A stretch of 64,000 nucleotides of DNA from Bryopsis sp. KO-2023 (lineage: Eukaryota; Chlorophyta; Ulvophyceae; Bryopsidales; Bryopsidaceae). Where the stretch lies: contig BSYQ01000009.1 in NCBI GenBank assembly GCA_030272585.1, forward strand, positions 1,240,001 to 1,304,000. Reading direction: 5' to 3'. The position numbers were made by a program, and so were the translations under genes. Below the pieces are notes generated by a model. The model had not been told where the DNA came from and ran no database searches. It saw only the letters and a list, made by a program, of their open reading frames with translations. Below, piece by piece: positions 1 through 64,000 of the stretch; the stretch's first letter is position 1, and every line of letters starts with the position of its first letter.

Positions 1-1014
1 AATCCAAACCCATATCACTCATTTGCATCGTGGATAGGCAACAGGGGGGTTTTGGCGTCGAAGTACAAAAAAAAAAGGAAAATTGAGATTTTGAAACAAG
101 GCAATCCAGTCAGGGGTGGTAAAAAACGTAACGGAGCCCTCAGGAAATAGGGAAGCTTCTCGTGCTACCTTTGTTCGAAAACATCAGATTTTTGCGGGAA
201 ATTGTTTTTCGGAGGGCGGTTTCAACAGAAAACCAAGGTTTCAGAAAGATGCATTATTATTGTTATTATTATTTTTTTTGGGGGGGGGGCTGGATTATAA
301 AAGAAGGACAGCAAGGAAATTACTGGCCTCAAAGAAAATCGTCAGACCTGCGGAATGTAGCCCCGATCAACCAGCGTCAGAAGCACTCCACCACCCAGAG
401 TCATGACCTGTGAAAAACAAAGCGATATTATGATGTGCGTTTTTTGAAACATCCTTTCCCACTGGTACAAATTTTAAACAGTTTCCCCATGCATCCACGA
501 AACGCAAAAACTCATCAAAGCAGCCCCTTACCTTTGGGGGAATTCCCAATTCATTCATCGAAACGATCACATCTTTTCCGGCACCCTTGATCAGCTTCCA
601 AGTCTCTGTGTTGATGATCGGTCGGCCGGAGTCATCCAGAGGATTTAAAGCAGTGCCCTTTTTTTCAGGCTGGTCGCTTTCAGAGGAAAGGTAAGAGTCT
701 ATTTTAGCACCGCTGTTTTTGATGCCCACACATGCCTTTTTGAAAGCTTTTGTCACAGCCGCCACCGTCGATTTGACGATGAGGAGCTGGATATAGTCGA
801 GTTTCGGTAGCAGCCAGCGGCCAGCCTCTTTCTGAGTTCCATACCTACACAGTGATAAAGGGCACAAAAAAAAAACTAAAAATTGTCTAAACAAGAAAAA
901 GAAAAGGTATTTTTTGGCCAAGGAAAGGCAGTGCAAGAAGTGTGACAGGTGCAGAAGCTTTTTCTTTTTTTCTTTTATTTTCTGGGAAATGGGGATTACC
1001 CTCTTTGAAATATC
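1..1014. repeat. Segmental duplication, copy 1 of a DUF3754 gene part
   Basis: Matches 16905-17968 in the same orientation with scattered substitutions and a few indels, the largest being about 36 extra bases in the other copy near 17412. The match runs off the left window edge, so its full length is unknown. At the right it stops at 1014, inside an exon of the CFAP47-like gene: 15 exon bases plus the splice donor come from the duplicated DNA. The copied stretch carries two coding exons (348-407 and 532-844) and their introns. Introns differ more than exons. Confidence 0.95.
348..844 (-). CDS. Duplicated DUF3754 exons, in frame with CFAP47-like gene
   Basis: Two exons, 532-844 and 348-407, of the DUF3754/TMEM143-like family. 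The first begins YGTQKEAGRW and ends at GIPPK; the second encodes VMTLGGGVLLTLVDRGYIPQ. Both have GT-AG borders. The larger exon encodes exactly the same protein as 17487-17799, the copy in the intact gene. Its acceptor fits in phase with the donor at 1000 of the upstream CFAP47-like exon (IFQRG then YGTQ), so the two would be spliced into one reading frame. It could be the tail of a chimeric gene, of a second DUF3754 gene running off the window, or an assembly artefact. Confidence 0.75.
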
Positions 1015-4000
1015 GATGCCTTTTCCTGCTCTCCAATCGACGAAGGCTCGTACTGTATTTCGATGGCTTCTGACCCATAAGCCCCAACTGTGAACTTCTC
1101 AGGTTGGGCTCTAAAGTTCTGAGGATTTGAACACGACGCAATCACAGATACTTCCCGACCCAAAGGATTATCGAATGTGATGGTTTTCTGGTCGATCTTC
1201 CCTGCCTCGGCAGCGAAGGGAGAAACTGTGATAGGAGACGCCACATCTGCGTGCATATCGAGCTGATACCAGAACTCGCCAACCTACAGGTCCAAGAACC
1301 AATATGAGCAATAAGTTCCGCCGCCGCTCATCAGCTTTCGAAGTATATGAGAACGGCAGCTTGTGCGAATAGCAGCATACCTCCTCGTTGACGAGGCTTA
1401 CACTACCATTGTCGTCCCCAGCTTTCAAGGGGGCATAATAGAACTTGAAAATTGCCGTCTCTTCCGCCTCCAAGTCCAAGACTGGTGGACCAATCAAAGA
1501 CTCGTCTGAGTAGGAAGCTGAAAATTGTACCTGGGATAGACATGTGATGGAAGGTGAGCGATCTCACCCATCCAAAGCAAGCATACTGGTCACATTTCAA
1601 AAAAACAAACATAGAAAAACACAATGTGAATTACGTTTCGACAAGGAATTTTGTGACCTACATTTTTGGGCAGTGGGTTTGAAATGGATATCTCGACTGC
1701 TACAGCCTCTCTCACTCGGGTCGAGACTTCAATGACCCCGACCTCAGGCGGCTCACTGGCTCTGACCTCCATACTGAACCAGACGTAATATCCCTTCTCT
1801 GTTTCAAAATTCAGAGTTCCATGGAAGACGCCCGAACGGGGTGGGCTGATCGTCACCTTGTAGTTTGCGTGACTATTCGATTCGACTTTTACGGACTCTC
1901 GCCCCGATAGGAAGCCAATATCAGAAAATATTTTGTACTCTACTGCCTTAGGTGACGTGTTGGGAACGTTGATGCGTTTGACTGCTGATGTTCGTGCTTG
2001 GCACTCGAAAACAATGTGCCCCTCGGCCAATGGCTCTTCAGACTGCCCCTGCATGAGGTAGACATTTTTCTCGCCAGTTGTGCCGATGGACAGTTCCAAC
2101 GTTCCCGTATAAGCCCCGATCCATGGCGCAATGAACTTCAGCGGGTACATGCCTGTAAGACCTGTGTGGAAGAAAACATCTCAGATAAAATGTGCGCACC
2201 CGCAAGCTCTACAGAGATCAGATTGCTTTTTCAATGTAGAGAGTTGCGTTTTGTAGCCAGAAGTGGCGACTTACCGCTGGGAACGGTAACTTCTCGTGGT
2301 CCTTGAAAATGGAGACCTGTGCAAGAACTCTGCACGACCATTGCTTTTTCCGAGTTGTTCACCAGTGGGATGTCTTGGGATACTGTCTGAAAGGCTGGAC
2401 TCTTAAATTCGAGCTGAAAGGTTTCGCCCAGTTTTTGAGCACTGATTTCAACATCCACAACTCTCACATCGTAGGGTGATGTGAGGATAATTCTGCTGGG
2501 GTAGATGCCTGTTCCTATAGGTTTAAGTGCAACTCGGATTGTGTTTGGTTGTTCAGGCTTCCCAGTTTCGACAAGTCCACTGACATTGATCGTTCCGCTA
2601 GCTCCCCTCTTGAGGCCACCTTGCGCTTCGCCCCCCTGAGTTTGAGGACTGTGTTTCAGAAGGAGACAGGCAGGTGCCGTGACGAGGGAATTGCTTTGGT
2701 TGATTTGGAAGCTCATCTCGCCTGCAAGCATTAAACGAACGTTTAAAAAACTCCCGAAACACTACATCGATCCCATTTCTAAACGGAGCGAATCCTGTCG
2801 AGCTGCTCGTACCGAATTTGTCTTCCCTTGATGCTTTCAGCAAGGCAAGCTGCTCCTTGTCTTTTCCTAAGGGATGCTTGTCCTGGAAAACCCTTCTAGC
2901 ACTCTCGAGCTGATGATTGGAGTAAGGAACATATATGTCCAAGGCCTGGAGGCGTCATTCCATCGCAATGTAAATGCGGTTAGACTCAAATATGTTTCTG
3001 GGAGAATACTGTTACATGGTCGAATAGTTAAAGCATATACATGGACATTTGTTCTGTCTCCATACCTGAGATCCATCAGTTTCAACAGTGAATCGGTGCT
3101 CAGAAAACACTGCTGGCAGCGTTACTTCCCCAACGAGCTCGTAGCAGAATTCTCCATATTCCTTGTCCTCAAATATAACGGTGCAGTAGTGTGAACCAGT
3201 AGTGAATGGCAAAAACGACCCTTTCAGTTTATCGGAGCCATTGTGCTTGATTCGAAGTCGAGACTTGTCGACGCCGAACGAGTCCGGGAACACTTTTTCA
3301 CTGGAATCGACGCCTTCCTGTCCAGAAACAATACTTGGCTCACGTTTGGGCTTTGACGCTGCCGAGCTTTTTTGCCCGGTTCGTTTTGCTCCCTTGTCTT
3401 GTTCAGGCGGAGCGGGGACTTCCACAGGCAAGGCAGGCTCGTGTCTAAGGCGAATGCTGAATTCACAGTCTGGGGACAAGTCGAGCACATCAGTCGACCA
3501 GTGGGAATTAAAATACAGCTAGAAAAAAGGAAACTCAGTTTTCTGACACGAAATACTCGAAGAATGTGCATACCAGCCGGAAATGGATTGTTCACAGTGA
3601 ACTCAAAACGCTGGAAATCGTACAGCGCCATCTCTGTCTTGATTTGCTTCAAGGGTGCCCTGCAATTTACGAGGCTTCGCAAATTAAAGACAAGAGTGCT
3701 GGCGTGGGCGCCGCCATCACGGCGAGAGAGCAATACGAGACGAGATTCCTGAAAAGCAAGTGTCCACACGTGAGCATGACCCAAAAGAGGTGGTGCTTTT
3801 CAGGAATATAGAGAGACCCCACCTGAGGAATGGCTATTGTTGGAGTGCAAGAGACAGTGAGCTCAGCTGTACTCTTCGGATCAATCTTGACAACCGAAGT
3901 GTCAACTTCAAAGTCTGCATGGCCCTCGAGCCTGGTCGAATAGATCAGAACTTTTTTGCTGGGATTACTGAGCTGGATGGTCTTCACCTGTTTAATCGAG

Positions 4001-7000
4001 CAAGATTCTTTGGTGTTGGATAATGTCCACTACAATGTGTATGAAACAGAATCCATGCGCTTTTTAAGAAAAACGAACCTGATGCTCCCCAAGCCGACCA
4101 GTGAAATCCACAACTGTTCTTGGTATGAGCTCAGGCAGGGTTTGGTAGAGATAGAGGATGAAGATGGGCATCTCTGAAGCGTTAGGATTCATGATCTCAT
4201 GCTCCTTGATAGGGAAAGGCAAATTTATGTCCTGGGAAAACAAACCATTTGTGAGAATGAGTAGAGCCAAGACGCCCATGTAAATTATTGGCCAATAATT
4301 TCCAGTTAGACAAGTACCTGTATCATTCTGACGATCAATTCGGCATTTGTTTTGAATTGCTCATCCTTGACGGGTTTTTTGACGAGGGTGTGGGCGTATC
4401 TAACGAGAGCTGGCCAATGATTTAGGAGCAGGGCGAAAAGAACGACCCCACTTCTCAAATCGGAGTCGAAATTGGTGACCCGAAAGGAGCACTCTGGAAG
4501 TCCTTTTCGTAGATTTTCAGTGAGCCATTCCAGCAGAATGGACTCAGCAACGCTGTAGATGTTGCTGCCAATTAGTACTTTTTGGTTTATCTGGGGTAGC
4601 TGTTCAATGTTGCAGATATCTCGAACACCCTTCAGAGTCACTCGGGAAAAGAGGAATATCTTCGTGATCTGGAACAGTGAAGATCAAGTCACTCACTCAG
4701 AAACCAAGCCTGCGTTCATGAAATTATCGCAAAGATGGACAGGCAATTCAATGGCCACCTGCAGAAAGAGAGTACTCCACGCCTGCTTCGAAAACAGTTC
4801 GAAGTTCTCCTCAACAACTTTCCATAAATCGATTGCATCTTCCTCTTCAAGAGTCGACGCCTTCGTTGCCCTCCCCAACATAATTCTTTGAAAGTCTTCT
4901 GCCTCCAAGAGCAGCTCCGGCCTTACGGTATTCAGGAGCGCCCCATGCGATTTCAGGTGCGTGACCATCCAGTCGAAATGTCCAAGCAGTTGTTCAGCAG
5001 CCTCCTTTTTGTTCGCAGACAGGGTGGAAATCTATAAAACCACACGAGCTTGTGATGCATGCTCAGTATTGCAAGGGTTCAATACCAAAGCATCGTATAT
5101 CTCACTTACCCTATTTTGAGTTTTTTTTTCCGCCAAGGTGCTCCACGAGGTCATACAGCAGTCGTCCACGAGATTGGTGAATTTCTGCTTGGAGGTTCGT
5201 GAAGGGTCCCTTTGTGCTCGTAGCATTCAAATAATGAACCAAGTTCTGAAGAGGGGCGGGGTTGCTGTCCAGGATATCGTCGTCCGGCAGAACATATTCA
5301 TCGTGCTCGATCATAATAGGGCCTGAGGAATCGCTGTTCCAAACCAGGTCCTCCTTATTTTCCTTCATACGAATTTGGCAACACAAACGCCGTCAGGGAG
5401 GAGGGTATCCTCTGGACTCAGAATGTCCAAATCTATTTCACGTGGTGTTGAAAGTGCGCCAGCAAAAGTTACCGGGGGCTTTTGCCTCACTTGTAGAAAC
5501 GGTTCGATTGTCAGGATGCTGTTGTCCGTGGTGCCGGTGACCAGAATGCTGTAACGAGTTCCCTCCTCATCAAGAAAATCGATGTTTGCGGTGAACGACA
5601 TTGGCTGCGCCGCCTGGAACGACACTATGACTGGAAGCCTTTCTTTAGCGATGCCAATCAAGGATCCTTCAGGGAACTCAATCGAAAGCGGTACATGCAA
5701 ATCGTCGGCTGGAAGCCGATATCGAAGCTCCAAGTTGTCGAAGCCGTCGTTGACGACATGAAACTTAGCCTCGCTCCGCATGTCCAGTGGGACCTTTCTG
5801 AATCAAAAAAGCTCGTGGTTAGGATCTTTCAAGCATTCAGATAGGCACCAAGTCGCCATATAATCGCCTGTGTCGAGGTGAGCTTTCGTTCGCTTACTGC
5901 AGGCAAAATCACTTCACGTCGATCAAAACGAAGCCTTGGGTACTGCCCCATCCCCAGGATCTGAAGCTCCATGCTGGGAGGATCTTCATCGTCCAACCTG
6001 ATGGGGACTGTTTCCTCATAGAACTCGGCGTTGGAGGGCAAGAACTGGACAGCGAGGTTTTTTGTTTCACCAGGCTCCAGAGTCAGGTCTGTCGGATTGA
6101 TACTGAAGATTGAATTTCCTTCATTTTGTGGGAGTTTCAACTCGATGGCAAGGTCATCGTTGTTGGAGACGCGGACTTCAGCTCCATAAGGAACCTTCAT
6201 CTGCTGCGACCGCTGGACTATCTGAGTGCCGAAGTCGATCCTAGTTCTCGAGAAGAGCAAACGTGACTTGAGCCCCTCCGCAGCCACTGGGACATTTATT
6301 GGAGCGCCTGAGGGGGACATTGGAAAGTTGTGGCTTCCTTTTGTCGGCTACGATGATACTTCTTTACGGTGCTGAGTGGAAAGATACGTTGCGCGATACG
6401 GATGTGCCAAGGACCTGCAGCTGAAGTGTTTGTGCTGATAAGCATCGTGATAGGGAAATCGTATTTCTGTTCCTCGGTTGGTCGGAACAACAGCAGAAGC
6501 TCGAGTGCTCCACTGGGATTCAGCTTGATTTGGTATTTGTAGCCCTCCCTTCTGATCAGCCCGACTTCATCGGGGATGCCACTCAGAGCGGTGCTGGGAA
6601 TCCTGGAAAACATTGCACACGAGAACGGACTCCTACCGATAATGTTCATCTTCTTTTGGAATTGAGGGATGTGTTCTACAAGTGGTCGAGCGGATAGTTC
6701 GTCGAAGAGATCGAGAGCTCACCTTTTTGAGCATCGCGTGCTGCAGACTGAGAATGCATCGGAGTCCCTCGTCGCTCGTTTCAATGGGCATTCCTCGTAT
6801 TCAGCAGGGCTCCAGTTTTCTTTCGGAAGTATCAGTTCAAAGTTGGGCTGGCTTGATAGATCCACAGTCAGCAGAGCGGGAACAGGAGTCGCGTTCGTCA
6901 AATTGACAGCGAGACGGGCTGAGCCGCCAGTGTGGACCTGACAAAAATCGAATATGTCCTGTTTGGCCAGGACCTGTGGGACCAAAGCCTGTGCAGTGAT

Positions 7001-7567
7001 CGGCAGAGATATGTGCTGCTGGTTTCGCAGCTCCAGCTCCAGCTCAGTACGGAACGAGCCTGGCTCTGAACAGGCAAAAGCAACCTCCACTTCGAAAACT
7101 TCCTCTGGAGCAACCTTGCCCTTGCTGGGAGTGCATCGAAGCCTATCATTCCCGACAACCTGTGATCCAACGCACATTTATGAGCAAGTTGGGAAGAGTC
7201 GAGTACCAGAATGCGAAACAAACTTTATGTCTGTCGGCTCACCCGGAAAGCAGCATCGTGAGCCCCCGTATTCCTGACGAGAACCACAATAGTTTGTGGC
7301 ACCCCACATGGAATAGGTCCAACGTCCAAAGTTGGGTTAGAAAACTGCAAGGAGGCTTCTGACAGCTCCGCCCTTAGACGCACTTTCTTGTGGTTTTCAG
7401 AGCCTCCCTGGAGAACCAGCGACATGCTGGACTCGTGGGGCCCTGGCTGCTGGTCTTCTTTTGGAGTCCATCGGATTTTAGTTTGCGCGGAGGACTGGGG
7501 GGGTACTGTGCCTGCCTGCAGCAATGGTTTCAGCTTGTCTTTGAGAAAATTCCCGAACAGGGATTTG
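1000..7567 (-). CDS. CFAP47: CFAP47-like axonemal protein (partial)
   Basis: Cilia- and flagella-associated protein 47 family: a large axonemal protein of the central-pair region in motile cilia, made of Ig-like ASH/MSP-type beta domains around one calponin-homology domain. About 16 exons are readable, for example 7243-7567, 6723-7160, 5905-6310, 4322-4680 (CH domain), 3823-4020, 3066-3520, 2270-2730, 1663-2160 and 1000-1290. The CH core reads SILLEWLTENLRKGLPE and later GVVLFALLLNHWP. Just after it, QTLPELIPRTVVDF and LIYSTRLEGHADFEV match the order seen in animal CFAP47. Beta domains recur on both sides (FGTQIVQRS, VSNNDDLAIEL, VNNPFPA). One intron near 6685-6722 is only about 47 nt. About 800 residues precede the CH domain, fewer than I recall for the human protein. 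No start codon was found right of 7567, so the 5' end is missing, shortened or in unrecognised exons. The 3' end runs into the duplicated DUF3754 DNA. Family assignment is firm; gene ends are not. Confidence 0.88.
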
Positions 7568-8132
7568 CTGTGATAAGAATGCGGGCGTAACGACGAACAA
7601 AAAGAGTGGACTACTCCAAGATAGAATTGTTGGTGATGGGCATTGGAAGAGCGTCATCCTCAACCAGCCCCAAACCCTCACCGAAAATGCTTCAATGCAC
7701 TTGCGACTTTGGTGAAGCCTTCGTCGTGAGGCGATATTTGTTTCATTGAAATACCTACATGCCGAATCACTAATCATCAATACTAATGGTGCACTGTGGC
7801 AGTGTCCCAGTGCCATACCATTCCTTTTGTTGGTGTTGTAGACACAAACATCTTACTGGAAAAGGCCAGGATACAACGACAAGCATCCCTCTATCCTCCC
7901 GTTCTGTGTCCAGTTATGTGACGAATTTCAAGTAATTGACGGGCTTCCAACATTGTGGATATTGCCCAATCTGCGGAAGGTTTGTAAGAGTCGTCTGGAC
8001 ACCGCTCCAGCAAATAAATACCACCAATCACAATATGCAGCAAGCAAACAAACAAAGTTAGATGGGAAGATCATGGAACCCATGGGCGGCCATGATGCCG
8101 CCAGTAATCAGCATCTACTGCGCAAGATAGAG
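7568..8132. other. Upstream region of CFAP47-like gene, no gene seen
   Basis: Open frames on the minus strand here (for example 7478-7816) lack beta-domain features. A candidate short first exon near 7755-7816 does not splice in phase to the exon at 7567. No promoter motif was recognised. The true first exons of the CFAP47-like gene may lie here unrecognised. Confidence 0.4.
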
Positions 8133-8443
8133 TAGGGTTTCCAGAAAAGTATTTTAGTAGAATACGTGGCCTATATTATACGCGAAAAATACGTTTTAGT
8201 TTTTTCAATAAGAGAAAAATACGGCTAAGTGAGCCTACATTCTTTAGCTCTGTGGCCCCCATAATTGCGATTGTTGTTGTCAAATTGTTTTTTTTGTCAC
8301 GTGATAGTATCACGGTATACAATTCGCGTATCTATTCGGTATAATACGTTTGCCGCAAAATACGCATATAAACGTATGGACCGCGAGTTTGATACCAAAC
8401 CAAACCAAACCAAAAATATACGCGTATTTTATTGCCAACCCTG
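8133..8443. mobile_element. hAT-type MITE
   Basis: A 311-bp element flanked by a perfect 8-bp target duplication, AGATAGAG, at 8125-8132 and 8444-8451. Its ends form an imperfect terminal inverted repeat: TAGGGTTTCCAG on the left, and CAGGGTTGGCAA when the right end is read inward. An 8-bp duplication with a CAGGGTT-like end is the hAT signature. It has no transposase reading frame, so it is non-autonomous. The interior is AT-rich with several ATACG and TATACG words. It lies upstream of the CFAP47-like gene. Confidence 0.85.
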
Positions 8444-9170
8444 AGATAGAGCAATATGTAGCACACAAACAGACAAGATTGTACGCAGTGAAGCAGTAAT
8501 TGATTGATTGAATTTGATGTTTTTTTTGTGAGTGGCTCCTCTAGCAACGTGGGTTCATTGATTGACTTCTCAATAGCAAAGACAGGGCAGTCAATCAACC
8601 ACTCGCAATAAATACTCCTTGGCGAGTTCGTTCATTCATCTGGTTTCCTTTCTCCTCGAAGTTACTGATTGAAGAAGTGCGGAAGCTCGAGAGGAAGTAT
8701 TTTTCGACCTCCACTGTTTTCCGCGGATCATTATATATTCGTTGTAATAGGAGAGCGGCATCTCCTACACAATGTAAATGTTGTTTGTTTGTTTGTTTTC
8801 CGCGGATCTGCGGAAACGGACTGAAAGCTGAAGCTCATGTTTAAAGTTTTTCCAAAATTTATTATTCGTTTTTTTGATTTCGGAAGAAAGGGGGATGGAA
8901 ATTGTTTGTTTGTTTTTCTCATTCACGATTGGGATTTTATACTACGGAACGCTTACTGGGTGTAAATGTACACACGCGCCTGAGTGCGCTTGCTCTGAGA
9001 AAAAAAAAATCATCATTCTAGAGTCACTGTGGCATTTTGGGACTATGGAGTCCTCTGCAGAATCCTGATGAACATCCATCACCAGTGCCACAATAAACAT
9101 TGCTGGCAAGTAAGATAACAAACGTACTTATATTGTCAGCTACGTCAAGTTCATCCTCAAGAATATATAT

Positions 9171-9254
9171 ATCTCTCTAATTAGAGAGATCAGGAGACAT
9201 ACATATACATTCTGTATTATAATACAGAAATGTGGAGTTTGCAAACTCCACATT
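9171..9254. repeat. Three adjacent perfect palindromes
   Basis: Three perfect inverted repeats with no loop lie almost end to end: 9171-9190 (20 bp, half ATCTCTCTAA), 9210-9229 (20 bp, half TTCTGTATTA) and 9229-9254 (26 bp, half AATGTGGAGTTTG). Each could form a cruciform or RNA hairpin. They lie between the head-to-head CFAP47-like and ASPM genes. No target-site duplication was found around them. Function is unknown. Confidence 0.9.
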
Positions 9255-9729
9255 CTACCATTGTCAAATTTCCAACAATACATAAATATTGTTTGGGGGT
9301 TGGTGTTGAACCGAACGGAACGGATGTCTTTTTCTTTTATTTTCCAACCCCATGGAACATCTGCAAGAAGAGTCCAGGACTGAGCCCGGCCTCACCTTGT
9401 GTCGACCGTAGAAAACAATTGAGTCAGACATGGGAAAAGCTGGAATACTGGCATTGCGACAGAAACGCGCGCGCGCTGACGGCTGACTTGGGGTCGCAGT
9501 CCATAGAAGCCGGGGACTCACGCCTTTCGAGCACCTCCAAAGCACCGAACCCCAAAGTTGAGTTCCTCAGAGATTGGTGGCGACAAGATGCGGACCATGT
9601 GCGTGCGTGTGTCTATTCCTGACGACTTCCGGGAGGCTCCAAAGGTTCGGATCGACACACTATTCATGCTCGCTTTACGAAATAGTCTATCTCCTTCACG
9701 GCTGCCTTTAAGCTTAAAGGCCTGGCAAA

Positions 9730-12700
9730 AGTTACGGTTTGCTGAGTGAGGGTATCTCCATCGGAGTTTTCGGACCGAAGCAAACAGCAAAGCTACCACT
9801 TGAACACGCCAAACCGTTCCAACGGAATGCAATAGTTTCGAGTGCTTGGGAACACTCAATTGACTTAACGGTGCTGTTGAACTCCCACCAGGACGTGATT
9901 CTGGATTTCGGTGCAGTCCGGCAGGGGGCCAAGGGCGTCATTGAGCTCCACGTCGAGTCCAACAGGGTGCAGGTAAATACCTGCGCTTAAGCTTGCTTGT
10001 GTGTGTTGGAGTCGAACTGTTAACAGAAACGTTTCCTCGGTTATCAACAACGAAAGGCTGGCGAACTGGGTGGTTGGGATCCTGAAGTTGCTTCTTGTTT
10101 GTTTTTTTCCTTTAGAGGCTTGCCCTGATACTCAGCGATGTACCTGCACCACTTTCCTGCGAAAATGCAATAATGGAAAGGGACAAGAAGGGACGAGCGT
10201 GGTGGATTGCCAGGCGTGACATGCCTGCCGTGGTCAGGACGACGTGGGAAGCTGGGGATTGCCCCTTGAGGGGGCGCCTAGTGTTTCGCATGGACGACAA
10301 GAGGATGGTGACCGCCAAAGTCCGAGGGACTATTGACGGCGGTTTGGAGAGGCAACCTGTGGTGAGTGCAACACAGCTATCGTTCAGGAAAGCTTATCTG
10401 CACGGAAATGAAAATCTGTAGTGCAGAAATACAAGGAAACGGTAAAAAAATTGGAAGTGGGAGAGTATTCTTGATGTTGGTGGTGGTTCACCCAACAAAA
10501 AAGTGCCAGGAGTTTTCGTGTAAGGAAACGGACATTTGTGACGGCCTGGGTTATTGCATCGATGAGTTGTCTCGAGTCTTTTTCTTGAGGCGAACCATGC
10601 CCGCCTCAGGGGACCCTGGACGTTGATTAAACCAAAAGCCAAAGGTGTCGACACCCATTTTCTGAATGTGTGTATGTGTGTCTAAAGTGGCTCTCAATTG
10701 TGTCTCAGCGTCAGAAGAAATGGTCGATCCAAGCAAGCTATGGAGGGAGGGAGGGGCCTTCGGTGCAAGGAGATTCCAGGGATCGGCAAGCAATGATTTC
10801 ATGCATGGAGAAAAATACAAGAATTATGATGAACACAGATGTTCTGCGAACTGAAATTACGCGATCAATGCAGAGCCAGGGAGGACAGCCGATTCCGGAG
10901 GCGTCTAAGGAGCGTCTTCTGCTGATGTTGGTACAATCCATTGCTGCAATTTATGGAGTGCGGGTCAAAAACTTCACATCGGATTTCCGTGATGGGAGGG
11001 TCTTGTGCTTACTGGTGCGCCATTAGGAAAGAAACACAAATGTGGACAATGATCATTGTCATTATTATTCTCATGACTTTGAATTGCTGAAGTCGCTTTC
11101 TGCACCCATTGCACTTGCCAAACAAATAGGATGTTTTTCCATGACAGGCACACTACTACCAGCCAAACATTATGGACCTGGGGAAGGTCTGCATGGGCAC
11201 ATCTCCTGATGCAAGCGTTGTGCACAGGTGAGAATCTATTTTCTATTTTCTATCAGAAAATTATATTATTACATTATTACATTATTTTATCACGTAATGT
11301 AAAAGACACATTTGGGGTGCAGAAATCCCGACACACATACACAAACCCCAGATTATCCTACACTTTTGACCAAAGAACGGTTCGACACAACGATGAAACA
11401 ACACCTGAAGCCTCGTTTGGTCACTGCTTGTGCTGTCATGTGCAGGGATGAAATTCAGCTGAATTTTGATGCTGTGTTCTCCACCCTACAACAACTTGGA
11501 GTTCCTCGAACCGTTGCAAAATCTTTTTTTCAACTGCACAGGGAGGCCATGATCACATTCGTTGGTTTTGTTTGCTCCAAAATGATAGAAGCTTCTTGGA
11601 TGGCACCAAAACCAGGTACGATTTCCTCCAAGAAATTGTATTCATCTCTTGAAACCTCACTGATCGGATGTCAAAATTTCTTCAAAGATTGTATTTATTT
11701 ATTTTTAGTTTTTTCTGAGGGCAGTAGGGGCAGGAGTCCCAAAAACATTTGGTGAGGTTTGCATGAAATTCACAAGATGTTTTCTGGAACCCCTCCCTCC
11801 CCCCCCAATCCGTGGAAAAAACTGGAACAGTTGGTTGAGCATAAACAAGCGATGATGAGGTTTTGGGAAGCTTTTCCCTGATATTTGGAGTGAGGGCTCT
11901 TATGTGTGTGTTCCAGTTGTGAACCCCACATCGCATCCCTTGGATTTAGCCGCGACGACCATTCAGCGAGGCGTCCGGTCACTTTTGCTCCACAAGAAAT
12001 GGGAGAGGGCTGCCATGGTAATCCAGGCACATTGGCATGGACGAAAGACCAGGAAAGAGTTCGTTAAAAAGAAGAGGAGTGCTGTGTCCATCCAGGTAAC
12101 CCACTGAGCATTTGAGATGCAAAGTGTTTTTTTCAGAAGCGCTGAACAGCAAAAGGATTTTTGACACCACTGTCTCGACGTGTATGTCAGGCTGCATGGA
12201 GAGGCCACCATGTCCGGGGCTCGATGCTGAGGCTGTCCAGGCAGTGGGGTGTTGAGGCCTACAAGTCGATCCAACGCGAAAGTGGATCTCATGTTCCGTC
12301 ACCTTGGGACACCTTGGCCTTTCGGTTCGGGTTCTATTGGTCTACCACGCTGGACCCAAGCTCCCAATGCTCCTACTTTGATCACATGATGTATGGCAAG
12401 CACATGGGTGAACTGGCCATGGGGGAATGGCGCTTGATGGAGATGTTTCGAAGGCTGAAGGCCACCCAAGCGATACAGAGAGCGTGGCGAAAGCTCTGCC
12501 GCCACCGGCAAGCAATGGCTGCTTTACAGGCAGCACACTTTGTCAGACTGAAGGCCGTCACGGTGCTGCAGAGGACATGGAGGGACGTATTGATCCGTAA
12601 GCGTCACCTCCAAATGCACTCCGCAGCCACCGTGATCCAGAAGCACTGGCGAGGTTGTAGCGCCCGTTGGATCGCCATTGACATGCGGGTGAGCAGTTTT

Positions 12701-13450
12701 CTCGCCAAGCACCTCTCCATGATCCACACAGCCAGCAGAACGATCCAAACAGCCTGGAGGAGACACAAGGCGAGGCAAGCTTTGAGACGGGAAGAAGGTT
12801 CTGACAACCAAAGCTCCCATTGTTGCGCGGGCGGTGCGGGTCCCAACAGGTATAAACATTTTGCTGATGTGCTGACCTTTAAATTCTAGAACTTGAATTT
12901 GGTTGAGAGGAGGTCATGAAGAGCGATCATGTGATGTCGTTTTGCAGGGATCCCCGCCAGCACAATGGTCATGAGCTTACTTCGACCCAGAAGAGGTTTC
13001 GTCGCGAAATGTCTCAGCCAGAAAGGTAATGCCACACTACGTTTTGTTTGCTTATCGGTTCCTCAGTTTCGACTCCAGTGAGACTAAAAGGACCTCCTTG
13101 TCGTTTTCTCTCGAGCTGATCTGTTTAATGTCTTAGCCAACAACAAGAGAAAATCACGATTTGTGCATGAATATGATGTGGGGTGCAGCAGGATCAGTTA
13201 TGGGTGCAAAAAGGAGAAGCCCTCAAGTGGAAATAAACCAATCCGGTCAGCCAACGACGCCACATCTCGACCGCGGTGGGGGGTTTCACAGGGTAGCAAG
13301 GAACGACCAAAACAGACTACCAAAGTCCCTGTTACAAGTCGAGCGGTTACAAGTACAGCGAACGGAGATCACAAGAAGGTCCCCTCGAAAAGTAGAAAGG
13401 GTTCACGCCAATCAGCCAACAAGGCTGCATCTTGCAAACCCTGGAGATGA
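9730..13450 (+). CDS. ASPM: ASPM-like spindle protein
   Basis: Abnormal-spindle family: works at spindle poles and microtubule minus ends with calmodulin. Domains in order: an N-terminal ASH beta domain (9730-9972, motif ILDFGAVRQGAKGVIELHVE, and 10116-10361); a calponin-homology region (10688-11013, motif NFTSDFRDGRVLCLL; then YYQPNIMDLGKVC at 11149-11228; then about 11352-11612); about seven IQ-type motifs (from about 11926 and 12180-12850, for example IQAHWHGRKTRKEF, IQRAWRKLCRHRQA, IQKHWRGCSARW); and a basic tail ending at the stop at 13450. It totals about 850 residues against about 3,500 in human, because the IQ array is short. The first exon is not settled: ATG-led open frames at 9558 and 9588 do not join in an obvious phase. 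It is divergent from the CFAP47-like gene, which also pairs ASH and CH domains. Confidence 0.87.
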
Positions 13451-14056
13451 ATTTGTTGAATGTACATTAGCTAGAATTTTTTTCTTCTTCTTTTTTTAAT
13501 TTCCTTTGTTGTTCATTGTGTGTACCTTATTTTCTTTAAACTTGAATTGATGAGAATGCTCTTTTTGTCTTTGTCTGGTGTTTGTCGCATCATATGTTGT
13601 GGGGTTATGCACTCAATGAATGAGAGGAGCTAAGATGGAGTCTAATGATTTTGCTGCGGTGGTGTTGTTCCACTGCACCCCCACAAGATTTTTGTTCCTT
13701 TTTATCAACTGAATGGCATGTGACTTCAGCCATGATTTTATCGTTAATTTTCATCTTTGTTTCATTCCAATACGGCAGAAAAAAAGAGAAAAAAAAAAAC
13801 ACTCGGCAGAAAGTGCAGTTTTCCCGCTGTGGGGTGTTTTCTTTTGTTTTGCATCTTATTGTTTTAACAACCTAAAGGCCTGTTGAGAAAAAGGAAATAT
13901 GGGAAGACACGTGGAATAGACACCGGCAATAAGATCCAAAGCAAACAGGTGAAAGTTTCTTTTCTTTTTATTCTTTTCTTTTTTATCCACCAGATCCTTG
14001 AGAAGAATTCGAAGCTAGAGTGGTGAAGTTGATACACACATTTTACAGCAACGAAT
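13451..14056. other. Convergent intergenic region
   Basis: Lies between the 3' ends of ASPM (+) and the DUF3754 gene (-). It is T-rich with A8-10 and T7-8 runs. No gene or repeat family was recognised; it probably holds both 3' UTRs. Confidence 0.6.
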
Positions 14057-14439
14057 TCAATATCTTTCTGCAATCTTTCCCTTCAGCAGATCATCCCAAT
14101 GCTTTGTTATTCTTTTTATCCCAATTTTGGGGTCCACGGCCGTATAGAAATCCTCAGCCCCGATTCTTGTTATAGATACGAGGCCCAATCGAAGCAGCTG
14201 CGACAGCGCATCCTGGCTCTCAAATCGAACCTGGGGGAAAGTAAACAATTTGGTAATACTACTTCACACGACCAGTTATTTTTCACTTTCGGATGACAAT
14301 TTTTCAACTTTTTTTTCCAGGGTTTCGTACAACAGTGTTGCATCTGCAGTGTGTTTGTTTTCGTTTTTTACGATTAGTTCCACGACCAAGCCATCAAATT
14401 GATATCCGATGAACATCAGTTGCATTTTACAGGTAACAT

Positions 14440-14526
<87 letters not shown>

Positions 14527-17500
14527 TTCTTTTTTTTTGGGGGGGGGGGGGGTGGAAAATTGAGAACACATGCCATTTCAGCAAGGTGGGCGGTCTTCAG
14601 CAATTATGTACCTGGAGACCCTCCTCTCTGAGCATTTTTTCCACTTCGTTCCCCAGTGCCTTTGTAGACAGGGCTTTGTTTCTACAGATCATCAAGGAGT
14701 AGGCGAGAGCGCACTGTGTCAAATCGCAAAACCCGGTTGTCATTAGCCAACACCTTGATGTGTCTCATTCTGCAGGGGCATTCGGTTCTTTCTGAAAAAT
14801 AACAGCTTTGGCAGTGGTGGGTCCTTTCCATCGAAGAGTAACTCTTTCAGTGAACAGCTTTCTTTAGCATGAAAAAAGAAAGACACAGGCCTTTGACATC
14901 TAAAGGAGTTAGCCGTTTAAAAACTTTTTTAAAATTTAAATAAACTCAACAAATATTGATAACACAGTCCATTAAAGAAAATAAGCATCATATTGCTGCC
15001 GTAGTCTGGGTGCAGACCAGCTCACATGCTTGAATTGCTGCAGGGCTGCCGAACTGGCTAAATACACAATCGCTCCTTCCTGCCCAGCCAGGGTCTTCCT
15101 CGACAGCAGTTCGTTTACAAAACTGTCAAACCTGGACGACCCACACACGATCTGAAATGAATGACATTTTCAACATGTAGAAAATTTAATTGGATTTGTC
15201 GTTTGGAAAGCCCACCTGTCGAACATTCTCTTGTAGCCAAGGAAAACTCGGACCAGATATACCACCACTGATGCGAATGTTGCTATTTCAAGCAGAACAG
15301 AATCGTATTTTGCTTGGGCACCGACAGCTGCGAAGAGCAATTCAAAAATTAATCATCAGGTACAATGAAACAAACAAACAAACCCACATAACGCCCTCCC
15401 CCTTTTTTCCAACCTGTTTTTGTTTTGTTTCATGGCTTGTCAAAACTAAAACAACGATTTGAAAAAGCTGTGAAATGAGTAGTTGATCTTTATAAAAAAA
15501 AAAAAAAAAAGATCACAAAGATGAAGTCATTCGCCAGAATTATTTTCTTAGATCTCAGAATTCTCAGATTTTAACCCCCCCAAAAAAATTGAACTATCGA
15601 ATCTGAAGCAAAACACACCTACAAGACCGATCAATGTAACGAGGTCCAATCTGATATTATCCAACGGTCGAAATTGCAGCAATTTTTCTGGGAAAACTGC
15701 TTTCCATATCGGCATCTGAATTTCACATCGCCATTATTTTCAGAGCTCACCAGCAGACACAATGCAAAAAGATCTCGAAAAAAAAAAAAAAAAAAAGATA
15801 AGAATGCCATGTTCACTGGTTTTAAAAAAGGACCTAACAACTCACTGGTATTCCGTCATAGACCCGGATTTGAATTTCTTCCCTGGGTGTGGGCTGCGGA
15901 GCATCAGGTTGGCTCTCTGAGAAGATCTGTAAAAAAAAAGGAACCCTGCCGTTGTTGATGCTGTGCATCGCACAAAGATTTCGTTGTTTTTGGTTGGTTA
16001 TACTGCCGCCCTTATACCATTCATTGACAAGAAAAAAGTTCGAACTCCACTGCAAACAACGAGCAGCTAGGGAAAAGAAAATCTTCGATACAGAAATTAC
16101 AAGAATCATTCAATTCAAATTGAATCAAAAAATCTAATTGAATTCTATCAACCCCCAGGGGGGAAAGTTCAGTCAAGAAAAAAATTGTTCAAGCCCAATA
16201 CCACTGATCAGATTATTTGAAACCAAAACAATCAATACTGCAACAAAATACAAGAAAACCATGGTTTATTCTTCTTGATTATGAGGGCTAGCTTTTCATT
16301 AGGAAACAAAAATAGCGTTTTCGTACATTGGAATAGAATCACCGCACTTTCTTGAGAGCATCGATCCGTCCTGGCTTCTTGTTGTATCTGTAGACCACCA
16401 CCAATCGCTCGAAAGTGGGCTCCTTCAATTCAGCCCGGCTGAAGAAATCGGCGACATTGCCAGATGCAAAAGCTGACCCTACACTTAAGCAAACCCAAAA
16501 ACATCAAAGATCAATAGTTACAAAAAAGTTGAAGAATTGAACGAATGAGGATCTGAGAAAAGAATCTAATTCAACCCCACCATGCCTAGATGTCCCACCT
16601 TTTGGGTTTAAAAATCGAAACCAGTCTAGGGGAGGAAATCTGGGGATTTTTGAACCGTTTTTTTTTTTCAAATAACATGCAGCCCCATGCAGTCTGTCCA
16701 CTAAGCAAACGAGTGATATGGGGTTGCTGCATCAACAATGGCCAATCTGGGTGGGGTTCTTACCAACCGCATCCGTCAAAGTAAATCTTTCGACGAAGAG
16801 AGGTTCTCGCGCTGCATTCCCATCCTCAATTGGCCAAACCTCGTCAAAAGTCTCCAACGAAGTCACATCGATCTGATCATGAACAATACATTCAGCAATA
16901 ACCCAATCCAAACCCATATCACTCATTTGCATCGTGGATAGGCGACATGGAGGTTTTGGCCTCAAAGTAGTGCATTTTGGGAAATTTTGAAACAAGGCAA
17001 TCCAAAAAAAATGAAAAATCTTCATGTTGATCTTGTCATGAGGGGTGGTGAAAAGATCTACGAAGTCCTCGAGTAATAATGACGGTTCGTGTGGTTCGAA
17101 AGCCTCTGATTTTCTGCAGGGATTTTATTTTTTTGGAGGGCGGTTTCAACAGCAAGTCGAGGTTGCAGAAAGATGCATTGTTATTGTTAGTTTTCTTTCT
17201 TGGGGGGGGGGGATTTTTTTTAAGAAAGGAACGCAAGGAAATGACAGGCCTCAAAGAAAATCGTCAGACCTGGGGAATGTAGCCCCGATCAACCAGCGTC
17301 AGAAGCACTCCACCACCCAGAGTCATGACCTGTGAAAAACAAAGCAATACTGTGATGTGCATTTTTGGTAAAAACCTTTTCCACTGGTACAAATTTTAAA
17401 CATTTTCCCCAAGGCTCTACTTTGGGCTCAAAACAGTGACCTCATCCATGCACGAAACGCAAAAACTCATCAAAGCAGCCCCTTACCTTTGGGGGAATTC

Positions 17501-20050
17501 CCAATTCGTTCATCGAAACGATCACATCTTTTCCGGCACCCTTGATCAGCTTCCAAGTCTCCGTGTTGATGATCGGTCGGCCGGAGTCATCCAGAGGATT
17601 TAAAGCAGTGCCCTTTTTTTCAGGCTGGTCGCTTTCAGAGGAAAGGTAAGAGTCTATTTTAGCACCGCTGTTTTTGATGCCCACACATGCCTTTTTGAAA
17701 GCTTTTGTCACAGCCGCCACCGTCGATTTCACGATGAGGAGCTGGATATAGTCGAGTTTCGGTAGCAGCCAGCGGCCAGCCTCTTTCTGAGTACCATACC
17801 TACACAGGGATGAAAGGGCACAAAAGAAAACAACTAAAAATAGTCTAATCAAGAAAAAAAAAGGTATTTTTGGCCAAGGAAAAGCATTGCAAGAAGTGTG
17901 ACAGGTGCAGAAGCTTTTTCTTTTTCTTTTATTTTCTGGGAAATGGGGATTACCCTCTTTGAAATATCAACATATCTCGAGCCTCAGGTGGGAGTTCCTC
18001 GCTCATGAACTTGGATGTCAGACCAGCTGCCAGAGAAACAAAAAAAAGCAAAAAAAAATATCGTGACCTGTCGGCTTGATAGGAAAAAATTTCACACGCA
18101 AAACTGCACCCACAAAATGCTTCTGAAATTTCGAATCCAGGATCCAAACCCCACCCCCCCAAAAAAGAAAAAAAGAAAAAAAGAAGAAAAGAAAAGGAAC
18201 TGCAAAACTGAGCAACATCAACCATGCCACCCTGCAAAAGTTACTCTTTTTTTACCATTGAGAAAATACCAGAAAAAGAGTGAGAAAAAGTTCAGAAATA
18301 TTCGCAGACCAGATATGCAGGACAGCAACCACACAAACGTCTCTAACATTTGAACGGTACCTAAATTGCTGTGAAAGAATGGTAGAGTGAAATCAAATGA
18401 CATCAAACTTAGTGCGTACCATCCAGTTTTCTGGTGTCCCCTCTGATGAACAGCTGCGACAAGTAATCCATGTTCAGACTTTTAGACAAGGCCACGTCCC
18501 TGGAATCCAACGGGAAAAATTGGGCTTTCCCTACAACCACCAAAACAGCATAAAACCACTTAAAAAAAATCCAACAACATCCTCTTCATATCACTGTGAG
18601 CACAGCACTCAAAAAGTTGATGCAAGGTCTGCGATTGAATCCCACTCGCTAAAATCTTTTGATAACAAAAAAGCGCACCCCCCCCCCCCTTCACAGATTC
18701 TCTCATTTTCCTACAAAACATGGACCAAACTCGCACCAAAAGAAACTTACTCATCAGTCGCACGAATCCTTCGATAAATTCTTGATCTGCGGTTGATGCC
18801 CGCATCCTCAAAGCCAACTTCTCGAGCGAATCGATCGGAGGCTCGACATCGGCCTCGATTCCACCCACCTTGAGCAAAAAATCCCACACCTGGTGCATCA
18901 CAAACACGAAAACCAATTCGTCATGTAAAACTACTGTCCCGGTGAAAAAAGTTGGGCCCGATTCTTCTTGAATGTGTCCATGTCTTGAATCTTGCAAACA
19001 TATTTCATGAAGGTTGAAAAGCCCCCGTCCATCACGCAAATGAGTGAAAAGGGGCAGCCTATTTTCTTGAAAATCTCATTTTTCCATGTTAGATTTCATC
19101 AAGAATCACCTCATTTTTTTCAAACACTGGCTCAGGGTCACGAATGGTGCAGGCTTCGTTGGCCTCATGAAGGGCATCCAAAACGCGTTCCCCCTCCAGC
19201 TGAAATTCAAACCTAAAATCCCCAGAAAACCCCACAAAATGGAGTTCATTTTTTCAATGTGCTAGGATCAATCAGGCCAGGCAACTTTTTTTTGCATAGT
19301 CCCCCCCTCCCCTTTTCCTGATGACGAGTTGTTGAACAGCATTGCAAGAAACTGCACCGATTGTTTCAATGCAAAACAATGACACAATTGTGAATGAGCA
19401 TCCGGTCATCCTCAATTATCTAACCACCCCCAAAAAAACTGTTTTCTCACCCTTCCAAATAAAGTTTAAAAAAAATTCATGGGCAATTTATCTGGCATTG
19501 CTCAATTTACCTGTAAACGCACTCCAGCGCTGCTAGCACAGGTTTCACTTCTTCCCAGTTGCTCGATGACCTCTGGACCAAAAGTGAGAAGAGTGGGGCT
19601 TTCAATTTGCCTTTTCTTTTTCAAGTGACGTCACTTTCATCGGTTATCGGGAATTCCAATACTGGACATGGTTGAAAATCCTGGAAAACGCATGCTACCT
19701 TCATGGATTGCCAGAGATTGTCCAAATCTAATGGAACGTGGGACTGCCTATTCACACGAATTCTCTTTGTTGTGGCTTTGCCATTTTCTGCAACAAATGT
19801 CACACTTCTCGGTCACTTGATATGAAAATCCTCAATGCAGAATCGTTTCTTTTCTGTTTTCTTTGAAACGACAGATTTTTGTGTGGGGAGCATTTCAGCA
19901 TGGAGGGAATTTTTATCATAAAAGGATGCTTTTTTCTTCTTTTTTTTTCATCCAGCAGTTGTTTTTTTTACCTGTGGGCCTTGATGCACAGCACCGAACG
20001 GACAGCGTCGATCGGCCGCCACCGATCGATGAATGTTTTGCAGCCTGCAT
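14057..20050 (-). CDS. DUF3754 (TMEM143-like) membrane protein
   Basis: Protein of the DUF3754 family (animal TMEM143 and plant/bacterial homologues); biochemical role unknown, often assigned to organelles. I place the start at 20050, giving MQAAKHSSIGGGRSTL, an Arg/Ser-rich, acid-poor leader like an organelle presequence; only this frame joins in phase to the exon at about 19700-19787. Later exons show the family landmarks: PPEARDMLIFQRG (17963-18020), the 17487-17799 exon, LDWVIAECIVHDQ (about 16750-16900), EPTFERLVVVYRYN (about 16340-16470), EIQIRVYDGIPVS (about 15850-15930), EKLLQFRPLDNIRLDLVTL (about 15620-15715), a membrane stretch ATFASVVVYLVRVFLGYKR (about 15215-15325), LLSRKTLAGQEGAIVYLAS (about 15030-15150), and the C-terminal ALSQLLRLGLV with HWDDLLKGK (14057-14230). 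Exons of 20 or more residues alternate with introns up to about 1 kb, one carrying a TTTA microsatellite. Part of this gene is duplicated at 1-1014. Confidence 0.85.
14437..14553. repeat. TTTA microsatellite followed by T and G runs
   Basis: About 22 uninterrupted TTTA units to about 14527, then a T run and a G run of about 13. It lies in the last intron of the DUF3754 gene, between the exons ending EEGLQ and starting VRFES, which join in phase around it. The repetitive open frame across it is a translation of the microsatellite, not a gene. Confidence 0.97.
16905..17968. repeat. Segmental duplication, copy 2 (within intact gene)
   Basis: The resident counterpart of 1-1014, lying inside the intact DUF3754 gene. 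It includes the exon 17487-17799, the 60-nt exon near 17276-17335 and the last 15 bases of the exon upstream. Against copy 1 the 313-bp exon differs at four positions, all synonymous by my reading. Confidence 0.95.
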
Positions 20051-20249
20051 CTGTGCTGCAAAAGTAACACAACTGCTTGGTCGGACGTAGGAGCTGGACT
20101 ACATAGCAGCAGGTTGAGGACACAATTGGCGGAATTCCGCCAACGACAGAACCAACTCTTCTTTCTTGAGTGAATTTGAGTGAAATTTTCTCCCTCCACA
20201 TTGTCGGTGATAACGAGTAGACCGATTGTTTCCCGCGACGGTTTCTGAA
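20051..20249. promoter_or_regulatory. Short divergent promoter, DUF3754 / TRABD
   Basis: Only 199 bp separate the proposed start codons of the DUF3754 gene (20050, minus) and TRABD (20250, plus), so both 5' UTRs and promoters must fit here. No TATA box was seen. Inferred from gene positions only. Confidence 0.5.
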
Positions 20250-22050
20250 ATGCTTGCCCGTCGAGGTTGGTAAGTACGGGAGGTGTGCTGCAATTTTTTT
20301 CGCCGACTCTCTCGTAGTCGGAAAAGGTTATTTTCGAGATACGTCCCGACGTCGCCAGGATGCCAGGCAAAGTTTCGCCAGCGATGCCTAAACCTCCATC
20401 TTTTCGGTTTTTTCGACGCAGTCTTTGCAGAGGGGATTCGCTCGTTCGCGTCGAACAACAGTCTGCTTTGCGATACCACCTCGTACCTGAAAAACTTGAG
20501 GACCGGGGCAGAGGTGTTTTTGGTGGGGACTGCCCACATCTCAAAGAAAAGTGCGGATGAGGTGAGCTGGAGTCGTGCGTCCAAAGTAGAGTCCATATTT
20601 GGGAAAAGTCGTCGAGTCGTCATTTTTTGTCAGACAGAATAAAAATAAATTTCTTTGTAGAGTGAGTGTGAAGGACAGGGGATATGAATCAAAATAGTGA
20701 AGAGGAAAAGAGTGACCTATAATAACAAAGTGTGAGTGAGTGGGTATTTTTTTTTCTTTCCCAAACAAAGTTGAAAACCCTTACAGATGTTGCAGCCTCT
20801 TTTTTTTCCCCTTTTCTTTTTTTTTTAATCAATAAAAAAAGTTAGCTGCTGTAAAATGACATTATCACTGACGGTACAGAGTTTCTGTTTATTTTCTAAT
20901 CAGACCGATTCAAGGCGGATATTTCCAAAACGTCTTGTAAAAAAAACCCACAAAATTCCGGTGTTGATTTTCTGACAGGTACATGATGCCATAAATTTCA
21001 TCAAACCAGACACCGTGATGGTGGAGCTCTGCCCGGAGCGGGCAGCAAAACTCAGGCAGGGTGGGTCGGTGGAGCACCCAATGGGGCCATTGCCCGATGT
21101 GATGGGCAAGTTGCAGGGTCTGACAAAGACCTTCGGCCCAACTTTCGGAGTGCGCGAAAAGGAAGCGGCGTCCTCCATCGGCGATTTTATCAAGGGGTTC
21201 TACAAGTGAGTCAAGATTGGGTTTTGTTTAATTGTTGAATGAATTAGGTGGCGGATTCGCCTAGAGGAGAAAAAAAAGAAACAGCAAAAAAAAATCAGGG
21301 AAAAGAAACCGGGAAAAAGGAATTAGGGAAAACAAGCCAAAACAAGTTTTTTTGTTTTGTGAAGGTTTTGATTTTCTCAGGGTTGGTGTGCTGTAGTTAT
21401 TTGAGGGCGCTGGGGCTCACCCCTGGGTTAGAGTTCAAAGTGGCGATGGAAGAAGCCGAAAAACTTGGAGCGAATGTTGTGTATGGGGACATCGATGGCA
21501 GTATCACTATGAAGAAAATGTCTAATTCCATGTCGTTTGCAAAATTCCTGACATCCCTGCAATTCTCAGAGGTATGAAAAACAGGTGGCAATCCACGAAC
21601 GGTATTCAACAACAGCACCCTGATACGTCTGACATCGGGGTCTTTTTCTCTGATCATTTCGAAAAGCTGCAGTTTCTCTCCCTTTCTGTTTTTTTTTTGG
21701 AGGGAGGGAGGAGGCGGGGTGAAAAGTCTCCCAATTGAATTTGTTGTTTTGTTTTGTTTTTGTTCCAGTCACCGGACATAGAGATGGATGTTTTTGACGA
21801 TATTAATGATTTGGAGAAAATGGTGGAGGGAATGAAACGAAGGGCTGTGGTGGCGTCGGTTCAGAACGTCATGGAGCGGGTGAACCCCAAACTGGTTCAA
21901 GCGCTGGTTCACGACCGGGACCAACACATGGTGGATATTTTGCTGGGGTTGCAGGGGAGGATAGTGGCTGTGGTGGGTCTAGGCCACATGGATGGGATGG
22001 AGCGACGATGGAACGATGCTCAAAGTCAACTGTGGCTGCCGAAGAAATGA
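20250..22050 (+). CDS. TRABD: TraB domain-containing protein
   Basis: TraB/PrgY family; TRABD-type proteins are thought to act at the mitochondrial surface, mechanism unclear. Five exons: 20250-20269 (MLARRG, strong GTAAGT donor), 20318-20561, 20979-21205, 21406-21571 and 21769-22050 with the stop TGA. The first intron is only 48 nt. All joins keep phase. Family motifs: AEVFLVGTAHISKKSADE, then DTVMVELCPERAAKL in exon 3, LGLTPGLEFKVAMEEAE with VVYGDIDGS in exon 4, and VVGLGHMDGMERRW near the C-terminus. About 310 residues, a usual length for the family. The N-terminus MLARRGCRKRLFSRY is basic and could be a mitochondrial leader. Confidence 0.92.
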
Positions 22051-23397
22051 ATTCGACACTCGGTTTTTTCGTTTTTCAGAAATGTAAAAGAGGAAGGGAG
22101 GGGGGGGCAGGAAAGAGGGGAGCTCAGCATCGAGTCGATTGGGCGGATTTCTTTCTTTTTCGAAGATACTCTGGATAATGTATTTATCCAGCGACATGCA
22201 GCGCCGCCTTCGTGATAGGAATTTGTCACTCAAGCCTTACAACCCCACTGACACCCCGAATCCTATTTCGAATGGGCGAATGGATGGTGGTGTTGAGCGG
22301 GGTTTTGAGTGTGGAGGTTCAGAGACTGATCGGAAACTATAGAGGGCTTTCGAACAAATTTGTAAACTTTGTGAGAGGCCGAAAGATCGGGTGGTGTTTG
22401 TCCCACCCGAGGCAGCAGTTACCTCCAAATTGATTGGAAGTCCCCCACTAAAATTCATTTCAGTGTGTTGGCAACCTTCCATGTTTTCTGTTTGTTTTTT
22501 TGTTGGCGGGGGGGGGGGAAAGAGAATGAAAAAATGTAGTATCCAGCCTGTAGTGGGGATTCTTCAGAAGGGATAGGCAAAATTACCACAGGATAGAGCT
22601 TATTATATATTATTGTTATATATAATGGCCAACCCACACCTATAGCATCAATAATTCAGTTTCTTCTTTGAGAAACACCCCCCAAAAAAAAGTTGGCAGC
22701 TTTGTTGGGTATGTAGGACTCGTTCTGGTTTCTGAATCAAATCCTTGATTTGTATTTGCCCCCTTGACACATGGTTTGACATTCCCTTTTCAGGATCTCA
22801 AGTTGAATCATGAAACAAGTCGGCCCAGGATCTTTCCAGGGGTGCTTTCTCAGGCTTTCTGTACGCCATATCTATTCCAAGAATAATCAAAAGCTTGTGT
22901 CATTCAGACAGTACTGCCCGAGTTTACACACAGCGGAGACGCTTTTCTAGCGACCCACTTTCCGGAAAAACAAAACAATGGGCAAAGAACCTCCCAGGAA
23001 GACCGATGATACAGCACATCCAGCTCAATGTGTTCAATGGCAAGTTGTGCCATGAAAAATTCCTGGAAAATCAAAAAACCAAAAAAAATACACTAAAAAA
23101 AAAGAGGGGACTCCTCTGCTTGATAAATATTTAGTCTAACAACTTGAATGATCCTTGGTGGAGTTTTGATATTTCTGGCAACCAGCTATGGAAAGGACGA
23201 GAAAACAGAAGTTGAAATTGGCGTTCGAATTCCTGCAAAAAGAAATAACAAAATAAGTCGAAAGCTTGGTCTCTCGACATGAAAAGGCAAAAGTAAAAAA
23301 AAGGATGTAACGAAAGATCGTAACAACGAAAATTCCGTTGAGGTTCGAATTCGAAGCCAGCAAATTGCACATGGAAAAAGTTGGGGAAAAAAAACAC
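22051..23397. other. Intergenic region downstream of TRABD
   Basis: Lies between TRABD (+) and the Pmp-like gene (-). Minus-strand frames at 23131-23400 follow a plausible acceptor (TTTTTGCAG at about 23237) but show no beta-helix repeat, so they were not added to the gene; they may be 3' UTR or a last exon. No other gene was recognised. Confidence 0.45.
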
Positions 23398-23511
23398 GAC
23401 AAAAACTTAATCCAATGATTTTCTTACACTAGCTTCCCCCCACACAGAAAGTCGGAAAATGAAAATGACAAAAACTAAATCCAATGATTTTCTTACATTA
23501 GCTTCCCCCCG
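23398..23511. repeat. Short imperfect tandem duplication (period about 69 bp)
   Basis: 23398-23441 and 23467-23511 are near-identical, sharing TCCAATGATTTTCTTACA and TAGCTTCCCCCC. On the minus strand each copy carries GTAAGAAAATC, so a splice-donor-like site is duplicated at the 3' end of the Pmp-like gene. Confidence 0.85.
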
Positions 23512-26500
23512 TGATGCACATCCCTGCGAATCGAATGTTTTCAATCGACAGCTCAGCTCCATTGACCAGCTTCAGAGCACTGCCTTGATCGCCAGCTGAG
23601 TTCCCAGAAAATTGGACATCGTCCAGAATCAATTCCAGGGAGCCAGATGCATAGACCCCCCCTCCGAGCGAGGTATTGCCCTGAACCTCGTTTTGAATAA
23701 ATTCTACGGAAGCCAGGGACACTGTTGACTTTCTGTCGTCTCCCTGCAACGAAGCAACAAATTTTTTGCACATTAAAAACAGAAAAAAATGAGAAAAAAA
23801 TGGATCAGATTTTGGTGAGAGCAGTTCCCAAAAACAAAAGTACACACTTGCTTGTTGCCTCGTCAGAATTTTAAACAAGATTTTTTGAACATAAATTTCT
23901 TTTTCTTTAAAGAGGAAAAGGTGCTACGGAGCATCTGAAAATGTACCTCCACCCGGATGGCTCCTCCCCCTGGTCCACCGCTCGACAAGTTTTCAACAAA
24001 CTTCGCCCTTCTCACCGTAACCTGCCAACAGAATTTCAACAATTACATGAAAAAAACTGCATTTCTTTCAAGGACATTTATATCAAGGTGCAAAGAGAGA
24101 GTGGGTTTACTTTCGGAGCACTGACCCCCCTATCAGTCATATTCTTGCACAGCAACAAAACACCAAAAGAAAAATCACTGCCACAGATGCCAAGCAAGCA
24201 AGTCGAACCTCCATTCACCTGAGGGACATCCCTCGCATAAATTCCAGCCCCTGATTTCGCCGTGTTTCTTGTGAAAGACATGGTAGAATTGGCAGCACCC
24301 GCGAGCAAACAGTCCACAGCTCCAGACAGGGCCAAAGCCCCCCCGTCTCCTGACGTATTCTCGATAAATTGACCTTCGGAAATTTCGAGCAAGATATCGA
24401 CATCATCGGGGTCCAAACTGTCTCCCTAAAGCGCAAAAGAAACAAATTCTCAACACAATCAATTTTTGGCAGAGTTAGTTTTGGAACACCTTTTCACCTT
24501 TGCTGTCTTTGGCTTTTTCGATGGGACGTGTTCTCTGGACCCTTATAAATCCCCCAAAACACAACAATCGATAAGATCAGAATCGGGACGTCTATATATA
24601 TATATGGATAAATATATAAATATATATCAATGCTGACATGCTGAGCATGAGATTTATCAAAGGAAAAGATTGCTGGTTGGGGTTTTGACTCACGATGGCA
24701 GAGATGGCTCCTCCGAGGTTTTTCGATTTGTTTTCCCTGAAAGTAACACGCTTGATGGTCACAGTGGCAAATCCTGCAATGGATAAGCCGCCACCGATGC
24801 CCCCCTCCGAATCGCCTCCATCGGATTCCACAGTGCCGCCAACAATCTGAACATCTGTGGCGTTGAGAACCACAGGGACATCCCTACAGAAAACACAATT
24901 TTTTTCGTTAAAAATATTCGACATGAAAATTTAATTGGTTAGCAAATGGCAGCAATACCTCCAAATTCTTATTTTGAAAGATTTAACCAACCCATTTTCC
25001 AACAAAGAATTTTTGATATGCTTCTTCCCTCAAAAAAAAAAAACCTGGAATGGCTAAGATTAAAACTAAAAAAGATCGGATGATGAGTTGCACACTTCTT
25101 CAAGCCTGGCCTTAGTAAACCCCGTCCCCCCAACTTTTAATTCCCAACAAATCGTCAAAAAACTGCAAATTTGAGTCTATTTCAATGAATTCAGTTTCTA
25201 GGTTGGCACCTATCCAGGGAGTCCAGCGCAATGCTGCCTCCAGCGACTCCAGCAAAATTACTGACAAAATCTGTGGAAATCAGATCAACCCTGGCTCCGT
25301 TCGTGGCCGTTATTGCACCTCCTGTCTCTGTTGCTTTGTTGCCAGAAAACGATGTTTTGGATTTGAAAGTTGCAACGACTGATTCACCTACAAAAGAACG
25401 GGAAAAAAATAATAAGATACACTGGTCCCTGACTTGAGCGACCACCTCACGGGACAGAAATTTTTGGTCTCTCAAGACAGGTGGTCTCCCAAGAAAGAGG
25501 AAGCTTTTGAATATGAAAATTCTTTACAATAATTTTGATCAATGTCCCATTAAACCATTATCACCACAACCAACAAAAGCATATATTCCATACCCAATAA
25601 GAATACCCATCAACAATTCATCGGTAACTACGCTTTTTCAAAGAAATTGTGCAAAGTTTCTAGTTTCCAGTCGATTCGGTGCGATTTGGAAGCGTCCAGC
25701 CGTTCGAACCCAACGTGACATTTGATTTGACGCGATTTGGAGTCGTCAAGGAGTTGGAGCCCAACGTGACGTTTCTGAAGTCGAAAAGAAGCGAATTTGT
25801 TCTAGTTTTCTTGCGGATGTTTGCGTTTGCCGACGAAAGCGATGATTCGAGTGGTCGCTCAAGTCTCAATTTCGTGGTCGCTGGTCGCTGGGTGTTTTCT
25901 CTTGGTGAAACGACCGGGACAAAAAAAAACCGGTCGTTCAAACGAGGTGGTCGTTGGTCGGAGGGGTCGCTCAAGTCAGGGACCAGTGTAATGAAACAAA
26001 AGTTCCCAAAAAAAAAAAAATCACAATCGAAGTAATGAATCCAGTGCTCAAAATTAAAAAAAAAAAGCAAAAAAAAACAATCCAAGGCAAACACCACTCT
26101 TTTTTTTTTCAACATCTTTTTGAAAAAATAGCATTCGTGTCGAAATATCAATCCGCTGTTGCTCAGGTCAAGGTTTCAATGTTTTTTACTTTATGAAGTC
26201 CTTTTTTTTTGGCAAATACAGCTTCCACTTATCAATGTTTTTTGGGACTTTGCTTGCCTGACAATGCCAGAGCGCCTCCAGAATTCGCAGCATTGTCTGT
26301 GAAGGTGGCCTCCTCCAAAGCTATATCGATATTCAAATCCTCTTCTTTGGTCTGCTGCAAAACATTCACAGATCAACAACTGCGTTTTAGCATGCAACAA
26401 TCCTAAACCAAAATTTCTCCCTTGTTTGTAATTTCATAACGGGTTGTCCATATTTCCTTCCCTGAAAATTTTCAATATTATTCATATATGGCTCCGATCA

Positions 26501-29500
26501 TGGCGGAAGTTTATGTAGATTTTCGTTTCCAGGGTGGTAGGCACTTTCACAGAACTTATCACACCGTAATTTTAGAAAATTACGAGCCTGGGTTTTCAGA
26601 AGGGATTTTACTAGGTTTACCCTAGTTAAGATGCAACTGTGGAGGGTTTCTAGAACTGACTATATTGAGCTGGATTTTTACCAAGGGCAGGGATTTTTAC
26701 TGTGGACTGCCTTCGTTGGGCAAGTTTGCCTAATGTAAATTAAACATTCATTCATTCATATATGGATTTATAGTCAATTACTATAACTCCATATATGAAT
26801 AACATTAAAATTACCGTAAATGGGGTAATGTTTGCGCGCATGAACTTTCGCGTGTTTTATTTTTGCGACACTAATTTTTGCGATTCAATCAGGTCGCAAA
26901 GGGCCGAGGGTTTAGGAACCCAATTTTTGCGACACTAATTTTTGCGATTTTTCCTACTCGCAAAAATTAGTCCAACGCAGAAATTACCCTATCTACGGTA
27001 TATCACTTTCACATGCAAGCACCTTCCTCACTCCAGACTTTTTTTTTGTGCCTCTTTCCGGTCAATGTTGTCTAACCTGAGCAAAAATAGCTCCACCTCG
27101 TTCAGCAGAATTTTCTGCGAATGAAACTCCATTTCCAGTGAGACTGGCACCTCCCTTCAGAAAGAACGCTCCGCCCAATCTCTTTGCGATGTTTTTTACA
27201 CAGGATACTAGGCCATTGACAGCCAAATGCACTCGGCCTTCCAGATGCATGGCCCCACCCCTCTCCGATTTTGACTCCGTAATGTTCACATTCAATAACG
27301 AGATGTCGATGGTCCCGTTCTGCTGGTAAAAAGAAAAAAAGCAGAAAAAAAAAGAAAAACGGTTTCATTAGTCAACCACAAGGTTGGTTGAGGAGTTCTC
27401 TTCCATCCAAATGACTTCAAAGTTTCTAGGGCAAAACGTTTTGCATTCTTTTTTTCATCTTTTTATGGGTGTTGAAAATTGTCAATGAAGATCACACATT
27501 TTTAAATGAATCAAAATTCACACATAGGGACATCCCTATTTATGTCTGCCGAAAGCTTTCCTTCAAAAAGGCACCTTTTCTCGAAATTTCAACAGAAATC
27601 GAGAAAAGATCGTAAGAAGACCGTAAAGTTTGGTTGTACCTTGACAAGCATATCGATGGCACCCCCTCGTTTTGCACCTTCGCACCCGAAAAAATCTGAT
27701 TCTTCGATTTCGACTTTTCCTGTTCCATTGAAGTGTAGAGCACCCCCTGGAGAGCATATCAACGAAAATTGCTTTAAAAAAAAAGTGGAGGGATGAGGTT
27801 GAGCAACGACTTCAACTTCGAAACCCCCTTGACCATATAATGCGCAAAAATGGATGGGCGTCTTTTTCCTAACCAAAAATATACATATTTAAATTTCTAG
27901 TTAATTTATTTTCGTATCTTGTAGGGCACAAACAATTTCCAAAAGCAAGAAAAACAAAACTGAAAATTTTGAACAAATATATTTTTTTGAAAAGAGAATC
28001 CAATTATAATCTTATACATTCATTATCTACCTAAAGTCTTTTCGAGTGGGAAAGAAATGCCATTTTACAAGCCCCACTCATGCTTTTATTACTTTCTTGA
28101 TACAGCCACCCAAAAACTCGAAATAAACTGACCTGCTAACTCTGCGTTATCTTGGTTGAATGTTGTCTTCTTGAAAGAAAGATCCCCACCATCGAAATCC
28201 CCAGCTATGAAAACTCCACCCCCCAATTTGGAAGCGGAGTTCTGTATAAACGAACAACTTTGACAAGCAAATATCACTTTCGCTTCCTTCGCCTGTTACA
28301 CATGAGCAAAAAATGTTTTCCCCTTGCACCAAAATTAGCACATTGTGATTTTGTGATTAAAAAAAAAATTGAAAGGGGGGGAGGCATCAACACACACGTG
28401 CAAAGCATAACAAGAAGAAAATAAATAAGTTGATAAAAAAGCATCCGAGAATTTCCAAGAAACTAAACAACAGACAAAAGTAAGCAATTAAAAAATAATA
28501 ATAACAGGCCCCCCTGTTTTACTCTTTCATTAGATTTCTTAGATTTATGTTTGTTTGTTTTTCCTTGGGGGGGGGGGGGGACATGAATACAACAAAAATG
28601 GTATGGCTGCAAACTCTGCAACCAAGCTATATTTTTCCTTGTCCCATTAGTCACCTCCACATGAATAGCTCCCCCTGTGGTGCCCTTGTTTTCCCTGAAC
28701 TCAGTTCTGTCGGCTTGGACATCAGAATCGATCACATAAACTGCACCCGCTTCGCCGCCAACATTCTCAGAAAAAGAAACATCCGAAAAGGTGACCGTTC
28801 CACCAGCTTTCATATCGATTGCACCCCCTTTGCCTTTCTCAAACCGATTCCCGGAAAAATCAACCCTCGAAACGGTGATTCTTGCGTTCTCCCCGATTCC
28901 TAGCACTCCACCCTGATTACCTGAAATAAGAATAAAAAAAAAGAAATTCGGTGATCGATTGTTTTTTTTCTTTTTTGTCACTTTATTTTTTTTAATGGGT
29001 GTGCTCATACAAACATCGGAGATGCCATTGCGCAAAAAAAAAAAAAACATAAAAAAAGATCTTTTTCTTACCTTTTCCAAATTTCAAATGCCCCACAAGC
29101 CATAAGGGGAAAAAAACGAACGGCCTAAAAGCAACAAAACCAACCCTTACCCAAAAACGATGAATCTGAAACAGTCACCACGGCATCTTTCGCTATAGAA
29201 ATTATGGGTGCTGTTTTGGAGGTCGCTTTGGACCGCTTCACGTCTCGTATGGCGATGTTTCTGAGATTGGTTTGGCCCTCTATCGAAATGACTGCTTCAC
29301 TCAAATCCAATTTGGGGCATCCTTGAATCGTCAAAGAGTCCAATGTGACATTGGAGGATCTGCAACCCAAAAAAAACGACACAAGAACTTCAATTTGATG
29401 CAAAGATGCAATACCAACGCCACAACATGAATCCATCCATATATTATTTTTTTTATTTTTTTTCTTCCCCCCATGTGTGCATCAAATTCTCGTTGATACA

Positions 29501-30936
29501 GATGTTGGAATGAAATGCCATTTCGCATTGTGTGACATGCATGCATGCATGCATTACATGCATGTGCATGGATCTAACTTTGATTTGTTGTCTATCATCT
29601 CCATATTTTGGTGCTTTACTGAATGTCAAATAGGGTCTCCGAAACACCATCATCGGTAGGACATCCAAATTGTATTCTCAGGGCCTCCAGCCCGCTTTCA
29701 GGAATCTCCTCGTCTTGTTTGGCAATCTGGGGCATGCACAACTTAAACGATGTGATAAATGCGAAACATGCAATATGTAAGCCAGTAAAAAAGACATGTG
29801 CATGTGGAATGCTACATCTGGTCGAAAATAAAAATAAAAATACACCCAACCCAGCCGTTTTCTTTTTGTCTCACTCCATAGGCACAAAACCAACAAATTC
29901 AACGATTGAAATTGTAAAAAAAAAGAAGCAAAAACGTCATCTCAAGCATACATTTTCAAACACAAATCTTGTGTAGGTGTTAATCCTGTAATATTATGCC
30001 ATCCCAAAGAAAAAACCAAAAAAAAGCAGTGGCCGTGCCACTAAATTTCCAATCCGATGGACGTTGCATTAACAATTTCATGTGCTGACCTGAGAGGCAA
30101 GACTGGTCACAGTCACAGGCTCTTCGATAAAAGTGGTCCCTCTAGGAATGATCGTTGTCGTCGTATTGAAGGCCAGCACCCCCCGATCGGGCAGACAATC
30201 AAACAGTCTCTGTAAATTCCGCTTTGCTTTTTTCCACACCTTTTTTGAAAAACAAATCAAGATCCTTCGCCATTGGAACAAAAATTAACAAAATGTTCGG
30301 CCACTCCAAACCCAAGCAACTGTGGAGATTGGTGATTTGTTTGTTTTTTTTTGTTTTTTTTTTTAAACTGCAATAAATAGTCGTATGCTGGTAATTGAGT
30401 GTTTGCTCGGCACACTTCTGTGATTTTGGTTTTCGCTTTTTTTCTTTGCCATTTTTTTCAGTTTTGTTTTTTGCTGACCTTGTCAGTCACAATGATTCCC
30501 TTAAAAACTCCATCCTTTATGACCACGTCTCGACATGCGATCGCTGAGAGGTGGCGGCCATGCGAAGAAGAAGTAACCTGCGTCAAAACAACAATAACAT
30601 TCCACTGTTATCATACCCTCGAATATTTTTTTCTGGGATTCAAACACTTTTTTTTTTAAATCGTTAAGAGAAATATGTTTTGTTTTGTTTTAATCTGCTG
30701 GGAAAAAATCAAACCATTTCAGAAAAATGTTCAAAAATATTTTTTGGGGGCCTCCTTTATGTAAGATATCAGTTTATGCATTTGTAGATCCTGCCCCTAC
30801 ATGTCGTTTTTGTTCCTTTTTTTTTCACCCCTAAGAGAAATATAAATGTTCACTGTACCTCTTCAATTGATGACCGGCATAAAACAACAGGCAGCAGTGC
30901 CAAAATAAGGAAAAAATACCAGGCCGGGTTGCGCAT
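23498..30936 (-). CDS. Secreted Pmp-like parallel beta-helix protein
   Basis: Starts at 30936 with MRNPAWYFFLILALLPVVLC, a clear signal peptide, on an exon ending at 30859. About 13 more exons follow (for example about 30090-30200, 29140-29370, 28640-28930, 27640-27760, 27080-27290, 25200-25390, 24690-24880, 24220-24420, 23498-23750). They are filled with repeats of the chlamydial polymorphic outer-membrane-protein type: a GGA(I/V/L) word, a strand, then F..N.A or a close variant (ETGGAITATNG, FRENKSKNLGGAIS, FTDNAANSGGALALSG, FAENSAERGGAIFAQ). Such repeats form right-handed parallel beta-helices on cell surfaces. Most exons carry one to two repeats. One donor near 26260 reads AG/GCAAGC, a GC-type site. 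Two MITEs lie in introns. The reading ends CITGGS at a stop at 23498, though a donor just beyond leaves room for further exons. Likely extracellular; ligand unknown. Confidence 0.8.
25420..25988. mobile_element. Tc1/mariner-class MITE with pogo/Tigger-like ends
   Basis: A 569-bp element with near-perfect terminal inverted repeats beginning CACTGGTCCCTGACTTGAGC, flanked by TA at 25418-25419 and 25989-25990. TA duplication and CASTGGTCCCT-type ends suit the pogo/Tigger branch of Tc1/mariner. There is no transposase. The interior repeats the words GGTCGC and GCTCAAGTC. It lies in an intron of the Pmp-like gene. Confidence 0.85.
26814..26998. mobile_element. Short MITE with TACCGTA ends
   Basis: A 185-bp element whose ends read TACCGTAAATGGGGTAAT on the left and, reversed, TACCGTAGATAGGGTAAT on the right (16 of 18 match), with TA as likely target duplication. 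Inside, CAATTTTTGCGACACTAATT-type words recur. It lies in an intron of the Pmp-like gene. It shares the CCGTA tip with the element at 39847-40254. Confidence 0.75.
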
Positions 30937-31138
30937 CACCTTGAAAAATTAAAACAAAGAAGGTATTCAATCAGCCAATACCTTATTTTGTGTGCTTGTC
31001 ACAAAATCGCTCCAACCAAACGGAGAAAGAACAACTTCACTGGGTTTTTTCAGATTGAATGTGGTGTTTTCAATCCATGACTGATTGATTTTTCGGTGAG
31101 AAAGGATCAAGGAGCGTTTCTGGGTAAGGAGCTGATTT

Positions 31139-31624
31139 TTGAACAGCAGCGGGTTTACTGGTGGTGTCTACTACATCCGATCGCGATTTGCGAGTTTTTT
31201 GTTGTTTTTTATCAAGAAAAGAATCTCGACGCTCTCACAGAACCACAGATCATTCTGCAGCACAAGCACAGCAGTCAGTACCAGATCTCCTGCACAACTC
31301 TTCCCAGCAGCGCCACCAAAAAAACTTGGAGCGAGTTATCTGTTCAGCAAACGCCTGGTAGCAGCTGCAGGAGTTTCAAGAAATTGGGCTGTGTGGGGGG
31401 CTCTCGGTCGGGATCTGTGGCGCGCGCGGGAATCTGTTGTACTTTCAACGGATGACGTTTCTTCTCATGCGGCTCCTGGGGGCGTTCCACAGGGAAGTTC
31501 AAGAAATGCGAATTCGAAGAGACCACGTTTGAAGGGGCTGCTGAAGAATGGGTGCGTGGCGGCGGCACTTGGAAGAGATATAAATCAGGGAGGCGATGCA
31601 GCACTCACTGGGTCCCTGACTTGA
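31139..31624 (+). CDS. Hypothetical protein, weakly supported
   Basis: A 161-codon uninterrupted frame divergent from the Pmp-like gene. The middle reads LFSKRLVAAAGVSRNWAVWG and then LGRDLWRARES, which resembles the spacing of an F-box (L..A..VSR.W......DLWR), but that is a weak likeness. The start is uncertain. It ends where CACTGGGTCCCTGACTTGA occurs, close to the tip of the MITE at 25420. No neighbour supports a function. Confidence 0.3.
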   Translation: MNSSGFTGGVYYIRSRFASFLLFFIKKRISTLSQNHRSFCSTSTAVSTRSPAQLFPAAPPKKLGASYLFSKRLVAAAGVSRNWAVWGALGRDLWRARESVVLSTDDVSSHAAPGGVPQGSSRNANSKRPRLKGLLKNGCVAAALGRDINQGGDAALTGSLT

Positions 31625-31699
31625 AGCAAGGATATTGCTTCAGAGTTGTTCTGCTTGGATCCCTTTGTGGAGGTCGTTTCCTTTTTTATGCTTTAGCGA

Positions 31700-33463
31700 T
31701 GCCCTCCAAAAAAAAGTGGTGTTTAATTAGTTGATTTTTTTATTAAGTGAGAGATATTGCAACTAGGCCCCTATTCCATGGCTTGGTTTCTTCTCCAAGC
31801 AGACTGGATTCCACTGGCGAAGGGCGATAATATAAAAAATAAAATGCAGAAGCTGGAAAATCCATCAAGTGATTAATGATTATAGACCCAAGAGCTATCT
31901 GTTACAATGTGTTCCCATACCCACGACATGACCTCACAGCATTCTACCACGGATTGTTTTGTGTTTTTTCGAAAAATACCCTGCCGAAACTGTCATTGCG
32001 CTTTTGCTTCAAGATGTGGTCGCTCCCCTGGCCTCAATTCAAAACCCAAAACAAAGGGAAAAAAAAATAGAGAAAGAAGGAAAAAAAATCTCGGGGAAAA
32101 ACCAAAAAAAAAAATGTGTTCCTCCAATCTCACCCTCACCACGACCTCGAAACAATCGGCTTTGATTTTCTTAGTTGCGTTCTGTTTACTTTTACTTTTT
32201 TTTTTTTGGCAGAGCTACCATTCTTAAGAGGAAAAAACAGAAAACAAAAAGAGAATAAAAAACAAAAAAGCTGTTTTTCACCTCGCTTCAGAAAAAAACC
32301 CTTCGCTTTCCCAAGACGAAAAAAAAAGCTTGGGAAAGTTACTCTCAAATCCACCCTAATTTGTTTTCAACCTCTTGCAAACGGATGCAACCTCTCACCA
32401 CACAATTTAAAAAAACAAAAAAAAACAAGGCCAAAAAAAAAGAAAAAAAAGAAACACAACACAAGGCAGGTCCGTTCTCTCCATTTCTTCACAACTAAAC
32501 ATCATAAAAAACTCTTGTTTTCTTTTCTTTTTTTCCCCACCCCACAGAATTCCTTTCTTTTCAGAAGTCAAACCACCAAGCCGCTCATTCCACCTCTCCC
32601 TGAACGAAACCGAAACTGACCCCTAAAAAAAGAGGCCCCCTTGTTTTCATTTTCAGCCCAATCTGCTGTTTTGGACCGAAACGCAAGGAGAAACCACAAA
32701 GATATTACCACGGATGATATTGGCATTTTCCACATCCAGGTTTTCTTTCTTCGATAACATTTTTCCAACGCTTCTTCTGTTCTTTTTTTGTTTTGTTTTT
32801 TAAAAAATTGTATGTTGATATGCGTGCTTTCGAAAAACACTCGCTTTTCTCTCCAAACCCAATCCCCCTTCCAGTTTTCTTCCGACCTCATAAAAGTTTT
32901 ATAAAAAAAAAAAGAAATCAAAAAGAAAAAATCTGGCTTCTGGAAAACCAGAAGGGGAACGCAAATAAACATTTAAAATATGAATCTCAGGGATGTTTTT
33001 TTTTTTTTTTTTTTTCTTCCCCCCCCCCCCCTCCCTCTTCAGTCGAAAAGGATCTCGACTAATTCCATAAAAATAAACCTGAAGAAAATATCCTAAAAGA
33101 TAATCGTATCAGAGCCCCACCGTCAAAAGAGATATTTGAAAAATCTCTTTAGAAATTGCTTGATATTGCCTGCAGTTTTTTATCCAGTGTTCTCAACACT
33201 CACAGAACACACTCCCTTTTTTCTCAATTCTCCGCTCCCCTTTCTCACTCTAAATCTCACTCTTTTTGTTCCTCTCTCACACTCTCTCACTCCTCCTTTC
33301 CAGCCATCTCTCCATCCAATCCGTGAGATTCTCAAAATGAATTTGGTGATGTCATGCAGGACTGACAGTTTTCCTTTTCCTTCATAAGTTGGTAGTTTCT
33401 TATCGTTTTTTTTTTTGCTTTAACTGGTGTTTCACAATTTTCTTTTTTTTTCAGGGGGGTTGA
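31700..33463. other. Low-complexity 3' flank of thioredoxin gene
   Basis: Alternating A-rich and T/C-rich runs (for example a T run then C run at about 32999-33030, and CTCTCTCAC words at 33235-33310). Frames here are translations of low-complexity DNA. No gene or element was recognised. Confidence 0.6.
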
Positions 33464-35330
33464 TCAGAATTTCGCAGCAGAGGTGAGGAGCCCTGCAGCG
33501 TTCTCTTTTGAATCTTTTTTGCCGTCTGCTTTGGAGGAGGGGTCCACAGCAGGGGTTGAATCATAAACGAGCTCCCTGATGTTCAAAGCGGGACCCAAAC
33601 TGCAGCGAGAGGGGCCATGAAGAGCAATGGCATCCTGTCATTCAAAAAAAAAAAAAATCCATTTTAAATATTTTAGTTAACTTGGGGTATTATTCTTTTA
33701 GTATTTTTATTTTATTTTTATTTTTTGGGGGGGGGGTTTGAAAAGGAAAAAAAAAAGTTCCAACAAATATCGCAACGTTAAGACAAAGCTGGGGAAAGAA
33801 AACACTAGGAGGGTCAAATAAAGAATCAAAGACAGCTACAGCAATAATAATTGAAGTATCGTTTTTATTATTGTTGGAGCGTTGGGCTTATACCACTATT
33901 GCTGTTCTGATAGATGATGGGCTTCCAGCCTTGATTAGTGCATTTGGGAAAAAATAAAAGTAAACGTAAAAAAAAATACATACCCTCAGCCTCGAAAATT
34001 TGGTGATCGAAGCAGAAAACGCCTCGACCCTCCCTTCAGCTCCACGATAAAAGTGAAAGTAAGGCAAGACCTGCACAAAGGATTTCTTTAAAATTTTAAA
34101 TTCCTAAATTCTAGGATGTTAAAGAAAAAGTGAAAAGATGAGCTGGACAAAAACACAACCCTGCATGAGATTTCAATTCATGCCTCAACGTGTTTTTTCT
34201 TTCCTCAGAACTTGCAAGACAGATGGTGTGTTTGAAACAGGGAGAACAGCAGGCTGTGACTCGACACCACACTCACCTTGATGTTGAGAATCTTGCACAT
34301 GGCCTTGTTTGCTTTCCAATCCACTTTCAGCAAAACGATGTCTGGATTCTCCCGGCAAAGCTTGCAGAGCTGATGGGAAAATAAACATATGTCGATGATC
34401 GGTCGCGTTCCAAAAAAAAACAGCTTTTCAATTTATCAACTTTTTGGCATGAGTAATTGATTAATTAAATCGCACCTTTGGATACAGAGCTCGACAAGCA
34501 TTGCACCACTGGGCGTAAAAATCCACGATCACCAGCTTGTCTTGTGCTTTTCCCTGTGGGTTGAAAAAAAAACATTAATGATGGAAATCAAACAAACATT
34601 GAACCGTATGGGTTTCTCACCAGACAGGCTTCTGCAGAAAGAAACACAACAGAAAGAGATGTCCAGGTAAGACTGATGACTGACTGACAGACAGACAAAG
34701 GCGGAGGGAGGAAAAGAAGAAGAAAGGCGGACAGCATCGAAAGCTTACGAGCTCTTCGACGAGTTGGGGCAACGAGGTAATCTCCACCATGTTTTCAGCA
34801 GATTCCCTCGTCCACCAACCACTTTTTGCTGGAGCGGCAGGACTCTCCTCCACCGCTGCAGCAGAAATCGGTCGAGCCAACGGCAGCGCTCGACTGCAAA
34901 TGCCAGACAAGAAAGGAACCGATCAAAGAGGTTTCCATTTCGAAAGACGAAGCGACAGAAACGCAAGACCCAGGGGGGAGAAAAAATGTTGAAAATCCCA
35001 TCAGCAAAACAAAGAATTCTGAAAATAAACGTGGCAAGGAACGAAACGAAAAAGAAACAGAAAAAAAACAGAAAAAACAAAAAGAAAGAAAGACAGCATG
35101 ACCCATAGTAGTTACAACAGTGAAAAAAAACACAGAAAAACCGACGATAGAAATCACCTCGCAATCTCGAAAGCAGGAGACCGCACGAGAGGCTGCGCGA
35201 CGTCGACAGAGTGACGGTCGTGGACCCTCACGGCCCGTCGCGCAGAGGCAAAATGGCTGCGTGGGATTCTCTGAGAACCCACGACTCTCGCAGCACAAGG
35301 GCTTTTACCAGTGGAAGCCATCGCAGTCAT
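33464..35330 (-). CDS. ACHT: ACHT-type plastid thioredoxin
   Basis: Atypical Cys/His-rich thioredoxin family: plastid thiol-disulfide proteins; in plants ACHTs help oxidise targets such as 2-Cys peroxiredoxin partners and AGPase. Six exons: 35158-35330, 34748-34893, 34476-34553, 34277-34369, 33984-34070, 33464-33634, all joining in phase. The N-terminus [20 protein letters not shown] is Ser/Ala/Arg-rich with no hydrophobic signal, as in a chloroplast transit peptide of a primary plastid. Then come [20 protein letters not shown], the redox site [18 protein letters not shown] (Cys-Asn-Ala-Cys), [31 protein letters not shown] with the cis-Pro, and RVEAFSAS, all in the ACHT order. The tail is Ser/Lys-rich. 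A putative 11-nt exon near 34625 was left out because direct splicing keeps frame and family length. Confidence 0.88.
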
Positions 35331-35794
35331 GTTATCTACGCAAGAGTTTCTTGTTTGAAGGCAGACAACGTTTGAAAAGCGAAAGAGAAGCGGAGTTGCA
35401 ACAGTTTGGGTTGCAACGGAAGCAGCGCGAAAACTGCGGACCAGGGGTATATGTCACATTTCCGTGTGTGAAAATCTAATCGTTTGATGGTCTGGTACGC
35501 TTGCTGTACAGAATCGAGAAGTTTTCTGTGTTTTTTTGCGGTTGAATCGGCTCGAATTGGGTCTAATCCAGGATTCGCCCCCACTTCAAAAGATGGTGAT
35601 TTGGAGTCAGGAGATTTTGTACAAGGAAATTAAAACCAGGGCTGCATACACACAGATTGAAAAAAAAGGCATTAATTGACATCGACTTTTATGGTCCAGT
35701 TTGGGAGGCCCTTTTCCGAAGGTAATTGGAGGATGTTCGAAAACACAAGAAGAGAATAGAAATGACCAGCTGTGTGTCGCTGGGGAGGAAGATA

Positions 35795-36336
35795 ATGTCC
35801 GATGAGGAAATTCAGCAAGCATTTGCAGCAAAACAAGAGGTTTTGGATTCCCAAAACATATCAGAGTGAATGCAGGCATCGAAAAGGTGATTTGCCTTTA
35901 TTTGAGTAATTTTCCTTTCTTTGAATCATTGGAAGGGTTGAATGGGGTTATGGTTACGGCTCCATTTACATATATATATAACTCAGATATTCGTCTTTTT
36001 TGTTAAAGGAAAGCAAAATCTGCCAACATCCTCCACTCTAGTCAATTCAGATGTCAGTTTTCCACTGTTGATTTCACTGAATCAGGCAGCAAGACAAAAA
36101 AACCCATTCCCAGAACCCTTTTCTTTTTGTCTTTGATGAACCCTAGCAAACTGCTTTTCATGATTGGATAGGTGATCGAAAGTATAGGTTCGATGCCAGC
36201 AAGCCTTGGTGGATTTGCGATGGGAATTGTAATGCAACTGTGGTTGTCTAATGTTGCGAAAGCCCCCCAATTCTTGACCCCACAGAAATCAGAGGGTTGC
36301 ATGAATCTCAACCATCTTGTTGGGTTCTCACAGGGT
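35795..36336 (+). CDS. Possible small membrane protein
   Basis: Tentative two-exon gene: 35795-35839 (MSDEEIQQAFAAKQE) and 36172-36336, the second giving GSMPASLGGFAMGIVMQLWL, a likely membrane helix. The join is in phase but the donor is weak (GAG/GTTTTG). About 70 residues. Divergent from the ACHT gene. Not matched to any family. Confidence 0.35.
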
Positions 36337-36946
36337 TGAAACAGAAAAGCGGCAGCTGGCTGGGGAAAATGAACATCGAAAACATCGGGGGTGGAAATTC
36401 TATGGCACTGTGTGTATATATTTTGAATGATTAAATTTTGGTCCTGGATTGTCCTGCGTGGCCGTTTTTTATTTATTCATTCGTTCGTTTCTTTCCTTTT
36501 CCCGGTGGGGTTGTTGGAAGGGTGCCGGGTGGTTCAGTGAACGACGCTGCGTTTTTCTTTCTTTTTTCACACTCCCTAGCAGGTGTTTTTCCGGGCTGAG
36601 CCATCAACACCAGACACACATCCACACCAAACCCCATCTGAATCGGTGTTGTTTTTCGACACCCTTGAAAGCCTGCAGTCATCCCTCTGGGAAAGAACTC
36701 TGAATTGAATCAAAGTACACACTCTGCAGCGAGTGAGGATCAAGGGAGCAAAAGCTGCTGGATATGGACGACACCGGTTTGATGGGATGTGTGTGGGGGC
36801 GATTGACGATGCCCAGGACGTGAATGGTAGACAGGAAGGGTTTGGTGATGAGGAAATTGTGACTCTTGCACGCATTTCCATCGAAATCAAAACCGTTGTA
36901 AGACAAAGCGAAGATTCAGATTGGAACGGGGTTCCACAACTTGATG

Positions 36947-39063
36947 TCATGCATCGAAGGCTTGTTCAACTTTTCGTTGAATTTTTTTGTCGATGGCGGC
37001 CCTCCTGGAGGCTTCCTTCTGTTTGGCAAGCTCTTGTATGCAGTTGGTTTGTGGCATTTCGAACTCCTGCAAGGTGCAATGAAACTGGTGATGCTGGCGG
37101 AGGTTTGATTTAAAAAACACACAATTAAATTAGGAGCAAGTGCAGTGCACTTAACAAAAATATTGCCCATGAGATTCACCTTGTCAGCCTCCGATGATTC
37201 ATCCCCTGGTTTACACAAATCGACGACAAATCGTCCTTCATCTTCCGAATGGTTTCTGGGTCGACTTTCATGGAGGTACTAATATCATCGTCGGGGTCGG
37301 GGCCATCCATCAATGGCTGAATATGGTCTTCTGTAACCTGGGCTGGGCGATATTCGCAAGCTTCACTACTTCCAGCCATTCGGGCAAAAAACAAGGCACA
37401 CTGTCCCCACACCAGAAACTGTCGAAGCAGCAGAAAGAGTGGAGGAATGGGCATGACTGCTTTTGCATCACTTCATCGATTTAATAAACGTGTTCGCGGA
37501 TTCTAGGTTTTTGGGGCTGACCTTTAGGATGCTGAATGTTGGCTTCCAAATGTCAGACAGTTTAGGATCTCTCTCCATCGCTCGAACCGAATTCAATGCC
37601 CTGTCCTCCGTTTTCGAATTGTTGATGAAATCGTACTTTTTTGGTTTTATGGGATATTTGGGATCGTAGCCCCACGAGGGTGTGGGTGCTTTGAAAACCT
37701 GATGAAAACAAAGACCCAACTCAGAAAGAAAAGAAGTGCTTTTTTGTTGGGCGGGTCGGGGTGCTGGCAACACTTCCCCCCCTCAACTGTCTTCCACCAC
37801 AAGATTTACACATGCTGACAGCCTGGTGGTTTTTAACAGGGTCTCTGCCCACGACGATCGGAAATGGATGTTTCATCCCACCTTTTCGTCGCTATATCTT
37901 GATCCCCTCCTGTATGTATCATAAGGGAACTTGTTCAACGCTTCGGGCATTTCCTGGAGCATCGATTCTACCGAAACGACCCCACATTCGACAGCATCCA
38001 AAGCCTCTTCCTCAGCCCCCCGTCATCAGCGGCTGATCCTCCAGCAGAGCCATGCAATAATCGAAATCTGGGAATTTCTCTTCTTCATACCCCAAGTGCT
38101 TGTATTTCAACGGGACCTAGCCACCCAATAATATATGGGTTATTATATGGGGATAATAACCCCATCGGCTTCGTTGAAAGAAGTTGGCAATATGAGCAAG
38201 CCCAAGGAAATTACAGACAATAAAAACACCCTTGAGTTCATGCTGGCAAAGCTCATCGTAATCCTTGTAGTGCCCGGGCTCCACTTTCCCGCAATCAAGA
38301 AATGCGGTTTCTTCATATATTGCAAACGGCCATGTTCTGATGCTGGCTTTGCTGACGACCTCAGAGATGTCAAATCTATATCCAGAGGAGATCGAAGCCA
38401 CTGTCACTTTCGGATTCTCCACCTCCTCGGCAATCTGTTCTTTATCGAAGTCAAGCTGACCTGATGATGAATCAAAAACAGAACTCAGCCTGGGGAAATC
38501 TGGCACATGTTTCAAAAATGAAATTATCATAGTGGCGTTGCTTTTGACATCTATTTATTTAAAAAAAAAAAAATCCCCCACAAAAGAACCTGAGCGACTC
38601 CATTTCATGGAATCCTTGCCACAAAGCAGAAGAAGAGCTTGAGACGGAGATTTTAATAACAAACCAGACAGGGTCCTTTTTTTCTTTTTCGTCGATTTCC
38701 AGAAGGTTGAGTCACCTAGGAGTGCATTGATTTTCAAGACTCTTTTCTGAGCTCTGGCTTGAATCAGGACTGCCAGCACATCGAAACCTGTGAAATGCCG
38801 TGGTTCATTTCGTCCAATCGCTTCCCTTGTTGAAGTCAAAAGTTTGGCTGCGTGTTTGCACCAGGATATTCTCTGGAGCTTCTGGGTTACCAAACGGATG
38901 GCACCAGATGCTATTCTGAAATCTAGGATCCCGCCGAAACAACCAAGACGTCAACTAGAAACGACTACTTTCTTGCCAGGATTTGGGGTCCACTCCACAA
39001 GATCTTTTCATGGGGGTTGTACCCCCATGTGGGGCGGTGGGAATTTTCCAGGATGGCATACAT
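36947..39063 (-). CDS. Uncharacterized protein with two WGY motifs
   Basis: About 400 residues in seven exons: 38969-39063, 38716-38915, about 38230-38460, 37882-38116, 37522-37698, 37215-37337, 36947-37066. It starts MYAILENSHRPTWGYNPHEK and repeats a similar motif later (APTPSWGYDPKYPIKP). Other landmarks: GHYKDYDELCQHELK, EEEKFPDFDYCMALLEDQ, and a charged helical C-terminus ELAKQKEASRRAAIDKK. Two oddities: six C (plus strand) at 38016-38021 put the two halves of one exon in different frames, which one base fewer would reconcile, suggesting a sequencing slip or an inactivating change; and the junction after QHELK needs a weak donor. The family was not recognised. Low-complexity acidic and basic stretches suggest a scaffold or cytoskeletal protein, but this is a guess. 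Confidence 0.6.
38137..38162. repeat. Hairpin with 10-bp stem
   Basis: GGGTTATTAT and ATAATAACCC flank the loop ATGGGG. It lies in the intron between exons c and d of the uncharacterized minus-strand gene. Confidence 0.8.
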
Positions 39064-39592
39064 TCAAGAAATGACATAGGTCCATAGCCAAGCCCCAGTC
39101 ACAAACCAGTTTACTCGGATCCCCCAATGAAATCCGCCAACGATCTTCAGATTGGGAGCCAATGGATCCGTTTCCTGTTTTTGCAAGCCAGGTCAGGCCA
39201 AGACGCGAAACCTGCAAGGGGTAGCAAGAGAACAAAACGCTCTGCGCTGCCTTCAGTGTTTCAATTCATCTGATGTAGGTTCCATCACTTGTGAGAAAAG
39301 TCGGATCGTACGATTTAGACGAATCAGCAAGGAAATGCGTGTGCGCATGTGGCTCGCACTGCATGCGGTTGGGAAAGTTGGAAAATCGTTGCCCCGCCAC
39401 AAGGAAACATGTTCCTCCAGAAGGTTCAATCAAAGCTCGTTCGTTCGAAATTTTAAGGAAAGCCGGATCTTATGTCGGTACAACACCTGAACGCGCGCGT
39501 TGATTCCAGTGGATCCGTGAGCCGTCGTTCGCCTGCGCGAGTTTCCTGGGGCCCGATCGGAAGGCGGGGGGATAGATAACGCATTTCCGTGC

Positions 39593-41957
39593 ATGAAGCT
39601 GCGTCGGTGTCGGTTACCCAACGCGCTCTGTTGTTGTTGTTGTTCAGGACGTTCCCCCAGTCGAAGAGGAGTGCGCTGGGATGGAGTGCCCTGGGATGGG
39701 GAGGCAGACTGGGATGGGGAGGCAGACGTGGCCACCAACCAGCCCGAGTCTGTCCTGAGGACAAGAACCTCTGGGCTTCTGTGTCAGGTACCTGTACCAG
39801 GTTACATTCATCTCATTCATCCACAAAAAATTTGAATGGAAGAATACCGTAAAAGTCTGAAAATAAGCCCCCCCTCAAATAACGCCCCCCCCCGTGTATA
39901 CGCCCCGGTACGAAAATCAACACTTGTGGTCCGTGTATACGCCCCCGTCCGTGTATACGCCCCCTTGGCGCGATTTCATCTACTGGATCGACGAAGTCGG
40001 TCACGTGTTCCCAAGTCGCACGCCACACTTCGCTGCACTCCGCTCGTTCGCTGATCTGGTTGGACGTTACCGTTGGGCGGCTGCCTCGCTCGTTCTCTCG
40101 CTCGTTATTTCCGTGTTTTTAACGTTTTGTAATTGTTATCTATTTCGATCCTTGTATACGCCCCTGCCCGAATATAAGCCCCTGCCCATGTATACGCCCC
40201 CTTTCCAGGGCTTACTATTCTATACGCCCGGGGCTTATTTTCAGACTTTTACGGTATCTACATTTCTTTACTTACATGTGCATGGAAAATTGTTTCTGTC
40301 GGGTCAAATCTGTCACATTGGAGCCTTCCATCATGCTGTCATTCCTCTCTTAAACCCTTTCACCCTTCCACACTTGCACCCTTGCACCCTTGCACCCGTT
40401 GCCTTCCAAAAGTCTTTGAGAACCCTGACCCGTACGAAGAAGAACAACAACATGGTCAATGGGAGGGTCGCATACAGAAGCTCCACACCCGTGCATGAAA
40501 TTTTTCGGGCGCCCGTGGTGTGGGAGCAACATGAACAAGAAATTTTACAGGAACGGGTCAAGCAACCACACGGAGCTGAGCCACCGACTCAGAGCAAGGG
40601 TAAGATCCCTTGTGGTGCAGTCCGGCATTTCTGTGGTTGTGAGTGTCGGAATCCCGGTCAAACATGGGTCAGCTTCTGATTTCTGGACACAATTGGTTGT
40701 GTTGATGATGTGCACGTGTATTGAAGACTTTCTTGTTGAATGTGTTTCGTGCAGGGGCCACCCTGTTGGTGTGCGCTTTCGAGGTAAGCTCACCTTCTTG
40801 GAATTTGGCCCAGTCCAATGGGCTGGAAACTGGCAGCTTGTGTTTACTGATTGAGTGCTCAGCACCTTGTTTTATTGTTCTCCGTCTTTTTCTTTCAGTG
40901 GGAAAGGGGTCAGAAATTCTGTTTGCGGGGGATGTTGGGGAAAAAAAAAAAGAAGATGGGAACTTGAGCCATTGTGACACTGGCTGTTTTATTCTCTTGC
41001 GATGTAGGCATGTTTCGCAGCGGCCAGGCACATAAAGAACTCGGAACAGTTTGTGGCACTGGGATTTGACTTGGTCAAATCTGTCATGGAGGGGGGCTGC
41101 ATCGATGCCGCACAAGCCTACACCCTTCTTTTCGATTCGGTCATGATGCTGCAATCTGTGGGCTGGGGTTCGAGTATGGAGGGCCCATGGAAATGAATAT
41201 TGCAAGAGTTTGCCGCATTCTACGACATCCCTCCAGCCCACAGATTGCTTACCCATATTCAATGGGCTGCGTACCACCGAGCAACGCAATTAGTTTTATC
41301 AAATATTTTATCAAAAAAATTGGTGAGGATTCGTTGACGAATGATTTCAGCATTCGCCTTCAAAATTAAAGCAACCCATGTTCAATTTCGATCTCTTTGC
41401 TCCAGAAAATGAAGCCTGGCGTGAGGGACGCGCACACACAAACACACTTGGAGTCAGGCCAAAACCAATCCAACCAAGAGGTGGCCATTGTGGAAGACAA
41501 GTCAGGAGTTGCGGATTCTCCTACAAAAACCTGCACCTGTGGGTCGGGCGGCGGAGTTGCAATAAGCAACTGTGTTCCTATCTACGGTGTCGCGGTGGAA
41601 AAGGGAAATCTCAGCACCCAATCTGTTGTGGAAGACGGGTCAGGAGTCGCGGGTTCTCCTACAAAAACCTGCACCTGTGGGTCGGGCAGCGGAGTTGCGA
41701 TAAGCAACTGTGTTTCTATCTACGGTGTCGCGGTGGAAAAGGAAAATCTCAGCACCCAGGCCTTCGATACGACGGAACTTGCTCGGACTAGGAAAGGAAG
41801 GGAAGGGATGGATGACCAAGTGTTGAAGATTGTGAACGACGATCGAGTCAAAAGCAATACATCAGGTGCATCAATGTACATTACACAACAACCAACGAAT
41901 GAGACACAACAACTAGCGAATGAGAATGAACGAATGAGGGTTTTTAGGATTTTTTAG
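39593..41957 (+). CDS. Uncharacterized protein with 46-residue tandem repeats
   Basis: Five exons joined in phase: 39593-39786 (MKLRRCRLPNALCCCCC), 40413-40599, 40755-40783 (29 bp), 41008 to about 41155, and about 41403-41957 with the stop. About 360 residues. The central part ATLLVCAFEACFAAARHIKN and EQFVALGFDLVKSVMEGG is helical; the family was not recognised. The last exon holds two copies of a 46-residue unit (SPTKTCTCGSG then GVAISNCV and IYGVAVEK). Exon 1 contains short GWDGEAD-type repeats. A MITE sits in the first intron. The start and the 41155 border are the least certain points. Confidence 0.5.
39847..40254. mobile_element. MITE with 25-bp perfect inverted ends
   Basis: A 408-bp element. 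The left end CCGTAAAAGTCTGAAAATAA and five further bases at 39847-39871 are repeated inverted and without mismatch at 40230-40254. TA flanks both sides (39845-39846, 40255-40256). Subterminal words GTATACGCCCC occur about six times, in direct orientation on both flanks. No transposase. It lies in the first intron of the 39593-41957 gene. The TACCGTA tip resembles widespread MITEs with ends of the type ACCGTA...ATAAGCC, usually placed near Tc1/mariner. Confidence 0.88.
41490..41765 (+). repeat. Two 138-bp coding tandem repeats
   Basis: Units start at 41490 and 41628 (both GTGGAAGAC) and differ at only about ten bases. 138 is a multiple of three, so the frame is kept. In-frame conserved residues are CTCGSG and a Cys in ISNCV. 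Confidence 0.92.
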
Positions 41958-43066
41958 TCAGCTTAGTAAAAGAACATGGAATGGAAGTAGGGAAGAAAGA
42001 AAAATGGAAATCAGGAAAAAGGGAAAACTGTGGGTGAAAAATGGACGTATGAAGAGAGAGGAGGGTGGGCTGAGGACTTGAGCCTGAGGTGAAAGAATTC
42101 GACCGATATGGGTTAGCCTTTTCCGCGACACATTTCCGTGAACGGGCTGCACTTGGCCTTTTGCCTTGTGTAAAATTCAATGGTGGTCAGACGATTTTAA
42201 TGCCACACCGATTTTTAACAATCCTTGGAATCACAGCAACTCTCGTGTCCTGACTGCCTCAAGAATGCTCTTCCAAAACAATGAATGGGTTTAGAATAAA
42301 CTGTGGTTTTCCTGTCTCATGTTCCAACCGAAACCGAAACCAACGGTTTCAAGAAGACCTGCTATTTCAATGTTACAATCCTCACATCTGTTCAAATAAA
42401 AACCAGCAGCTATCCAGATATATTCTATGGATGTGTTGGGTGCAGCGTATGAGTCCTTACTAAACAGAAAAAGGAGGTCATCACCCCCCTGATGTTAGAA
42501 AGCCACAAACCAAGTACGGGGGAGCGTTAGCGTTGATTTCGCTCCTTCGTAGCGGCTGAATCTGTGGGTCCCACACAGTTCTCCTGGATCGGCTTGTGTG
42601 TATGTGTGGTATTCCCTTTTTGGTCCTGTCGTTATCCTCACGTTTTTCATTTCAACTTGTCTACTTTTGTCCACAACAGATTTCTGATAAAAAGAAACAA
42701 GAGAAAACTCCACCACCCATGAAACAAACATCATTTACAAAGCTACTGAACCCTTCTTTTTCTGGCACTTTAAAATGGAGTCACCGTCAATCAACCACGA
42801 TAATCTGAAATGAAAAGTAAAAAAAAAAAGAAATGATTTACATTCTTGGTCTTTGACACTAATGCACAACTTTGAATTTGCATCAAGCAATTAAGTTATG
42901 ATCACCACAAAAAAAAATCGTCGTCTTGGTCAGGAGCTCTTTAGCTACACTGAAGCAACTGCACAATCTGCCAATTCTCACTTTGTCAAAAAAAATTCTC
43001 CAAATCACTTTTGCTTTTTCCTGCCCCCCCCCCCCCCAAAAAAAAAAAAACATCACTTGATGCGAC
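41958..43066. other. Convergent intergenic region
   Basis: Between the repeat-protein gene (+) and the first expansin-like gene (-). A C run then A run at 43024-43050. No gene or repeat family was seen. Confidence 0.55.
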
Positions 43067-45049
43067 TTAAATGATACGAACTTCGTCCAAGCAAAATTCT
43101 ACATCTTTCAGATCATAGCCAGCAGGAGCAGCCATCACAATTCTGTTGACACCGCTTATTCTCAATTCCCCTTCGCATTGGAAATCAGTGAAAGGAATCT
43201 GGAACTGGAGCCAATCACCAGTTTCACCCACCGGGGTGTAATCAGCTAGAGTGGCTCTGGAATTGCAGAATGTCGAGGGTTTGGTGAAAGTCCCTGTTTC
43301 GCTGTATTCCAAATTGTGCATCTGCGACAAGGACAATCTTAATGCCAGCACACCTCCTGAAAACCCACAGCCCGTTGGTTGAAACTCGACACAAACCTTG
43401 GAAGAATTCAGCTTTTGCACTCAAAACTGGAGTGATCAACTCCATCTCACCCCTCCCCTCGATCGGAACAAAGTTATAGCAACATTTAATTCACTTTCAA
43501 ATTTTCTCAAGTCGACTCACCCTCGCCATTGAGGGACTTGACCTCTGTGGATCTCGATCGAATCCAGAACTCCAACGCATATTTTTTATTGAATGGTTGG
43601 AATCCTTCCTTTTCGCAACCTCTGTTTCAGAAATCAATATTGAAGGGGTAAGCAATCCCAGCATTTGATTCTTTGCCGTATTCTTCTTTTTTTTTAAGGG
43701 GCGGATGGAGAAGGAAATGCCTGGTCTAGTTTTTGACTAAAGAAAGGAAAGAGATGCGCACCGAATTCAACTCTAAGACCAGCAGTTCACATAAACATGC
43801 TGAGTTGCTCATTTCCCAGTTTTACCTGCAATGAAAGCTGACACCCCCTCCTGGTGTAAGAATTAAGCACGTTGCAGTCGATTGATAAAGCCCTTCATTT
43901 TCAGCCAACAGAGTGGACTGCTGTTCCCCATAAGATCTCCATCCCCATCCAGCGCCAGGTCCATCTCCATAAACAGTGTCCGAAATATAAGGTTTCTCGG
44001 TTTGCAAAGGCTCACGTGTGTCACAAGCAACAGGTCTGACAACCCCAGAAGCATCCTTTCAAAAAAACACTCTTATTTCAACATCAAACACAAGACACAC
44101 AGAGTCAACCCTCACCTGTATTCCATCATCATGTTTCCGTAGAGCGGATGTGCCAATTTGTTGAAAGCCCAAAATGATAGATCGAAATGAGGAAGAGGCC
44201 CACAACATGATGCTTGTTTCCTTCCCCCAATGTACACACAAGGGCAAGAATCAATTATGGTGATCACAATGGATTCAACATCTTCACGGCACTGTGTGTA
44301 TCTCAGCTCCTTGTATTCATCAGGTTTCCCTGGCCACGGCCTCCCTTCTGGGTCCAGGAGATCTGGGGCATATCTTGGCAAGTAGTAACCTTCATAAATG
44401 GATTTAGGGGTGACTCCATCCCCAGACACTACCAGCCCAGTCTTGCACCGAATTTCATAACACCGCCCACAACTCCCTGCAACAAATCCATCATTTGATG
44501 AGATAATGAGGTCCATTTATTGCTCCATGTATCAACATTGGCCACAACATCAAATGTGGGAAGATCATCTGTGTTCTTCACGCACCCCAGTTAGGATATG
44601 TCTCATCGTTCTGATCGCAACAGGACGGTACCGTCCACCAGCGACCCACAGCAACGCAACTTCAGGTGTGTTCTGCTGTGTTGTTTCATTTTCTTCAAAA
44701 TCGTGACATCGCTGTTTGATGCGATCTGCGCATTGACCCGACCTCCCAATCTCTATCAAAATCGACGCCCGCGCGAATTTGAATACTTCTTGCCTGTGTG
44801 TTCTGGCATCGAGTCGGACACCGCCCCCACGCCATCAAACGGCAGGGGGAAGCCTGCGTTAGATGGTTCCACGCCCGCAGTCCTGTCCAGATAGCCGCAG
44901 CTGTTCCCGTAGAGATCACCAAACTTCCCAGGTTGAAATGCCGCCTTCCAGTAATCTGGGGCATCGAAGTAGGTGGCCCCAGCCGTTTTCCAGCCATCAG
45001 TGAAAGCCCATGCGGGCGACGCCGCCACCAACAGTAACAAGAGCCACAT
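43067..45049 (-). CDS. Expansin-like wall protein, paralog 1
   Basis: Secreted protein with an expansin D1 (double-psi beta-barrel) domain, which loosens non-covalent polysaccharide contacts in walls, and a different C-terminal beta domain. Exons: 44794-45049, 44116-44476, 43826-44055, 43521-43621, 43067-43419. Signal peptide MWLLLLLVAASPAWA, then GWKTAGATYFDAPDYWK and YGNSCGYLD; exon 2 has the D1 core GSCGRCYEIRCKTG, TIIDSCPC and HFDLSFWAF. Exons 3-5 (GLYQSTATCLILTPGGGVSF, KKYALEFWIRSR, VEFCLDEVRII) resemble a carbohydrate-binding jelly roll ending in the xxCLDxVRI motif, not the usual expansin D2. Intron 1 uses a GC donor (ACAG/GCAAGA) that keeps phase. The exon 2 to 3 join is one base out of phase with canonical sites. 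Confidence 0.82.
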
Positions 45050-46685
45050 TACCGCTCGAATGCAGGCCGTTTAGCCGCCCCTGCAGTTCAGTCCCCAATG
45101 AATCACCCCTCCCAACAGCAGACGCTTTGAAGACTCTTTTACACGTGCGAACAATGGGTGCACCTCAAATCCCACGTTGGGTTAAGGAACTGATGTGAAA
45201 GACTGTATAATCCATAGTCCATGCTGAAAGCATGGTAAAGAGTTGGCAGGGGCAAGGTTCCAGCTTCGAAAGGATTCCAGTGTTGTAAAAGCCCCTCGAT
45301 GTGACTTTTTCAGTCGTATCACACAAACAGGCTCAGTGACTGATGAAGCAATGGATTTGAAAGATGGGGTTGCATTATGTGTACACATAATGCAACCCCA
45401 TGTCAGTCATGTACATGTACAAGAGCCAAAAAAAACAAACGTTATCTTGCATATATATATATATCATGCATTAGGGGTTGTGGTGGCATCCACCTCCACA
45501 AATTATCAAGGGGCTGCTGCCCGGAACAGTTCAAAACAGCAGTTACAGGAATGATAAACGAGAAAGCAGAGAAAGCCACAAGTTCGGACAAAGAAGGGGG
45601 GGGGGGGAATAGAGTTGTGTGTTGTTGTAGTTTCCTGGTGACCATTATGCGCAGAGTCGGAGAAGGGGCGGCGGACGGTTCAGTTTCGAGAGAGAGACAC
45701 ACGCAGAGTCGCGTCGACACGAACACGCACAATCGTAGGGGCTTCCAACAGCCAACCGCCTCAAACACGAACTTCGATTAAAACAGAAACCGTTACAAAA
45801 CACAGCGAACTCAGTCCCCCTAATATACCCCAGCCTGGGTATCCGAAACGCCACCCTGCATCACCCCTCACGAGCACAAGCCCACGACTCACTCGCCTGT
45901 CACCCCAGACGCCAGAAAAACGCCCCCTCGCAAACACTAACGTCCACACGCCCCCAGGCGCCAGAAACGGAGACGTCGCCCGACCTGCCAAAAACTCGCG
46001 CTGTCGCTGATGACTAAGAAGTGTGTCCACCAAACGATGCAAAAACCAGAATCTACTCAACTGTCCCAGCTAAACACTAATCAATCAAACAGATTCGACT
46101 GAAAAATGCCCCTCCAAACCACAGTTGTGACGCTAAAAAGAACGAAGACAGAAAAAGATAGCGACCACAAAAACAAACACAATTGAAAGCAGAGGCAAGG
46201 ATGGAGAACTTGTTCCTTGCCCCAAGCAGATTTTGCTTTCTGTTGAAAACGAGAAACGATTACAAAGTTCAGCAACAACGAAACCCTCCACTGCCCACTT
46301 CTTTTTGCACATTGAAACGGGGGCACTGTCACCAACTAATAATTTCAGAGCCCATGCTGAAAGACCTTCGCGTCAATTGTTCAACGTTAACGACACTCCC
46401 CACAAATTCACATCTAATCAATTTCTGACCACAAAAAGACCTCCTGAAACAAGGTGTGTAAACTTGTTCACAGAGAGTGCCTTTGCCACGACGTCGAACC
46501 ATCGTACATTGCACTCCTATCCATAGGATATGTCAGTCTGCTGAGAAAAAAAAAAAAAAACAACTCTCCAATCTACTTTCCTTTGTTCGGCCCTCCCTCC
46601 CTTCAAGGGGGGGGGAAGTTCCCCCCCCCCTCCCCAAAAACGAAAAAAGCAAAAAAAATGAAAGGAAAAAAAAACATCAGATGAT
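45050..46685. other. Region between the expansin-like paralogs
   Basis: 45060-45240 is homologous to the region upstream of the second paralog (shared GGTGCACCTCAA, AACTGAT, GAAAAGACTG-like words), so the promoter was copied with the gene. The rest holds the 38-bp palindrome and a G run at about 45596-45608. Frames such as minus 45761-46060 show no family features. Confidence 0.6.
45364..45401. repeat. 38-bp perfect palindrome
   Basis: A loop-free perfect inverted repeat, half ATGGGGTTGCATTATGTGT. It lies 315 bp upstream of the start of expansin paralog 1. Just beyond, GTACATGTAC at 45411-45420 is a second small palindrome. No match upstream of paralog 2. Confidence 0.95.
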
Positions 46686-48916
46686 TTAGATGATACGAAC
46701 CTCGTCCAAGCAAAATTCAACATTTTTATGTTCTCCATCATTTTCAAACACAATTCTGTTGACACCGCTTAATTTCAATTCCCCTTTGCATCTGAAATCA
46801 GAGAAGGGAAGCCGGAACATGAGCCATTCGCCAGATTTTCCCAGCGGGGTGTGGGAAGCCAGAGGAACTTTGAAATTGCAGAATTTAGAGGGTATGGTGA
46901 AGGCCCCCGTTTTGCTGTATTCCAAATCGTGCATCTGGGATAAGTACACTCCTAAGTCCATCACATTTCCTGAAAACCCACAGCTCACTGGTTAAATTTT
47001 GATGCAAACCCTTGACATTCACTCAGAATTGGAGTGGGTTTTTTATTTCGGGGAGGGGGGGGGGATAGCCTCCCTTTTAAAGTAAATCTGAAGTGAATCT
47101 TTTGTTAACTTTTGAAAAGGAGTACCACATGACCAGCTTCAAAAAAAAAAAAAATCCTTCAATTTATGGCCTTGATTCCATAACAAGAAGTGAAACCAGG
47201 TCTGTTGTGTTGGCATGAACTCACCACCGAGGGACTCGATCTCTGTATATCTCGGTCGAATCCAGAACTCCAATGAATGTTTGTTTTTCAATGGTTGAAA
47301 TCCTTCCTTTTCGCAACCCCTGTTTCAAAAAATCAACATTCCAGGAATATCCCAGCAGTAGATGCTGTCAACATTCACCATATCTTGAAAAGATGCCCTT
47401 GTCGTTTTGGAGGATATTATAAGCGTTTGTTAAATATACCTGTTTTGGGTAAATTTAACTTTTTTCTTGAGTTTTCCACCTTAAAAATTGGAAAAAAAAG
47501 TGCTGGTGGCCCAGAGAAAGAAAATGGATATAGAACTAAACAAGTTTTAATTCACAGAAATTTAAGAAAAGCATCTGTGATTTTGATAATTTTTTCCGTA
47601 GTTGCACCTGCAGTAGAAGCCGAGACCACCTCCTGGTGTAAGAATTAAGCAAGTTGCAGTGGACTGGTAAAGCCCTTCATGTTGAGCAAACAAGACGGAT
47701 TCTTTTTCTCCGTAAGATCCCCAGCCCCAGCCCGCCCCAGGTCTATCTCCATAAATAGTGCCAGAAATATAAGGTTTCCCGGTGTACAAAGGCTCACGGG
47801 TGACACAGCCAACAGGTCTGACAAAGCCAGAAGCAGCCTTTCAAAAAAACACTCTCATTCCAGAATCGAACAGAGGACACACAGAGTTGAGCAGCCATAA
47901 CATGGATTTCTGATATTTGTTTGGTACACAAACCCATGCCAAAATAAGGTCATCCACCCACACCTGCATAAAAACTGCTTCCAGGCACTCGAAATTCAAG
48001 ATCCCTGGAAAAACACACATATCCAGTTTTGTACAAAGAGTCGACCCCCACCTGTATTCCATCATCATGTTTCCGTAGAGCGGATGTGCCAATTTGTTGA
48101 AAGCCCAAAATGATAGATCGAAATGAGGGAGAGGCCCACAACATGACGCTTGCTTTCTCCCCCCAATGTACACACAAGGGCAAGAATCAATTATGGTGAT
48201 GAAAATGGATTCAACATCTTCACGGCACTGTGTGTATTTCAGCTCCTTGTATTCATCGGGTTTCCCTGGCCATGGCCTGCCTTCCGGGTCCCGCAAATTA
48301 TGGACAAATCTTGGCAAGTAGTATCCATCATAGATGGAGCTGGGGGTAACCCCATCACCGTTCAATATAACCCCAGTCTTGCACCGAATTTCGTAGCACC
48401 GCCCACAGCTTCCTGCAACAAATCCCTCATTTAATTTTTTGGATTGGTGTTCCATTTCTTTCCAGTGGACACTGTATGTTTCAAAGAGCGCAGAAATAAT
48501 CAGCAATGTCCCCAGTGAGGACACGTGCCAGGTCGGGAGTGCACGGATCGCATGGAACAGCAATGGCACGATTTCGAAGAAAAGTAAAACAACACACATC
48601 AGCATTGCATCGCTTCGCGAGGCTGTGCGGGATGTGTGCGCGAATTTGAAAGCTCCTTGCCTGTGTGCTCGACCATCGAGTCGGACACCGCGCCCACGCC
48701 ATCAAACGGCAGCGGGAACCATGCGTCAGATGGTTGCGCGCCCGCAATCCTATCCAAATAGCCGCAGCTGTTCCCGTAGAGATAGCCAAATTTCCCAGGA
48801 GGAAACGCCGCCTTCCAGTAATCCGGAGCATCGAAGTAGGTGGCCCCCGCCGTTTTCCAGCCATCAGTGGAGGCCCATGCGGGTGACGCCGCCACCAACA
48901 GTAGCAAGAGCCACAT
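46686..48916 (-). CDS. Expansin-like paralog 2, decayed 3' end
   Basis: Tandem copy of the 43067-45049 gene with the same exon plan: 48661-48916 (signal peptide MWLLLLLVAASPAWA), 48052-48412 (GSCGRCYEIRC, TIIDSCPC, HFDLSFWAF), 47608-47837 (GLYQSTATCLILTPGGG), 47225-47319 (KHSLEFWIRPRYTE), and 46686 to about 47028. The same GC donor (ACAG/GCAAGG) ends exon 1, and the exon 2-3 join is again one base out of phase. Exon 5 has lost frame relative to paralog 1: it has small length differences and, in the frame that gives SCGFSG and VEFCLDEVRII, a TAA at 46992-46994 where paralog 1 has CAA. The D1 domain is intact, so it may make a shortened protein, or be a young pseudogene. Confidence 0.72.
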
Positions 48917-51657
48917 GAGCGCTGGAGTGGGGTTCAAACGGGAAAAGCCTTGAATTGCAAGCTGCAAACGAATCACCCCTCCCTGTTTTCTGCCCTGAAC
49001 AATCCGCCGTCGCTGTGAGAAAGGGCTGTGAGAACCACCAGATCCTGAAGCGGTTTTCGACCCATTTTATATGCGTTCCAAGCTTTCGTTTGTCCCCAAC
49101 AGCATGCAAAAGATTTTTCGAAGGCTCTTTCTCAGGCGGGTGCACCTCAACGCCCACGTCAGCCCAAGAAACTGATATGAAAAGACTGAGCCGCGCATTA
49201 TCCTTGCTGAAAACGTGGGAAAGAGTTGGTGGAACCACAGCGCAACGCTGCAATCAGATCACCCAACTCAACTCAAGCCGCACTGGGTAGACGCTCACAA
49301 TGCACTTAACTTCGTTTGAATGGATAGAGTTGAGGAGGCACTCGTATTATGTTCCCAGGATACCTTAGCAATTACAACCAAACTTCATCCGTTGTGTTCA
49401 AAGCATATGCATGTACAACAAGAGGCAGAAACACCCCCCACAACAACACACATTCCCCTCACAGACACAAACCCCGCTTCTCAGGAACCTTCTCAGGAAC
49501 CGCCTCTCGACATAAAAAGCTGACACCCCATTGACTTCCATTGTTAGGTTGGATACCCATTTCCTGAACTCTGCTTTCACAGCCACCCCCGACAACCCCC
49601 TCCCCCTTTTTCCTTTTCCCACATGTTGAAGTAGGGGTAAATAACGTCAGAAATTGAAAACCACAACACATACAATCAATATAAAACTCATTCCCCCATT
49701 CACCAGAACTTCTTGGACATAAAAACACCTCATTTTTTTTTCTCTCTTGTGTTTGTCTTTATCAATTGACCTTGACAAGGCAGAATCCCCCCCTTTTTCC
49801 TCCAGCCCTACCCTTGTTCATCCCCATATATATTTTTCCCCCAATTCTTACACTCCGCTCCTTTTTCTTTTTACCCACCCCTATATTATGGTATAATACC
49901 CCAATCCAAACAGCTCTTTCCACAACCTTTTCTTGTAGTTGCCAATAATCTGGACAAACACCCCTTACCCAAAATTAAAAAAACGAAAAAAAAAAGAAAT
50001 CCAGAGAGGAAAAATTGGCTGCCCCCTTTTTCTTTATGTCTTTTTTTCAGAATCGCAATAAAAAGGAAATAAAAAAAAAACTATCGTTACCTATAAAACC
50101 ACCCCCGTCTTCGTTTAGCCAACAAACCCCTTTTTCGATCTCATGCATTGAGGATTTTGTACAGTGCATGTTATATTGCCTTTCCTTCCAAACCCCCTCT
50201 CTGCAAATATATTTTTCCCTTTTCTTTCTGTTTTTCCTTTGCAACTCACAAGTACACCACACTACGCTGTCCCTCCCCTTTTTTTCCCCCGCATTCTTCA
50301 ACCAAATCTAAACAATTTTGTTTTTTCTGAATGCACCTCGTTCTGGCCTGGTGGTGCGAAATCATGTATCGTTACTTCTGTATTTCTTTCTCTTTTTTTT
50401 TTTCATAGTTTTGCTGTTTTATATATCCCAAAAGCTAAAACTTCCTTCGCCTCACCTTTTGTTTTTGCTAAAATTGCAAATCACATTATCACAAATGGAA
50501 CCCAGAAACCCAAAATTAGAAGCTGCCCCCTCTCCCCCCCCCTCCCTCTTTTTTTCCCCCCAAACTGCTATCTTGTAGGTTCTCTCACACTGCAGTCAGA
50601 CCTCAAAGAAAATGAAAACTACGAAAAATACAAATAGGAAAAAAAAAATCGAAAAGGATAGACAGACCCAACCCACACACAGACCCCATAACCACGTCAT
50701 TCGAATTTCACCTTAGCATTTTACCAAACCAATTCTTGCCAATGCATTCGTTCCCTGGGGATTGGGTCTTGCAAGACTCTGAATTGAACAAAAAGGAAAA
50801 CAAAACATAAAACACATGAGATGGGGAGGGCGTTGTATTTTTTTTTCACAACACGTTGCCAAACCCATTCACGTATTTCATGTTTTCTTTTCTTGTCTGA
50901 ATCACCAACCTCCCAACCAAAGCGTTCCCTCACACACACAAAAAAATCAACAATATACCCATTTAAGTCGAAAAACACCAGATATAAAAACAAAACACAT
51001 ATCCATTCCTTCTCCCCCACTTATGCACCTTCCACTGAGAAAGAATGCAACGAGGGTCATGCTTAAAATGTTTGAACAGAGGATATATTTGTTGTTTCTT
51101 TTCTTTCGTATTTCCCACTCATATCCTTTTTTTTTCTCTCTTTCACAAACACAACATCGTCTGTTTGGGACCTACACAATATGTGGGTTTCTTTTTCTTT
51201 TTTTTCTTCTTTTTGTTTTTACCCATTGATACAGAAACTCCTTTTCCAAATACAATGTCCCGAAATTTGTTTGGATTTCTTTTTTTTTTCCGATTAAAAA
51301 TGCAAGGTCAACGAACGCCAAGCAGCAAGCAGCTTCCCCACAGTTTCTTTTTCAGCAGCACTCACTCCCCAGCATAAAAATCAGGGTATTTTGTTTGTTT
51401 TCTTTTTCTTTTTCCCTTCTTCCTATGAGAAATAACATGGTTTCTTTGTCATCAAGGGGGGGGAAGGGGATGCAGCCCAGTACGGAATACAGGCATTTTT
51501 CCCCCAAATTGTAGTTCATCTTTTTTTTCCATCAGTCGAAATGCCTTGATTTTGATTTCATTAACGTGTGCAACATATTCCCCACTCAACTCAAACACAG
51601 GAAGTTTTTTTTTTGATAATTCTTTCAGCTCGTTGGCAAATCGTGGGTAGAAAAATA
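48917..51657. other. Intergenic, long polypyrimidine tract
   Basis: 48917-49250 is the upstream region of paralog 2. From about 49560 to 51450 the plus strand is strongly C/T-rich with T7-10 runs, so transcripts from the minus-strand KH gene running into it would be purine-rich. Frames here (for example 50015-50637) are translations of that skew. No gene was recognised. Confidence 0.65.
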
Positions 51658-53915
51658 TTAATTGTTGTGGCGACCACCCCCATTGTCGGAAACCCCGACT
51701 TTCTGGCACACCATGCACATTGCCAAATTCACCGATTCAAGCGAACCAGTGATTGTGACCTTTCGACATCCAGTTTCGGGATTGACATCGTCTCGTTCGG
51801 AAACCTTCACTCTTGCGCCAGAAACCTGCCAAAAAAACACATTCCTTCATCAACTCAAGTCCACTTCTGAGAATTAAAACAGCCAAAAAAATAATATTAA
51901 GAAAAAAGGAAATAATGGGAAAAAATTGACATTTGCACATACCTGAGTGATTTCTGCAATATTTCTCCCTCGGCGACCAAGTACAGCTCCAGCATCTGTG
52001 TTGGAGACATCCAGCACCAACATCGAATTGGACTGGGCAAGAGGGGCGACTGCATCCAAAAAACATCCCGACGGTTGTTCACAACCCCCAAATATCACTT
52101 TCCACATTTCACCACTTTCAGAAAAAAAATAAAAATCTGCTGTTGAATTTACCACCAAACATAATATCATGGAAGAAGGGAGCAACTCATCATTAAAAAT
52201 TTAGTCTAAAAAGAATCAAGAATCAATGGAGCGTGCCAATTGATAGGATTTGGGACACGAAGCACATCTAGTGGAGATCCAGGAAATACCATTGTTATAA
52301 CCTCTCAAACCTTTCATTGGGGGAAAGAAGCTACACTTCCTATTATAAAATTTCTTATTATTCCCCCCTTCATCACTTGGATAAACTATGTTTGACTATG
52401 AAAGACGAGCAGGCACACAAAAAAAACGCCCTCTCGGTGAACTCGCCAATATCAGTCTCAGGGATTTTTCTTCATTATGGAAACGACCAAACCACCATCG
52501 GAAGCACCATTGCTAACACCCTTTGATGACACCCATCAATAATTAGCCGCCGATTTAGAGAAATGCAGAAATATATTATATATATATAAATAATACCCAC
52601 CCAATTGATTCATGTTGGACAAATGGGACGATCCACTCCTGTAACGAGAGCCCGGCGAAAGTGGCTGTTCCGCATATTCATCATATTTTGGGTCTTCCGA
52701 TAACTACATCATGAACCCACAAAAACATTGGCATCCACAAAAGCGTTGGCTGAGCCATGCACCCTCCACGCCACAGCACCAACACCATATCACGTTTGCA
52801 ATAAATACCTTGCTCAAAATCAAGCCGAAAGCCCTCATTATCTGACTGGTAGTCCCCTTAACGGTCACCAATCGCTCCGACACCCCAGGCAACAAACTCT
52901 CTTGTCCCTGAATCCTGTAACATAACCAAAAGTCAACCCAAGCCTGTTCGGGGAATATCGTTAAAGCCCCACAAAATACAACACAAACACTGCCACAGTT
53001 ACCTGATGTCAGCCTTGCAGTCATCCATGAAAGCACGAACGGTGCCACCACCTTTCCCAATGATAGCTCCACACAAGCGGATGGGTATGCACAGCTTAAC
53101 CTACAAGTTGAACAAGCAAGAGTCTTGAACACCCCCCCACTGTACCAACTCCATCCCATCCATCCCATCCACCAAAGCTCTTGTCACCCAGTGAAAGATT
53201 CAAATGTTTGGGATAAAAGAAGGGGGATTTTCCCTAGGGAGTGGGGACAAGGAGCCGAGCTGTGTACCGCGACGTACCTGCAAGACGTCGTCATCCTCCG
53301 TGTCGTCTTCCACACCGCTTCCCACAGTTTCCTCGCGGACTTTGCCCAAAACAAGGTGTACGGCTGTCAGTACCGCATGTAGCGTTCCCGATATCACAGC
53401 GATCCTTTCCTTGGTGGCTGAACAACCAAAGTCCACAACATAGACTTAGTCGAGTTTCTGCTGACCACCACGGAGCAAACACTCTGCTCGTGTCAAATTT
53501 CGTGAACTTTAGCTTTGACTCGACGCGGGATGACGTCACACCTGGGAAGTACTCGCCAGCCCTGGAAAGCTGGATGCGTGCTTGTGACGACTGTTGAAAC
53601 TCACTTATCGTTGAGCCGCCCTGCACGCGAACACCGAACAGTGTGAGAATCGCTCACGTGGGAAACCAGATCTCTACGAAGTTCAGGGGACCAACTTCCG
53701 ACTCGCAGACACGCACCTTGCCGATGATGGAGCCCGCGACAGAGTTTGCGACGAGTAGCTTCAAGACAGCCTTTTGATCCCCGCTCGCAGCGTAAAAGTC
53801 CCCACCTAGAATCCACCACCACCAGAAAAACGAGGTTGACGCATCTCAGTCGCGCAAAAAAGTTGGCAGCGAGCAGGCAATTCGCCCCGTGAAAGCCACC
53901 AATACCTTCAGACAT
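51658..53915 (-). CDS. Three-KH RNA-binding protein (PCBP/NOVA type)
   Basis: K-homology protein of the PCBP/NOVA/hnRNP-K kind, binding C- or pyrimidine-rich single-stranded RNA. Exons: about 53906-53915 (possible start MSEG; an upstream extension is possible), 53717-53805, 53542-53620, 53278-53417, 53003-53100, 52809-52914, 52601-52703, 51943-52049, 51658-51825. KH1: LVANSVAGSIIGK, then GGSTISEFQQSSQARIQLS and ERIAVISGT. KH2: LCIPIRLCGAIIGKGGGTVR, then SERLVTVKGT. KH3: LVLDVSNTDAGAVLGRRGRN, then GARVKVSERDD and RKVTITGSLESV. GXXG loops are GKGG-type in KH1-2 and GRRG in KH3. A Ser/Tyr-rich linker lies between KH2 and KH3. Confidence 0.87.
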
Positions 53916-54855
53916 GGCTCCGTTGTTACCTGCACTATTCTCCTGGTCAACCTGAGGTCAAAATCAAGGCCGGGAGTTGAGAATCAAGCTCACTGAACAC
54001 GATGTACTGCAACAAACGCGAGATTTGCAAGCGATGGGGACGCCCGACACGTTTTTCTCACCATTTCTCCTTGCCACTGCTGGTTGGGTAAGTACGAACC
54101 TCCAATCTCAGCGAGCACCGGCTCCCCCGAAGCAAGAACTGCCTGATCCGCCAGGGTGAACGCGTTCGTTTTACAATAGATGAAAACAGGGGCAAAACTG
54201 GGAATCAACCCTGAGCGCTAGCACACAATCTTCCTTCGTCAACAACTGGCTTGCTTTCGCAGAATGGATTTTTCTCGTTGGTGGCCTGGCCAAATTGTTG
54301 TCAGCGCTGACAGACGGAAAACCTCGGGGACGGTGAGTCAGGCTGAAACAGATGGCATCGACCCCACATGCGGTCACACATTCACTGTCCCTGACAGATG
54401 TCAAATTTCTGATCCAGTAATGAAAAACCGTCTGGGCGGTACGTCTTCGCCCAGGTCAGGCCTAATTATAGATCCGCCACAACGCCCTGTCGGCGCGTGT
54501 TCGACTTTCTGTTTTTTGAGGACGTCGTCGGCTCGTTTTTTTCGACAAGTTTTTTTTCTCCCTGCGTGTGCGTTTCCCCGTCTCTCGGATCGCTTCGGGT
54601 GATACAAAACATCACGGAGATGTCAATTTACTAGCTGCTTTCAACCGCGGGGGAGCCAAATTGTGGTGGGGAACGAAGTGTGTGAGTTACGCATAGTAAC
54701 GCTTGAAGCGTACAGAAACTGGCACGTCCGACGCCTTCGTTTTCCTGGACGAAACGCTCACAGACAAGCCCCCCACTCCCCCTTTTTTCCGCAGCGCTCT
54801 GGCGAGACAGTTTGACGTGTTTTAGATAACACTTCCTGTGGTCCAGCTCGGGAAT
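53916..54855. other. Divergent region, KH gene / HAUS1
   Basis: Separates the two starts. A plus-strand pair, ATG at about 54035 with a GTAAGT donor near 54089 and an acceptor at about 54262, can be read but no recognisable protein results. It probably holds 5' UTRs and promoters. Confidence 0.4.
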
Positions 54856-56462
54856 ATGGCGACGCCGATGGAAGCCATCGAATTCACTCCCGACCCCGTC
54901 GAATCAAGTCCATACCAGGACCCTGTAGCCCAACAGCTGTTGCAAAAGCACTCTTTGCGATACGAATTTCGACACGGCAGGGAGGTCGAAGCAGTGCGGC
55001 ATCTGGCGGAGAGTCTGGAGGGCAAGGAGACCGAGGCCGAATTATGGATGGAGCACGCGCTGGCGACCACTAGGGAGTACAGAGAGGAAGGTAGGCTGCT
55101 TTGAGAAGCTAGAACCAAAAACTTCGGGGACGCATCGACGTCTACGAATCGCTCGAGCAAAAATTGGTTTTTCATGTTTGCATGACGCCCATGCAGGCGT
55201 TAGGGTGCCAACCCTCAGCCACAAGAAGAGGTCCATTGGTTTTTCTTGAAGATAATTATTCTTTCAAAAAACTCTTGGGAAATAAAAACTCTCCCTTCCC
55301 ATCTCAAAAGAAACCAAGGACAGAAAAGTGACAAGGAAGGAAATGTTTTATTTTTTTCACAGGGGATAGACTGGCTGAGCAACTGGAAGTAGTTGGAATA
55401 TCGAAAGACATTCTGGACACCGATGCCACCACCAATTTGGAATTTGTGGCAAATGCTGCCGAAATTCTTGGCACCAGGGAGGCTGGCTCTCAAGAAATGC
55501 TGCTCTGCTGGACAGACCTCGTCATCGATGACATCGAAAGCAAGGAAGAACATGTAGGTTTCTTTATTTATTTTAAGTAAATAAAATAATTATTAATTTT
55601 ACTTTTTTCTCTTCTCTGGCATTAACACTTCAAAGTCCTACCTTTGGGGCTGACCAATGCTGCTCCAGCTCGCAACATAAAAATATGAACATGGTGAATG
55701 CGTGCATTGGCTAGCTTTTTTACTGGTATTAGTATTACAGATGTTGATCGAATCCGATTCTGTTGGTGGGATATGCCCATGTGGTGGTGCGTCAGTCATG
55801 CAAGCCAGTGTCCAATCGGTTGAAATTAAAACAGTCTCTTGGTCCCCTGTTTTTTTTTCTCATTTTTTGGTAGAGATCCTTGTCAAGATGCCTTTCGATG
55901 GCAAAGAGGGAATCCGAGCGAGCCACGGCTGTGGCCTCCCAGATGAAGTCTGCCGTTAATTTGATGAGGAAAAAGACCCATGATGCTGTGCGATTCGAAG
56001 AGGAAGCCGGAAAGTTCAAGCAGCAGGCTTTTGCAGATGGCAAAAGAGCGGAAGAAACCGCCCTTATGGAAAAAGAAAATCTGAAAAGCTCCGGATATGG
56101 AGAGAATGTAGGCGAAATGGCACATCATGTTGCAGACACTGTTGTTTTTTGGAACGGTTTATTCTTCTTTTTTTTAATTTTAATTTACTTGAAGTGTTGT
56201 TTTTTCGATGACAGTTTATTCTTTTTATTTTTTGTATAATTTTAATTTAATTTAATTTTTGTACCTACAGGTTCAGATTGATCGTCTCCTGGCCAGCTTG
56301 GAAGAATTGAAAGAAAAGAAATTGCAATTGGAGAGAGCAGATAAACAAAGGGCCATGTTCCACGATTTGCCATTGGATGTAGAAGGTGCCCGAGTGATGT
56401 TGGAAAATGCTCAACGGCATTACCAAGAAATTGCGCGAACCCTTGAAACAAAAACTGTATAA
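54856..56462 (+). CDS. HAUS1: HAUS1-like augmin subunit
   Basis: Subunit of the eight-part augmin (HAUS) complex, which recruits gamma-tubulin to spindle microtubules for branching nucleation. Four exons, all in phase: 54856-55090, 55363-55553, 55874-56106, 56271-56462. About 250 residues against 278 in human. Mostly helical coiled coil. Points of likeness to HAUS1: the segment DTDATTNLEFVANAAEILGT, a long central coiled coil (SQMKSAVNLMRKKTHDAVRF), and the C-terminal FHDLPLDVEGARVMLENAQ followed by a last helix. Coiled-coil proteins look alike, so a different augmin or kinetochore subunit is possible. Confidence 0.6.
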
Positions 56463-59400
56463 AACTAACCAAAATTAGAAAGCAAAGTAACAAAATTTTA
56501 GAGGAGGAGAGGATGGATTAACATTTAAATTGATGGTGGCAGGTTCACTTTCTTCTTGTTGGTGCTTTTTTTTGGGTGGGGTGAGGGGGTGTAGTGCTAA
56601 GGATGGTTTTCCATGTAAATTCTATGGAGGGATTGAATTGATCTGTTGCAATGTTAACCTGCCTATTTTACCTGTCGTGCAAGAAACAACTTGCAATATA
56701 AGATGGAGGTTTTTGAGGTGTGAAATTGAGGTGTGCATATTTACCAGAAGAATGGACCTTGATCATAATTGGAAAAAAAATAATGTGAATCATTCCTGAA
56801 TCACCAAATTCCACGAAATCGAGAAATGTTTTTTGTGGTTCCTTTCTTTTTTTCTTTTTCTTTTTTTTTCCTTGATCGGTGCCGGAATCTCGTGCAAACC
56901 ATTAATGTGAAGAATATAACAGTAATGGTGGATACATGCTTGCTAAACCAGAATTGGCGTCTTTCCATAAACAAAGAAGAAAAAAAACGCACCAGCTCAA
57001 GCAATACCATGGTGCCGTGAAAACTCCACTGAAAATAGCTTTTTAAAGTCGAAAGGACAACTGGTTCCAATCACGCAAATAGGTTTTTTTTTTTTTTTTC
57101 TTTTCTTTTTGTTTAATGCATAAAGGTGTTTAAAAAATTATGTACATCAAGCTGCTGAACACTTGGAACCTTTTTTTTTCCTCCCTCTCAGATAATAAAT
57201 TCGAACCACAGCGTCTTTTCCCTTGCTTTTTTTTTCTTTTTTTTTTTTAACTTTTTTTACCCAAAAAAAGAAAAAGAAACAACTCAAAGATCACCATCAT
57301 CGTTAACTTCATTCACTCCTTTTTGACGAAACCCAACAAAACGAAGGCTCGAGTGTGTTGATAAAACCCTCCCGAAACCCCTTCCCAACAAAAAAAACCA
57401 AAAAAAAAACAAAAATATAAATAAAGAAAAACAGCCCAGCACAGATGTGAAGAATGAAAACAAAACCAAAAACACAGTCGTGAATAGGATCTCGGGTGGG
57501 TCAGCGGCTACATTTATTTCTCGAAAACGAAATTTGCTTTTCATTTTCTCTCCGTGATGTTTCAACTCCTGTTTAATTTTCCATTGTTTAGCCTGTCCCT
57601 CCCCAAAAAACCCCACTCCCCCGCCCACCTTCAAATTTTTTTCGCCCGCTCACCAAAAAAGAAGAAAAAATTCCCTCTTTCTCTGCTTTCAGTTTTCTTT
57701 TCTTTGGTAGCATCTCACAGCTGCTTTTTTTTTTTCATTGGTCTCTTTTTTTCCTTTTTTTTTCTTTTCCTTGGAATATTTTTTAATTACATCTGTGCAT
57801 GTTTTCGTCAACCCACACCACAAGTCATCGAATCGTTTTCTTTCTTTTTCTTCTTTTTTGCTTTTTTTTTTTTCTCCCCTCCCATAACTTCCAAACTTAT
57901 CAATAAAAAGAAAGCCATTATTGCTTGCTCCTTATACAACTGATCACACACACAAACAAACCCCACACGTATACTGTAGCTGACAAAACAAGTTGCCCCT
58001 CAGCCTCGATTGATTGATGAAATGCAAGACTCCCCTGTTTTTTTGTTTTTTTTTTCTTGTGTACAATTCCTCTTTTTCTTTTTTCAACTCTTTCTTCTTT
58101 TTTTTCTTTTTTTTTTTGGCTTCAAATTTACAATGCTTATCCAACCACATGTTTTCAACGAAACGCTTTGCTTGTTTGTTTGTATTCACCCCACCCGACC
58201 CCCTCCCTCCCCCCCCCCTTCCCCCTTTTTTTTGATTTTTTTGATTTTTTTTTCTCCCTTTTCTTGGCGTTTCCCTTGGTCCTTGTACCCCCTCGTAATA
58301 AACTTTGCGAAAATATTCATTAACAAATATCGTATTTCCAATCAAAATCCAGATGTATTCCCCCCCCCCCCCCCCAAATTCTTTTCCTGTTTTTTTTGGG
58401 GGGATTCTTCACCCCCACCCCTGCACAAAAACATTATCGTCCGACAATACTGTATATTTTAAAAAATATGTATATTTTTTTTTGTTTCCTCCGAAAAATC
58501 AAGTTCCGAACCACACACACACACGCAAACACATTAACGAAACACTTCTTTTCTTTTTTTTCCTTTTTTTTCCTCCCTCTCCCTTTATAAAAACACTTAG
58601 TTTTTAGGGAACCGCGAAAATACAAAAAAAAAACACCACCACCACCACCAAAAAAAAAAAAAACATGACAATTTACCACCATGACGATATATTTCTTTCC
58701 CTTCTTCGCTTGTTTTTTTTTATGGTTCAGAAAATCCCGGCAAAAAAAGAAAAAAAAAATAACAAGTTACCACAACAAGTCAGCCATGTTCAGTAACGCA
58801 CACACACCAGATAATAGATTTTCCCCCTTGTTTTTTTTTTTCTTTCCTTCTTTACATTTTTCTACACCCCATCCCCCTCCAGATTTGTTTTTCTTTTGTT
58901 CAACCAGGGCGAGGCAAGCCAAACAAAAAACACACTCACGCACACACGCACTCCCCAAGATATTTATTGATTGAATCATCGGACAAGGTTTCGCTTTCTC
59001 CCTTTTTTTTAAATTAAAAAAACAAAACAGAAAAACAAAAGAACACCCTCGATGAACTTTGTTTTTTCATCCTGTCTTTGATTTTGTTTTTTGTTTTTCT
59101 TTTTTCCTTTTTTCCTTTTTTTTTCCCTCACACCATCTTCTTCTCAGCTAAATTACCATTTTTTTTTTCTCCTTATGGTGATAAAACACTTTCTTTTTTT
59201 TTTGTGCGTGTCCAGCGTGCTTTCGTCTTTTCTTTTCCCTTTTTTCTTTTTTTTTCCCCCTCTTCCAAGTGCACCTCCACAAACGACAAACCTTCGGTCA
59301 AAAAAATGTATAGATAACTGGAATTAACAAAAAAAGAAAGAAAACAACATCACATGGAATCGAAATGGTTGTTTTTAACATTGCACAGACATTGTCAACC

Positions 59401-60372
59401 CCAGACAAAAAACTTTTTTTTTCCAACCATTTCTTCTGCTTTTTCTTTCTTTTTTTGCCCCCTTTTGTGTTAACCATCGATATATAAATATATATTTATA
59501 TATGTGCATGAAACTTCTTCGTTCATCCAAAAATAACAGAACCACGCACCACCACCGACACAATTTCCTTGTTTTCTCGGCATTCTTTTGTCTGCTTTTT
59601 GCCCCCCCCCCCTCCCCTCCCTTTGCTTTTTTTTTTTTTTGGTTTCCCAACATTTGTCTGAAACTTTTGAAACAACAGGACTTGATTTCCACCAGCAATT
59701 AATGTCCCCTTGTTTGTGTTTTATGCTTTTCCACCACTTTTTTTTTTTTTTCGTTTTGTAATAATGCCGTCATTTCGTCCATCTCATCATCAATCCATCA
59801 CAAACTAACCCCTCTTTTTCCAAAAAAAAAAAAAAAAAAAGGAACCCCCATTACAAATTTTAACAGTTCTAACACATAAGTCTTCTCTTTTTCACTCTTC
59901 CTAATCATTTTCTTTTTCTTTTTTTTTTGCTTTCAAACATCCCTTTCCATGTGGGTTTCTTTTTTTTTCTTTCGTTTTCTTTTCCCAACCATCACCTTAC
60001 TCGTAATTAATAATAGATCGATTTTCTTTAAAACCAAAAACTACGGGACAAAGAGGCCAACCTCAAGTCATGAATGGACAAAAATCAGAACAATACCCAG
60101 CTGTCCCAAAAAAAAACACCAAAAAAAAAAGCTAGTCGATGAGGGAAGGACCTCCTGTTATAAATATAGATGTGATCATGTAAGTGTCTATGATAGATAT
60201 ATAGGTTCATATATTTATATATATATATATATATATACACATATATATAGACAGATGTCTGTACGCATACTCTCACCACCGCCAGTCAAATATACAAATC
60301 GTCAAATCCCAATTGCCTTTTCAAAATTAACCCTCAGGGGCACCCAGAGGGAAAAAGAAAAAAAAATTGGCA
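56463..60372. other. Gene-free polypyrimidine region
   Basis: About 3.9 kb. 56463-57050 looks like HAUS1 3' flank. From about 57100 to 59960 the plus strand is dominated by C and T with T8-12 runs, C10-17 runs near 58361, and few purines except A runs. It lies 3' of the minus-strand gene at 60373. Frames such as 57554-57943 or 58010-58462 are low-complexity shadows. Confidence 0.65.
60210..60249. repeat. AT-rich dinucleotide repeat
   Basis: TATATATA run of about 30-40 bp in the 3' flank of the minus-strand gene. Confidence 0.9.
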
Positions 60373-60715
60373 TCAGAGGTCTGGATCAACAACGACAGAC
60401 TTGTCCTCGTCCCAGACATCCGATTGAAAATCCCATGAGGACTGCGTGCTCAGACCGCACTCTGTCCCCACCGGTAGGTGTTGAACGTGGGTGGGCGTCC
60501 TGGAAGCCAACACCTGGATTCCCTTCTTTTTCTTGGGCTCTGGCTTTTCATATTCGTAGGACTGTGAACCCGCGTTTCGAATCCGGCTGGCTTCGTACTC
60601 CTGAAACCAAGAAGAAAAAGGGGGGGGGGGGTGTTAAGCATTGCACGTTACTGGGTCAATGCAGGCCAAATTCATACAAAAAGCATGGATATGCAAAATG
60701 CATGGATAATAAGGC

Positions 60716-60755
<40 letters not shown>

Positions 60756-63375
60756 CAACATTTTCAACCGCGAAACCCGTCTCAACCCATCCATAGCTAT
60801 GGATGCATTTTCAAAGCCGCTGAAATTTTTTGCTCCTGGGCTGTTTTTGATTTGTTATGGGATGATGTTGACCTACCTGGTCTGTTTTGAGGACGGGTGG
60901 CGCCCAACACTTTCTGGTCATCATGAATGAACCTCTGGACGAAGCGATATCGGAGTCCTCCCACAAATCTGAAATGTCCAAAGCACATCGGCCCGATGGA
61001 AGGTTGTCGTCCATGTCGTGGTCCCTTACCTGTCGAGGGGTGAATCCAAATTCATTGAAATGGGAGCTGCTAGCGGTGGTGGTGGGTGAACTCTTGAAAT
61101 AATGCTGAAGGATGCAAAGATACTGGGTCAGACGCTGATTTTGCTTTCTTTCTTTTTTTCTTTTTTTTTCCCTCCTGCTTGAGAATTTATGATGGCACAG
61201 ATGGTTGATGTCCCGAATTTGTCTGTTAAAAATACGGAAAAAAAATTGAATTGAAACAATCGAATCAAATTTCCACTGTGAGCAGCTCTATTCAGTAGCA
61301 GGATTCAAAAAAGGATAAATCAGAAAGAAAAACCGCATGCAATCAATGTATCACACCAAATCGATGAAAAAATCAAATTTTAAATTAAGCTGATAGAGTT
61401 TTTTTTTCTTCCTAAACTATATCTATTAATTAAGTAATTACGATTGCTTTCGACAAATGTTTACATCGACAAAAAACAAATACATGCACATCGAAATATC
61501 ATTACCACGGAGGATCCTGTGGGTGAAAAAGCCCGGTCGTCGAAAAGAGCTGATGTGGTGAGAAAGGGTGAATCGAAGGACGAAGTTCTTGGCACTGTGC
61601 CTCTGAAAGAAAGCTGATAATCCGATGATACGTCCGAGGGTCTGACTGGTCTCAGACAGGACAAACACTGCCTGTCACATCATGACAGAGCATCAGATCG
61701 GATGGTCTTCTTCCCAGGTCACTCTTTTTTGGGAATTCTGGACCTTTTCATGAAAAATTTTTGTCACGTTTTTCGCTTCTTCTTTTTTGTGTTCATTATT
61801 AATACAGATTCATAATGGGCATTAATGAATTAGGTATGACCTACTTTTTCTTTCCCTTTTCCTCGGATTTGCCTTGGTAACCGGACGGCGGTTTCGGAGC
61901 GTGGTTGATTTCCTTGACATTCCCTTTCACGATCGTTTGTTTTATCCTTTTCAGTTTCGCAACACATCTGGTCCACTTAGTGGATAATTTGCCTCCACTT
62001 GATGCAACTGGAGAGCCTGGCTGCTCCAATGTCTTTCGAGGGTTCCACCGAGGAATCCCTGTTCCGTACATCCGTGGGGTCCACAGAGCATCGCTTGGGG
62101 TTGCTTTCGGTAGCTCAGGGTATTTTGCCGACCCCTGTCGAATATACTAAGAAAATGCATGAGCGGGCAAGCAAGGAACTAAGCAGGTGATTTTTCCCAA
62201 AAAAACACAAATATTAGCACTCGTTTTCATTTGCTTCGTAAACGCAAATCTCCCAGACTTGTCAAAATCACATTCAGAAAATGAAACAAGAAAGAGCAGA
62301 AAAAGATGAATGGGGCACACAGGCTCAGGTTGGGTTTCGTTTTCAAAAGAGGGGAGAGGGGTTACCTCTGAGCTCAAGTAATCCCTGTTGATGTCCACGT
62401 CACATGTGTGCATCATGTCAATTTTTCTTGATGAAAAAGATCGAAGGCTGGATTCACGAGAAAACCGGCTGGACCCCATCGAAAATTTGCTCGAAGCCCT
62501 GGAGCTGCTCTTGGAACCTGCAGCATGGACCACCCCTCCCATGCTTCAGCAATGCCAGCAAGTTGACTCTCCATTGCAAAAAACAAAACAGAAAAAAGGA
62601 AAAATGTAGCAGGATGATGGGGTAGAAAACAGCTTACCACGCGGTGGTTTTTTCCGGGCGCCCTCATTTATTATATCTACCATCTCCATGTTCATGTCCC
62701 CATGCCAAGTGGCTGTCAGGTCGACATCCGTCCTCTTTGTGCTTTGTATCATACTTGGACGATAAAAAGATGTTCTGCAAGTTGCATTTTGAATCTTATT
62801 AAAATTAAATTAAAACAAAACATTCTTTTGTTGAGAAAAGAACCAACGATAATGTGGAGCCGATATAAGGCAACACTGCTTCGATTTGGTCGGAGCATTT
62901 ATCGACAGGATTCAACAGCCGTCAAGGGCAAATGTATTATATTGGTTGATAGTATTGTACAAGTTCTATGCAGCCAATTTGATATAACGAACTCTTGTGA
63001 AATATTTATCACTATATTTATGGAGCACAGGTGGCCATGTCAGACTTTGATGACTGATTACTCAACTCTTTGCCACCCCTCCTTCCCAAATATATTTTTT
63101 CGAACATACCAGGCAACGGACTGTTTTTCCTTCTTATTTCTTTAATTTCTCCACTATTTTCTTGACCCAGCCGATTGCAACAAAAAAAGTGCTGTTCTTA
63201 CTTTCCCTTCATCATGGTCGAGCTATTTGAAAAGGGAGGGGGGGGTCGAACTCCAACCATTCTTTAGAAAAAAAAATAAAAAATGAATCACCCACCTCAT
63301 GGCGGCATCTCTGTTCTCTTCATCGTATAAGCCATCATCATGGAGATCCCAGAGCCGCTCCACCGCCTCATCCAT
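60373..63375 (-). CDS. Uncharacterized Ser/Lys-rich protein
   Basis: Seven exons with phase-consistent joins: 63296-63375 (MDEAVERLWDLHDDGLYDEE), about 62638-62755, about 62370-62530, about 61844-62163, 61506-61671, 60877-61103, 60373-60600. About 400 residues. Ser/Arg-rich patch SKSSSRASSKFSMGSSRFSR, a Pro/Trp region TPSDALWTPRMYGTGIPRW, a basic stretch VAKLKRIKQTIVKGN, and acidic ends. No enzyme motif, signal peptide or membrane helix. It looks like an intrinsically disordered phosphoprotein; possibly cytoskeletal, but that is a guess. The ATG may not be the true start: another minus-strand exon-like stretch lies at about 63654-63770. Confidence 0.55.
60716..60753. repeat. AC microsatellite
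   Basis: About 19 CA/AC units in the intron before the last exon of the 60373-63375 gene. Confidence 0.97.
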
Positions 63376-63653
63376 TTTCACCAACCTTGCAATGACACAA
63401 TAAAAAGTAAAATTGGATGGGGTGGGATGGGATGGTGGAAAACAAAGAATGAGATGTGGAAAAAAAAACTTTACAGCTTATCTCAGATCAACATCAAGAT
63501 CAATGAAAAAATTCAACAAGATGTCTGACCATCATGCATCTGGTTTCTTTCGAATGTGGATTGAACAAGAAAGGCGTACATGGTGTTGAGCACTTGGGGA
63601 AAAGAAAAAATTAAAAAAAACAAAACACACCTTGGCCGCCGGGGTACCTTGGA

Positions 63654-63770
63654 GAATGTTCCCTGTGGTTTTTCCTGACCTATGGAACTACTGCTGGATT
63701 TCAATGAGCTGTGGGTTTTGGTCAATGATTCAAAACTCGCAACAAACGGAGGATTCTCCCCTTCCTACGA
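63654..63770 (-). CDS. Possible exon of an upstream minus-strand gene
   Basis: Between an acceptor-like TTTCGTAG and a GTACCC donor this reads EGENPPFVASFESLTKTHSS followed by a Ser-rich stretch, similar in style to the neighbouring gene. It does not join in phase to the 63375 exon. It may be a 5' exon of that gene through an unseen exon, or of another gene. Confidence 0.3.
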
Positions 63771-64000
63771 AACCAATTTAAACCAGTTGATATGAAGCCA
63801 AATGAATTTAGGATGTCCAAAAAAAAGGTATGGGTTTTTGTTGTTGTCATTGGAGGAGTTTTTTTCTTTTCGGAACCAGTCTGCAATAGGCTCCCAATTT
63901 TGAATATCAGGCTTTGTTCAAATCTCTTGCTGAAATTCGATTTCATGAAACGTTCTTATTCAATTTCCTTGCTGTCTGACATTGAGGTTGGAAACCTCAT

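Follow-up and report, generated by a model that had tools for sequence, protein, structure and literature searches.

The analysed window, a stretch of 64,000 nucleotides of the Bryopsis sp. KO-2023 assembly (91 Mb in 28 contigs), corresponds to positions C9:1240001-1304000 of contig C9. Self-comparison of 164 kb (C9:1140001-1304000) reveals two repeated blocks, D1 and D2, arranged from left to right in the order CFAP47 parent gene, 30 kb, D2 copy A, D1 copy, and D2 copy B. Block D1 (window 1011-7518, minus strand) is an internal 6.5-kb fragment of CFAP47 that is cut within an exon at either end and copies C9:1191570-1198081 with 98.7% identity. Copy A of D2 occupies C9:1228119-1241014 (its right end is window position 1014) and copy B, its relative, window 7518-17968; the two share 97.1% identity over the first 485 aligned bases and 94.7% over the main aligned part, and ∼2.4 kb of copy A (1228623-1231068) has no partner in copy B. 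Searched against the genome, D1 yields two matches, namely, itself and the parent, and the DUF3754 part of D2 has copy A as its single other long relative, all remaining matches being short (≤200 bases). A previous reading of the window from its sequence only had assumed one duplication boundary; the blocks instead define two junctions (window 1011-1014 and 7518) around an internal fragment whose parent, out of that reading's sight, lies 49 kb to the left of the window copy. The 164 kb examined, both junctions included, contain no N bases.

The CFAP47 parent was modelled on the minus strand as 28 exons (C9:1202927-1190078), using a simple gene finder whose codon use was learned from this gene's own long open frames, so that all exon borders are approximate; the gene may begin further to the right, in an open frame near 1203600 that has a plausible start. 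The gene name is borne out by the FAP47 chain of PDB 7n6g, which matches two stretches of the parent (E values of 3.4e-101 and 9.9e-98). D1 spans part of exon 12 through part of exon 26 of the model and thereby includes the second of these stretches together with most of the first. All 13 D1 introns examined retain GT and AG, a count that leaves aside the intron between exons 25 and 26 and an extra intron within model exon 20. An apparent stop codon at window 4066 and an inserted base at 4012 were discarded as coding damage, since the FAP47 alignment places this stretch in an intron. The copy does carry one frameshift: an A9 run on the minus strand (window 5107-5135, at ∼5121) exceeds the parent's AAAGAAAA by one base, and the resulting +1 shift yields GGKKNSK and then TAG just ahead of the donor at 5109. 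As a homopolymer difference this may be a sequencing error, and it is strong but not final evidence against expression.

The other partner is a DUF3754 gene, whose name is likewise confirmed: its hand-stitched exons match PF12576 over positions 1 to 137 of 137 (E value of 1.8e-13, 51 bits versus a cut-off of 27), whereas in a genome search of the unspliced DNA, exon by exon, the same profile scores 19 bits (E value of 0.044), under the cut-off. In copy B the modelled gene (window 14066-18026, minus strand) runs from the exon at 18026-17954, which ends in IFQRG, through the tail and is still continuous with its own upstream DNA. In copy A, the first two modelled exons of the tail (window 844-532 and 407-348, minus strand) are followed by others to the left of the window, all in phase from the join to a modelled stop near C9:1237150; this is the tail that had been proposed as a check beyond the window's edge. 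The DUF3754 domain is encoded entirely past the join, in the tail, and a chimeric protein would therefore contain it complete. Both parents are retained elsewhere, CFAP47 as the parent model and the DUF3754 gene as copy B with its tail, the upstream exons of the latter being only presumed.

At junction 1 (window 1011-1014), the plus strand reads TATC in C9:1241011-1241014, in its DUF3754 relative, and in CFAP47 (C9:1191570-1191573). Homology of the DUF3754 region (to window 17270-17968) stops at 1014, inside a CFAP47 exon as had been claimed, and homology to CFAP47 starts at 1011. These four common bases, with no long homology at the join, are what is expected of a microhomology junction. Across it runs a single open frame that forms a chimeric exon (window 1000-1283, minus strand) with the DUF3754 donor: 269 CFAP47 bases (1011/1015-1283) are followed by 15 DUF3754 bases (1000-1014), the four at 1011-1014 being common to both. 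On the minus strand, with a slash at the exon border, the chimeric exon ends in GCA TCG ATA TTT CAA AGA GG/GTAATC and the DUF3754 exon in ATG TTG ATA TTT CAA AGA GG/GTAATC; the CFAP47 parent reads GCA TCG ATA ACT CTG CAA AGC, followed by ITLQSSDAGCWEYECIGK and a donor of its own. Both the chimeric and the DUF3754 exon lead in phase into the following modelled exon (844-532, YGTQKEAGRW), just as the sequence-only reading had it, and the assembly does contain the exon-internal, frame-preserving join of CFAP47 to DUF3754 at a duplication breakpoint, a block of one gene against a block of another. The shared IFQRG end and donor stand as far as the preserved frame is concerned but not as a second, independent coincidence of exon ends, because the DUF3754 gene itself contributes the final 15 bases and the donor. 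By our reckoning, a frame match would arise in about 1 in 3 random joins.

Junction 2 (window 7518) connects CFAP47 exon 12, at C9:1198081, to C9:1228119 and has 1 common base, which is no more than chance. The reading frame is open through it, and no in-frame ATG is found from 7653 to the first Met within the CFAP47 sequence. In D1, exon 12 has no acceptor, and exons 1 to 11 of the parent model and part of exon 12 are missing; unlike chimeric genes for which expression is expected, this one gains neither promoter nor start codon from its upstream partner. As a start for the chimera, a signal-peptide-like minus-strand exon at the left edge of D2 was considered and set aside, as its suspected frame disagrees with that of CFAP47 at the junction. 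The idea of a plain transcript that would give axonemal domains joined to DUF3754 is not supported, given the missing exons, the lack of an in-frame ATG, and the frameshift with its TAG before 5109. Two alternative origins of junction 2 were also set aside: a 30-kb insertion into copy A is out, because the 30 kb hold the N-terminal CFAP47 exons and other genes, including a PPR gene, and a later insertion of D1 into an old D2 junction is improbable, as we reason, because it would have had to hit that junction exactly. The 282 bases beside junction 2 (window 7518-7799) are identical in both D2 copies, with D2 just beyond them differing by ∼5% (13/235) and D1 on the other side by 2.6% (13/500).

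Substitutions were counted to either side of the join. After masking of all codons that overlap parent positions 1194553-1194640, D1 differs from its parent at 44 silent and 8 replacement sites in 1,578 codons (w = 0.067; noncoding, 35/1770); these numbers replace a first count of 46 silent and 12 replacement differences including one stop (w = 0.079), made before the intron was recognized. In 10 hand-chosen exons of the DUF3754 tail, copies A and B differ at 18 silent and 3 replacement sites, two of the latter in one codon, in 417 codons (w = 0.063); their introns show 240/2318 differences, a figure that misaligned, indel-rich introns may inflate. If the copies had evolved neutrally after duplicating, w should be near 0.55, and replacement counts this low would have a binomial probability of 5e-11 for D1 and 3e-5 for the tail. 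Even if all replacements are ascribed to drift of the copy, the neutral time amounts to at most 0.0023 (D1) and 0.0033 (tail) per site. By our arithmetic, each limit equals ∼13% of half the corresponding silent divergence, and a single frameshift in 4.7 kb is consistent with this brief period. Such low w values on both sides could mean a functional chimera. However, a dispersed fragment of the CFAP47 N-terminal part 700 kb away (C9:1895123-1897567, ∼93% identical to C9:1199719-1202186), which is dead by virtue of one stop and a 10-bp insertion in its exons, has a w of just 0.146 (22 silent and 9 replacement differences in 452 codons, the 9 including two in one codon and the stop; noncoding, 61/1025). 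Most of the divergence therefore probably predates copying, and the simplest common cause for D1, the tail, and the dead fragment would be recent copying from a diverged allele or lineage. The patchy divergence (35/1770 in D1 noncoding DNA, 240/2318 in the DUF3754 introns, 0 in 282) is what would be expected if the age of the alleles varies from place to place. A different pattern comes from the ASPM-like gene piece in D2 (window 9293-13447, plus strand, borders approximate; a CH domain and an IQ motif were found in copy A), for which five of the seven modelled exons, one of them in part, give w values of 0.97, 0.58, 0, 0.36, and 0.40. The four values of 0.36 to 0.97 fit relaxed constraint since the duplication better than allelic divergence, unless this gene evolves fast.

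The explanation that we favor, with moderate confidence, is a recent segmental duplication whose two junctions arose by end joining or template switching, with a diverged allele or lineage as the probable donor and a chimera that is most likely inert. We infer a tandem repetition of the DNA corresponding to C9:1191570-1241014 in which the second copy came to lack 30 kb (1198082-1228118), either in the same complex event or through a later or pre-existing deletion. Junction 1 landed in two exons at a common GATA (minus strand), with the frame kept by chance, so that the CFAP47 exon continues into the final 15 bases of the DUF3754 exon and the DUF3754 donor is usable. A diverged allele or lineage as the source of the donor DNA, which we consider probable, would account for copies that are 3 to 5% apart at silent sites despite so brief a freedom from constraint. 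The two junctions, the frame, the parents, the copy numbers, and the frameshift are read directly from the assembly; the order of events, the allelic donor, and the lack of function are inferred. The fate of the chimera is judged from the retention of both parents, the lack of a proper 5′ end, and the frame broken once. This explanation is favored by junctions that share only 4 and 1 bases in N-free sequence; it has against it the ASPM-like w values, the possibility that the A9 run is an error, the 13 of 13 splice pairs kept, and the outcome of five probes (3 to 3.8 kb each) from outside D1 and D2, none of which had a full-length second copy elsewhere. The probes thus give no sign of an assembly that kept both diverged haplotypes. 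Two of the five found a partial second copy of >1 kb at ≥90% identity and three found none, so partial duplications seem common in this genome.

The main alternative, which we regard as unlikely, is that two divergent haplotypes were joined in tandem by the assembly, which would make the duplication and the chimera artefactual and junction 2 either a further misjoin or an allele with a 30-kb deletion. Haplotype mis-assembly is known to create false segmental duplications, as described by Kelley and Salzberg (2010; PMC2864568), and there, as in Bryopsis, copies lie close by and differ at an allelic level; the allele-like copies, the low w of D1 and the tail alike, the patchy divergence, and the single frameshifting indel in D1 would all suit such an origin. 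In contrast to those duplications, the Bryopsis locus has no N bases, its joins involve 4 and 1 common bases, which we judge too short for an assembler overlap, and no full-length second copy was seen with the five probes. Moreover, two misjoins within 6.5 kb, or an extra large deletion allele, would be needed.

It is doubtful, more so than a misjoin, that the chimera is functional, that is, expressed, perhaps from a start inside the fragment or at the D2 edge, and under purifying selection. Beyond the low w on either side, such a gene would account for the retention of all 13 examined intron borders, for a modelled exon chain that is open from ∼5022 to the stop left of the window, for the complete DUF3754 domain, and for the 282 identical bases beside junction 2, but the A9 frameshift puts a stop ahead of the donor at 5109, N-terminal exons and an in-frame upstream ATG are lacking, and the dead fragment shows low w too. 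In its fullest form, for which we see little likelihood, it would be a young chimera, under purifying selection to either side of the join, that couples a fragment of axonemal CFAP47 (with Ig-like and CH domains) in frame to a DUF3754 protein containing hydrophobic, perhaps membrane-spanning segments by means of the borrowed donor, the A9 run being an assembly error and expression beginning inside the fragment or in the 282 identical bases. If the chimera were expressed and constrained, it would represent a new gene near birth in a photosynthetic protist. Least of all can be said for an older single-chromosome duplication of uniform age, followed by the 30-kb deletion and by gene conversion that, acting in patches, made D1 and the 282 bases look younger: it would explain the differing divergence without alleles and would agree with the relaxed look of the ASPM-like exons, but gene conversion should not, we reason, lower w, so that the few replacements in D1 and the DUF3754 tail would be left unexplained, and such a history is very improbable.

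On the favored reading, the well-preserved chimeric exon at the segmental-duplication breakpoint is of a kind already known and is probably inert. The closest parallels come from yeast breakpoint events, which were reportedly obtained in the laboratory and in an intron-poor genome. In that system, the pertinent section of Payen et al. (2008; PMC2518615) counts 13 chimeric open reading frames, 3 of them in-frame fusions, from 26 sequenced segmental-duplication breakpoints, and in Drosophila yakuba, 76 chimeric genes from tandem duplications are given for 15 lines in the corresponding section of Rogers et al. (2017; PMC5460883). These counts, as they appear there, do not support the earlier view that such joins are rarely seen in the act. 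Like the yeast cases as presented in that section, the Bryopsis locus combines microhomology breakpoints inside genes with an in-frame fusion and intact parents; unlike them, it has two junctions, introns, a borrowed donor, and a divergence of ∼1 to 10% between its copies. The D. yakuba duplications, as outlined by Rogers et al., similarly disregard gene borders and unite parts of two genes, but in the example given there the 5′ end of one gene is taken, whereas the upstream partner in Bryopsis comes from the interior of its gene and lacks a 5′ end. No published CFAP47 fusion gene was apparent among the titles and abstract openings of the papers listed by a literature search. The locus offers a natural example of an exon-internal duplication breakpoint that results in an in-frame gene fusion and spares the parents, and it illustrates that low dN/dS alone can mislead, as the dead fragment of the same gene is low as well.

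Several minor features were noted in and around the blocks; no Rfam family matched window 1-20000 at gathering scores, and a tRNA scan of the window found none. In copy B of D2, ∼112 bases (window 14890-15001) that are missing at the corresponding place in copy A match contig C28 at 91%. That contig carries the Rubisco large subunit gene (rbcL; best PDB matches, 8q04 and 1gk8, which are green-lineage enzymes), which points to a photosynthetic organism that probably has a plastid of the green type; the 112 bases are perhaps plastid-derived DNA in the nucleus. Also confined to copy B is a 74-bp repeat (window 8725-8798), found in at least 24 other places among the matches listed, at 96 to 100% identity; on both sides it is flanked by matches to the same 15 bases of copy A (C9:1231497-1231511), a pattern that resembles the one left after an insertion with target duplication. 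Further to the right, a 415-bp element with 28-bp inverted ends (window 39844-40258) has three further copies with 100% identity and partial ones at many more sites; it resembles a short terminal-inverted-repeat element that was active recently. A second local direct duplication (window 43042-48923), consisting of four pieces with 78 to 89% identity, is seemingly older.
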